Origin: a virus | Virus record (IMG/VR): IMGVR_UViG_3300042900_000713 | Coordinates: 1 to 39,885 of that record | Length of the DNA: 39,885 bases | Direction: 5' to 3' (one strand) | Position numbers and translations under genes: made by a program | The notes under the pieces: generated by a model | Database searches by the model: none | Told to the model about the DNA's origin: nothing | The model's input: only the letters and a program-made list of their open reading frames with translations | Part shown: piece after piece, positions 1 through 39,885 of the stretch | Layout of the letters: each line of letters opens with the position of its first letter | Position numbering within the stretch: the first letter of the stretch is position 1

Positions 1-877
1 CTTTAGGTAAATTACCCACATCAATATAGAAAATTCTACGTTCTGGTGCTCTTGATATACGATAAATTACCAAAGAATCTTCAATCATCCGAAGTTGATT
101 GAGAGATTTTATTGCTTTATGTAGGTAAGATAGACAAGTTCCTTTATTTCTATCTACCAACCCAGAAGTGCAATATGAAACTGAGTCTCTTGCGATCTTT
201 ACTCCCGCATTTTGTGTTGGTGAAGAAGTTGGTTGTCCTCCCATTGCACCAACGGGATAGGAAGATTTTGGATTGTATATGAAATATTCTTCAATCTCAG
301 GAAAATCATAATCCATTGGATTTTCAACATTACTTTTCGCGTAATTTGAATTATCGTTTGGTTTCTTTTTTTGTTGCCGTACATAACGCATTTTCATTGC
401 GTCAATATACCGAAGTTCTTGTATTCCTTCTTGAGGTTTTTTTAAATCTATAACTTTATGATAATAGAGTCTACCATCAATATACCAATTCCTATAAATT
501 TCGTGAGATTTTTTGTCAAAATCCAATAATTCAAGAAGATATTTAAATTCTTCTCTTATTTTTTCTTTTATTCCATCACTTGCATTTAAATTGGATAATT
601 CAATTTTTATTGGAGAATCATTAGTGTCTGATACGATTGCTTCATTTACGATATCTTCAATAGCACTATCAACTTCCGGATGAAGTGCCATCTCACGATA
701 TCTTTTTATCATTTCAAATTCATTTCTGTAGACACCTTCTATGTCTACATATGAACCAAAAAACCCACTAGTCAAATAATGATCAACCCCGTCCTCGTTG
801 TTAGGAGCGACGGGGGATACTACTGTGGGTGATTGAGTTTGAGTGTCCTCAATTGAAAATCCAAATAATTTTGTCAT
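1..877 (-). CDS. 20: Portal vertex protein gp20, N-terminal 292 codons (gene continues past the left edge)
   Basis: The portal forms the dodecameric ring at the unique capsid vertex through which DNA is packaged and to which the neck attaches. The ORF opens at 877 and stays open to base 1. Near residues 35-60 it reads GFFGSYVDIEGVYRNEF and ALHPEVDSAIEDIVNEAIV, typical of cyanophage portals. Near the truncated end it reads EDSLVIYRISRAPERR followed by VFYIDVGNLP-type sequence (here IFYIDVGNLPK), a hallmark of T4 gp20. About half of a normal portal (500-560 aa) is present. It is the last gene of the 17-18-19-20 order, as in T4. The start has no clear Shine-Dalgarno sequence but lies 25 nt downstream of a late-promoter-like octamer. 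Confidence 0.95.
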   Translation of the reverse strand, partial: MTKLFGFSIEDTQTQSPTVVSPVAPNNEDGVDHYLTSGFFGSYVDIEGVYRNEFEMIKRYREMALHPEVDSAIEDIVNEAIVSDTNDSPIKIELSNLNASDGIKEKIREEFKYLLELLDFDKKSHEIYRNWYIDGRLYYHKVIDLKKPQEGIQELRYIDAMKMRYVRQQKKKPNDNSNYAKSNVENPMDYDFPEIEEYFIYNPKSSYPVGAMGGQPTSSPTQNAGVKIARDSVSYCTSGLVDRNKGTCLSYLHKAIKSLNQLRMIEDSLVIYRISRAPERRIFYIDVGNLPK

Positions 878-901
878 AATTAAGGTTTAACTTGATAATA
901 C

Positions 902-909
902 TATTTATC
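902..909 (-). promoter_or_regulatory. Late-promoter-like octamer before portal gene
   Basis: The minus strand reads GATAAATA, matching the T4-type late promoter core (TATAAATA, or NATAAATA in cyanophages) at seven of eight positions. It overlaps the stop codon of the tail tube gene and sits 25 nt upstream of the portal start, a plausible distance for a short leader. Identification is by pattern only. Confidence 0.5.
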
Positions 910-1528
910 AACCCTGAGCAGAGTTAGATCCAGGAGTTTCTGGATACCAGAACTGTACTTGGAATTCTACTGTGAATTCTTCAATAGTATCTGAAGTCTC
1001 ATAAGAGAGATCAATTTGTGAAATATTAGTTGGGAAAATATCCTTAAACTTATATTGAGCAAGAACATTAGCATTACCGCCAGTTCCAGTTCCAGTCTCT
1101 CTATTAACTAATGCTCTACCAAGTTGAACAACCTGAGCATCGGTCATATAAGAATTTGGTTCGGTTAGACCACTATGATCAGAGTACTGACCAATGTTCT
1201 GCATCCAAGACTCAAATGCTCTTCTATGTGAGAAGTTTTCATCGTTAATAATAGTAACCGTCCAAGAATCAAATGTCCTATCGCCAGCAACTTTTAGAAT
1301 ACGACCTCTAAAAGGAACATCAATTGGAGCAATAATAGATGCTGGAAGTGCGGCTGCTTTACATAGAAAGGTAAAGTTTTCTGCATCAAATGTACCAGCA
1401 CCATCACCCTGAACACCTAAATTTACACCACCAGGAAAACTGGGAATAGTAACTTCAAAAAGATTAGGGCGGGCACCACCGCCGATTAACTTGGATTTAA
1501 ACTGAGAGAGACCCTTGATAGTAGCCAT
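908..1528 (-). CDS. 19: Tail tube protein gp19
   Basis: This 206-aa protein would polymerise into the inner tube of the contractile tail. Size is slightly above T4 gp19 (163 aa). It sits directly after the sheath gene and before the portal gene, as in T4. Visible family-like features are an N-terminal MATIKGLSQFKSKL, the segment PFRGRILKVAGDRTFDSWT, typical of tube proteins, and a C-terminal SDTIEEFTVEFQVQFWYPE beta segment. The ribosome binding site is unusually strong (AGGAGGAA about 7 nt before ATG), in keeping with a protein needed in many copies. The start is fixed by this site. Confidence 0.95.
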   Translation of the reverse strand: MATIKGLSQFKSKLIGGGARPNLFEVTIPSFPGGVNLGVQGDGAGTFDAENFTFLCKAAALPASIIAPIDVPFRGRILKVAGDRTFDSWTVTIINDENFSHRRAFESWMQNIGQYSDHSGLTEPNSYMTDAQVVQLGRALVNRETGTGTGGNANVLAQYKFKDIFPTNISQIDLSYETSDTIEEFTVEFQVQFWYPETPGSNSAQG

Positions 1529-1551
1529 TTTTAATTCCTCCTGTTGTAATT

Positions 1552-1559
1552 AATTTATA
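1552..1559 (-). promoter_or_regulatory. Weak late-promoter-like octamer before gp19
   Basis: The minus strand reads TATAAATT, one mismatch from TATAAATA, about 24 nt upstream of the tail tube start and just 3' of the sheath stop codon. It could give extra tail tube transcripts. AT-rich sequence makes chance matches common, so support is modest. Confidence 0.35.
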
Positions 1560-1562
1560 TGA

Positions 1563-4010
1563 TCAAACAGTTCCAGCGACTTCTTCAAAAGAAACGCCAG
1601 TTCTGGTTGCAACAAAGGTCAATGTTACATAGTTAATTGATTTTGCTGGTTTTAAGAAAATATCAGCTCTAAATTCATTGTTATCAATCACATCTGGAGT
1701 GTTATTAGATTCATCGCATTTTACAAGGAATCCATAAAGACCTCTCTTTGCCTGAACATCACGAAGATAAGGTTCAACAATGTTTACGAAGTTTGCTCTT
1801 GTAATTTCGTCGTTTAACTCAAAGAGTTGTGCCTGAGCAGTTCTTTCAAGTGCTTGCTCAACTGTAAGGAAGAGACGACGAACATTAATTCTATCAAAAG
1901 CAGATGCATATCCAAGAGCAGTCTTATCTCCGTAAAGAAGAATACCAATACCAGGTTGATTGATAATGGAATTGATTCTTAGTGGATAAAGTTGATCTCT
2001 TTGTGCTTTATTTGGGTTATAAGCAAGTTTAATTGCATTGTTTAAGATTCCTCTTTGCTGTCCTGCAGGTGAGAACCAAGGGTATGCAAAAATACTAGTT
2101 CGAACCATTAATCCAGCAACATCGGCGTTACAGGGGATATAACGGAACTTATTATTAAATCTATCGTAGGTATACTTATATCCACTATCAAATACTGCAT
2201 AAGAAGAGGATATAGCAACACCATTGAAGAATTCAATGATATTATCAGTTTGGGTATCAGAATTTGTAATGTCTACAACAGATCCGCGATGAGGAGAAAT
2301 TACTGCAATACAATCTTTTCTTTGATTTGCAATAGAAACTATACTATTTGCCTTCCCTTGGGATTCGTTGATGTTTCCTAAACCAGGTCCCATAATTAGA
2401 TAATCAACCGCAATTTCATCTCTATTTGAGAATAAATTGTATGCAGTAATAAGATCACCGAGAGATGCTTGCATTCCGCCGGTTGAACTATTGTAATCTT
2501 TACCACCAGATAAGTTATATGTTACATTTCCAAGGGCACTAAAAGTTTTATCCTGAGCATCAACGTTCCAAGATCCCTGTGTGGTAGTTAATGCGACAAA
2601 TGATCCTAGACCATTAAATCCCGTTTGAACAGTTGGTTCACCTGGTTTGGTATTGTCAGAAGGATTATCTCCAACATAAACATAATTAGAGTAAACTGCC
2701 AGATAATTTTTCCACCAAGTTTTTTGTGGAGAATTTACTGAAGAAATTGCATCGGATGCTTTTGATAGTCCAATATGCTTCTCAAGGAGATTTCCTTGAA
2801 TTCCAGTCACGGAACCAGTATCATCAACAATTACTACATGAATTTCATCACTCTTAGCGTTTCTTTCAACAGAATGCTGAGAGGTTCCTGGTTTTGGTGC
2901 AAGTGAATTCCAATAAATTGAAGAATTATTAAGATCTAATGTTTGTTCATCATACCAATCTTTTACCGTTGCAACAGAATATGTTCCAACTATATTATTA
3001 AAAGATAATAAGTTTCCAGTTAGGATTGATCTTCCTTGATTTCTTTGTGCGTATGTGATCGGGGTTTCTGTCGATGCTACAGAAACTGAATTGGAAAATT
3101 GGATTGAAGTTCCTGCGACTACAGTAGCGCCAATACCCGTACTAAGTGTTATGAAAGTAGAAGCAACACCTGTAATTGCGGCATATGTCGCAACACCTAC
3201 AATTGAAACCAAATTGCTGGTTGTAATTGACTGTGTTAGATTGCTACCATCCACATACAGTATTGTTGTTGATGCAGTACCAGTAATGCTCAATGATCTT
3301 GTGGTAACTGTATCGTAACGTGTTGATGCTGCAGATACTCTAGAGGTTATTTTTACATCAATTGTACTTGGATTAGGTCCAGAACTAGTTGTATTGATTC
3401 CAGTAATAATTCCCTTTAAATATCCATTAAATGTTGAGGTTGTTCCCGATTCAGATATAGTTACATTTGTTAAAGGAATAGTAACACCAACACCAACTGT
3501 AGCACCAATACCCGATAAACTAGTTGTATTGATACCAATAATTTGATCTGCCTTATCATCAATTACGCAAACTTTAAGATCATTTGCCCAAGAACCTGGA
3601 TTCTTTGCGGCAAAGATATAATTAGCAATATCATCCGCATAATTTGCTTCATAGTCATCAAAGTTTTTGATCTTTAATGTGGGTTCTCCTGCAGTAGAGA
3701 CACCTGAAGTATTTCTAATCGCATTAGCATTTACTAGTTGCCCATCTACCCTAATAACCTTAAGAACGCCACCATATGAAAGGAATGATGAAGCACTCAT
3801 CCAGTACTCATACTGTGCATCTGTTGATGAGGGCTTTCCAAATACGTTAATAAGTTGATTCTCTGTAGTAATGTCAATTGGTTCGTTCACTGGTCCAATT
3901 GCAAAAGGTCCTGCAATTGCTCCAATATTATCTAAAACATTATCAGCTCTCCCTACAGTTAGATCAACCTCGCGGATCAGAACACCCGGAGATAATTGAG
4001 GAGTCGCCAT
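1563..4010 (-). CDS. 18: Contractile tail sheath protein gp18
   Basis: The sheath surrounds the tube and contracts on infection. The N-terminus, MATPQLSPGVLIREVDLT, is the usual start of T4-type sheath proteins. The C-terminal half (FSPAGQQRGILNNAIKLAYN, then LYPLRINSIINQPGIGILLY, EQALERTAQAQLFE and FLVKCDESNNTPD) is the conserved sheath core. At 815 aa it is well above T4 gp18 (659 aa). The extra length lies mainly at about residues 155-325, rich in Thr, Ser, Gly and Ile with GIGATVGVG-like runs, and probably forms an exposed beta domain. The start has a good Shine-Dalgarno sequence (AGGAG) and a late-promoter-like octamer upstream. It is followed by the tube gene. Confidence 0.96.
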   Translation of the reverse strand: MATPQLSPGVLIREVDLTVGRADNVLDNIGAIAGPFAIGPVNEPIDITTENQLINVFGKPSSTDAQYEYWMSASSFLSYGGVLKVIRVDGQLVNANAIRNTSGVSTAGEPTLKIKNFDDYEANYADDIANYIFAAKNPGSWANDLKVCVIDDKADQIIGINTTSLSGIGATVGVGVTIPLTNVTISESGTTSTFNGYLKGIITGINTTSSGPNPSTIDVKITSRVSAASTRYDTVTTRSLSITGTASTTILYVDGSNLTQSITTSNLVSIVGVATYAAITGVASTFITLSTGIGATVVAGTSIQFSNSVSVASTETPITYAQRNQGRSILTGNLLSFNNIVGTYSVATVKDWYDEQTLDLNNSSIYWNSLAPKPGTSQHSVERNAKSDEIHVVIVDDTGSVTGIQGNLLEKHIGLSKASDAISSVNSPQKTWWKNYLAVYSNYVYVGDNPSDNTKPGEPTVQTGFNGLGSFVALTTTQGSWNVDAQDKTFSALGNVTYNLSGGKDYNSSTGGMQASLGDLITAYNLFSNRDEIAVDYLIMGPGLGNINESQGKANSIVSIANQRKDCIAVISPHRGSVVDITNSDTQTDNIIEFFNGVAISSSYAVFDSGYKYTYDRFNNKFRYIPCNADVAGLMVRTSIFAYPWFSPAGQQRGILNNAIKLAYNPNKAQRDQLYPLRINSIINQPGIGILLYGDKTALGYASAFDRINVRRLFLTVEQALERTAQAQLFELNDEITRANFVNIVEPYLRDVQAKRGLYGFLVKCDESNNTPDVIDNNEFRADIFLKPAKSINYVTLTFVATRTGVSFEEVAGTV

Positions 4011-4043
4011 TTAATTTTCTCCTAAGTCTCAGTTAACTAAAAA

Positions 4044-4051
4044 TATTTATT
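4044..4051 (-). promoter_or_regulatory. Late-promoter-like octamer before sheath gene
   Basis: The minus strand reads AATAAATA, 34 nt upstream of the gp18 start, in one of the few real intergenic gaps (81 nt) of the late module. An AGGAG ribosome site lies between it and the ATG. Both the position and a separate transcription start for the abundant sheath and tube genes make sense for a T4-like phage. Confidence 0.55.
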
Positions 4052-4091
4052 AAAATATTATTTTTCATGGGGGAATTACTGCGTGAACACT

Positions 4092-4322
4092 TTACCAGTC
4101 AGGATATTCCCATTTTACTTCTATTATTACATTCTTTCTTGAGATAATAACTCGTTTTTTGGTGCATTCTTTACACTCATATGAATATGAAGATGCAACA
4201 TGACCTCTATCTTTTCTAGTTCTATAAAATTCATCAATTAAATTTTTAGTCTGATTACAATTTTTACATTTTCTTTCATACAAAAATAAGTGCTCAAAAC
4301 TTAAATGATTATCTAAATTCAT
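4092..4322 (-). CDS. Small two-CxxC zinc-finger protein between gp17 and gp18
   Basis: About 76 aa if started at the ATG at 4322, which overlaps the terminase stop as TAATG, a junction used repeatedly here. An ATG five codons further upstream (4337) is less likely. The protein has a CKNC pair and a CKEC pair about 30 residues apart, separated by FYRTRKDRGHVASSYSYE. This resembles the treble-clef or zinc-ribbon region at the front of some phage HNH-type proteins, but no HNH nuclease half follows. It could be a small DNA-binding protein, a remnant of a homing endonuclease, or a packaging accessory. Function is not known. Confidence 0.75.
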   Translation of the reverse strand: MNLDNHLSFEHLFLYERKCKNCNQTKNLIDEFYRTRKDRGHVASSYSYECKECTKKRVIISRKNVIIEVKWEYPDW

Positions 4323-5983
4323 TACCAAGAATTCCACATATAAGAAAATTCCGATTGCTTGTCGCCATATTCGTCAGTGAACCATCTATCTCCATCTTTA
4401 TCTACAAATGTGTCCTCATTATTCACTCCATCAACAATAAATCCGAAAGGAGACATATCTTGCTCTACTTGATTCTTTTGTTCTTCATAGATTCGTTTTC
4501 TAATATCTTGATCGGTAAGTTCTTTGAAATAATCTTGAAGAATTAACCAAGAATACATTACCAAACACATTACAAGATCATCATTTCTTCCATCTTCTGC
4601 TTCAAATGAATTTGCTTTTTGAACAAACGTAGTTAATTCATTGATAATTTCAAAATCGGTAAAAGTCAATTTATTATCTTCTATGAGAGTTTTTAAATTC
4701 AAACAACCAACTTTTTTAGTTGTTTTTGACATTTTTACGCCAAGTTGAACTTTTTTCCCAGAAAAACCTTGACCCAATATTTGCCCTGCTCTACCTCTCA
4801 TAGAACTCATAAGAAGATTTGAATATTCTAAGTCGTAATGAAGACCTGCGGCTACCTGATCTCCAACATCATTTACTTCACATAGAACATATGCTTTATT
4901 GTAAGAAAGTGCAACTTCTTTTATAATTTGAGGAAATAATATTGGTCTTATTTTATTATTTCTATACTTTCCTACAACTTTGTGTGGAAATTGTGATACA
5001 TCAATTACTACGAAAGCCGAATAATCTTTTTCTACTCCACGAGCAACATCCACCGTAACAACGTATGTATGATCTTCCTGAGGGTCTTCATAAACATCTA
5101 AACCAGCACTTGAAGTCTTTGGAGTATCAAATACCAATCTATTTAATATTGGTCCAGATATAAGGGTATCTGATGAACCTAAGAATAAACATTCAAATTC
5201 TTGTCTCCATTGGGATTCTGATGTATTTGAAATAGTTAATCTTTTAAACTCTTCATCTCTTCCCGGTACATCAGTCCAATGAACTTCAATTGGAATATAA
5301 TCATTTCTACTCTTTTGTGCGTCATCCCAGAGACGGTAGAAATGATTCATACCGTATGGAGTGCTTACGACAATAACCTTAGAAGATTTGCCTGACGTAA
5401 TTACAGGATAAACTGAACTAAAGAAATTATCTGCGACTGTATTTGGAACAAACGCAAATTCGTCCAGAAAAATAATATTATAAGTTCCACCACGAATAGA
5501 AGATGCTGAAGTAGATGCGGCCGTTATCCTGGACTTATTCTCAAGTTCTAAGGACCCCTTGTTCCACGACAAGACGCCTTGTTGTAACCACTTGGGCAAA
5601 TTCTCATAACCAGTTTGAAGGCGCGTCAGAAGGTCTCTGGCGGTGTTTGCTTTGTTTGCAAGAATTGCAATATTAGTATTATCATTAAAGATTGCATAAT
5701 GAAGAAGATATGAAACTACAACTGTGCTTTTTCCTGACTGCCTAGGTAACTTACATATAGTAAATCTATTTTTATGAAAGGTATCCACCATTTCTTCTTG
5801 AAATGGATACATATCAAAATCAGATAATCCATAATCAAGTGTAGTTATTTTTATATATTTTTTAGCGAAGTATACTGGATCTTCAGCACACTTAATCCAC
5901 TCAAGTACTTGATCTTCTGTAAATTCAATTTTGGTATTTGCTTTCTTAAGAAGTGGATTACCAAGATAGTGTTCTTCAGACAT
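4322..5983 (-). CDS. 17: Terminase large subunit gp17 (packaging ATPase and nuclease)
   Basis: The motor that pumps DNA through the portal and cuts concatemers. At 553 aa it is close to T4 gp17 (610 aa). The ATPase half shows Walker A RQSGKST at residues 81-87, Walker B IIFLDEF with D174 and E175, and the coupling motif VVSTPYG near 205-211. The nuclease half shows VTVDVARGVEKDYSAF with D312, CEVNDVG with E369, and GRNDDLV with D468 or D469, the three acidic clusters of the RNase H-like nuclease. All key residues are present, so it looks intact. In T4 it follows gp16 directly; here a 650-aa gene lies between them. No strong Shine-Dalgarno sequence is visible. Confidence 0.97.
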   Translation of the reverse strand: MSEEHYLGNPLLKKANTKIEFTEDQVLEWIKCAEDPVYFAKKYIKITTLDYGLSDFDMYPFQEEMVDTFHKNRFTICKLPRQSGKSTVVVSYLLHYAIFNDNTNIAILANKANTARDLLTRLQTGYENLPKWLQQGVLSWNKGSLELENKSRITAASTSASSIRGGTYNIIFLDEFAFVPNTVADNFFSSVYPVITSGKSSKVIVVSTPYGMNHFYRLWDDAQKSRNDYIPIEVHWTDVPGRDEEFKRLTISNTSESQWRQEFECLFLGSSDTLISGPILNRLVFDTPKTSSAGLDVYEDPQEDHTYVVTVDVARGVEKDYSAFVVIDVSQFPHKVVGKYRNNKIRPILFPQIIKEVALSYNKAYVLCEVNDVGDQVAAGLHYDLEYSNLLMSSMRGRAGQILGQGFSGKKVQLGVKMSKTTKKVGCLNLKTLIEDNKLTFTDFEIINELTTFVQKANSFEAEDGRNDDLVMCLVMYSWLILQDYFKELTDQDIRKRIYEEQKNQVEQDMSPFGFIVDGVNNEDTFVDKDGDRWFTDEYGDKQSEFSYMWNSW

Positions 5984-5995
5984 AATTTAATTACA

Positions 5996-7948
5996 CTACC
6001 ATTTTATTTTGTTAGACCACCAGGCAGCAGACATTTTTCCTTTTGCTATATTTTTTGCGTGTCTAGTTTGAAATCTATTCCTTCTGCTTGCATATTCCTT
6101 AGATTCCCCTTTTTTCTTTGGGGAACCTTTTACTCCTCGTTGACCAAAACGAATAAGTTTTTCTTGACCGTTAGAACACGCTTTGACTACGTGAGATTTT
6201 CCAGTCTCAGAATCTCCAACTGCTTGTGCTTTTGGTTTGTTGCATGGCATCTCAGACTTTTTTCCCTCTAATATTTCAACCTCTTCTTTCATTTCACGTT
6301 CTTTTCTCTTTGCTGCTGCTTTAGCAAGTGTTCTTTGCCTTGCGGATTCACGTTCAGATTGAGGAATATTAATGTCAGTTAAAGCACCAACCCTTTCTCT
6401 CGGAGGTTCTATTTCTTTTTGTTCACCCATGGGTTTTACATAATTTCTATTAGGTCCTAACTTTCCCCCATCACCACCTCTATATGCATAAATTATAGGT
6501 TCTCCGGGTTTAAAATCGGCAACTCGATAAGTAACTACTTTAGAACCTGGATAAATTTTTTGCATTTCATCAGAAACTTCTATTCTGCTTGGAATTTTAG
6601 ATTGGGGGAAGAATAATTGCATAGTATAGTATTTTCCTCTCCAAGATAATGTAACAAAAATATTGTTTCCAGTTTGTGCTTGAAGTCTTACTGCCTCATC
6701 TATATTCTCTTCTTTGACCGAAACACAATTAGGTACTTCTTTTCCACCTTTCTTTTTTGTTCCAACTTGCTTGTATCCTTTCCAGCAAGGATTTTCTTCT
6801 TTAATACTTCCAGATTTAATTATGTCAATAAATTCCGCATATACGTTTCCATTTGCATCTCTTACTGTATTGCTTTCTTTTTGAGTCTCCATTTTTTTCA
6901 ATTTTGTATAATAATCTGGTTTTTCATCCAAATGTTGAAGTGCAGTAATTCTTGCTGAACTCTTACTGGTGGTATGTTCAAATTCAACCTTAGTTCCAAT
7001 TTCTAATTGCTTTTTAATTTCTTCTACTGATATTCCATGCTTTTTAGCAAGTTCTTCTGGAGATTTGTAAGATTTCACTGGTCCTTTAGGGTCTTTCTCT
7101 TCACTCATTGGGCATTGATCTGTTCCATGAATAGGACAAGACTTTCCTTTTTTAGTGTGGGTGCAAGAACCCTCAGCAACCGGTTTACCAATACCTACTT
7201 CAGTTGGTTTTATTTTTTGTCCCGAAACTTTCATTCCTTTTGGAAGTGGTTTACACACTTCATCAGTATTGCACCAGTACATTCCCTTTCCACACTTCTC
7301 TTCACCAAGAATTTTTTCTACTAAGGATGGTTTGTATTCAGCATTAATATTTCTTATACTAGTATCTCCAGGTTTAACTAAAGGAATACTTGGACCACTT
7401 CTTTTACCTTGCGCTGCTTCCCGTTCACCAGTAGTAGATCCTTTTTGTGAAAGATTTCTTATTTTTTGAGATTTTGCACTCGCTCTAATTACTTTTGGAT
7501 CTATGTTTAAACTATCTAAATTAATACCTTCATCAACAGATTCATCACTTTCAAGATACTCAGCGGCAGTATCAATATAATCAGCAGCCTTAGTAATTTT
7601 GGATTGAACCCAGGCAGGAAGTTGCTGATTTCCGGACTTTATACTTTGACGTAGATTTTTAATTGCTCTTTCAATTGAATCTAATTCATTTCTTGCCATA
7701 TATCCTTCATCATCTTGCTTTTTACCAGATGCAATTTCTTTATGGTCTTCTTGAAGTTTTTTCATTTTTTCTTTAACCCAATTGTCTGGTGTTTTTTTGT
7801 TTTTAGATTTAAAAGCATTATGAAGTTCTTCAGCAGTAATATCATAAGATTTCATAATTTTTCTCATAAGAGAATCTATCGAATCATATGAAACATTAGA
7901 TAACTCTAATAACTTATTTTCTAATTCAATTACTGCTTGTGATAGCAT
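5996..7948 (-). CDS. Mosaic multidomain protein (DUF5661-like and DUF5872-like) between terminase subunits
   Basis: A 650-aa basic protein that reads as short domains on flexible linkers. In order: an alpha-helical N-terminus (1-70); a tract with EGYMARNELD and LPAWVQSKITKAADYIDT (81-130) that I have seen in other marine T4-like phage proteins; a Cys motif CGKGMYWC plus CKPLP (219-235); a Cys/His tract CTHTKKGKSCPIHG (262-275); a DUF5661-like segment KHGISVEEIKKQLEIG to ALQHLDEKPDYYTKL (303-350); CWKGYKQVGTKKKGG (388-402); a beta segment; and a Lys/Arg-rich DUF5872-like C-terminus (575-650) with IRFGQRGVKG and RHAKNIAKGKMSAAWW. Several motifs could bind zinc. The context suggests a packaging or internal virion role, but function is unknown. 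Confidence 0.9.
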   Translation of the reverse strand: MLSQAVIELENKLLELSNVSYDSIDSLMRKIMKSYDITAEELHNAFKSKNKKTPDNWVKEKMKKLQEDHKEIASGKKQDDEGYMARNELDSIERAIKNLRQSIKSGNQQLPAWVQSKITKAADYIDTAAEYLESDESVDEGINLDSLNIDPKVIRASAKSQKIRNLSQKGSTTGEREAAQGKRSGPSIPLVKPGDTSIRNINAEYKPSLVEKILGEEKCGKGMYWCNTDEVCKPLPKGMKVSGQKIKPTEVGIGKPVAEGSCTHTKKGKSCPIHGTDQCPMSEEKDPKGPVKSYKSPEELAKKHGISVEEIKKQLEIGTKVEFEHTTSKSSARITALQHLDEKPDYYTKLKKMETQKESNTVRDANGNVYAEFIDIIKSGSIKEENPCWKGYKQVGTKKKGGKEVPNCVSVKEENIDEAVRLQAQTGNNIFVTLSWRGKYYTMQLFFPQSKIPSRIEVSDEMQKIYPGSKVVTYRVADFKPGEPIIYAYRGGDGGKLGPNRNYVKPMGEQKEIEPPRERVGALTDINIPQSERESARQRTLAKAAAKRKEREMKEEVEILEGKKSEMPCNKPKAQAVGDSETGKSHVVKACSNGQEKLIRFGQRGVKGSPKKKGESKEYASRRNRFQTRHAKNIAKGKMSAAWWSNKIKW

Positions 7949-7955
7949 TTTATTT

Positions 7956-8405
7956 CTATTTATTATCTTGGTTATTTAATCTACTCTTTAATATTTTTGA
8001 TAACTCCGTAGTTGATCCAAAAAAGAGGGCATTAGTTACATTTGTAGGTCCACTTGAAGTTTTTACTTCTTCCAAATCTCTTAGTTTTTTTTGTAATTCA
8101 ATCAATTTCTCGGTAGAATCCGAAACATTTTTAATTAGTTGTCCAACAACTTCATACGCTCTCGGAGACTCAGTTTCCTGTGCTAATTCTAAAATACCAT
8201 TTAATGCTTCTTGTCCTTTTTCAATAATAGAGTACATATTGCCACGAGCGTATTCGTAGTCCTTTTTTATGTCACTTAAAATACTTTTAGTGTCAATCGT
8301 ATCTTCTAAAGGAACATTTTTTAATAGTTTAGGTTCAAGTTCTTGGGGAACAATCTCCCCAGTAACATTGAAGACTTCATCTAATTTATCAAATTTTTTA
8401 GGCAT
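7956..8405 (-). CDS. 16: Terminase small subunit gp16
   Basis: A 149-aa protein in the gp15-gp16-gp17 order of T4 (T4 gp16 is 164 aa). It would recognise DNA and regulate the large terminase. The middle is strongly helical: DIKKDYEYARGNMYSIIEKG, then EALNGILELAQETESPRAYE and VGQLIKNVSDSTEKLIELQK, matching the coiled-coil oligomerisation core of T4-type small terminases. The C-terminus (SSGPTNVTNALFFGSTTEL) is also usual for cyanophage gp16. It ends 7 nt before the 650-aa mosaic protein starts. Confidence 0.9.
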   Translation of the reverse strand: MPKKFDKLDEVFNVTGEIVPQELEPKLLKNVPLEDTIDTKSILSDIKKDYEYARGNMYSIIEKGQEALNGILELAQETESPRAYEVVGQLIKNVSDSTEKLIELQKKLRDLEEVKTSSGPTNVTNALFFGSTTELSKILKSRLNNQDNK

Positions 8406-8412
8406 AATTCAC

Positions 8413-9414
8413 TCAACTAAATTCTCCAGTAAATCCAAAGTTATCACCAAATTCGATTAGATCATTATCTGATGCTCTAATTAATTTAACCTCAGCACCA
8501 GATACGTGAATTGATATTGGAGTTCCATATGACCCTCTAATTACAGTAAGAGTGTTTCCATTTTTACTTTGAACTTGAAGAGTTTCATTATTTATTGTAA
8601 AGTGTGAATCTAATAATATATCCGATGCATCATTTACTTCAATAATATTTGAATCTAATTCTAAATCATTAGTAATATAAGTTGTAATATCTCCAGTGTA
8701 ATTTTTTGTTGCTACGGGAGTAGAAGTATAAGTAAGATCTCTAGATGTAGAACGTGTATCTCCAGAAATAAATCCAAGAGAAACCTTTTTGATAATATCT
8801 TTGTCTGCTCCAGTAGATACTGGTCCAAAAAGATAAACCTTTGCAGTAAACTTTAAGGTATAAATTAATGCTCTTCTAGTAGTATACTCACCTTCATAAT
8901 CATCTTGCATAGAAACATTATTTAAGATGATAGGAATGTCTCTTTTTTCTCCAATAGAATCTATTAAGTTTACAGTTAAAGTGTATGCTGGTTGAAAATA
9001 CGGTAATATTTGCTCAACTATTTGCAACATATCATCATTTAATTTAGTCATAATACTCAGATCAAAATCCATATTATATGGAACTGGCATATATGTTTTT
9101 CTTATGTCAGTAGGATCTGTTTTTGTTTTTGCTAAAAATGTTTGAGTCGTAGTTAATTTTCTTGTTGAGTCGTATGATAAACCAGTAAATTCAAAAGACA
9201 TTCTTGGCAATGTAATTTGAACTGGCGAATTTAAATTTGGTTGCTGTTCAACTCTTGCTAAGAATTTTTGAATTGGTCCATATGCAAGGGGAACATTAAT
9301 GACTGATACAACTTGCCCCGCAGAATTGGTATGTTTAATAGAAATACTGTTAAACAACGATCCGAAACCTATAACAGTTTTTCGAAATATCTCGTGATAA
9401 AAATAATCAAACAT
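8413..9414 (-). CDS. 15: Proximal tail sheath stabiliser gp15 with C-terminal add-on module
   Basis: gp15 caps the tail and stabilises the sheath at the neck end. The match to T4 gp15 is recognisable by eye: MFDYFYHEIFRKT at the start, ITLPRMSFEFTGLSYD at 67-82, and LQIVEQILPYFQP at 130-142, nearly identical to T4, with RDIPIILNNVSMQDDYEG after it. T4 gp15 is 272 aa; this one is 333. The extra C-terminus includes a module at about 251-313 (SNIIEVNDASD, then ETLQV, then VIRGSYGT, then HVSGAEVKLIR) that also occurs in the two giant proteins of this window. Confidence 0.95.
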   Translation of the reverse strand: MFDYFYHEIFRKTVIGFGSLFNSISIKHTNSAGQVVSVINVPLAYGPIQKFLARVEQQPNLNSPVQITLPRMSFEFTGLSYDSTRKLTTTQTFLAKTKTDPTDIRKTYMPVPYNMDFDLSIMTKLNDDMLQIVEQILPYFQPAYTLTVNLIDSIGEKRDIPIILNNVSMQDDYEGEYTTRRALIYTLKFTAKVYLFGPVSTGADKDIIKKVSLGFISGDTRSTSRDLTYTSTPVATKNYTGDITTYITNDLELDSNIIEVNDASDILLDSHFTINNETLQVQSKNGNTLTVIRGSYGTPISIHVSGAEVKLIRASDNDLIEFGDNFGFTGEFS

Positions 9415-9446
9415 TTTTTTAACCTAATTATAAACTATTTAACAAG

Positions 9447-10898
9447 TCAAGGAGTTCCAAATGGATTAATTTCACTAAAATCTAAAACATCATCTGCTTC
9501 ATCTTGAATTGTGTCGTTCTGGCCAAATCTATTATTTGGATTAGTTGCTGGATTATCTACACCACTCGTACTTTTTCTTTGCAAACTATAAGAAGCACCA
9601 GAAGTTTGTCCAACTAAAATTTCTCCAGATGAAAATGTTCCTGAAAGATTAGAAACTTCTAAAATTTTTGTTGGTACATTCCAAGACTTAACTCTTGCAG
9701 TAACTCCACTAATGTTACCAGAAACAATTTCATTATATTGATATGTTCCAAATCCAACTATTATATTTGGTGGTGATATCTGTATTTGAGGTGCTTGTGT
9801 ATAACCAAGTCCAGCATTTATTATCCTAATTTGAGTTACTGATCCAGACTCACTTATTATTGTAGATGCTTGTGCTGAAGTTGAAGCAATACCCACAAAT
9901 GTAACGGAGGGAGAATATGAGTACCCTGAACCACCACTAGTTACTGTAATTACACCAACAATACCGTTTCCAATTGTTGCTGTTGCTATTGCGCCGTTTC
10001 CGCCACCACCAATAAAATTAACTCTTGGTGCTACAGTATACCCATATCCAGGATTTGTTAATTGAACTCCTTGAATTCTTAATAAAGTTTTATTCGGTTC
10101 ACATAGATCAACAATTCCACTAATCATTGTTGCAATTCCTACAGCAGTTCCTCCGCCGAATGGGGCAGAAGAAAAAGCAACTACTGGAGGACTACTATAC
10201 CCAGATCCTCTATCAGTAATAGTTATAAATCTAACACCACCATTCACAATAGATGCAATTGCTGATGCCGTAGACCCAATTCCAATCAACTGTAATTTTT
10301 GAGTGGATGCAAATTGCTCACGATCAGTTACATCATCTCCAGTACCATCACCATCAGATCCACCACTATCTGGATTATCTATAAATTCTATACCAGTATT
10401 AATTACTTCATCTTCATATCTGAAGAGTTCGCATCTCAATTCATAAACATAATTTTTTTTCAATTGATAAAAAGGTTTTTCGTGCTCAACGTATTTAATT
10501 TCAAATATACGATTACCCAATGGAAAATAAATTAAGTCACCTTCTTTGGGTCTAGACGATAATTTCACATCAGGCAAATCTTTAATCAATTCACGAATAT
10601 AAGTATCATATCTTTCTCTTGATATAATTAAGTTTAAATCATCTAATTCTTGAATTCCGAATTTTGATAGTATAGTTCCTTGCCCACCATATCCCTCATA
10701 AGAATCAATATATGCTTCTATTGGATAAGCATAATTAAATTCTGATTGAATCACTTCTTTTATAACAGTTTTTTCTGTTATATATTGACGAGGTAAATAA
10801 TAGACATCAATTCCATAAATTTTTAATTGCTCATTGATAAGATCTTGAACAAGTCCTTGTTCCGTTTTTGACCCTTGAAGAAAAAATGGATTTAGCAT
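9447..10898 (-). CDS. 14: Neck protein gp14 with GxGY repeat extension
   Basis: gp14 joins head to tail together with gp13. Residues 1-165 look like the T4 core: VYYLPRQYI at 32-40, REL and DL turns, then RPKEGDLIYFPLGNRIFEIKY-like sequence at about 116-137 and ELRCELFRYEDE at 153-164. T4 gp14 is 256 aa; this is 483 aa. After an Asp/Gly linker (177-190) come four GxGY beta repeats near 230, 275, 310 and 355, for example ITVTSGGSGYSYSPSVTF. These are the same type found in gp8 and the giant proteins. The start lies 5 nt after the gp13 stop. Confidence 0.92.
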   Translation of the reverse strand: MLNPFFLQGSKTEQGLVQDLINEQLKIYGIDVYYLPRQYITEKTVIKEVIQSEFNYAYPIEAYIDSYEGYGGQGTILSKFGIQELDDLNLIISRERYDTYIRELIKDLPDVKLSSRPKEGDLIYFPLGNRIFEIKYVEHEKPFYQLKKNYVYELRCELFRYEDEVINTGIEFIDNPDSGGSDGDGTGDDVTDREQFASTQKLQLIGIGSTASAIASIVNGGVRFITITDRGSGYSSPPVVAFSSAPFGGGTAVGIATMISGIVDLCEPNKTLLRIQGVQLTNPGYGYTVAPRVNFIGGGGNGAIATATIGNGIVGVITVTSGGSGYSYSPSVTFVGIASTSAQASTIISESGSVTQIRIINAGLGYTQAPQIQISPPNIIVGFGTYQYNEIVSGNISGVTARVKSWNVPTKILEVSNLSGTFSSGEILVGQTSGASYSLQRKSTSGVDNPATNPNNRFGQNDTIQDEADDVLDFSEINPFGTP

Positions 10899-10903
10899 AT
10901 ATT

Positions 10904-11746
10904 TTAACCAATCATATCATATGGTGGAAGTTCATATGTTGAAGACATTTTTTCAATTATTGCCTCTATCTCTCTCTGAGCATCATCATAAAGTTGTCTC
11001 CCATTTAATTCAATTCCACCTGGAAGTTTAACTCCTTGGAATTTAATTAAATTTTGTCCCCATTGACGTTTAATCAATGATGTTAAATATGGTTTCAAAA
11101 ATGAATCATTCCAAACTTTAGAATAATCATTTGGATCCATCATTCGGTAACAATCTATAACTAAATACTGACCAACAGTTAAAGAACTCCAATCAATATC
11201 CATATACAATCTATCTTGTCTCTTATTGAATCTAATTTGCTTTTGTGTGGTTAAAAGAAAATTAATGTCTTCCAAATAAGTTTTAACCATACTATAAGTT
11301 AATAATTCAGTAGACCCCCAGTAGTAAATATCATTTAAGAATAATTGATATTTAATACTAAACATACCACTTGCAATAGAATTAGATCCCTCAAATTGAA
11401 ATACTTTGTTTACTCCCACAACGTGAGAGGGAACCTGCAAATAATTACTATTTTCATAATAATTGAATGTTGTTGCTGTGCCAACTATATTTGTAGTTAC
11501 TGATGTTGAAGCGACTCCTACTCCAGATATTCCTTTTGCTCTTCCTCTATCAATATCTTGTTGAGTAATTTCATATTTTAAATATGTATGATAAACTCCA
11601 TCAAAATGTCTCTCATTAAATAATTGGATAGCGTCATCAACAAGATCTTCTACTTGCTCTTCCGCTACATTAATTTCAAGTACTGGAGCACCAAGTTTTC
11701 TCAAACAATAGTCAATTAATTCTTGTCTTGTTGATGGTTGTGCCAT
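10904..11746 (-). CDS. 13: Neck protein gp13
   Basis: A 280-aa protein in the T4 order 13-14-15-16 (T4 gp13 is 309 aa). It forms the connector layer below the portal. The N-terminus STRQELIDYCLRKLGAPVLE, then VAEEQVEDLVDDAIQLFNER and HFDGVYHTYLKYEIT, is the usual cyanophage gp13 opening. The end (LNGRQLYDDAQREIEAIIEK, then YELPPYDMIG) is also typical. The start overlaps the stop of the upstream 54-aa gene as TAATG. The Ile/Val-rich segment at 70-95 (GISGVGVASTSVTTNIVG) looks like a small inserted loop. Confidence 0.88.
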   Translation of the reverse strand: MAQPSTRQELIDYCLRKLGAPVLEINVAEEQVEDLVDDAIQLFNERHFDGVYHTYLKYEITQQDIDRGRAKGISGVGVASTSVTTNIVGTATTFNYYENSNYLQVPSHVVGVNKVFQFEGSNSIASGMFSIKYQLFLNDIYYWGSTELLTYSMVKTYLEDINFLLTTQKQIRFNKRQDRLYMDIDWSSLTVGQYLVIDCYRMMDPNDYSKVWNDSFLKPYLTSLIKRQWGQNLIKFQGVKLPGGIELNGRQLYDDAQREIEAIIEKMSSTYELPPYDMIG

Positions 11747-11910
11747 TAGAGTTTAGATACAACTTCTTGCTGTTTTAAATATAATTTAGCGTATAATTTT
11801 GCAAAATTCTTAATAATTTCAATATCATCTATACTATCTATATCTCTTGATATTTTTTCATATTCAAACAATTTGCTAATACTTTCAAGTGTTATACTAT
11901 TTGGATTCAT
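11746..11910 (-). CDS. 54-aa helical protein of unknown function
   Basis: A short ORF starting MNPNSITLESISKLFEYEK, with helical sequence throughout and a C-terminus FAKLYAKLYLKQQEVVSKL that could form an amphipathic helix. It overlaps the end of the 75-aa gene by 14 nt and its stop overlaps the gp13 start by one base, so it is locked into the operon. It looks like a small protein I have seen between the baseplate and neck genes of cyanophages, but I cannot name a function. A small virion or chaperone role is an inference from position only. Confidence 0.8.
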   Translation of the reverse strand: MNPNSITLESISKLFEYEKISRDIDSIDDIEIIKNFAKLYAKLYLKQQEVVSKL

Positions 11911-12124
11911 TTACAAAATTCCTCAATAGATCTTTAATTTCATTCAAATCACTTTTAATATTGTTCATATCATTTTCAAGTGTATTAATTCTTTTTGATT
12001 CATTATATACTCTCTTATAGTTTTCTGCATATTGGTTGTATCCATCCACATCAAAATTAACTATCCCATTTGAATTTATATCTCTTGCTAGATGATCCTT
12101 ATCTTTTACTTTAATATAGTCCAT
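11897..12124 (-). CDS. 75-aa coiled-coil mini-protein
   Basis: Begins 2 nt after the stop of the 2604-aa gene and overlaps the next gene. The N-terminus (DHLARDINSNGIVNFDVDGY) looks folded and the C-terminal half (ESKRINTLENDMNNIKSDLN then EIKDLLRNF) has a clear heptad pattern of I, L and M, so a coiled coil is likely. T4 has gp11, gp12 and the fibritin wac in this region; a short trimeric coiled coil could be a minimal whisker or fibre adaptor. That idea is inference; no sequence similarity to wac is visible. Confidence 0.82.
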   Translation of the reverse strand: MDYIKVKDKDHLARDINSNGIVNFDVDGYNQYAENYKRVYNESKRINTLENDMNNIKSDLNEIKDLLRNFVNESK

Positions 12125-12126
12125 AA

Positions 12127-15100
12127 TTAAATTCTAGGTTTAATGGTAGCAATTGCTCGCAATTGTCGAATAAGTGGAGGAGTTGCTTGATTAGATCCTG
12201 CCATTACAATCTTAATTGCAAAAGAATTAAAATCAGGAAGATCATCTACACTATATTCATAGTCTCGGAATGAAGAATCTGAAGTTTGTCTTACAAAGGT
12301 ATCCGCAGATCCATCGTTTAATGAAGAATCTATAACTCTCTTGATTCCTTGGCCATCAACTTGATAGTTTGATGAACCTGGGAACAATTCATAATTTTGT
12401 GATGCTTGTGGTGTATCATCTCTAAAGAGTTGATAAAGAACGCGAACATCATTAGTGTCATTATGACTTGCCGTGAGTAGTACTTTAATTGAGTTTGCGG
12501 GAATCTTAAGTCTTACTGGTTTTGAGATATAAATTACTGCATGTTTGTCATTGAATAAACTTCTTATTGTATCATCATTTGCATAATCGGAGTTTTCATT
12601 GACTCCATAAGGATTATTGATAAGATTTGATGTTGTAACAGCATTAACCCGAATTGTATCAATTACTGGAGATACTCTTGAATCTTCAGTAGACATCAAG
12701 AATTCCATTGTAAATGATTTACTTCCTGGAGATTCTGTAATAAACTTTTGCTCATTAATATCTGAGCAAATAAGTTTTGGAGTATCAAAATAAGTAGTTT
12801 CATCTAAAGAGATGGATGTAAATCCGTCATCAACAAATGATTTTTCACGTCCACCTATACTTGTTCCAGTAAATGTTCTAATCCTACATTCAAGATTTGT
12901 TTTTCCAGGAAGAATATAAGAAACGTTTGGCGTAATTGCTTCAAATTGAATGTTATTTGTAAAAATTATACCTGGTGATCCGGTTTGTGTAGTTTCTTTA
13001 AAATAAAGGTCATTTGTGCGATCTGATCCTATTCCAGCATTATTAAAATCTGCATCTGAAGTGTCAATTTTTATAAAGTATGAATTCAGTTCCGTTAAAT
13101 GATTTGGTGAAACCTCAGAAAAATTATGGACTTTATTAATTCTCCTTAGTGAGATTCCATTAAATTCATACTTATATACTGGAACACTTGCATCATATGA
13201 TTGTGCTTGAGTTCCATCAATTCCTCTTGCAATAACTGGAAGTGTTGTTCCTGTAGGTGTAGTATAAGAAATGACTTCATTTCCAATAATTACATATCCT
13301 GGATTACTGGTACTAACTGTAACACCTTCAAAAGTTTCAAAACCAATTGATGAAGTAACAGGAATAACTGTTTGTACTGCAGTAATTGATTGAGATAATG
13401 TTGAATTTATTTCAGATTGTATTGGTCTGAAAGAACTAATTCGCACATAGTTTTCTGAAGAGTGCATTCCGTGATTCGTATGAAGAATTTTCATATGAAG
13501 ACCATCATAATAAGAATCTGGAGAGATTGTGTTAATAGTGACCCCTACACCAGTTACTGTTGTTGTACCAGTTCCTGCAATATAACTAAGAGTTGTAATA
13601 CCTGCAGAGAATTGACCTTGAACGTTATCAATAATAAAAGTATTATTTGATGCAATACTTACTACAGTTAGTTTTCCACCAAAACCAACATTTTGACCCA
13701 TTCCAGTTTCTGGGATAAGTAATGAATCGCCAACTTGATAACCAAATCCACCATCAGTGATAGTAACAGTAGAAATTCCAGCAGCAGTAACACCAATTAT
13801 TGCAACAGCACCAATACCACTTCCAGTTTCGGTTTCCAAGGAAATATTAGAGAAAGTACCTGCAGTATATCCAAATCCAGCGTTGGAAACTGTAACACCT
13901 AAACCAATATCAGATTTGATACTTCCAGCAATTCCTATTAATTTACCAGTTGCAGATCCCTGAATTAAGGTTACTCCAGGAACAACATTATTTTGGTCAT
14001 AACCAGTAGATCCTAATCCAACAATAATACGTTTTGAGAGTGGTAAAATTTGATTTGAACCAGTTACGGTTACTTTTTGATTTCCTACATCAAGTTTTGA
14101 ATTGAAGAATCTTACAAGACCATCATTAACAAAATTTGCCCTGTAAAGTTTATATTTGAGGTCCTCTAATTGTGCAGGAGACCAAGTTGAACCATTTTGA
14201 GACTTAAACAGACTTCCCAATGTTGGTTGTGCAGATAATCTTACATTAGTCTGAATGTCATTTTTTCCAAGTTCAGCAACAAATACTCTATATTGTGGAC
14301 TATTTGATAGAAGAACAATTGCATATTCTGAAGATTGATCATTACTTATAAAAGCTTGTCGTACTTCTAGTTGTTGAGGTCCAGACAAATAAATAGGAGA
14401 AGGAAAAGTAAATTTCGTAGGGACTGATCCATTTATTGATAGGTTAACTTCATCGGGAGATAATGTTACTTCGGAAAATGGAATTATTATATTACTTGGA
14501 ACACCTGCAATCATTGGTCTGATTTGTATAGTTACTGGAATCTCTTCATCTTTGGTCTCAAAGAAAACTTCAACTGAAGTTAAAAATATTCCAGTATCAT
14601 CAGAGACTGCAAATGACTGACCTAAAGGATCACGCCGCTGTGGCCGCTGCTGATTTGTGATTGGTCTTGGTCGTGAAACCGGGGGTTGTGGCGGTGGAGA
14701 TGGAACTCTATTAGTCACATTAATTTTATAACTAGTTAATATTTTTATATTTCTAGTAGTTAATATGTTAGTTTCTGTAATGTTAGATTTTCCAAGAGAT
14801 GCAAACTCTGCTTCTCCAGAACTTTCGTTGACTCTAGTATTTGATATAAATTCCTGATAAAAATTATTTAAATTGTCTAATTTTGGTGTATCAATCAAAG
14901 TAAATGTATTTTCCCCATTAATCCATTTAGGATTATTTGGAATACTGGAATCTGGAATATATAAAGATCCTATTAGTCGTCCAGAATTGTCTGAAATTAA
15001 ACGAATATTTGAAATTTTTGCTACTGCGCCAGAAGTTTTTCCCCTCAGAACCATATTTTGTGCTATCATCCCATAATATTTGGTCTCAGTAATAAGTTCA

Positions 15101-18100
15101 AGTGATCTTGTATCAATATTAAGGAAAGTTGAAGATTCACTGTATTGTTCTGGTATTGTTTGTTGAGTATATGGATTAAATTTAAAAATATCTGGTTTTG
15201 GTAGTAAATTTGTATTTTGTGGTATCAATTGTCCAGTGGTAAAATCGACTACTGGTGATGGATTTGTAATTGATGGTGGATTTGAACCATCGGAAGGTCC
15301 TGTTCTATGATTAGGTTTACAAAGTTTAAATATAATTTTTTGTTGTGTAAAATGTGGATCAGTTTCTACATCCTCACCAATCTCAAATTTACCAGAAATC
15401 ATTTCAATTTCAAGTAATTTTGGAATAATATAATTTTTAACATCAATTCCCTCAAAAAAACTATAAAATTTTGTTAGGGGTCTTAAACTTTTTGCATCAA
15501 ATTCAATATTTCTACTTCTTAAATATCGTATTTCTTCAGTGTAATTAGAAACTGATTCAGATCTAGTATCTGCGGTTATAATTTCTTCTGGAACTATAGT
15601 GGTAGTTATGTTCGAACCTGACGGTGTTGAAGTACCTCCTCCAGTAGATCCTGGTGTACTAGGTCCACCACCACCAGTTGATGTAGTAGGTCTCACATTA
15701 CCGACCGCAACAATGAATTGTCTGGGAGCAGATGGTGATGGCAGTAAAATAGAAACTCTTCGGCCGCGAATTCCTATTGTTCCAGTTTGTCGGTTAATAA
15801 CAAGACCAGTTCTTCCTGGACTTAAAAGTTGTGTTAGTGGCCCTATAGCATTTCCTGGAACACTCCTACGGGTTACAAGACTCGTAGGTGTTCCAGAAAT
15901 ACCTAAAGCAAATCTCAAGTTTAATGTTCCTGGATTGTTGATAAAATTTGATGCAGGAATTCCTGATTGTACTATTGGTGGGATTACATTTATTGGTCGA
16001 TTTATTGCAACATTATTAACAGTTATAATATTTTGATCATCTCTTTTGGTTATTTCTTTTATTTCATTATATGACGTTGTTGTTATATTTCTTTCTTCAA
16101 TCCAACTATCAATAGGTGGATTAAGAGTAATTGAACCCTCCCAATATCTTACCAAAAATGGAGTTACACTTTCAGTTTTAGTTGCATATGGTTGTTCTTC
16201 ATATTGAATTTCGTTGTAGTTAAGTGTGATCAAATCTCCAGTTTTTCTAATATTTGGAGATCCTAAATCAGTAACATAACTTTGGTCTATATTTGGATTA
16301 TAAGTTTGCCCAACACCACTAATTGCTTCAGAACCCAATTGCAAGTCGATTGAAGTTGTATAATGTTCTGGTCTTAAGGTATTTGTAGTTGAATCAATAC
16401 ATGATCTAAAACTTGGGTTTTGAAGATCATGGTAATCATGAGAAGAAAAATTATCTACAAAAAATCCACATTTAAATCTATCTAGACCAGTATTAGAATC
16501 TTTAATTATAAAATTTTCGGTTTTAGTTTCAAGTGCAGAAAGTGTTGTAAATTCTTCAACTCTTTGAATTCTTTCTTCAAGTAGTGCAATATCCGACATT
16601 CTATATCTTTTATGTCTAGACATATCAACTTTAACATCTTCTACATTATAAACATATGGTGGAAGATAAAGAGTTGAAATGTCTAAACAATTTGATTTTA
16701 ATATTGGAGGACTCGGATTTTCATCGGCATTTCCTTGTACAATACTAAATGTTCCGTCACTATTCAAGAAAATCCTATCAATTCTTCCAACATAATATGA
16801 ATATGATAAAATTAAATTTTCTCCAGGACATAATGTATATTCTGAATATTGTCCATCAGAAGCAAAGTTTCTTGCAGAAAACTCAAATGGAGATTTTGTG
16901 GATAAAGTATAAGGTGCAACACGAGGTCTTATATCAATATAATCCGTTAATCTCGAATTTTCATATGAAGAAACATCATATTTAAAATTACTTATATTAT
17001 AACTATTTGCTGTAATAAACTCACCAGTGTCTGATGAATCAATTGTATAATTTTGGAATATAATTTTAAGTTTTTTTGATGGTTCCTGAATATTACTTTT
17101 TCTTATAATTCTCGAATAATCATAGAAAGTATCTCTCTGACCATCATCAAAAATAAAGTTTTGTGTAATGTTTTTATCACCTAAGGTCTTCGAAGAAACA
17201 ATCGCTTCCTCTGTAGACTCATTTCCAACAATAAGTTCACCAACAGAGAATTGAATTGTATTTAAATATACATACTCCAACTTATTGATATCTACTTTTC
17301 TAACTATGATTGCTACCGCACCAGAATTTTGTCCCTCAATATATTCTCCAACTACAAAATTTTGATTGTTATTTGGATTTCCTGATATAAGTAAAGTTGG
17401 TAATGCAGGTTCTAATGTATTATTGGATTCATATACAGCAAGAACTCTTACTGCATCTGGAATATTTAAACTAATAATTTTATCTTGAACTCTTGTTCCA
17501 TAAACGTTGCTGTAATTTAATCCATCTTTTAAAGTTGTGGTTCCAACTCCAGAATTTACAAGACTGGAATTTGATACAACTAAAGATGAAACTTTATTGA
17601 ACTTTTTGGATTTTGAGCTTGGTTGAATATTTCTTACCGTTGCAGTAACAATTGCATTTGTTCCGCTTGATTTGGTTAATCCATAAAAAGTTAATGTTTT
17701 ACCATCAAGACTAATATTATATTGATCAAATCTTAATGGTTCAATGCTTCCATCTGAATAAGCAATTACAAATCTATCTTCATCAAAAGAATGAAAGAAA
17801 ATATCAATATCTGAAGGATCAATTGCAACTGAAATTGAACTTTCGGAGAAAGATGCAACATTGTATGTGCGCCTTTGAATAACCTCATTATCCTGAAAAT
17901 TGACTGAGGATACGTTATCCGAATTAAGAAGAGTTAAGAGTGATGAATTTGTAGAATCAACTGACGGTGTAACTTTAATTATATTTGTAACTTCAAAAGA
18001 TCCCGATGGAAGAATGCCATTGCAAATTCCAGTAACTGTAGTAATACCTGTAATTGTAAACGATGTTCCACCAGATCCAACTGCAGTTACTCTATTATAA

Positions 18101-19941
18101 ATTGGATCGCCGGTAAAAGTAGTATTTGCATAAGAAACTATATTACCAACCGTTACAATTTTTGTAAATATATCACCCAAACCTGCAGACACTACACCAT
18201 TGTTTACTCTAAATGTAGTTCCTGGTTTTGCAATATAAGATCCGTTGGAAAGTACTAAATCTGCATTAAATGTATTAATTCCTACTTTATAATAAACTGA
18301 TTTTACGTCGGAAAGATTGTAATCAGTTACTGATTTAATTAGTCTTCCATTATCTATACCATTGATAATAATTTGTTCATTTTCTAAAAAATCACCAGTA
18401 GTTTCGTATAATGTTAGTGTTGTAGAACCAGCAGAAACTGATTCTTTTAGGTGACCTGATGCCCTACTTTTTTTACCCTCAATAAAGCAAGGAACAGATA
18501 ATCCACTGCCACCAAAAGATGTAGTAAGACCAATTATTGCATAAGTTTGAATATCAAATAATCTTAAATTTAACCGACTCGTATCATCAACGTAATCACT
18601 TTCTGGTATAAAATCATAAATTCTTGCGAGACCAATGGTTGTTCCTGTAGCAACACTTGCGGACTCTCCAATACGAGAATTCATCAAACTTACTGTTGCA
18701 TCTGTGCCAATACCTAAAGTCGGTGATCCATAACCATTATTTAAAACAAATAAAGTTCCGGCATTGTATGGAATAACTTGATTTGATACAGTTTTTGTAG
18801 TTCTTGGTTTTGGAACATCAATTAGTCTTGGAGAAATTGTTTCTACATCATATCCACCCACATATGCTTTACCTGGTCCAATCTGATAAACCATCAAATC
18901 TTCCGATGGATTATTTCCTTGAACTGTTTGTTGATCTTTAAAATAAATTCCATCATTTAAAACTCCATCATTTAAACTATCTCTCACAAATAGAGTAAAT
19001 GGTTTTATAAAATAATTACCAGATTCATCAAAAGTTCTTCTTGCTAACTCATCACGAATTAAATTATACTGTGAATTTTTATTAAAAAATTGTGGTACTC
19101 CTTGATCAACTCTTAAAATTTCTACAAAATTATCAGTTTCTAAGTCATCAAGTGTTCGTTTAGAAAGTTCTAACGAAATTTTAAAGCGATCTGCTCCTGG
19201 AGCAGCATAATTAGAAAATCCCTGAGCGTTATCAAATAAAGTTTCATCTTCATCGGAAGTTATAATTTCTTCTACAATATCAAAACCAACTTTATATGAT
19301 GGAGTAATTGAGTATTGATCTAAAAGAATAGTTTGTGAAGATACTCTTGCAAATACTCCTCTAACAAAATAAACACCTTCTGCTACCGATACGCCAGAAC
19401 CTTCTGATGTTGCATTAGTTGTAATAGTATTGCAGACTCCCTGACCGACCTGGATTACGAAGTTACCATATGTAAGTGAGGTCTCTAATGTTAGAGTTTC
19501 GCCACTTTGAAAAATTCTATTTGTAAAATCTTCACCACCACTTTGAAGATATTTTAAGTATAACGTATAATTTCTTCTTTCAGAATCTATATTTTTAAGA
19601 AGATAAACTACCTCTGCAGTAACACCACTTACAGAACCTCTTAGTTTTTTACCTAAAAGTTGATCAAAATATAAAGAAATTGGAGCGCCATTGAATGAGT
19701 CCGCAATTTCTACAGCATAAAGTGGAGTTTCATATCTCAGTTGTCCGGGAATTACAACAGAACCCTCCTTAAAAATATGCTTTCCGTATTGTTCTACTTG
19801 ATTTTGAAGAATTGATTGTAGAGTTGTTAGTTCTCTTGCTTGAATAGGATATCCCGGTTTAAACAAAACTTTATAGTAGTCGTTATTTTCATCAAAATCA
19901 TCAAAATATGGAGAGACGTTGAGATTAGTTTCCTGTGACAT
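12127..19941 (-). CDS. 2604-aa baseplate/fibre protein with DUF4815-like N-terminus, in the gp10 slot
   Basis: Residues 12-60 (YFDDFDENNDYYKVLFKPG, then QARELTTLQSILQNQVEQYG) match the DUF4815 signature seen in large phage tail proteins. A Gly/Ser/Thr/Pro-rich linker lies near 1415-1450, a Pro-rich stretch with SPPPQPPVSRPRP near 1745, followed by DPLGQSFAVSDDTGIFLTSV and FFETKDEEIPVTIQIRPM, a segment common to such proteins. GxGY repeats lie near 2018 and 2064, and a RG/GT module (EVISYTTP, then VIARGIDGTQAQ) at about 2190-2260. It follows gp8, where T4 has gp9 to gp12, so a baseplate wedge pin or fibre role equivalent to gp10 is likely. T4 gp10 is only 602 aa. The start is 6 nt after the gp8 stop. 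Confidence 0.85.
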   Translation of the reverse strand: MSQETNLNVSPYFDDFDENNDYYKVLFKPGYPIQARELTTLQSILQNQVEQYGKHIFKEGSVVIPGQLRYETPLYAVEIADSFNGAPISLYFDQLLGKKLRGSVSGVTAEVVYLLKNIDSERRNYTLYLKYLQSGGEDFTNRIFQSGETLTLETSLTYGNFVIQVGQGVCNTITTNATSEGSGVSVAEGVYFVRGVFARVSSQTILLDQYSITPSYKVGFDIVEEIITSDEDETLFDNAQGFSNYAAPGADRFKISLELSKRTLDDLETDNFVEILRVDQGVPQFFNKNSQYNLIRDELARRTFDESGNYFIKPFTLFVRDSLNDGVLNDGIYFKDQQTVQGNNPSEDLMVYQIGPGKAYVGGYDVETISPRLIDVPKPRTTKTVSNQVIPYNAGTLFVLNNGYGSPTLGIGTDATVSLMNSRIGESASVATGTTIGLARIYDFIPESDYVDDTSRLNLRLFDIQTYAIIGLTTSFGGSGLSVPCFIEGKKSRASGHLKESVSAGSTTLTLYETTGDFLENEQIIINGIDNGRLIKSVTDYNLSDVKSVYYKVGINTFNADLVLSNGSYIAKPGTTFRVNNGVVSAGLGDIFTKIVTVGNIVSYANTTFTGDPIYNRVTAVGSGGTSFTITGITTVTGICNGILPSGSFEVTNIIKVTPSVDSTNSSLLTLLNSDNVSSVNFQDNEVIQRRTYNVASFSESSISVAIDPSDIDIFFHSFDEDRFVIAYSDGSIEPLRFDQYNISLDGKTLTFYGLTKSSGTNAIVTATVRNIQPSSKSKKFNKVSSLVVSNSSLVNSGVGTTTLKDGLNYSNVYGTRVQDKIISLNIPDAVRVLAVYESNNTLEPALPTLLISGNPNNNQNFVVGEYIEGQNSGAVAIIVRKVDINKLEYVYLNTIQFSVGELIVGNESTEEAIVSSKTLGDKNITQNFIFDDGQRDTFYDYSRIIRKSNIQEPSKKLKIIFQNYTIDSSDTGEFITANSYNISNFKYDVSSYENSRLTDYIDIRPRVAPYTLSTKSPFEFSARNFASDGQYSEYTLCPGENLILSYSYYVGRIDRIFLNSDGTFSIVQGNADENPSPPILKSNCLDISTLYLPPYVYNVEDVKVDMSRHKRYRMSDIALLEERIQRVEEFTTLSALETKTENFIIKDSNTGLDRFKCGFFVDNFSSHDYHDLQNPSFRSCIDSTTNTLRPEHYTTSIDLQLGSEAISGVGQTYNPNIDQSYVTDLGSPNIRKTGDLITLNYNEIQYEEQPYATKTESVTPFLVRYWEGSITLNPPIDSWIEERNITTTSYNEIKEITKRDDQNIITVNNVAINRPINVIPPIVQSGIPASNFINNPGTLNLRFALGISGTPTSLVTRRSVPGNAIGPLTQLLSPGRTGLVINRQTGTIGIRGRRVSILLPSPSAPRQFIVAVGNVRPTTSTGGGGPSTPGSTGGGTSTPSGSNITTTIVPEEIITADTRSESVSNYTEEIRYLRSRNIEFDAKSLRPLTKFYSFFEGIDVKNYIIPKLLEIEMISGKFEIGEDVETDPHFTQQKIIFKLCKPNHRTGPSDGSNPPSITNPSPVVDFTTGQLIPQNTNLLPKPDIFKFNPYTQQTIPEQYSESSTFLNIDTRSLELITETKYYGMIAQNMVLRGKTSGAVAKISNIRLISDNSGRLIGSLYIPDSSIPNNPKWINGENTFTLIDTPKLDNLNNFYQEFISNTRVNESSGEAEFASLGKSNITETNILTTRNIKILTSYKINVTNRVPSPPPQPPVSRPRPITNQQRPQRRDPLGQSFAVSDDTGIFLTSVEVFFETKDEEIPVTIQIRPMIAGVPSNIIIPFSEVTLSPDEVNLSINGSVPTKFTFPSPIYLSGPQQLEVRQAFISNDQSSEYAIVLLSNSPQYRVFVAELGKNDIQTNVRLSAQPTLGSLFKSQNGSTWSPAQLEDLKYKLYRANFVNDGLVRFFNSKLDVGNQKVTVTGSNQILPLSKRIIVGLGSTGYDQNNVVPGVTLIQGSATGKLIGIAGSIKSDIGLGVTVSNAGFGYTAGTFSNISLETETGSGIGAVAIIGVTAAGISTVTITDGGFGYQVGDSLLIPETGMGQNVGFGGKLTVVSIASNNTFIIDNVQGQFSAGITTLSYIAGTGTTTVTGVGVTINTISPDSYYDGLHMKILHTNHGMHSSENYVRISSFRPIQSEINSTLSQSITAVQTVIPVTSSIGFETFEGVTVSTSNPGYVIIGNEVISYTTPTGTTLPVIARGIDGTQAQSYDASVPVYKYEFNGISLRRINKVHNFSEVSPNHLTELNSYFIKIDTSDADFNNAGIGSDRTNDLYFKETTQTGSPGIIFTNNIQFEAITPNVSYILPGKTNLECRIRTFTGTSIGGREKSFVDDGFTSISLDETTYFDTPKLICSDINEQKFITESPGSKSFTMEFLMSTEDSRVSPVIDTIRVNAVTTSNLINNPYGVNENSDYANDDTIRSLFNDKHAVIYISKPVRLKIPANSIKVLLTASHNDTNDVRVLYQLFRDDTPQASQNYELFPGSSNYQVDGQGIKRVIDSSLNDGSADTFVRQTSDSSFRDYEYSVDDLPDFNSFAIKIVMAGSNQATPPLIRQLRAIATIKPRI

Positions 19942-19947
19942 AATTCT

Positions 19948-21507
19948 TTAAAATTGCAAAATGACTTTGATATCTTCTTTTTGATTTGATGACCTTGTAA
20001 TTGAAGGTCTATTATCAACGTAAATAATACTTCCTGAGTATTTTTTAACCTCGGGATTTGCTAAACCAGCAATGAAAGATTGTCCAAGATTGTATGTTCT
20101 ATTATTTAGTGCCGTAGCGATACCTGTGAAAGTAGTGTCAATGTTAAGATTTGTTCCTTGTATAATAGTTGTTCCACCAACACCAGTAGAATTTGTAAAT
20201 CTATTTAATTGAATTCCATAAGTTGGAAATTGATTTTGAGATCCATCAGTATTAAACCCAACGAGACTTTTATCTTGCCAATATTTTAATACTCCAGTAT
20301 TTTGGTCATAAGAAACCACTCTTCCAACAGCAGTTGTTCCAGTACTTATAATTTGGGTAAATTTTGAATTTGGAGTAAATATAGCAGTGTCATATCCTGT
20401 TCCTGTAAGTTTTAGCGCATAAACAGCACTTGCTTTTTCTATATCTAATAATGAAGTAGAATCATATGCTTGAGGATTTTCTACAATTCCAACTCTAGCA
20501 ATTTTATTTCCGGTTATAAAATCTGGATTTTCTAAATCATTTTCAATCCTAGAAAAAATCAAAACACTATAAGCACCAAGTTCCCTATAGATGTCTGCTC
20601 CGTGACCTCCTTTTGGTGGAATAATTACATTAAAAGATGGTATATCATTATCATTCACCCCAATCGGAACATTTCCTCCAACTAAATCAACAGTTCCATA
20701 AGTATATCCCGAGCCTCCAGTAGAAACTGTAATTGATTCTACTCTAGAATCGTTGTTAATTACAATAGTTGCTTTTGCTCCTTCACCATCACCTTTAATT
20801 GGGACATTTGTATAAGTTCTATTTGCAGTCCCAATACCAACCCCACGATTTATAATGGTAATAATTTTAAGTTGGTTATTAGGAGATGCTGCGTTTGTTC
20901 TTAGTGCTAAAGATTCGGAACTAGTCTCCCAGTTTTTTGGTACAGGTATAAAATTAACCGTATCGAATTTTATAACTTCACTAGGTTTGATTGTATAGAG
21001 ATATTTCCAAATATATCCATCACCAGTATTTCCCGCTGCTTTTGGTTCTAAATCTGTAAAAGTTGGTTCATCTAATGATGGTCTTCCAGTTACATTGTCT
21101 GGATCAGTACCATTTTGAAGGCAAATATAAACTCTATAATCACTATTAATTACATAATAATTGGCCGAATATAAACTAGTTGATCCAGATGGTTTTGATG
21201 TATTACTTATACTAATATCATGACGATACATATCATAAGTTGTTCCAGAAGACCAAGTTATTTTACGAATAACTTGATTTACGTCACTTGCTTTAATTTT
21301 TTTTAAAGCAACCATAGTATCCCAATAATCATTTTCTTGATCAAAACTATCTCTTGGTGATGGTGGATTATTTTCCCAAGTTGTTAAGTAATCAGTTGCA
21401 TTAGTTAAACCAACAAAAGAATAATATGAATTGGAAGAAGATGTAACACCACTAACAAAATTCTTTGCATTTAATATTCTTAGTTGGTCAGTTATAATTG
21501 CAGACAT
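19948..21507 (-). CDS. 8: Baseplate wedge protein gp8
   Basis: gp8 is a wedge component joining gp7 and gp10 in T4. The match is readable by eye: GDGYIWKYLYTIKPSE at 162-177 parallels GDGYVWEYLFEIPP of T4 gp8, and the C-terminus with IIYVDNRPSI and EDIKVILQF parallels the MIYMENRPPI and EEINILFTF ending of T4 gp8. It is 519 aa against 334 in T4. The extra middle region holds a GxGY repeat (ESITVSTGGSGYTYGTVDLV). Gene order 6, 7-slot, 8 is T4-like. No strong Shine-Dalgarno sequence; an AATAAATA octamer lies just upstream. Confidence 0.93.
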   Translation of the reverse strand: MSAIITDQLRILNAKNFVSGVTSSSNSYYSFVGLTNATDYLTTWENNPPSPRDSFDQENDYWDTMVALKKIKASDVNQVIRKITWSSGTTYDMYRHDISISNTSKPSGSTSLYSANYYVINSDYRVYICLQNGTDPDNVTGRPSLDEPTFTDLEPKAAGNTGDGYIWKYLYTIKPSEVIKFDTVNFIPVPKNWETSSESLALRTNAASPNNQLKIITIINRGVGIGTANRTYTNVPIKGDGEGAKATIVINNDSRVESITVSTGGSGYTYGTVDLVGGNVPIGVNDNDIPSFNVIIPPKGGHGADIYRELGAYSVLIFSRIENDLENPDFITGNKIARVGIVENPQAYDSTSLLDIEKASAVYALKLTGTGYDTAIFTPNSKFTQIISTGTTAVGRVVSYDQNTGVLKYWQDKSLVGFNTDGSQNQFPTYGIQLNRFTNSTGVGGTTIIQGTNLNIDTTFTGIATALNNRTYNLGQSFIAGLANPEVKKYSGSIIYVDNRPSITRSSNQKEDIKVILQF

Positions 21508-21520
21508 TTTATAGTTTTTT

Positions 21521-21528
21521 TATTTATT
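21521..21528 (-). promoter_or_regulatory. Possible late-promoter octamer before gp8
   Basis: The minus strand reads AATAAATA, overlapping the stop codon of the 3974-aa gene and ending 14 nt before the gp8 start. The spacing leaves only a very short leader. The sequence is AT-rich, so it may be fortuitous. Confidence 0.3.
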
Positions 21529-24500
21529 TAGGTATTATAATTTGAGTATTTTAAACGATTATACCTTTGAATAACTGGAGAGGATGAAATGCCACCAATA
21601 TTCGCATAAGTGATAAATTCATCTGGATTTGGGCGTATAGGTGTCAAAATTCGCCCCCAACTATATTCTCCATAAAAATCACTAAATCCAAGTCCAGTTA
21701 AATTATTATAATTTGAAACACTTACAGTTACTTTGGTGACGTTGGTAAGTCCTACGCCAGGAACAGCAGTTTGGGCAATTGATACTGATGCAACTTGATA
21801 GATGTTATTAATAAAAGTAGTTCCGACACCAACAACCCCACCAGAAAGATTTAGTGATGTTAACCCATTACCCACATTTGAACTATGAACAATAAAGTAA
21901 TATCCAGTTTGAATTCCACTAATCCCAGTTGTAGCAATTCCCACTTTTACAATACTTGAATCTCTTATAATAGAATTTGTAGGAATAAACAAATCAAATA
22001 CAATTCCAGTTGATGCTACTCCAACAGAAGTAGTTTGAACTCCAGTAATTATTCCAAAATCACCTTCATAAGAAATTTTATCGATAATTTCATATTTTGT
22101 AGGTGGAGTTTCAATTAAAACCACTGGTGGATATGTAAACGTGTATCCAAGTCCAGCAGATGTTATTGCAATTCCTGTTACAACTCCTCCCGAAATTGTT
22201 GCAAGTGCTCTAGCAGTGTTCTGTATTGTAGTTGTTCCAAATCCAATTGGTCCGGCAATTGATACTGTTGGGATAGTAGTATATCCATTCCCATTATCTG
22301 AGATAATAATAGATGAAATTGTCCCCGAAGTAGATACTACTGCAGTAGCAGATGAAGAAACTATGGAATCTTGAGAAATAATAATAATTTTATTTTGTGG
22401 TTTTTCTGTAATTCCGTCATGAGTATACTCTTTCTCACTATCAAAGAATGCCTTAACACTTTCAACAAAAATTATGCTAGACCCTATTCCGATATTTTGA
22501 ATAATATTGGTAGTTGGTTGAATATAAGGTTCATAAAGTACCCTATCTTTACCAACTTGTTTCCCATTTATAACCAAGTCTTCAGTTTGTCTACACCAAG
22601 TTAAAGGTCTTGATAGATCTTCATTTTCAGTAATTCCTGGACCTGAATATAAGTTTGTTGAAAGTATATCAGAAGAAATAATTTCAGTAACCAATCTAGA
22701 GTTCTCTTTTAATTTAATATCATTACTAGTTAAAGTAACTTTATCTCCCTGTTTGATGGTTTCTAAAATATCTACATCCAAAGTATCAATATCTGCAGTT
22801 CCTCGATAAAATATTATTTTAGAGGTATCGCCTTCTTTTGGTGCTTCGGTAAATCGTATAATACTTCCCCCAGAAAAACGGTATCCTTCTCCCGGAACTT
22901 GTAGAATATCATTAATAAAAATTAATAAAGTTGCTTGAACATCAATAATTGAACCTTTTTTTGTTCGGATTGAAGTTTGATTCCCCCCAATACGAATTGG
23001 AAATGATTTTCTATTTCCATCAAAAAGGGAATCAATTGGGTCAATAACTTGAAGTGATCCAACCGTCCATGCAGTAAATGCATCAGAGTATACCCCATCA
23101 ATTGATAATTGGAATTCTGAAAAACTTAATGAGGTATTAGTTGGAATTCCTATGGTTCCTCCAATTGAAACCGTTAATACTTCATTTATATTATATCCAT
23201 ATCCAAAATTCTTTAATTCAAATGATATTACACTTGATCCTTGACCAACTATGATATCAACAACCGCACCAGTACCTACACCTGAAGATGATTGAGAGTT
23301 GTATATTAATGGAATATTTGAATATGATAATGGATCATCAAAAATTACGATTGGTGGATTGGATGAAGTATATCCAACTCCTGGATTTGTAATAGCAACA
23401 CTTACAACACTTCCTCCGCTTATAGAAGCGGTTCCAATTAATTGTATATTTGGAATACCAACGTTTGATGTTACAACCCCGACATTTACAACTGTCTGTA
23501 TTCCAGATCTATAACCAGATCCACTATTTCCAATACTAATAGATTGAATTGTACCTGCAACTGATACTACTGCAGTCCCTCCTGCAGATACTAATGGTTG
23601 ATATGCAAATCCTTGTGTAGATCCAACAGAAAGAATAATACCTCCTCTAGGAATACTTGAAGTGTTTACATCATAACTTGTTGATGTTGCTGATCCAGTA
23701 AATGATATGGAAGTTATTCCTGAAGACTCACTTAAGTCATAATCAACAAAATTGGGTCCTTGAAATATTTCATTTACTAATACTATAGTATTATCTGTTG
23801 ATATTCCAGATACATTTGTTCCATTAGACTTTAATGTAAATGTTTTTTGTATTCCATCAAAATCATTTGAAATATCATCAAAAATATAGTTATTTGAATA
23901 TGATTCATTATTACTATCTGCAATCCCAGATCTTAAGAATATTCTTCCACTAAATGATGACCCAGTAGCAATACCGACATAATCTTGCTCATCTGCCCTA
24001 TTTGATTGATTGACAAAAGGCACTTTTCCATAAGGTGCCTCTGAAAAATAAATTTTATTCCCAACAATGTTATAGTTTCCGTAAACTTTAGATACTAAAC
24101 TTGAAGATGAATGAGTAGATAATCCAGTTCCCATCCAAGGTCTAACTACACTTATTGAATTTGTACTTCCAACTCCAACTGCAGTAACTTTCATAATTTC
24201 TTCATCAATTTTAATCAAGTCTCCACCATAAACTGATGTTATACCAGAAACATATACCAAAGAACTAAAAGCAGTTAAATTACGAATTAATGATGATGTA
24301 ATTGCTGTTGAAACAATAGGAGATTGAATAACATTATCAATTCCAATAATTGCTTTTTTGTTTTGATTTTTTGAAGTAAATAAATGAGAACTCCCTATGC
24401 CAACAGAAGTTAATTCTAAAACTTTTGGAGTAGTTTTTAAAGCATCGGATGCAGAAGTAGAAACTCTTATTTGAGAATCATTTAGTTTAACAACATATAA

Positions 24501-27500
24501 CTTAGGAGGAAGTTTATCAGTAACACCAATACCAGGTACAGAAGTTGTAGCGATACCAATTGCTTGCGCCGACTTAGTAGGGTATGAATATATTATTTCT
24601 TCTCCAGTAACATAGTAATTGTAGGGAATTGTAATTATATTTTTATCAACTTTAATAATATCTGGATTAGTGCCATCGATATATCTTTCAAAAATTGGTA
24701 TATTTTTATGTTTTAACTCAAATTCTTTTTTAATATCTGAATTTGTTCCTGTGTATATTCCATAATCATATTCTAGAGATCCATTTATTAATGATATGTC
24801 GTCAATATTATTACTCAATCCAATGTTAATTGCAAATACTTTGATATCAACATCAATATCTTGAATGGGAGTGAAATAAATTTCAGTATTTGCACCAGAA
24901 ATTCCTGCCGTTGTAATTCCTAAAGAAGATTCTGTTTGTAAAATTCCGAATTCTGTAATATAGCATTGATTTTCTTCGTAATTTGTTACAACTAAAATTT
25001 CAGAAACTTGATATTTTGAATTGGTCTTATCTTCAATACTAATAATATAATATGAACTATTGTAATTTGTATTTGAATAACTTGATATTATGTTTGCTAC
25101 TGGAGAAACACTGGAGGAAATTGCGACTGAAGATGAATTTAGAGAACTTCCTCCAATAATTTCAGTTCCAATTCCGGAAGCACTAGTATTTGCCAAAGAC
25201 ACATTAAAAGTATTAACAATATAATCAATAGAAGTTACTGTATCTGGTATTAAATCAATTTTAATCTCCGAACCAGACAAATAAGCATTATATGTTCCAA
25301 TGCCCAAAGATGAACGTGAAGTAAAACTATCGGTTGTTATTTGTCCATAATCTAATAAATGAATTTGATTTCCATCGTTAATAATAGTAATCTCATCAAC
25401 TTCATAATATGAAGAATCAGTTGCTCCAATTTGAACTAAAACTTTTGATGCTCTATAAGTAGATGCAATTCCTACAATAGAAGTAGAAATTCCAGTTCCT
25501 TGTGGAATTATAGTATTACTAGTATTAATATGAACAGAATTTCCTAAATCTACTGTACCAATTCCACTTAGACTATCGTTGAGGGAGAAAGAAAAAATTT
25601 GTAAATTATAATTATTAAATTTTGTTTTTACTGGATAAAAAAGTAAATTTCCAGATGTTCCAGAAACACTAAAATCAAAAAATCCCAAATTCGGAGATTC
25701 TACTACATTTAATCCATATTGGTTCATAAATCCAACATTATTGTCGTGAAGAAGTACTATGGCACTAAATTGTTTCTCATTTATAAATTTTTGATCTTGT
25801 ATTAGAATAAAATATTTTTTAGATCTGACATTTGTTAACGTAAATGAGTCTACAATACTAAACTCTGTTGCTCTAGGATTACTATTAAATTCATTTGAAA
25901 TATTATCAATTACTAAAACTCTATTTCCAATAGATTCAATATAATCTTGAATAACTCTAGAATCAAATAAAATTTCATTAGAAGTAATAGTATCGTCAAT
26001 GATAAGATTATTTTCCCGAGCAAGATCAAAATCATAAACACAATTAAGGTCAATGAATCTAGACAAATCTGCAGTACCAGAAAAATCTCCTTGATTTTGA
26101 TCTGTTGAAATTCCGATATTTAATGGTTTTGATTCTATAATTAAATTACCAAATTTTTTAAATCCTGCGGTATGGTTTAACGAACTTACTGGATTATCCC
26201 AAGTAGTCAAATCTTTTTGAGATTTCAATTCATATGAAAAATATTGATAATAATCACTATCATGAATTCGTTGAAAATCGTTATTTAAAAATCCAGTTTC
26301 GGTATTCCACCCTTTTCTTGTTTTTGAGGATGAATCAACAGCATAATTAGATTCATAACTTAATATATCATTAATAATACCAACGGAGTTTGAAGTTTTT
26401 CCTCGTATATTACTACCAATAGGAAAATCATCAACTGTGGATATTTTGAGATATTGATTATCTGGATCCCAAAATTGAACATTTCCAACTGATGATTCAA
26501 AATAAATTATTTCTCCTTCATAAAAAGAGTTTTTCTTTAGAATTGGATTAAAAGTTGGAAAATATGATTCTGGAATTATTCTTCCTGCAGATGAGTTAAT
26601 TTTAAATGTTCCCGGAATTTCTTCATTATTCAAATAAGATGAGAGGTTGTATGTAACAACTCCAACTGATCCACCAAGATTTGGATCTACAGCAGTAAGA
26701 GTAAATAATGCATAATCATAATTTGAACTGTTATATCCTTTACCGGTACTATTAACACCTACACTTATACCTTCAATTAATACTTTACTCCCCACTTCAA
26801 ATGGATAATCTTCGGGATTACTAAAACTTGCACCTATAGTTACGGTTACATTTTTAGTTGAGTTGTTAAATGTAATATTATCAATTTTAATTCCATTTGA
26901 ATTATTTGTTGGAATAATTTTAGGAATCGCATTATTAAGAGAACTACTGTTTTTACGTATAGTTACTAAAGAATCACCAAGATTATAAAATAAGTCAACA
27001 TCACTAACTATTTTATTAGTTATTCCATCAATAACTACAAGATCTGGAGAAGCAGTATAATCTTTTCCAATTGAATTAATTTCAATATAATCAAAAAATG
27101 AAAGAGGTTCCAAAACTAATATACTAGGGAACTTCGTGGTAGGTCTAACACTGTAATCAGCAGAATAATCAAATCCAATATCTTGTATTTCTATTGATGT
27201 AATCTTTCCAATAGAACTGGTTTTGGGTTTAACAATTGCATTTAAACCTAAATTAGATTCTATGGAAGTAACTGAAGGTAATCTTGAATATCCTTTTCCT
27301 TTACTTAGAACTTTAACCTCATAAATTGATCCTTGTGCTGAAAGTGAATTATTAGTATAGTATTCTATGCCTTGAGTGTAAATTGGTTCTTCAGGAAATT
27401 CTAAAATATTAAAACTAAATGTTGTGGAAGTAATTCCTACGACTGAGTATTCACCATTATATTTGCTCTCAGATAAAGTAATTTTATTAAATCCTCGTAC

Positions 27501-30500
27501 TTCTGTATCAATTAAAATATCTTTTTTAATTTGCGAATTTCTGTCCAAATTAGTAGGAACCAATTTATAAAATAAATTAGTCGGAGTACTATCATTAATA
27601 GTTAACGTAATATTTGCGGTGGAAGTAATTCCAATTGTACCAATTCCTGATATATCAAATATTTGTGAAGACTGCGTTGTATTGAATTCATCAATAAATT
27701 GTTCATCCCGATAAAATCTAAATTCAAAGGCAGAATAATTTGTCGAATTGGCGTTAAATGACAGAGAGGAATCTGAAAGATCAAAAACTACTCTTTTATT
27801 TTTTGTTAAATTGAGTGGCGGATTGATTGGTGAAATTGTTCCTGGATATGAAGTTGTAATATCAATTATCTCTGGAGGTAATTTAACTGATCCATAATAA
27901 GTATCTGATAATTTAATTTTATTCGAATCAATAGTAACAATATAATAAATTCCAAAATTGATTAAACCAGTTGCTGGAGTTGTCGCTGTGTATATAACTT
28001 TTTGTCCAGTATAGTATTGGTGATTATTAATTGTAATAATATTATTAATAGTATCAATAGATGAAAAAGTTCTAGGATTAATTACCAATCTTCTATTATA
28101 GTCATCATATTTTACTACGAGTGTAGTAGAAATTCCCGGTCTTACATTAATGTTTACATTATCAAGTAGAGATAATCCATGAGTTTCTGCAGTAGAAACA
28201 GTAACTACATTTTTACTAATATTTCCAGTTAAAGTATTTGTATAATTTGTTGTAAAACTATGATTATTTCCGGTTCCCACCGAAGTAAAGTATAAAATAC
28301 CAGATTTTAATGTTGATCCAACAGAAACAAAATTTCCAATTGATCCAAGTCCAACTTTAATAGTTGAAATTCCAATTAAATCATTAGAAATTTTTGCAGC
28401 ATAAACAATTGAATTTTCTTCTAGTTGAAAAGAAGAAGATCCATTAGTAGAAATTGATATAGCATTTCCACCATTTGAAGAATATATTAAAGAATCTCCA
28501 GTATTTAAATTGTGATTTTCAATATAAATTGATTGTGTTGGTATTGTAATTTGAGTAACTCCAACACCCGGATTTGAAAAATAAATTGTGCTAACAATAC
28601 CAACTCCAGAAGTTGTTCCTAATCCAACAGACTCTCTTGGATTAAAATAAAATTCTTTATTAACATTAAAATTATATGTGGTTGAAATTCCAAAATTAAG
28701 TTTTAGTTTTCTAGTTTTCTCAGTAAATCCAATACCGGCAACATATGAAGTCAATCCAGTAGTTCCATTTTGATTACGAAGAACTTTAATTCTAGATGAT
28801 CTGGAATCAATATTTAAAATTTTAATCTTTTCATTTTGAATTTGGTAGATATCATTTTCTTTGATATTTGGATAACTTAAATCTCCAGAGACATTAAAAT
28901 AAGTAATAATTCCAGTATATTGTGCGGAACCAATTCCAGATGTTAACGTGAGATTATTTGTATTAACTACTATATTACCTGACTTTTTATAATCATTACT
29001 ACCAGTAAAAGTAACTAGATCATTATTTGAATAATTGTGTGGAATTGAAGTAAATCCAATAAAAGACTGATTATATGGATAAAACTCAATTTCATTAAAA
29101 GATGATGTAGCAACACTAATTTGAGTTACTTGTTTCCCTTTAATTGAAGAAATTTTTGCTTTTGCTCCAAATCCAGATTGGTGATTAAAAATTAATCTAT
29201 CATTTATTTTATAATTTTGCCCACCATCAAAAATTTCTATAGAATCAATAGATCCTTCTAAAACACTTTTAACAATAGAGTTTTGTTCTTTAATTTTATT
29301 TGGGTTGAGTAAATAATCATACGAAGAAATGTTATATGGAGTAATATTTCTTTTCCAATTAGTTTGATTTATATCAATATAATCTTGATTTGAATAACTG
29401 TTAAAATTAAAATCAATTGGTTTTGCTTTATATGAAGGCCCAATTATATACGGAAAGATTGGTTTTTTTGAAACACTATTAATAGTTGAAAAATATGCAT
29501 AAACTCCATTTGGATACTCTGGAGTAATTCCAAATCTTCCATTATGTTCATCTAATTTATTAAATTCATCAGAATCTTTGTTTCCAACAAAATTATAATC
29601 TTCTATAAAAAATCCTTTTGGATAAATTGATTCTCTAGGTCTACTTGATGGCGAATCTATTAGGTCATACCCAGAAATTAATGGTATTACCTTTCCGCCA
29701 GTTTTTGACGCATATCCATATGGTCCATAAATTGGATTTCCATCATATGCCCACCCAATAATTGGTGAGTGTGAATTTGCTATCTGAACTATATTTTTTA
29801 GGTATTTTGGAGCATACGCATGTGAATATTGAAGTCCATAATTGCTGTTTAGTCCTGGAGTTAAAATTCCTTCGTCAACAGATATTTGAGAATTTATTAC
29901 TAATCTTTCTACCAAATTAATTTTCCAAGATTTAATTTGTGCTTCAAATTTTGCATCTAATCCTGCTGGCGTTACTGTAATTGAAGTGTCTGTGTGATTA
30001 TACCCAATTCCACCGTATATAACTTTAACTTCAACTAAAGATCCATTTGATAATATGGGAGTTAGTACTGCACCAGTACCAGTTCCATCAATTTGAAGAT
30101 TTGGTGGAGAATTGTACCCATTTCCAGAACTATTGACCAAAACATCAACGATTTGTCCATTTGAAATAATCGGTGTTAATTGAATTCCCGATCCAGAATT
30201 TAATTCAAAGAGTGGTTGTCTATTATAATTGATAATATCCTCAGAACCATAATTTAATCCACCAGAACTAATAAATATTGATTGTATTTGCCCCCTAAAG
30301 ATTGGTTGAGCGATAGCATTAAAATTTTGACCGGAAAGAGTAGAAACCCCAATTCTTCCACTAATAGATACACTTATTTCTGGATAATTAAATCTATGAG
30401 AACCAACACCAGAGGAAGTTAGATTCACATATTGATTTGTATCATAATAGAATTTTTTAGTAACACCTAGTGTACCAATTCCAATTTGAGATAATTTAAA

Positions 30501-33452
30501 TTGATCATCATCAATTATAGTCACATAGTAAGAAGTTGAAGATGATAATCCACCTATAACAGTTTCGGTGGGATTGTATGTAATAACTTCACCACTATTA
30601 TATCCATGATTTAAAACTGTAATAGTGTTTGATGCTGTATTAATACCACTTGCACTAGTTGCAACCAATTTGTTTTGATAGTTTATTCCACTATTTTCAA
30701 TAGTGATTGATCCTATTTTTTTCTTTTTATTTTTAGATTTAAATGAATGATTTCCTACTCCATAAGAAGTCAATTGAATAGTGTTAATTCCAATAACAGC
30801 ATCTTCAAATGACTTATGGAGTTTTATGTTATACGCATCTTGAACAGAGACAAAATACGTTGAATTTGTTGGTAGATTACCTATCGTAGATATACCGCCA
30901 ACAATAGGTGATTGTCCATCAGTTACGTAAATTACTTCTTCAGCATCTCTAAACTTATGATAACTAGAAAACCCAATTGTATTTGTAGGATTTAATTTTA
31001 CTAAACCTGCAGATCCAATTGAGTTAAAAGAAACACTATGATCAAAACTTGCTAGATTTACTTTTGCAGATGCTCCAGATCCATTACCACCGATAATATC
31101 AATCGTAGGATCTTCAAGGTAATCAAACCCAGGATCTATGATATCAATTCTCTCCAGTCCACCAATAACCGAGCAATATCCATTAGCCCCAAATCCATTA
31201 GGATCTATAATTGATAAAATTGGGGGATTGATTACGTCATACCCTGAACCAGGTGCAGATACCACAATATCTTCAATTGGACCATAAAAAACATTATCTG
31301 TTGATTTATAATTAAGAAGTTCTACTCCATTAATAAAAATACCAGTTAATCCAGGTACAGTTTCATAAATTTTTCCATCAATTTCTGGATTGGAAATTTT
31401 TCTAATTAATTTTTGTGGTTCAAGTATTTGTGTATCTAGATTATTGTAAGTAAACTTTGTAAGTTCAAATTTAGCATTCTTAACATCGGCATCTATAGAA
31501 ATAAAATTTTCAGTAAAAATATTATTCCTACTTCTTGCCAATTTTATTTCAGTACCACTTATTCTTTTGATAAAATAAACGCCCGTTGAAATTCCTAAAG
31601 AATTTCCCAATGATGGTTTATATACAATTGAATCTCCAGTATAAAACTTATGTGTACCTATGTCTAAAGTAGTACCTTTGTTTAAATTATCCGCATCATC
31701 TGGTAAAAAAGTTCCACTAAAAGATATTGAACCATCATTTATGCTTAATGGTATATTTAAATATGTTGGAAGTGATGGTGAAGCAACATATAAAGAATCT
31801 TGATCTAGATAAACATTTTGAACATTTGAAGTATATTTACTCAATGATGGATATTTGTTTTTATCAGTATTAGATAACTGAACTTTAGATACATTTTTTT
31901 GAACAATATATGTTTGATTTATATTTAAATTTTGATTTGATCCAAGTAAAACACTAAAAGATTTTTCATCATTAATAGAAGTAATATTTGTAATCAGTGG
32001 ATCACCTGAAGAGGGAATTAAAGATATTGAATCTCCTAATCTAAAAGAATGATTATCAGGCACAGTAAAGGTGTATGAACCTTCAGCAGCATTATCTAAA
32101 GTTGAAATTCCGGAAACTGAGTATTTTACCGGAATATTGAAAAACCAATTATTTGCTTTAACATCTTTACTATCAATACCTAAAGTTTTTATTTTTACAA
32201 TATCTCCTTTTGAATAAAAAAGAGTATTATCAGGTATCGGTAAATCGGATAAAACACCAAGAATTCTAATTTTTACTATCTCTTCGTTAGAATATCCATA
32301 TACAAAGAAATCTGATTTGACTTCTGTTGCTGAAGGAATGTCTTGAGTAATTCCAATACAATCTAAAAATTGATTTAGTGTTTTTGACGCATAAGTAACA
32401 TTTAAAGATGTTCCATTATCAAGATCAATAATTAAGTTCCCATTTGAATTTGGAAATGCTACGGTAGAGTCTACTTCTAGTGTTGTTGATCCAGAAATTA
32501 CTGAAGATACTGATACTATTCGTGTTTTTGGGTGTATTTGAAATTTTCCATAAACACTTCCGCTTGGTTGTATATCTTTATCATAATCCGAATCTAAACT
32601 TATAACATAATAATCTTTAGATTCTCTTCTAATTTTTTCAACATTAGTTATAGTTCCCTGTGCTCTGTTTATATTTTCAGTTTCATCTTGGTAGAGAGTT
32701 GTATTTACAAGATCTTCAGGATTCCCTTCGATTTTTTCTACAACTAAATCAGAAGTGATTCTATATTGTGCGCTAGATGGTTGAATTAAATAATCTCTAG
32801 GTCTAATGACTTCAACATTTTGTCCATATAATGCACCAAATAAAATTTTAAAGGAATTGTCAGTTCCTTTTGAAGAATAAAAATCAATAGATTGCTTTAC
32901 AAAAAGTCTTTCATCTAAATCAACATATAATTCTCTTTCTTCAAATCCTGGGGTAATTTGCTTTTTAACTTTCTTGAAAAATTCTTTAAGAAAAAGAATA
33001 CTTAAGTTAGATACTTTTGTGGATAAGATATGTTCTTCTACTTGTGTTTCAGAAAAACTTAACTGATCCTTAATTTCGTATGATGTAGTTCCATCGAAAC
33101 CACGAATGCACCCTTCAAAAGATGTAGACGTTTTTGAGGTATATGTAATAATCTCAGAATCTATTAAAATAAGTCCATATGAATCCGGAAATCCTAATGT
33201 TGAATCAACATTAATTGTAGTATCAAAAAATGTTACATTTGATGATAATTTAGTTGATTCAATTAAATTTGCTAAGTTATCAACTTTAATATATTGATCA
33301 ATATTTTGAAGTATATCACTAGTGTGTCCATCACTTTCTAATGAAATATAATATTGTGATAAAAATTCAGAAACAAGAGGAAACTCTTCTTTAACAAACT
33401 CTGGAAGTTGATTTTGAATGATTGAACTGATTTTGATTCTGGTTTTTCTCAT
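21528..33452 (-). CDS. Giant 3974-aa virion protein in the gp7 (baseplate wedge) slot
   Basis: The largest gene here, lying between gp6 and gp8 where T4 has gp7 (1032 aa). The first 250 residues (FVKEEFPLVSEFLSQYYISL, ERELYVDLDERLFVKQSIDF, then KILFGALYGQNVEVIRPRDY) look like a wedge anchor and I recall this type of start from cyanophage structural proteins. The rest is a string of beta modules: RG/GT modules at about 71-120 and 3067-3115; TGD/Y modules near 595, 836, 951, 1651, 1817 and 2951; at least eleven GxGY repeats (about 736 to 3775, dense near the C-terminus); and a YHYH-type domain at about 1225-1340. No frameshift or internal stop. A link between wedge and side fibres is inferred. 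Confidence 0.85.
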   Translation of the reverse strand: MRKTRIKISSIIQNQLPEFVKEEFPLVSEFLSQYYISLESDGHTSDILQNIDQYIKVDNLANLIESTKLSSNVTFFDTTINVDSTLGFPDSYGLILIDSEIITYTSKTSTSFEGCIRGFDGTTSYEIKDQLSFSETQVEEHILSTKVSNLSILFLKEFFKKVKKQITPGFEERELYVDLDERLFVKQSIDFYSSKGTDNSFKILFGALYGQNVEVIRPRDYLIQPSSAQYRITSDLVVEKIEGNPEDLVNTTLYQDETENINRAQGTITNVEKIRRESKDYYVISLDSDYDKDIQPSGSVYGKFQIHPKTRIVSVSSVISGSTTLEVDSTVAFPNSNGNLIIDLDNGTSLNVTYASKTLNQFLDCIGITQDIPSATEVKSDFFVYGYSNEEIVKIRILGVLSDLPIPDNTLFYSKGDIVKIKTLGIDSKDVKANNWFFNIPVKYSVSGISTLDNAAEGSYTFTVPDNHSFRLGDSISLIPSSGDPLITNITSINDEKSFSVLLGSNQNLNINQTYIVQKNVSKVQLSNTDKNKYPSLSKYTSNVQNVYLDQDSLYVASPSLPTYLNIPLSINDGSISFSGTFLPDDADNLNKGTTLDIGTHKFYTGDSIVYKPSLGNSLGISTGVYFIKRISGTEIKLARSRNNIFTENFISIDADVKNAKFELTKFTYNNLDTQILEPQKLIRKISNPEIDGKIYETVPGLTGIFINGVELLNYKSTDNVFYGPIEDIVVSAPGSGYDVINPPILSIIDPNGFGANGYCSVIGGLERIDIIDPGFDYLEDPTIDIIGGNGSGASAKVNLASFDHSVSFNSIGSAGLVKLNPTNTIGFSSYHKFRDAEEVIYVTDGQSPIVGGISTIGNLPTNSTYFVSVQDAYNIKLHKSFEDAVIGINTIQLTSYGVGNHSFKSKNKKKKIGSITIENSGINYQNKLVATSASGINTASNTITVLNHGYNSGEVITYNPTETVIGGLSSSTSYYVTIIDDDQFKLSQIGIGTLGVTKKFYYDTNQYVNLTSSGVGSHRFNYPEISVSISGRIGVSTLSGQNFNAIAQPIFRGQIQSIFISSGGLNYGSEDIINYNRQPLFELNSGSGIQLTPIISNGQIVDVLVNSSGNGYNSPPNLQIDGTGTGAVLTPILSNGSLVEVKVIYGGIGYNHTDTSITVTPAGLDAKFEAQIKSWKINLVERLVINSQISVDEGILTPGLNSNYGLQYSHAYAPKYLKNIVQIANSHSPIIGWAYDGNPIYGPYGYASKTGGKVIPLISGYDLIDSPSSRPRESIYPKGFFIEDYNFVGNKDSDEFNKLDEHNGRFGITPEYPNGVYAYFSTINSVSKKPIFPYIIGPSYKAKPIDFNFNSYSNQDYIDINQTNWKRNITPYNISSYDYLLNPNKIKEQNSIVKSVLEGSIDSIEIFDGGQNYKINDRLIFNHQSGFGAKAKISSIKGKQVTQISVATSSFNEIEFYPYNQSFIGFTSIPHNYSNNDLVTFTGSNDYKKSGNIVVNTNNLTLTSGIGSAQYTGIITYFNVSGDLSYPNIKENDIYQIQNEKIKILNIDSRSSRIKVLRNQNGTTGLTSYVAGIGFTEKTRKLKLNFGISTTYNFNVNKEFYFNPRESVGLGTTSGVGIVSTIYFSNPGVGVTQITIPTQSIYIENHNLNTGDSLIYSSNGGNAISISTNGSSSFQLEENSIVYAAKISNDLIGISTIKVGLGSIGNFVSVGSTLKSGILYFTSVGTGNNHSFTTNYTNTLTGNISKNVVTVSTAETHGLSLLDNVNINVRPGISTTLVVKYDDYNRRLVINPRTFSSIDTINNIITINNHQYYTGQKVIYTATTPATGLINFGIYYIVTIDSNKIKLSDTYYGSVKLPPEIIDITTSYPGTISPINPPLNLTKNKRVVFDLSDSSLSFNANSTNYSAFEFRFYRDEQFIDEFNTTQSSQIFDISGIGTIGITSTANITLTINDSTPTNLFYKLVPTNLDRNSQIKKDILIDTEVRGFNKITLSESKYNGEYSVVGITSTTFSFNILEFPEEPIYTQGIEYYTNNSLSAQGSIYEVKVLSKGKGYSRLPSVTSIESNLGLNAIVKPKTSSIGKITSIEIQDIGFDYSADYSVRPTTKFPSILVLEPLSFFDYIEINSIGKDYTASPDLVVIDGITNKIVSDVDLFYNLGDSLVTIRKNSSSLNNAIPKIIPTNNSNGIKIDNITFNNSTKNVTVTIGASFSNPEDYPFEVGSKVLIEGISVGVNSTGKGYNSSNYDYALFTLTAVDPNLGGSVGVVTYNLSSYLNNEEIPGTFKINSSAGRIIPESYFPTFNPILKKNSFYEGEIIYFESSVGNVQFWDPDNQYLKISTVDDFPIGSNIRGKTSNSVGIINDILSYESNYAVDSSSKTRKGWNTETGFLNNDFQRIHDSDYYQYFSYELKSQKDLTTWDNPVSSLNHTAGFKKFGNLIIESKPLNIGISTDQNQGDFSGTADLSRFIDLNCVYDFDLARENNLIIDDTITSNEILFDSRVIQDYIESIGNRVLVIDNISNEFNSNPRATEFSIVDSFTLTNVRSKKYFILIQDQKFINEKQFSAIVLLHDNNVGFMNQYGLNVVESPNLGFFDFSVSGTSGNLLFYPVKTKFNNYNLQIFSFSLNDSLSGIGTVDLGNSVHINTSNTIIPQGTGISTSIVGIASTYRASKVLVQIGATDSSYYEVDEITIINDGNQIHLLDYGQITTDSFTSRSSLGIGTYNAYLSGSEIKIDLIPDTVTSIDYIVNTFNVSLANTSASGIGTEIIGGSSLNSSSVAISSSVSPVANIISSYSNTNYNSSYYIISIEDKTNSKYQVSEILVVTNYEENQCYITEFGILQTESSLGITTAGISGANTEIYFTPIQDIDVDIKVFAINIGLSNNIDDISLINGSLEYDYGIYTGTNSDIKKEFELKHKNIPIFERYIDGTNPDIIKVDKNIITIPYNYYVTGEEIIYSYPTKSAQAIGIATTSVPGIGVTDKLPPKLYVVKLNDSQIRVSTSASDALKTTPKVLELTSVGIGSSHLFTSKNQNKKAIIGIDNVIQSPIVSTAITSSLIRNLTAFSSLVYVSGITSVYGGDLIKIDEEIMKVTAVGVGSTNSISVVRPWMGTGLSTHSSSSLVSKVYGNYNIVGNKIYFSEAPYGKVPFVNQSNRADEQDYVGIATGSSFSGRIFLRSGIADSNNESYSNNYIFDDISNDFDGIQKTFTLKSNGTNVSGISTDNTIVLVNEIFQGPNFVDYDLSESSGITSISFTGSATSTSYDVNTSSIPRGGIILSVGSTQGFAYQPLVSAGGTAVVSVAGTIQSISIGNSGSGYRSGIQTVVNVGVVTSNVGIPNIQLIGTASISGGSVVSVAITNPGVGYTSSNPPIVIFDDPLSYSNIPLIYNSQSSSGVGTGAVVDIIVGQGSSVISFELKNFGYGYNINEVLTVSIGGTIGIPTNTSLSFSEFQLSIDGVYSDAFTAWTVGSLQVIDPIDSLFDGNRKSFPIRIGGNQTSIRTKKGSIIDVQATLLIFINDILQVPGEGYRFSGGSIIRFTEAPKEGDTSKIIFYRGTADIDTLDVDILETIKQGDKVTLTSNDIKLKENSRLVTEIISSDILSTNLYSGPGITENEDLSRPLTWCRQTEDLVINGKQVGKDRVLYEPYIQPTTNIIQNIGIGSSIIFVESVKAFFDSEKEYTHDGITEKPQNKIIIISQDSIVSSSATAVVSTSGTISSIIISDNGNGYTTIPTVSIAGPIGFGTTTIQNTARALATISGGVVTGIAITSAGLGYTFTYPPVVLIETPPTKYEIIDKISYEGDFGIITGVQTTSVGVASTGIVFDLFIPTNSIIRDSSIVKVGIATTGISGIQTGYYFIVHSSNVGNGLTSLNLSGGVVGVGTTFINNIYQVASVSIAQTAVPGVGLTNVTKVTVSVSNYNNLTGLGFSDFYGEYSWGRILTPIRPNPDEFITYANIGGISSSPVIQRYNRLKYSNYNT
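22100..23560 (-). repeat. C-terminal cluster of GxGY beta repeats in the giant protein
   Basis: Coding repeats of pattern I-x-I-x-x-x-G-x-G-Y-x-x-x-P-x-V, about 40-60 residues apart: ISIGNSGSGYRSG, VAITNPGVGYTSSNPP, FELKNFGYGYNIN, IIISDNGNGYTTIP and IAITSAGLGYTFTYPP. Each seems to be a beta hairpin followed by a Gly-rich joint with a SGG or GGVV linker. The same repeat occurs in gp8, gp14 and the 2604-aa protein. Confidence 0.75.
29420..29790 (-). other. YHYH-type domain inside the giant protein
   Basis: Around residues 1225-1340 the protein reads HSPIIGWAYDGNPIYGPYGY, then LDEHNGRFGITPEYPNGVYA with YFST, then FPYIIGPSYKA. This is the pattern of the YHYH family (PF14240), with the DGxPIYG, D-E-x-N-G-R, TPEYPxGxYxY and PYxxG landmarks all present. 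The YHYH domain is found in secreted and surface proteins of unknown biochemical function. Here it lies between two GxGY repeats, so it looks like an inserted globular domain. Confidence 0.8.
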
Positions 33453-33456
33453 GTTA

Positions 33457-35367
33457 TTATATTCTTACGAGGTCTCCGTTAGTGTAACTTGATGTAAATT
33501 TATAAGAAGATCCAGATATATCTGAACCTGAAGAAATCTCATCTGATAACATATTTAACGTAATGTTATTAATATCTAGTTGTAAATATAAATCTTGCAA
33601 TCCAATTACATCATTCGATTTTGGAATAACTGATATTTCAATTATTGGTCTAGAAAATGATGATTTTGAGGTTGAAATTATATTAACTGGATATAATTTT
33701 ATTTCACCTTTAACATAATCAATTATACCAACATTTCTTTTTACAATTACTGGTTGTGTACTTGATTGCAATTTAAAAAAGAAAATAGTGCCAGTTAATC
33801 CATTAGAGTTTGGGATGTCTGTCAAATAAAGTGTTTCATTAACTCCCGCTATATTGAATCCAGAAGATTTAATATTATACCCACTTTGGGTTTTAATGTG
33901 AAATTGATTGCCATAGCAAATTTCATAGTCTGCAAATGTATTCAATACTACACCCAAATCACGTCTCATTATAACTTTAGTAATGTTTGAGGTAACTGCA
34001 CTATTTGAATCGTCAATAATTTTTAAATATTTGCTATATTTAAATCTTGCTCCATACTTATTAAGTTCTTTTGAGTTTGTATAATTTCTAATGTTAGATA
34101 AAATAACATCCTTGATAGTGTTTGCCTCAAAAGTTGAATTTGAATTATAATATGCAGTGGTATCTGTTTCAAGATAAAGATATTTTAGATCAATAATTTC
34201 AGGAACAATTCCTGCTACGGAGTATCTTCTTAAAGAACTTTTAATATTATCCTTTATTTGATTAGAAACAAATGGTCCATTGATTGGTTTAATACTAATA
34301 AACACCCTACCATACTTTGGTGGATTTAAATCTTCTCCACCAAAGACTGATATTGATTCTGCTTCCGAATAAATCGTAGGTATTATGGTTTCGTAATCAG
34401 TTGCTGTGACAGCACGATTTTGTGATGAATACTTTCTTGGAGCATATTTTCTAATAGATTCTACAGATTCTATTTCTCTTCCATTTTGTGAAGATGAATT
34501 TGTAGTAATAAGTGAAATGCCAGTTGTTACAACTCTATTATTGTTATCAACAATTCTCCCATTGAAGTTGAATGAAGATGCTCCATTTGCACTTTCTCCA
34601 TTTGTAATATTATAAGAAACCTCAATGTAATTTAAATTGTTTAATTTCTTACCAAAAATTCCATCACCAAAAATTAATTCATATCTCTGATCTTCAATTT
34701 CTTGAATAAAAAATACTTTTGATTCTGAACTTATATCAAATAAATTCTTAGATAATTTAAAAGAATTTTTAACAGTAGATAATTGTGTGTCCCTTACGAA
34801 GACATTGATTGAATCTATATCAATATTAGCATTTTCTAAAATAAATTTTTGATTTGGATTATTTGCATCTACATTGAAATTATTAACAATAAATGTTCCT
34901 TCGTAAATATCTACATTTTCAAATAATGCAATTCCATTTATTACCGGAACAGTTATATCTTGAGGAATGATGAAGGAAAAATTTTGATTACCAAAACTAG
35001 TACTTGTAGTAGCAACAACCCCACTCTTAAGAGTTAATGTGAGAGGATTAGTTGTAAATTGAGTTGTGTCTATAAAAAATGTAATGTTTGCTTTGGATGC
35101 TGAACGGGAATGAGGAACGTATCCAATGTTTCTTGCAAGAGATACTACGTTCTCGCGAAGAGTAGCGCCATCAATAAACACCTCATTGCTAATCATATTA
35201 GCATTATATGAGGATATGTAAGTATTATATGCGAGAGTATCAATTATAATTGATAGGTTAGATCCTTCAAAATCATAGTCCGTAAAATTGGAGTTCGCCC
35301 TAAGATACTCGCGAATGGAGGATTTTATTTGATCAAAATCTAAATTTGTAAAATTTACTAATGCCAT
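33457..35367 (-). CDS. 6: Baseplate wedge protein gp6
   Basis: gp6 dimers form the inner ring of the baseplate (J-like superfamily). The 636-aa length is close to T4 gp6 (660 aa). Typical landmarks are MALVNFTNLDFDQIKSSIRE, YDFEGSNLSIIIDTLAYNTY at about 31-50, SNEVFIDGATLRENVVSLAR at 61-80 and IGYVPHSRSASKA. RAVTATDYETIIPTIYSEAE and RVFISIKPINGPFVS lie in the C-terminal half, as in other gp6/J proteins. Its start overlaps the gp25 stop as TAATG and it ends 4 nt before the giant gene, so 25-6-7-slot appears translationally coupled. Confidence 0.96.
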   Translation of the reverse strand: MALVNFTNLDFDQIKSSIREYLRANSNFTDYDFEGSNLSIIIDTLAYNTYISSYNANMISNEVFIDGATLRENVVSLARNIGYVPHSRSASKANITFFIDTTQFTTNPLTLTLKSGVVATTSTSFGNQNFSFIIPQDITVPVINGIALFENVDIYEGTFIVNNFNVDANNPNQKFILENANIDIDSINVFVRDTQLSTVKNSFKLSKNLFDISSESKVFFIQEIEDQRYELIFGDGIFGKKLNNLNYIEVSYNITNGESANGASSFNFNGRIVDNNNRVVTTGISLITTNSSSQNGREIESVESIRKYAPRKYSSQNRAVTATDYETIIPTIYSEAESISVFGGEDLNPPKYGRVFISIKPINGPFVSNQIKDNIKSSLRRYSVAGIVPEIIDLKYLYLETDTTAYYNSNSTFEANTIKDVILSNIRNYTNSKELNKYGARFKYSKYLKIIDDSNSAVTSNITKVIMRRDLGVVLNTFADYEICYGNQFHIKTQSGYNIKSSGFNIAGVNETLYLTDIPNSNGLTGTIFFFKLQSSTQPVIVKRNVGIIDYVKGEIKLYPVNIISTSKSSFSRPIIEISVIPKSNDVIGLQDLYLQLDINNITLNMLSDEISSGSDISGSSYKFTSSYTNGDLVRI

Positions 35368-35768
35368 TATCGTGTTGACTGAAGAGCGAATGATAATTGT
35401 TGAGGAAGAACATCAATCCCAACAATTCTGTAATTTATAGTAACATTAAATTCATTTTCATCATAATTTGGAGAAACAACTACATCAATTAGATTGACTC
35501 TTGGTTCGTAATTATTAATAGTATTTTTTATTTCATCTTGAATAACTGATGCTGAAATCTCATCCATATTTTCAAAAAGAGAACGACTTACTTTAGAACC
35601 CAAATTTTCATTAAAAAATCGTTCTCCGGGCAGAGTAAATACAAGGTTTCTTACTGAACGTGCAATTGCAGATTCATTTTTAAGACCAATAAGATCATAG
35701 TTCAGAGGATTAACCTGAAATGTCATACTTATATCTTTAAATCCCTTACTTATCCTCTCTAGAGGCAT
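35367..35768 (-). CDS. 25: Baseplate wedge protein gp25
   Basis: A 133-aa protein (T4 gp25 is 132 aa) of the gpW/gp25 family, which nucleates sheath assembly on the baseplate. The landmarks are SMTFQVNPLNYDLIGLKNES, RNLVFTLPGERFFNENLGSK and the NYEPRV motif (EPR at 88-90) conserved across contractile injection systems. The gene starts right after a perfect inverted repeat and has no Shine-Dalgarno sequence in the usual window, so its translation start may depend on leader structure. A late-promoter-like octamer lies immediately upstream. Confidence 0.96.
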   Translation of the reverse strand: MPLERISKGFKDISMTFQVNPLNYDLIGLKNESAIARSVRNLVFTLPGERFFNENLGSKVSRSLFENMDEISASVIQDEIKNTINNYEPRVNLIDVVVSPNYDENEFNVTINYRIVGIDVLPQQLSFALQSTR

Positions 35769-35771
35769 AAT

Positions 35772-35791
35772 AATACAGATAAATCTGTATT
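35772..35791 (-). promoter_or_regulatory. Perfect inverted repeat in the gp25 leader
   Basis: Two 9-bp arms, AATACAGAT and ATCTGTATT, separated by two bases, end 3 nt upstream of the gp25 ATG. An RNA stem of about 8 bp with a 4-nt loop would occupy the site where a Shine-Dalgarno sequence would normally be. It could control translation of gp25 or protect the 5' end of a late transcript that begins just upstream. Confidence 0.55.
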
Positions 35792-35798
35792 ATTTATT
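35791..35798 (-). promoter_or_regulatory. Late-promoter-like octamer before gp25
   Basis: The minus strand reads AATAAATA and overlaps the last base of the stop codon of the 70-aa gene. It lies 23-30 nt upstream of the gp25 start. With the hairpin right after it, a transcript starting here would begin with the stem-loop. This is one of the best late-promoter candidates in the window. Confidence 0.5.
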
Positions 35799-36010
35799 CA
35801 ACTTTTTTTACCTTCATAAAGAGGTTCTGTTCCATATTCCCAATCATCATAATCTTCATCATTGCGAATTTTTTCATGAAGTTCATTTTGAATTTGAAAA
35901 TCATGTTTTTTAGGTGTCAATAAATCATTATTAATTTCACGGAGCATTTTTTTATCCAAATGATCCGCTCCCCAAGTTTGTCTCATAAAATTTACATTTC
36001 TATCTGACAT
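35798..36010 (-). CDS. 70-aa acidic protein at the head of the late module
   Basis: Starts MSDRNVNFMRQTWGADHLDK and ends in the acidic, aromatic stretch NDEDYDDWEYGTEPLYEG. It has a good Shine-Dalgarno sequence (AGGAG 7-8 nt before ATG) at the end of an inverted repeat. It is the first gene after the terminator at 36112-36135 and lies just before gp25. It resembles small conserved proteins near gp25 in cyanophages, but I know no function. No membrane segment or Cys motif is seen. Confidence 0.82.
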   Translation of the reverse strand: MSDRNVNFMRQTWGADHLDKKMLREINNDLLTPKKHDFQIQNELHEKIRNDEDYDDWEYGTEPLYEGKKS

Positions 36011-36020
36011 TGTGTGTCTC

Positions 36021-36039
36021 CTGATTTAATTAAAATCAG
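36021..36039 (-). promoter_or_regulatory. Inverted repeat overlapping the ribosome site of the 70-aa gene
   Basis: Arms CTGATTT and AAATCAG with a 5-nt loop. In the RNA the 3' arm runs straight into GAGACACACAATG, so the CAG of the stem is the first half of the CAGGAG Shine-Dalgarno sequence. A folded stem would partly hide the ribosome site. A second small G4/C4 hairpin lies upstream at about 36050-36064. Confidence 0.45.
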
Positions 36040-36088
36040 AACTTTTAAGGGGGTTTCTATCCCCATAGAAAGAAATTCAATTGTTATC

Positions 36089-36096
36089 TATCTATA
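36089..36096 (-). promoter_or_regulatory. Possible late promoter opening the structural module
   Basis: The minus strand reads TATAGATA, one mismatch from the T4-type TATAAATA. It lies 16 nt beyond the terminator at 36112-36135 and about 80 nt before the 70-aa gene. A stop-then-restart arrangement here would separate early or middle transcripts from the late module. Confidence 0.4.
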
Positions 36097-36111
36097 AAAA
36101 ATGCAAGACAT

Positions 36112-36135
36112 AAAAAATCCGCCTATAAAGCGGAT
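36112..36135 (-). terminator. Rho-independent terminator
   Basis: The minus strand forms stem ATCCGC/GCGGAT with a 7-nt loop, followed directly by a run of Ts (GCGGATTTTTT). It begins 10 nt after the stop of the 46-aa gene. This is the only textbook U-tract terminator found in the window. It ends the glycosyltransferase / 46-aa transcript before the late module. Confidence 0.8.
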
Positions 36136-36144
36136 GAATGAGAA

Positions 36145-36285
36145 TTATTTTCCTTGACCTCGGTATTTTTTTCTTGCCTTATTCCGAGAAGTTGAAGCAT
36201 ATTTTGTATGCTTTCCAAGACCCTGACGGGTAGACTTGGGTTTAGATTCAATTTGATCTGAACTTAGATTTGGTCTTTTTGCCAT
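36145..36285 (-). CDS. 46-aa Lys/Arg-rich protein
   Basis: A small basic protein starting MAKRPNLSSDQIESKPKSTR and ending TSRNKARKKYRGQGK. The start has a GGAG ribosome site about 11 nt upstream and lies 16 nt after the glycosyltransferase stop. Sequences of this type (RQGLGKHTKY, then KARKKYRGQG) recur, in my recollection, as a small conserved protein in cyanophages. The charge suggests nucleic-acid binding, but nothing more specific can be said. Confidence 0.82.
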   Translation of the reverse strand: MAKRPNLSSDQIESKPKSTRQGLGKHTKYASTSRNKARKKYRGQGK

Positions 36286-36301
36286 AGTTTAAAATCTCCA
36301 A

Positions 36302-37084
36302 TCAAATAATACGAGTTTTTTCATGACCTACACGAATACGTGGATCACACCAGATTTCAAATCCTTTTTCAATTGCATCAAGACAGAATGAAACGTCTTC
36401 ACCACACATATCCTGAACTGCACCAGACTCAAAGACTTGCATCTTTGGAGCAAACCATGGATATTCAAGATTCTCAAAGACTCCGTGCTTAATGAGTACC
36501 CAACCAAATCCAGTGTAATCAACTGTGAAAGGTTTGCGACGCTTACCAATTGATTCAACATTTTCATGATTCATCACTCCACCGTTCTTACGGAAGTCAT
36601 CTTCTTCTAACCAGTGTGCTACTGAGGTTGTGTGACCATCTTCAGTAGCATACCAACCGGCAACAATTTCTTTCTCTTTCACATTACCCTCTTCATCAGG
36701 TTCTGTTAATGCCATATCACAAAGTTGCCAAAACTTTTCTGTATTGAAAACAATATCAGAGTCAATCCAAAGTTGATAATCATAATTAAGTTTTCCATCC
36801 CAAGGAATTTGCTTGGGACCACGAAGAACATTTGCTCCTAAAACTTTACAACGTGCGAAATTAACCATTGATGAGTAGTCTTGAGAAATCTGAATACTCA
36901 TTCCATTTTGAACTAAATCAAAACATAATTGAACAAATGCTTTGAGAAATGTAAAAGAACACCCTCTACCTGGAAGGCAGAAAACAATTGATTTTCCTTT
37001 CATTCTATTTTTGATTGCATCATAATCCCAATCTTCAGTCTTGGGAGTTGGTGCTGCTGCTTTTACGGTGAAACCTTTAGCCAT
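36302..37084 (-). CDS. GT-A-like glycosyltransferase
   Basis: A 260-aa protein with an N-terminal linker (1-30), then SIVFCLPGRGCSFTFLKAF and a Rossmann-like half. The DSD motif at 108-110 in LWIDSDIVF is the metal and nucleotide-sugar binding DxD of GT-A enzymes. CGEDVSFCLDAIEKGFEIWC at 227-246 and the RVGH histidine at 254 fit the C-terminal acceptor-site acids and metal ligand. It could glycosylate a virion or host surface component; acceptor and sugar cannot be inferred. It has its own sigma70-type promoter (37109-37137) and is followed by the 46-aa gene and a terminator. Confidence 0.82.
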   Translation of the reverse strand: MAKGFTVKAAAPTPKTEDWDYDAIKNRMKGKSIVFCLPGRGCSFTFLKAFVQLCFDLVQNGMSIQISQDYSSMVNFARCKVLGANVLRGPKQIPWDGKLNYDYQLWIDSDIVFNTEKFWQLCDMALTEPDEEGNVKEKEIVAGWYATEDGHTTSVAHWLEEDDFRKNGGVMNHENVESIGKRRKPFTVDYTGFGWVLIKHGVFENLEYPWFAPKMQVFESGAVQDMCGEDVSFCLDAIEKGFEIWCDPRIRVGHEKTRII

Positions 37085-37108
37085 AAGTTTTATTTAAACC
37101 TCAAGTCA

Positions 37109-37137
37109 ATTTTAGCGTTCTATTTAGATTTTGTCAA
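37109..37137 (-). promoter_or_regulatory. Sigma70-type promoter for the glycosyltransferase gene
   Basis: On the minus strand, -35 TTGACA (37137-37132) is followed after exactly 17 nt by -10 TAAAAT (37114-37109). The start of transcription would fall near 37102, giving a leader of about 18 nt to the ATG at 37084. The -35 overlaps the stop of the 61-aa gene. The fit to the vegetative consensus is unusually good for this window. Confidence 0.65.
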
Positions 37138-37319
37138 TACGAGGAACTTAACATTAATTCCTTATCTAAAGTTACTTCTTCGTACGATAGTTCTTTAGAA
37201 TTTGATAGAAGATCTGAGAGGCGATTTAGTGCAACCCAGGTTGTTGTAAAATCATCCTCTTTAAGTGAATGGTAAATGCATTGACCACGAGCATATATGT
37301 GATATATTGTTTGAGACAT
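37134..37319 (-). CDS. 61-aa protein of unknown function
   Basis: Starts MSQTIYHIYARGQCIYHSLK and has the look of a small conserved cyanophage protein, with aromatic residues in the first half and an acidic second half (SYEEVTLDKELMLSSSY). No motif, membrane segment or known domain is seen. It begins 5 nt after the stop of the 60-aa membrane gene, so the two are probably co-transcribed. The ribosome site is weak. Its stop overlaps the promoter of the glycosyltransferase. Confidence 0.78.
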   Translation of the reverse strand: MSQTIYHIYARGQCIYHSLKEDDFTTTWVALNRLSDLLSNSKELSYEEVTLDKELMLSSSY

Positions 37320-37324
37320 ATATT

Positions 37325-37507
37325 TTATTTTGTCAACGCATTATATATCATCACCAATAAAAACCCCAGAGGTACTCCAATAATACGGAAAACCTTACCT
37401 GGGTAACGAATTAACCACCCAGCAAATACAACCTTCCAAAAATTCCAATAGGGGGTTTTTGGTGAATTTTTTTGGGCGCGGTTTTTTTGAGAGGCGGGGT
37501 AATTCAC
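37325..37507 (-). CDS. 60-aa single-pass membrane protein (GTG start)
   Basis: A basic, polar N-terminus (about residues 1-20, with NRAQKN) is followed by WNFWKVVFAGWLIRYPGKVF and IIGVPLGFLLVMIYNAL, giving one or two hydrophobic helices. GTG is the only plausible start; no ATG lies upstream in frame and no clear Shine-Dalgarno sequence is visible, so the call is moderate. It is the first gene after the extended -10 promoter at 37551. It could be an early membrane-acting protein; no function is known. Confidence 0.68.
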   Translation of the reverse strand: MNYPASQKNRAQKNSPKTPYWNFWKVVFAGWLIRYPGKVFRIIGVPLGFLLVMIYNALTK

Positions 37508-37550
37508 TTTGATTTTTTTTTCGTCTGGGATTTTTTGTGTGCCTTAGAAT

Positions 37551-37559
37551 ATTATAGCA
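37551..37559 (-). promoter_or_regulatory. Extended -10 promoter at the head of the AT-rich early block
   Basis: The minus strand reads TGCTATAAT, a perfect extended -10 element. No good -35 is visible 17 nt upstream. Transcription would start near 37544 and run into the 60-aa membrane gene with a leader of about 37 nt. Three of the small-gene cassettes use the closely similar TGCTACAAT, which suggests the same class of host-type promoter. Confidence 0.6.
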
Positions 37560-37714
37560 TTTTTTGTGAGAGTCTTATATAACTATCGCGTTTCTTAAGA
37601 TTTGTAGGTTACAGGGACCCATCGATTTTTATCGGCATGGCGCCGCCCATAAGGATCGCTTATCATTAAAAACACTGTCCATAAGCACGACTAATGACTG
37701 TACTTAAGCACGAA

Positions 37715-37755
37715 CATAGTGGGTGCTAAGTGTAACGAACTCAGCACCCACTATG
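37715..37755 (-). terminator. Strong 13-bp hairpin after the 100-aa gene
   Basis: Perfect arms CATAGTGGGTGCT and AGCACCCACTATG with a 15-nt loop that can pair three further bases across one mismatch. It starts 7 nt after the stop codon of the 100-aa gene, so it probably ends or protects that transcript. There is no T-run on either side, so it is not a textbook intrinsic terminator. Confidence 0.6.
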
Positions 37756-37761
37756 TGTAAC

Positions 37762-38064
37762 TCAGACGCAATACCTACCGACTACAACGGACTCACACGA
37801 TTGCACAATCTTAACGACCAAACCGCTGAAATAGGTTTGGTTACAGATACCTTGCCAACCCTGCGCCAGTAGATCACCCTCTGTCCGAAGAAACTCCGCC
37901 AGAGCATACACTTGCCCCCGGTACTTGAAGAACATCGCAGAATCGAAGTCTGCGTCATTCATGTAGTCAAACTCTTTACGGAGTTTGGTATACTGTGCGC
38001 CGTTAAGTTCAAACGCCGAGATGAGATCGCGGGGAACGAAGTTGGTGGTGATGGCGATAGACAT
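37762..38064 (-). CDS. Cassette A: 100-aa protein of unknown function
   Basis: Starts MSIAITTNFVPRDLISAFEL and ends GLVVKIVQSCESVVVGRYCV. The middle (AMFFKYRGQVYALAEFLRTE) looks globular, with alternating hydrophobic and charged residues; no named domain is recognised. It is the last ORF of the small-gene array and the longest complete one. A G/C hairpin and a -10-like TACACT (38085-38090) lie upstream and the strong hairpin 37715-37755 downstream. Its leader lacks the conserved 15-nt core found before the other cassette genes, so it is the outlier of the set. GC content is visibly higher than in the structural genes. Confidence 0.75.
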   Translation of the reverse strand: MSIAITTNFVPRDLISAFELNGAQYTKLRKEFDYMNDADFDSAMFFKYRGQVYALAEFLRTEGDLLAQGWQGICNQTYFSGLVVKIVQSCESVVVGRYCV

Positions 38065-38125
38065 GATGAGAACGTTTTGAGAACAGTGTACTGAATGGGG
38101 GAGGATTGCGCCTCCCCCGATTACA
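38065..38125 (-). promoter_or_regulatory. Hairpin plus -10 unit before cassette A (divergent copy)
   Basis: Contains the stem GGGGGAGG/CCTCCCCC with a 6-nt loop (38097-38118), then a -10-like TACACT at 38085-38090, 21 nt before the start of the 100-aa gene. The layout (stop, hairpin, -10, start) is that of the other units but the sequence differs and the GAGTCAACACCGCAC core is missing. Confidence 0.55.
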
Positions 38126-38302
38126 TCAGGCGTCGAAGGTTTCCATCGCCCAACTCCACAAACTACGGGAATTGATAAGGTCTACGGAATAGGTCTTGCC
38201 AAACCTATTCTTCAAACCGTCAACTACATAACCCTCACGAGAAGAACCCGTGAGGATATAACCGGATTGCTGGCAGTGAGCGAGGATCTGATCGAAGGTC
38301 AT
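38126..38302 (-). CDS. Cassette B: 58-aa protein of unknown function
   Basis: Starts MTFDQILAHCQQSGYILTGS and ends INSRSLWSWAMETFDA. One Cys, no Cys pair, no membrane segment. The sequence could form a small alpha/beta fold (GYVVDGLKNRFGKTYSVDLI). The ORF is too short for statistical support on its own; it is called because the ATG and TGA sit exactly at the edges of the conserved inter-gene units, as for its neighbours. Confidence 0.68.
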   Translation of the reverse strand: MTFDQILAHCQQSGYILTGSSREGYVVDGLKNRFGKTYSVDLINSRSLWSWAMETFDA

Positions 38303-38376
38303 CGGTCTCGTGTGCGGTGTTGACTCTGGAATTGTAGCACGGATCCGGGGGGACCGTGAGTCCCCCCTCGCTGGAT
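38303..38376 (-). repeat. Inter-cassette unit before B (class I)
   Basis: A 74-bp unit filling the whole gap between the stop of C and the start of B. In order on the minus strand: ATCCAGC after the TGA, the hairpin GGGGGGAC/GTCCCCCC with loop TCACG (38347-38367), palindrome CGGATCCG, extended -10 TGCTACAAT (38331-38339), and leader with invariant core GAGTCAACACCGCAC. The -10 lies 29 nt before the ATG. Terminator-like hairpin, promoter and leader are inferred from layout; there is no U-tract. Confidence 0.7.
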
Positions 38377-38634
38377 TCAGACTGCGACCCAGTAGGAATA
38401 GTTCGGGGTATTGTCTAGATCCCGCTGCTCTGCCATGATGTACTCATGACGGAAGTTGTAATGAGCATCGGATGCCCGCCATCCCTGGCACTGATTGTAA
38501 ACATCTTCCAGAGTGCGAGCATAAGCAATAGTGCAGGCGATTCTGCCATCCACAACCTTAGCAACGGCAAACGGGTAACGGTCCGGGGTGAGAATGGTCT
38601 TGAGCGGGGTCGGGGTGATGGTGGAAGCGGTCAT
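38377..38634 (-). CDS. Cassette C: 85-aa protein of unknown function
   Basis: Starts MTASTITPTPLKTILTPDRY and ends AEQRDLDNTPNYSYWVAV. The middle (FAVAKVVDGRIACTIAYART, then LEDVYNQCQGWRAS) suggests a small alpha/beta protein. The reading frame stays open further upstream to 38724, but that extension would run through the conserved inter-gene unit, so the ATG at 38634 is chosen. The first eight residues (MTASTITP) are identical to those of cassette E, and the DNA around the start is shared, implying duplication of the 5' part. No known domain. Confidence 0.72.
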   Translation of the reverse strand: MTASTITPTPLKTILTPDRYPFAVAKVVDGRIACTIAYARTLEDVYNQCQGWRASDAHYNFRHEYIMAEQRDLDNTPNYSYWVAV

Positions 38635-38708
38635 CGGTCTCGGGTGCGGTGTTGACTCTGGAATTGTAGCACGGATCCGGGGGGACCGTGAGTCCCCCCT
38701 CGCTGGAT
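38635..38708 (-). repeat. Inter-cassette unit before C (class I)
   Basis: A 74-bp unit almost identical to the one before B: hairpin 38679-38699 (8-bp G/C stem), CGGATCCG, extended -10 TGCTACAAT (38663-38671) and the invariant leader core. The -10 is 29 nt before the ATG. The leader differs from the B copy by only one or two bases (CCCGAGACCG versus CACGAGACCG). Confidence 0.7.
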
Positions 38709-38897
38709 TCAGTATCCTAACCACACCAGCAGTTCGCCTAGATCTACTCGCCCGAACTTCGCGGTAGTTCCGTACTCTGAACGAAAGTCATTCAGGCAGC
38801 AGTGGTCTTTAGCAACCTCGTAGGCAAGATGCCAGGAGATTGTATCACTATCGTCTGCCGCGTTTTGTAGAATCTGCGGAAGGGTGGCGCTGTTCAT
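38709..38897 (-). CDS. Cassette D: 62-aa protein of unknown function
   Basis: Starts MNSATLPQILQNAADDSDTI and ends LGELLVWLGY. Sequence is helical and acidic with a Cys-Cys pair in DHCCLNDFRSE. No recognised domain. The N-terminus does not share the MTAST start of C and E, and its upstream unit is class II, so this cassette has a different promoter variant from its neighbours. Confidence 0.68.
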   Translation of the reverse strand: MNSATLPQILQNAADDSDTISWHLAYEVAKDHCCLNDFRSEYGTTAKFGRVDLGELLVWLGY

Positions 38898-38971
38898 TGT
38901 GTCGTGTGCGGTGTTGACTCTTTAATCCTAGTCGGTCAGGAGGGGGACCCGTGAGTCCCCCCTTGCTGGAT
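38898..38971 (-). repeat. Inter-cassette unit before D (class II)
   Basis: A 74-bp unit with hairpin GGGGGAC/GTCCCCC (38942-38961) and the invariant leader core, but the middle differs from class I: the -10-like element is TAGGAT (38925-38930), 28 nt before the ATG, preceded by CTGACCGAC instead of CGGATCCG. No extended -10 TG. Confidence 0.66.
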
Positions 38972-39187
38972 TCAATCAACCCATAACGCGTTAGCGATGA
39001 TGCTCGCCGCTCCCCCTATGTCATCTCTGACGATCCTGCGAAGAACTTCCTGCCCCAATTCGGTTTTGTGCATGGCACGGATACCCTCAGCACTTTTGGG
39101 ATCGTATGCAACGACCTTGAATGACTCCGCGATCAGGAGAAGAACCTCGGGGGTGAGGGCGGCAGGGGTGATGGTGGAAGCGGTCAT
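38972..39187 (-). CDS. Cassette E: 71-aa protein of unknown function
   Basis: Starts MTASTITPAALTPEVLLLIA, with an amphipathic helical stretch (ESFKVVAYDPKSAEGIRAMH) and a C-terminus GGAASIIANALWVD. The N-terminal eight residues match cassette C. No named domain or Cys motif. The TGA and ATG lie at the edges of conserved units, as for the other cassettes. It could bind a protein or membrane partner, but there is no direct evidence. Confidence 0.68.
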   Translation of the reverse strand: MTASTITPAALTPEVLLLIAESFKVVAYDPKSAEGIRAMHKTELGQEVLRRIVRDDIGGAASIIANALWVD

Positions 39188-39259
39188 CGGTCTCGTGTGC
39201 GGTGTTGACTCTGGAATTGTAGCACGGATCCGGGGGACCCGTGAGTCCCCCAGCAGGAT
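39188..39259 (-). repeat. Inter-cassette unit before E (class I)
   Basis: A 72-bp class I unit: hairpin GGGGGAC/GTCCCCC (39232-39251), CGGATCCG, extended -10 TGCTACAAT (39216-39224) 29 nt before the ATG, invariant leader core and CACGAGACCG immediately before ATG. Nearly identical to the units before B and C. Confidence 0.7.
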
Positions 39260-39433
39260 TCAGATTATCGGTGAGATCACTTCGTTCGAGAATGCATCGG
39301 CGAACTGCGCTGCTAATGCAGTAGCGGGAACACCATAATCGGTCGTGAGCGGATTAAACGTAGAATCGTCATTCTTGCGAGCGACCCAGACGGTGGCGCG
39401 GTCAGAGAGGCGGGATGCTTGTGATAGAATCAT
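39260..39433 (-). CDS. Cassette F: 57-aa protein of unknown function
   Basis: Starts MILSQASRLSDRATVWVARK and ends AQFADAFSNEVISPII. A short helical or mixed sequence with no recognised motif. Called on position between two conserved units and on an unbroken frame, not on homology. Its start codon is spaced slightly further from the -10 (32 nt) than in the other cassettes. Confidence 0.63.
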   Translation of the reverse strand: MILSQASRLSDRATVWVARKNDDSTFNPLTTDYGVPATALAAQFADAFSNEVISPII

Positions 39434-39508
39434 GATCGGTCTCGGGTGCGGTGTTGACTCGGTAAGTCTAGCGGGTCAGAGGGGGGACCGTGAGTCCCCC
39501 CGGCAGAA
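39434..39508 (-). repeat. Inter-cassette unit before F (class II variant)
   Basis: A 75-bp unit with the 8-bp hairpin GGGGGGAC/GTCCCCCC (39481-39501), a -10-like TAGACT (39465-39470) and the invariant core. The leader carries three extra bases before the ATG. Confidence 0.64.
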
Positions 39509-39682
39509 TCACCAGATCGCAGGGGATCCGTTCCGGTAGGATCCGATGATCATGCCGTTCTGGCGAACCTCAGCGTACCCATAATCCTGCGAGAGATCCA
39601 GGCAGAGATCCCATGCGCGATCGGCATCGGTGGTTTCGTTCTCCCAGGTGGCAGCGGGGCAGATGACGGAGAGGCGGGTCAT
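39509..39682 (-). CDS. Cassette G: 57-aa protein of unknown function
   Basis: Starts MTRLSVICPAATWENETTDA and ends MIIGSYRNGSPAIW. It reads like a small alpha/beta protein (RAWDLCLDLSQDYGYAEVRQ). Two well-separated Cys residues do not form an obvious metal site. No known family is recognised. Both flanks are conserved units. Confidence 0.65.
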   Translation of the reverse strand: MTRLSVICPAATWENETTDADRAWDLCLDLSQDYGYAEVRQNGMIIGSYRNGSPAIW

Positions 39683-39764
39683 GGTCTCGTGTGCGGTGTT
39701 GACTCTGTAATCCTAGTCGGTCAGGAGGGGGAACCGTGAGTCCCCCGTGCCAGTTGCTAGATTG
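39683..39764 (-). repeat. Inter-cassette unit before G (class II, longest)
   Basis: An 82-bp unit. The hairpin (39727-39746) keeps the G5 arm but its partner arm carries TT, leaving about 6 bp of stem. The -10-like TAGGAT (39710-39715) lies 28 nt before the ATG and the invariant core follows. Extra length lies between the stop of H and the hairpin (CAATCTAGCAACTGGCAC). Confidence 0.63.
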
Positions 39765-39885
39765 TCACATCGCCCAGAGATCATCTACCGTACACTCCAT
39801 CATCGCGGCAAATTGCTCACAACTAAGTGAGTAATCTATCGGAGACAGTGTAGGAATGTCATTCTCCCAGACTACATTAAACTCT
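39765..39885 (-). CDS. Cassette H: C-terminal fragment of a small protein (gene continues past the right edge)
   Basis: Thirty-nine codons are visible before the TGA at 39765-39767. The fragment reads NVVWENDIPTLSPIDYSLSC then EQFAAMMECTVDDLWAM, acidic and helical. It occupies the next slot of the cassette array. No function is recognised and the start is out of view. Confidence 0.6.
   Translation of the reverse strand, partial: EFNVVWENDIPTLSPIDYSLSCEQFAAMMECTVDDLWAM

What the first reader, a model, noticed from the sequence alone, without database searches (positions are those of the whole stretch)
37762..39885. Tandem array of small-gene cassettes with conserved stop-to-start units
At least eight short ORFs with no visible similarity to each other, apart from one shared N-terminus, sit head to tail. 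The six gaps from B to G are copies of one 72-82 bp unit, each running from the TGA of one ORF to the ATG of the next. The non-coding DNA is conserved and the coding DNA is variable, the reverse of normal. This suggests that ORFs are exchanged, gained or lost between fixed control units, as in a gene-cassette system, and that each gene is expressed on its own. If real, it would be a modular store of small early or host-takeover proteins in a T4-like phage. I do not recognise this arrangement.
Basis: partly seen in the sequence, partly recalled or inferred. Interest (0 to 1): 0.8.

Follow-up and report, generated by a model that had tools for sequence, protein, structure and literature searches.

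The report
Shuffled small-gene cassettes in cyanophages
A T4-like virus of cyanobacteria carries a row of about 25 tiny genes, most of them separated by copies of one hairpin-plus-promoter-like unit, and comparison with relatives shows that the genes are gained, lost and reordered by recombination between these units, a cyanophage version of a principle (PeSLs) known from T4-type phages of other bacteria.

Summary
The array lies on the minus strand and runs on past the window to ~45.2 kb of the 124.7-kb phage record: about 25 small ORFs and 18 units of one type. Each unit reads: stop codon, GC-rich hairpin, TAnnnT (-10-like), AAGTCAAC leader, ATG. Hairpin arms covary and sit at a fixed distance from TAnnnT. 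Nine of ten ORF families with measurable dS show dN/dS 0.12-0.33, so they are genes. The same units occur in many metagenomic cyanophage contigs and in marine ACG-2014f isolates. Homologous cassettes stand in scrambled order, always on one strand. One cassette, found in 61 contexts, has downstream neighbours from 24 families but keeps a 3' hairpin in 56 of 60. Indel breakpoints among seven ACG-2014f isolates are enriched in units (79 of 266; null 22). Hybrid units show crossovers inside the unit. This is the mechanism proposed for PeSLs of T4-type phages, so the principle is known; its dense cyanophage form was not found in the papers I could search (S-PM2 was reported as sparse). Promoter and terminator activity are inferred: window units lack a recognisable -35 and a U-tract. 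Early expression and host-takeover function are untested. Verdict: new variant of a known kind.

The parts
37762..38064 (-). ORF A, 100 aa, last cassette of the array
   Evidence: dN/dS 0.25 against L070; phrog_21085 E=1e-9
38065..38125 (-). diverged unit before ORF A: hairpin 38097-38118, TACACT, other leader
   Evidence: -18.2 kcal/mol, z -2.3
38126..38302 (-). ORF B, 58 aa
   Evidence: dN/dS 0.17 against L016
38303..38376 (-). unit: hairpin 38347-38367, TACAAT 38331-38336, leader AGAGTCAACACCGCAC
38377..38634 (-). ORF C, 85 aa (MTASTIT N-terminus)
   Evidence: dN/dS 0.19 against L016
38635..38708 (-). unit: hairpin 38679-38699, TACAAT 38663-38668, leader
38709..38897 (-). ORF D, 62 aa; replaced by two cassettes in relative L016
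38898..38971 (-). unit: hairpin 38941-38962, TAGGAT 38925-38930; matches the L016 unit up to the hairpin, then switches to the other unit variant
38972..39187 (-). ORF E, 71 aa (MTASTIT N-terminus); homologues in L070 and L103 at other positions
39188..39259 (-). unit: hairpin 39230-39253, TACAAT 39216-39221, leader
39260..39433 (-). ORF F, 57 aa
   Evidence: L081 homologue, 38%
39434..39508 (-). unit: hairpin 39481-39501, TAGACT 39465-39470, leader
39509..39682 (-). ORF G, 57 aa; phrog_17176; 79% identical homologue in L049
   Evidence: dN/dS 0.12
39683..39764 (-). unit: GGCAC box, hairpin 39728-39746, TAGGAT 39710-39715, leader
39765..39885 (-). ORF H, 49 aa, runs to 39914 of the record; array continues to about 45.2 kb
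37714..37756 (.). 18-bp-arm palindrome that closes the array; a similar hairpin closes the array in L049
   Evidence: -34 kcal/mol, z -5.6

Best explanation
This is a hyperplastic region of a T4-like cyanophage (Kyanoviridae-type), just upstream of baseplate genes 25 and 6, built as a chain of one- or two-gene cassettes joined by composite units. Reading along the coding strand, each unit holds the stop codon of one gene, a GC-rich hairpin, a -10-type element (TAnnnT) about 11 nt further on, a conserved start-site/leader AAGTCAAC, and the ATG of the next gene. Inferred: the hairpin ends or protects the upstream transcript, and host RNA polymerase restarts at the -10 element, so each small gene is its own transcription unit. 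Shown by comparison: units are 70-80 nt of shared sequence at nearly every gene boundary, and recombination between them adds, removes and reorders whole cassettes without breaking a gene or its signals. It works like the PeSL system of T4-type phages.
For: 18 units, one strand, invariant TAnnnT and AGTCA. Of 62 units in seven loci (a few counted in two registers), 48 have a stem of 6 bp or more, mostly ending 10-12 nt before TAnnnT; own arms match 5.4 of 6 positions, swapped arms 3.0. AAGTCAAC kept in 97-98% of 59 units; in ACG-2014f a TTGGCA/TAGGCA hexamer lies 17 nt before TGCTATACT, and some units have T-runs after the stem. Scrambled order of homologous cassettes. One cassette: 57 downstream neighbours in 24 families, hairpin after the stop in 56 of 60 (shuffled 1.4). 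In 70 relative loci, 336 units on the gene strand, 22 on the other, 9 in control. Breakpoints in units 79 of 266, null mean 22, maximum 49 in 1000 shifts. Hybrid units: the single US7 unit is the left half of C16 unit 1 plus the right half of C16 unit 2; window versus L016 switches at the hairpin.
Against: In the window the standard scan finds no consensus sigma-70 promoter and no U-tract terminator at any unit; GC-rich shuffles fold nearly as well, so energies alone are weak. Breakpoint counts are not independent, and 70% of breakpoints lie outside units. No transcription data. The PeSL papers themselves could not be read.
Confidence: 0.8

Rival explanations
1. The units are conserved control elements of an early gene cluster, kept alike by selection or gene conversion; recombination between them is incidental and does not drive cassette turnover.
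For: The TAnnnT and leader are conserved across distant phages, as selection on promoters would give; most indel breakpoints lie outside units.
Against: Hybrid units at cassette indels, about 3.6-fold breakpoint enrichment, same-strand scrambling with intact signals.
Confidence: 0.15
2. The hairpins are not terminators but 3'-end stabilisers or processing sites in longer polycistronic early transcripts; the TAnnnT/leader is a start or processing signal. Shuffling still occurs at the units.
For: No U-tract after the hairpins of the window arrays (T-run of 1-2 in 56 of 59), while some intergenic regions of the same phage have hairpins followed by long T-runs.
Against: In ACG-2014f a share of the same type of unit has T-runs of 4-7 after the stem.
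Confidence: 0.3
3. Integron-like or other site-specific system: units are recombination sites for a recombinase.
For: Hairpin-bearing repeats between promiscuous small genes resemble attC cassettes in outline.
Against: No Phage_integrase or Resolvase domain in the 124.7-kb record, which may be incomplete; each cassette seems to bring its own promoter-like element; switch points differ between events.
Confidence: 0.04
4. Assembly chimera or repeat artefact at the GC jump near 38 kb.
For: GC jumps from about 33% to 54% there.
Against: Independent contigs L070, L049 and L016 have the same kind of array; L070 and L049 have it beside the same flank.
Confidence: 0.01

Closest known systems
PeSLs (promoter-early stem-loops) of T4-type phages: Arbiol et al. 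2010 (doi 10.1093/gbe/evq006), Comeau et al. 2014 (doi 10.1093/gbe/evu129)
   Same: Composite stem-loop/early-promoter units between small variable ORFs in hyperplastic regions of T4-like phages, at which related phages exchange genes (as cited in PMC4503421 and PMC3950731; details of the two papers from memory).
   Different: Unrelated sequence; cyanophage host; unit at almost every gene boundary; hairpin overlies the -35 position; strongly conserved start-site leader AAGTCAAC; no U-tract or recognisable -35 in the window.
S-PM2 'ORFanage' region (PMC4503421)
   Same: Small-ORF-rich part of a T4-like cyanophage upstream of genes 25 and 6; a few units of the present type, one before the homologue of Kyano_Gp96 (PF23790).
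   Different: Units sparse; the authors judged PeSL shuffling unlikely there.
HGTV-1 motif with TATA box and inverted repeat before most left-arm ORFs (PMC3950731)
   Same: Repeated promoter-like motif plus inverted repeat before ORFs, likened to PeSLs by its authors.
   Different: Archaeal virus and promoters; only analogous.
Halovirus HF2 intergenic repeats (PMC8707807)
   Same: Intergenic repeats that carry promoters, shown by reporter assay.
   Different: Positions conserved between relatives; no cassette shuffling described in the abstract.
Integron gene cassettes
   Same: Row of small exchangeable genes separated by hairpin-bearing repeats.
   Different: No integrase found; each cassette seems to have its own promoter-like element.

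Membership tests
PeSL system of T4-type phages | Lies in a hyperplastic region of a T4-like phage among variable small ORFs | tested here: met
   Structural T4-type genes in the window; array upstream of genes 25-6 as small-ORF regions are in cyanophage isolates
PeSL system of T4-type phages | Stem-loop in each unit | tested here: met
   48 of 62 units with stem of 6 bp or more, arms covary
PeSL system of T4-type phages | Sigma-70-like early promoter in each unit | tested here: inconclusive
   TAnnnT at fixed place in all array units (TAnnnT was part of the search, its place relative to the hairpin was not); -35-like hexamer at 17 nt only in ACG-2014f and some relatives; none by scan in the window
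PeSL system of T4-type phages | Stem-loop is an effective terminator | not testable with these tools
   No U-tract in window arrays; T-runs in some ACG-2014f units
PeSL system of T4-type phages | Recombination between units causes gene indels between related phages | tested here: met
   L016 versus window
PeSL system of T4-type phages | Small circular DNAs formed between nearby units (from memory) | not testable with these tools
   Needs reads or PCR
Integron | Tyrosine-recombinase integrase | tested here: not met
   No PF00589 match in the record; the record may be incomplete

The most novel reading that the evidence does not exclude
T4-like cyanophages share a large, apparently phage-only pool of small-protein genes in a common format: a fixed stop-hairpin-promoter-leader-start interface at nearly every boundary, on which the hairpin both insulates the genes and serves as the crossover site, so that whole early regions are reassembled between lineages more densely than known PeSLs do.
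Probability: 0.4. Interest if true: 0.65.

Novelty: new variant of a known kind. Interest (0 to 1): 0.52.

Why it matters
How T4-like cyanophages acquire and lose their many small unknown genes is open; the S-PM2 study left the mechanism unclear (PMC4503421). Here the exchange points can be read off the sequence, junctions can be tested in public isolates, and the unit gives a handle for finding and cloning cassette genes whose products may act on the host. A cassette with 115 viral relatives gave none in 84,980 bacterial and archaeal genomes by the tool's criteria, which points to a phage-only gene pool.

Tried and rejected
A regex for TAnnnT plus relaxed leaders over all loci picked up noise in L073 and S-PM2 and was replaced by a set limited to the seven array loci. 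A single -35 hexamer at 16-18 nt was sought in window units and not found. Rfam: only one sub-threshold chance match. No tRNAs near the array. Shine-Dalgarno strength: no clear difference between array and core genes. psbA is not in this record. Of the 30 contigs with the 15-nt core, only L016 and L042 show the unit; the rest look like chance matches. L042 matches the record at 100% and is no independent witness. The similarity of TGGCACA to the -24 element of sigma-54 promoters was dismissed: cyanobacteria lack sigma-54 (own knowledge). A RecA-family (UvsX-like) domain was not found in the record by PF00154, so the recombination enzyme is not identified.

Full report
What is there. The window is the first 39,885 bases of a 124,703-base virus record. 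Its left part encodes T4-type structural proteins: tail sheath, terminase, head closure, gene-25-like baseplate wedge, with 73% DNA identity over part of gene 18 to Synechococcus phage S-SSM7. The small ORFs of the finding are on the minus strand. All six gaps between ORFs B and H are copies of one 72-82 nt unit. Beyond the window the series goes on to 45.2 kb: 18 units of this type and about 25 small ORFs of 43-117 aa. Units become more varied outwards, but TAnnnT and AGTCA are invariant in all 18. The A-B gap and one unit outside the window have the hairpin and TACACT with another leader.

Anatomy of the unit, coding strand. (1) Stop codon, often in TGTGACAGTCTGACAACTGGCACA. (2) A GC hairpin, for example GGGGGGACT-CAC-GGTCCCCCC. 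(3) TAnnnT. (4) AAGTCAAC and an A/C-rich leader. (5) ATG. Over 62 units in seven loci, 48 have stems of 6 bp or more, most ending 10-12 nt before TAnnnT. 32 distinct arm pairs match themselves at 5.4 of 6 positions and each other at 3.0, so the stem is conserved by covariation. The leader AAGTCAAC is kept in 97-98% of 59 sequences; the sequences were collected by a pattern that included AGTCA, so only its flanking letters and the hairpin are independent of the search.

Promoter and terminator reading. Direct evidence is only by sequence. TAnnnT at a fixed place after the hairpin, followed by a conserved segment, fits a -10 element and start site. In ACG-2014f isolates the same kind of unit has TTGGCA or TAGGCA 17 nt before TGCTATACT, with the -35-like hexamer inside the hairpin, and part of the units have T-runs of 4-7 after the stem. 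Some relatives of one cassette have TTGACT 17 nt before CATACT. In the window itself no -35 and no U-tract is found. So I treat 'promoter' as likely and 'terminator' as uncertain here. Cyanomyoviruses are thought to use unmodified host RNA polymerase for early genes (PMC2984593).

The ORFs are genes. Thirteen families were compared with relatives: nine give dN/dS 0.12-0.33, one 0.52, three have saturated dS. Most of those scanned have no Pfam family. The exception is Kyano_Gp96, PF23790, at 42190-42507 of the record, found in 417 phage records, most of them cyanophages. One cassette at 40116-40373 of the record is predicted with high confidence (pLDDT 90.7) as a winged helix; Foldseek puts MarR-type and other winged-helix regulators on top, though with E-values only near 0.002.

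Turnover. L016, about 93% identical in the shared parts, has two cassettes where the window has ORF D. The unit at one edge is nearly identical up to the 3' arm of the hairpin and then switches from variant B to variant A. In L070, L049 and L103, homologues of the cassettes stand in other orders, all on one strand. The cassette at 40116 was found in 115 viral contigs and in none of 84,980 bacterial and archaeal genomes by the tool's criteria. In 61 distinct contexts its 57 downstream neighbours fall into 24 families and 41 upstream neighbours into 22; some of these families may be ORF-calling errors. A hairpin follows its stop within 60 nt in 56 of 60 (shuffled 1.4). Seventy such loci carry 336 hairpin-TAnnnT-ORF sites on the gene strand, 22 on the other and 9 in a reversed control.

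Public isolates. Seven Synechococcus phage ACG-2014f genomes have 16-24 units of a related type in the 24 kb examined. Of 266 indel or replacement edges, 79 fall in units, against 22 expected and at most 49 in 1000 circular shifts. Edges from the same event are counted in several genome pairs, so the size of the effect matters more than the number. The C16/US7 case is clear by eye: C16 has a 606-bp gene between two units; US7 lacks it and has one unit, whose left half matches C16 unit 1 and whose right half matches C16 unit 2.

Comparison with the known. Composite promoter/stem-loop units that mediate gene shuffling in hyperplastic regions of T4-type phages are known as PeSLs (Arbiol 2010, Comeau 2014; not held in the library; described second-hand in PMC4503421 and PMC3950731). 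PMC4503421 looked for them in cyanophage S-PM2, found few and thought the mechanism unlikely there. A paper on recombination among wild cyanophages (PMC5112629) has no occurrence of promoter, repeat, stem or PeSL. So the principle is known, and the dense cyanophage form appears not to be described in what I could search. The unit sequence, density, position of the hairpin over the -35 and the conserved leader set it apart, hence 'new variant of a known kind'. Integron-like action lacks a recombinase.

What is shown and what is inferred. Shown: units, covariation, coding ORFs, scrambled order, breakpoint enrichment, hybrid units. Inferred: transcription start and stop at units, early timing, one-gene expression, role of the products in host takeover, homologous recombination as the enzymatic route.

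Noticed in passing
window 37590-37670: Non-coding stretch between the array and the next conserved gene is similar in L049 (about 7590-7660): CTACAGGGACCCAT...GGATCGCTTATC. Perhaps an RNA or regulatory element.
   Followed up: no
record 47759-47929 (L009 10760-10930): Tandem 19-bp repeats (TAAGAACCATAAGACTACA type), outside the window; function unknown.
   Followed up: no
window 38.1-39.9 kb; L070, L081, L103: The array segment is 54% GC (57-63% at most in relatives) in phages that are about 33% GC elsewhere; this may point to a common high-GC source of cassettes.
   Followed up: partly
units with TGTGACAGTCTGACAACTGGCACA, e.g. record near 43332-43410 (perfect GTGTGCCAGTTTCCAAAGTGGCACAC): A second, weaker hairpin that contains the stop codon may precede the main hairpin.
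   Followed up: partly
window 12127-19941 and 21528-33452: Two very large ORFs (2604 and 3974 aa) in the baseplate region.
   Followed up: no
window 38377-38634 and 38972-39187; record 43160-43312 and 42893-43045: Pairs of otherwise different ORFs share the first residues (MTASTIT, MTTTDT) together with the unit before them, as if the unit had been copied with the gene start.
   Followed up: partly

Follow-up and report, generated by a model that had tools for sequence, protein, structure and literature searches.

The stretch of DNA that we analysed (the window) comprises positions 1 to 39,885 of the 124,703-bp viral record IMGVR_UViG_3300042900_000713 (G000), and near its end, on the minus strand, lies a run of small open reading frames encoding proteins of 58 aa (38126–38302), 85 aa (38377–38634), 62 aa (38709–38897), 71 aa (38972–39187), 57 aa (39260–39433) and 57 aa (39509–39682). 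The 58-, 85- and 71-aa products have no PHROG match, and the others match families of unknown function, namely phrog_25802 for the 62-aa protein (E = 0.0037), phrog_30762 for the 39260–39433 product (E = 0.00088) and phrog_17176 for the 39509–39682 product, which has an orthologue, SCREM1_138, in Synechococcus phage S-CREM1. The source of the window is a T4-like cyanophage, as region 35367–37084 matches 165 phage records, all of them named Synechococcus phage, cyanophage, Prochlorococcus phage or marine virus, and the best matches (S-SM2 and Bellamy) extend over baseplate wedge gp25 and its neighbours. No psbA was found in the record. The small-gene block 38126–39682 is compositionally foreign, with a GC content of 49–60% against 28–38% in the rest of the window. 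A minus-strand ORF of 3974 aa (21528–33452) adjoins the baseplate genes, and directly past the last small gene sits an inverted repeat (37714–37756; 18-nt arms, 94% complementary) that is probably the terminator of the array described below.

The small genes belong to an array of 20 cassette units (38.3–45.2 kb), the downstream end of which is formed by the six units in the window. Every unit occupies the interval that separates one gene's stop codon from the start codon of the small gene (50–105 codons) downstream. A sequence-only reading of the window had pointed to a 15-nt leader core, GAGTCAACACCGCAC, as identical in six units, and exact copies are indeed present between 38312 and 39705, on the minus strand only, at 38312–38326, 38644–38658, 38906–38920, 39197–39211, 39446–39460 and 39691–39705 (units 38325, 38657, 38919, 39210, 39459 and 39704, respectively). 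The expectation from shuffled sequence is 0.23 copies at up to 3 mismatches, and none of 100 shuffles reached six. Our search of the whole record revealed eight exact copies, the additional two being at 40645–40659 and 40984–40998, and apart from these eight sites the 15-mer is absent from the 124,703 bp even at one mismatch. The core is thus confined to one strand-consistent array (38.3–41.0 kb) rather than placed at random, which answers the genome-wide search proposed in that reading. In a ninth unit (40394) the first 12 bases of the 15-mer are retained; GAGTCAACACCG is invariant in all nine aligned units and the full 15-mer in eight of them, and within the stem-loop ACGG and CCCC likewise do not vary among the nine.

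Preceding each window copy is a -10 element, TACAAT at 38331–38336 (after TGC, the extended -10 form), 38663–38668 and 39216–39221, TAGGAT at 38925–38930 and 39710–39715, and TAGACT at 39465–39470. Both the -10 and the bases preceding the ATG therefore vary between units, as the same reading had observed, and it also placed the core correctly just 3' of the predicted transcription start, since its first base coincides with the +1 predicted from the -10 or lies no more than 2 nt away. Its remark that a Shine-Dalgarno sequence is lacking holds too, with a Shine-Dalgarno 4-mer in 0 of 9 leaders of the 15-mer type. Further upstream, all nine aligned units carry a GC stem-loop, located in the window at 38347–38367 (GGGGGGACTCACGGTCCCCCC, terminator-like), 38679–38699, 38942–38962, 39232–39251, 39481–39501 and 39727–39746. 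These have strong GC stems with no U tract and fold only 1.1–1.5 sd better than shuffled sequences (z −1.1 to −1.5). No -35 element is apparent in the six window units.

What the sequence-only reading did not notice is that the array extends upstream beyond the window, where its units share a shorter leader, AGTCAACC; the GC-rich downstream units have AGTCAACACCGCAC. Minus-strand AGTCAACM occurs 19 times in the whole record, 17 times in the array and once (77.0 kb) at the head of a promoter of the same class. Nucleotide relatives of the array in phages amounted to one 125-bp match, and none were found for one array unit searched singly. A wider distribution of the 15-mer itself was considered and rejected, as 28 of the 30 IMG/VR stretches with an exact copy proved to be of unrelated context; the remaining two are L037, which has the same array, and L011, a relative discussed below. 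The leader of the 39509–39682 gene reads AGTCAACACCGCAC here, AGTCAACCGGAAACG in two contigs and AGTAATCGGAAATCAC in S-CREM1, and across these four orthologues the first six bases share only AGT and one A. Because orthologues carry other tails, the 15-mer is best described as a start region found in part of a promoter class joined to a local tail. The 15-nt stretch is not a natural unit, although its AGTCAA part is shared across phages; the remainder appears, from the sequences compared, to be specific to the GC-rich block here and in one relative.

The spacing of AGTCAA relative to the -10 is strict. TANNNT and AGTCAA are separated by exactly 5 nt at 18 sites in G000 (control 1), 8 in G004 (0) and 6 in Syn9 (1), and by 4 nt, our wrong-spacing control, at none. 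The same 5-nt gap occurs in G002, Bellamy and DSL-LC02, and the fixed distance between -10 and start region is that of a sigma70-type promoter. Promoters of the class can nevertheless do without AGTCAA, which follows only 25 of 87 promoters selected by their upstream TGGCAC box, with a purine-T at +1/+2 being commoner (64/87). It was not seen after promoters in P-SSM2, S-CRM01 and P-SSM4, and CATACACAA, AGTAAAC and AGTTCAAC are found in its place. The region upstream of the -10 alternates as well. Among 374 cassettes of the class, 62 have a -35 with 5 or 6 of 6 matches at an offset of 12–16 (2.2% in shuffled sequence), peaking at 13–14, and stems of 5 bp or more are present in 26% against 9%. 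At these thresholds, 53 cassettes have a -35 only, 87 a stem only, 9 both and 225 neither.

The full cassette includes an operator, a 22-bp dyad that precedes the terminator-like stem-loop or -35, the -10 and the start region. Its consensus is GTG(A/C)CA(G/C)TT-N4-AACTGGCAC (GTGMCASTT-N4-AACTGGCAC), the left part mirroring TGGCACA. In the window the operator is retained only by unit 39704 (39747–39768, minus strand), where the right half TGGCAC (39747–39752) is intact and the left half degenerate, and TGGCAC is lost in the other five. Given that these five also show no -35, their promoters may be weak. In intact units TGGCAC starts 47, 48 or 49 nt upstream of AGTCAA/C in 8, 11 and 10 unique cases, respectively, part of this harvest having come from a pattern restricted to 42–52 nt. 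Because that pattern biased the spacing, TGGCACA was analysed alone: TANNNT starts at an offset of 36, 37 or 38 in 39, 28 and 11 of 154 non-redundant cyanophage sites (78 in sum), over a background of about 2.5 per offset. IMG/VR contigs picked by the dyad alone give the same peak (38, 21 and 5 of 121). These counts leave out duplicate sequences, sites too close to stretch ends and, where stated, T4, and from one harvest of more than 120 stretches the 80 listed were analysed. When box and -10 stand at the right offset, a start codon with an ORF of at least 30 codons follows 10–35 nt past the predicted +1 in 300 of 458 cases, compared with 15–45% at wrong offsets and 10 of 65 with reversed boxes.

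The second half-site of the dyad scores 5.8 of 9 against 2.2 in shuffled sequence (96 sites). We rejected the dyad as an RNA hairpin since its halves do not covary as pairs (64 of 99 G/C cells mismatched), and because they vary without keeping base pairing we predict a site for a dimeric protein rather than an RNA stem. Its position upstream of the -35 makes an activator more likely than a repressor as the putative phage regulator. As a place where a phage factor binds, this dyad, which the sequence-only reading had not seen, is better supported than the 15-mer, for which that reading had suggested such a role.

Our search for TGGCAC-N29-33-TANNNT-N18-40-ATG revealed 22 matches in G000 (control 1), 35 in G002 (0), 16 in P-SSM2 (1), 14 in Syn9 (2), 14 in S-CRM01 (1), 13 in Bellamy (1) and 10 in S-PM2 (0). 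Many of the Syn9 matches resemble coding sequence, and by eye only 2 of the 14 have AGTCAA. There was little or no excess in S-CREM1 (1, control 3), S-SM2 (2, 2), DSL-LC02 (1, 0) and S-B43 (4, 1); a TGTCCAC form of the box in S-CREM1 and DSL-LC02 accounts for part of this. In T4 the box-promoter geometry was not above control (2 matches against 2). Of 15 phage records, 7 contained operator and promoter together, with 19 matches in all and none in the reversed control. In host-family genomes the combination was found in 0 of 250 besides the seed, the one matching genome of 251, which had been selected for having a match, and eight cyanobacterial genomes selected for a dyad match yielded four dyad-plus-promoter matches, of which two lie on the very contigs used for the selection. 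The dyad alone was found in 257 Gb of genomes in 32 stretches, 8 of them cyanobacterial, against about 30 expected by our own estimate. A host regulon was rejected on this near-chance rate and on the absence of the combination from the 250 genomes; the operator-promoter cassette is phage-specific.

The leaders of the class are short and rich in A and C (median 18 nt, 67.4% A+C, 301 leaders). A Shine-Dalgarno 4-mer is present in 3 of the 20 array leaders, and Shine-Dalgarno-like 4-mers in 65 of the 301 class leaders (22%, shuffled 10.5%), so absence of the element is a rule of the class and not a peculiarity of the window. A known RNA family was sought with Rfam in positions 1–9000 of L039 and dismissed, only two sub-threshold microRNA matches being returned. 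In Syn9, the annotated start of gp73 (L078 2809, record 48608) is upstream of a predicted -10 at 48611, and a downstream ATG comes after AGTCAAAG, from which it follows that the annotated start may be wrong.

The relative L011 allowed one comparison of gene content. Between G000 and L011, identity is 97–99% for two cassettes and 90% for a third, with 66.5% and 84% for the genes next to them; some L011 features begin one base off and the 39210 pieces are 193 and 203 long, with little effect on the identities. L011 has one added gene with its own cassette and one replaced, strongly diverged allele (66.5%), between genes at 97%, so that in this single comparison gene exchange is bounded by cassettes. 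The mosaic is suggestive of cassette-bounded copying, and it lends direct if limited support, from one relative, to the earlier proposal of a recombination homology block. Two different proteins in the window (38972–39187 and 38377–38634) have the N-terminus MTASTITP in common, which suggests that copying ran past the start codon. In L039, different small proteins (5494–5646 and 5761–5913) share the start MTTTDT, again a sign that cassette copying extended beyond the ATG.

In the reading that we consider probable, a composite promoter-terminator cassette precedes each small gene of a hyperplastic region, and the 15-mer forms its transcription-start end. The cassette would start at the stop codon of the upstream gene and, in its intact form, continue with the dyad operator, to which a putative dimeric regulator, probably phage-encoded or phage-delivered, would bind. 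The stem-loop would end the upstream transcript, a sigma70 -35 taking its place in other phages, and the -10 would be followed by the start region, here GAGTCAAC, with the predicted start at GAGT. A host polymerase of the sigma70 type would then produce mostly one-gene messages, one per cassette, each with a short A/C-rich leader mostly lacking a Shine-Dalgarno sequence and an ATG at +18 to +28. Recombination may copy cassettes with and between genes and so keep the six window copies identical, the operator having presumably decayed in five of them.

A role of the 15-mer in translation or stability, one of the options offered by the sequence-only reading, is also possible, though we hold it to be unlikely; the core would then be selected in its own right at the RNA level, as an A/C-rich 5' end free of structure and serving Shine-Dalgarno-free ribosome recruitment or message protection. 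The base composition of the class leaders fits, three window leaders fold at only −0.9 to −2.9 kcal/mol, and the first 12 bases are invariant in nine of nine units even though the operator is mostly lost. However, the 301 leaders fold no more weakly than shuffled ones (−2.76 against −2.79), there is no Rfam family at a credible score, and the end of the 15-mer differs in other phages, the four orthologues of the 39704 gene having three tails. Somewhat more doubtful still is the idea that the identity is a mere by-product of recent duplication or gene conversion, with homology for small-gene shuffling as the sole role. The near-identical cassettes beside diverged genes in L011, the shared MTASTITP beyond the ATG and the foreign composition of the block are all consistent with it, but copying alone is insufficient because phages that differ in the other cassette bases still have -10, TGGCACA and AGTCAA at fixed distances from one another.

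Improbable, in our view, is that AGTCAA itself is recognised, in DNA or RNA, by a phage factor acting at the start site; the exact 5-nt distance to the -10 in G000, G004 and Syn9 would suit such a site, yet the same would be expected if the polymerase prefers certain start regions, and three other sequences occupy the same place. On the plus strand, GTTGACTC resembles TTGACA, and its TTGACT, the reverse complement, could be read as the -35 of an antisense promoter, a reading we give almost no credence given that two units read by eye have no -10-like hexamer 17 nt on. The composite promoter-terminator cassette remains our preferred reading.

More speculatively, and with considerable doubt, we envisage a T4-like cyanophage regulon in which a phage-borne dimeric regulator acts on the 22-bp dyad upstream of the -35 position at dozens of small-gene promoters per genome, cassettes with a -35 or a terminator stem-loop being interchangeable, and in which an integrated Cyanobium element with the same operator could sense infection via the phage regulator. 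That element is a tRNA-Ser-flanked island at 113.5–128.4 kb of Cyanobium sp. CH-040 contig NZ_JAGQCJ010000001.1 (G010:C1, L253/L254), with genes for a tyrosine integrase, a protein weakly matching a Sak-like annealing protein and a Type ISP restriction enzyme. It has the phage dyad twice, about 140 nt before the integrase ORF and about 126 nt before a leftward gene run, the second with a -35-like TTGCCG, a 17-bp spacer and a -10 TATAGT, and the island may serve to detect infection by a phage. Separately, L158, L197 (IMGVR_UViG_3300008113_001711) and L164 carry the dyad followed by TTGACA in tandem with a period of about 58 bp, which suggests either a promoter array or an iteron-like one.

The cassette class probably corresponds to elements already published. 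The promoter-early stem-loops (PeSLs) of T4-type phages, said to have been described by Arbiol in 2010 and Comeau in 2014, are reportedly composites of a stem-loop and an early promoter, dense in one region between small genes, where the cassettes are said to bound gene gain, loss and swap. The present units share this layout, a stem-loop and a promoter separating successive small genes in a hyperplastic region, over 20 stop-to-start intervals, of which the nine aligned ones all have stems, and with cassette-bounded gene exchange in one relative (L011), as the PeSL model would predict. They differ in having an upstream dyad operator at fixed spacing and AGTCAA start regions, and in belonging to a cyanophage and mostly lacking a Shine-Dalgarno sequence. 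For the early genes of Synechococcus phage Syn9, Doron in 2016 reportedly found a ‘novel regulatory element’ that other T4-like cyanophages are said to have conserved. It too concerns T4-like cyanophage early genes, and Syn9 carries the present class; that the dyad is this element is a lead, the two being likened by description and not by sequence.

In the sections of the S-PM2 report that we draw on, the ORF-rich region has a much lower stem-loop density and PeSL shuffling is judged unlikely there (PMC4503421). The Start Associated Sequences (SAS) and ESAS of Cluster K mycobacteriophages are, in the part of their description used here, short conserved sequences near many start codons, resembling the present class in their absence from the host and in an inverted repeat lying upstream, whose behaviour is not that of an RNA hairpin (PMC3203893). 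The SAS, according to the same text, contains an AGGAG that pairs with 16S rRNA 3–7 bp from the start (PMC3203893), whereas the 15-mer core has no Shine-Dalgarno sequence and lies at the predicted 5' end of the message. Intergenic repeats of halovirus HF2 are described in the abstract as shown to be promoters, but of an archaeal virus with another promoter type, and no dyad or stem-loop is described there (PMC8707807). The early and middle promoter system of T4 differs in that the box-promoter geometry of the cassettes does not exceed control there. According to the portion of a 2010 review cited here, it was unclear how T4-like cyanophages activate their early and middle genes when they lack MotA, AsiA and Alt (PMC2984593).

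The motif was not found in print among the open-licence papers searched. A consensus of operator, spacing, -10 and start region can be used to mark promoters, correct gene starts and predict a regulon in very abundant viruses, and it opens the search for the regulator to direct testing, with the operator-less GC-rich cassettes as natural mutants. Compared with PeSLs and the Syn9 early element, then, the kind of element is known, and what is added here is the exact consensus, the alternation of -35 and stem-loop, and the operator-less GC-rich branch.
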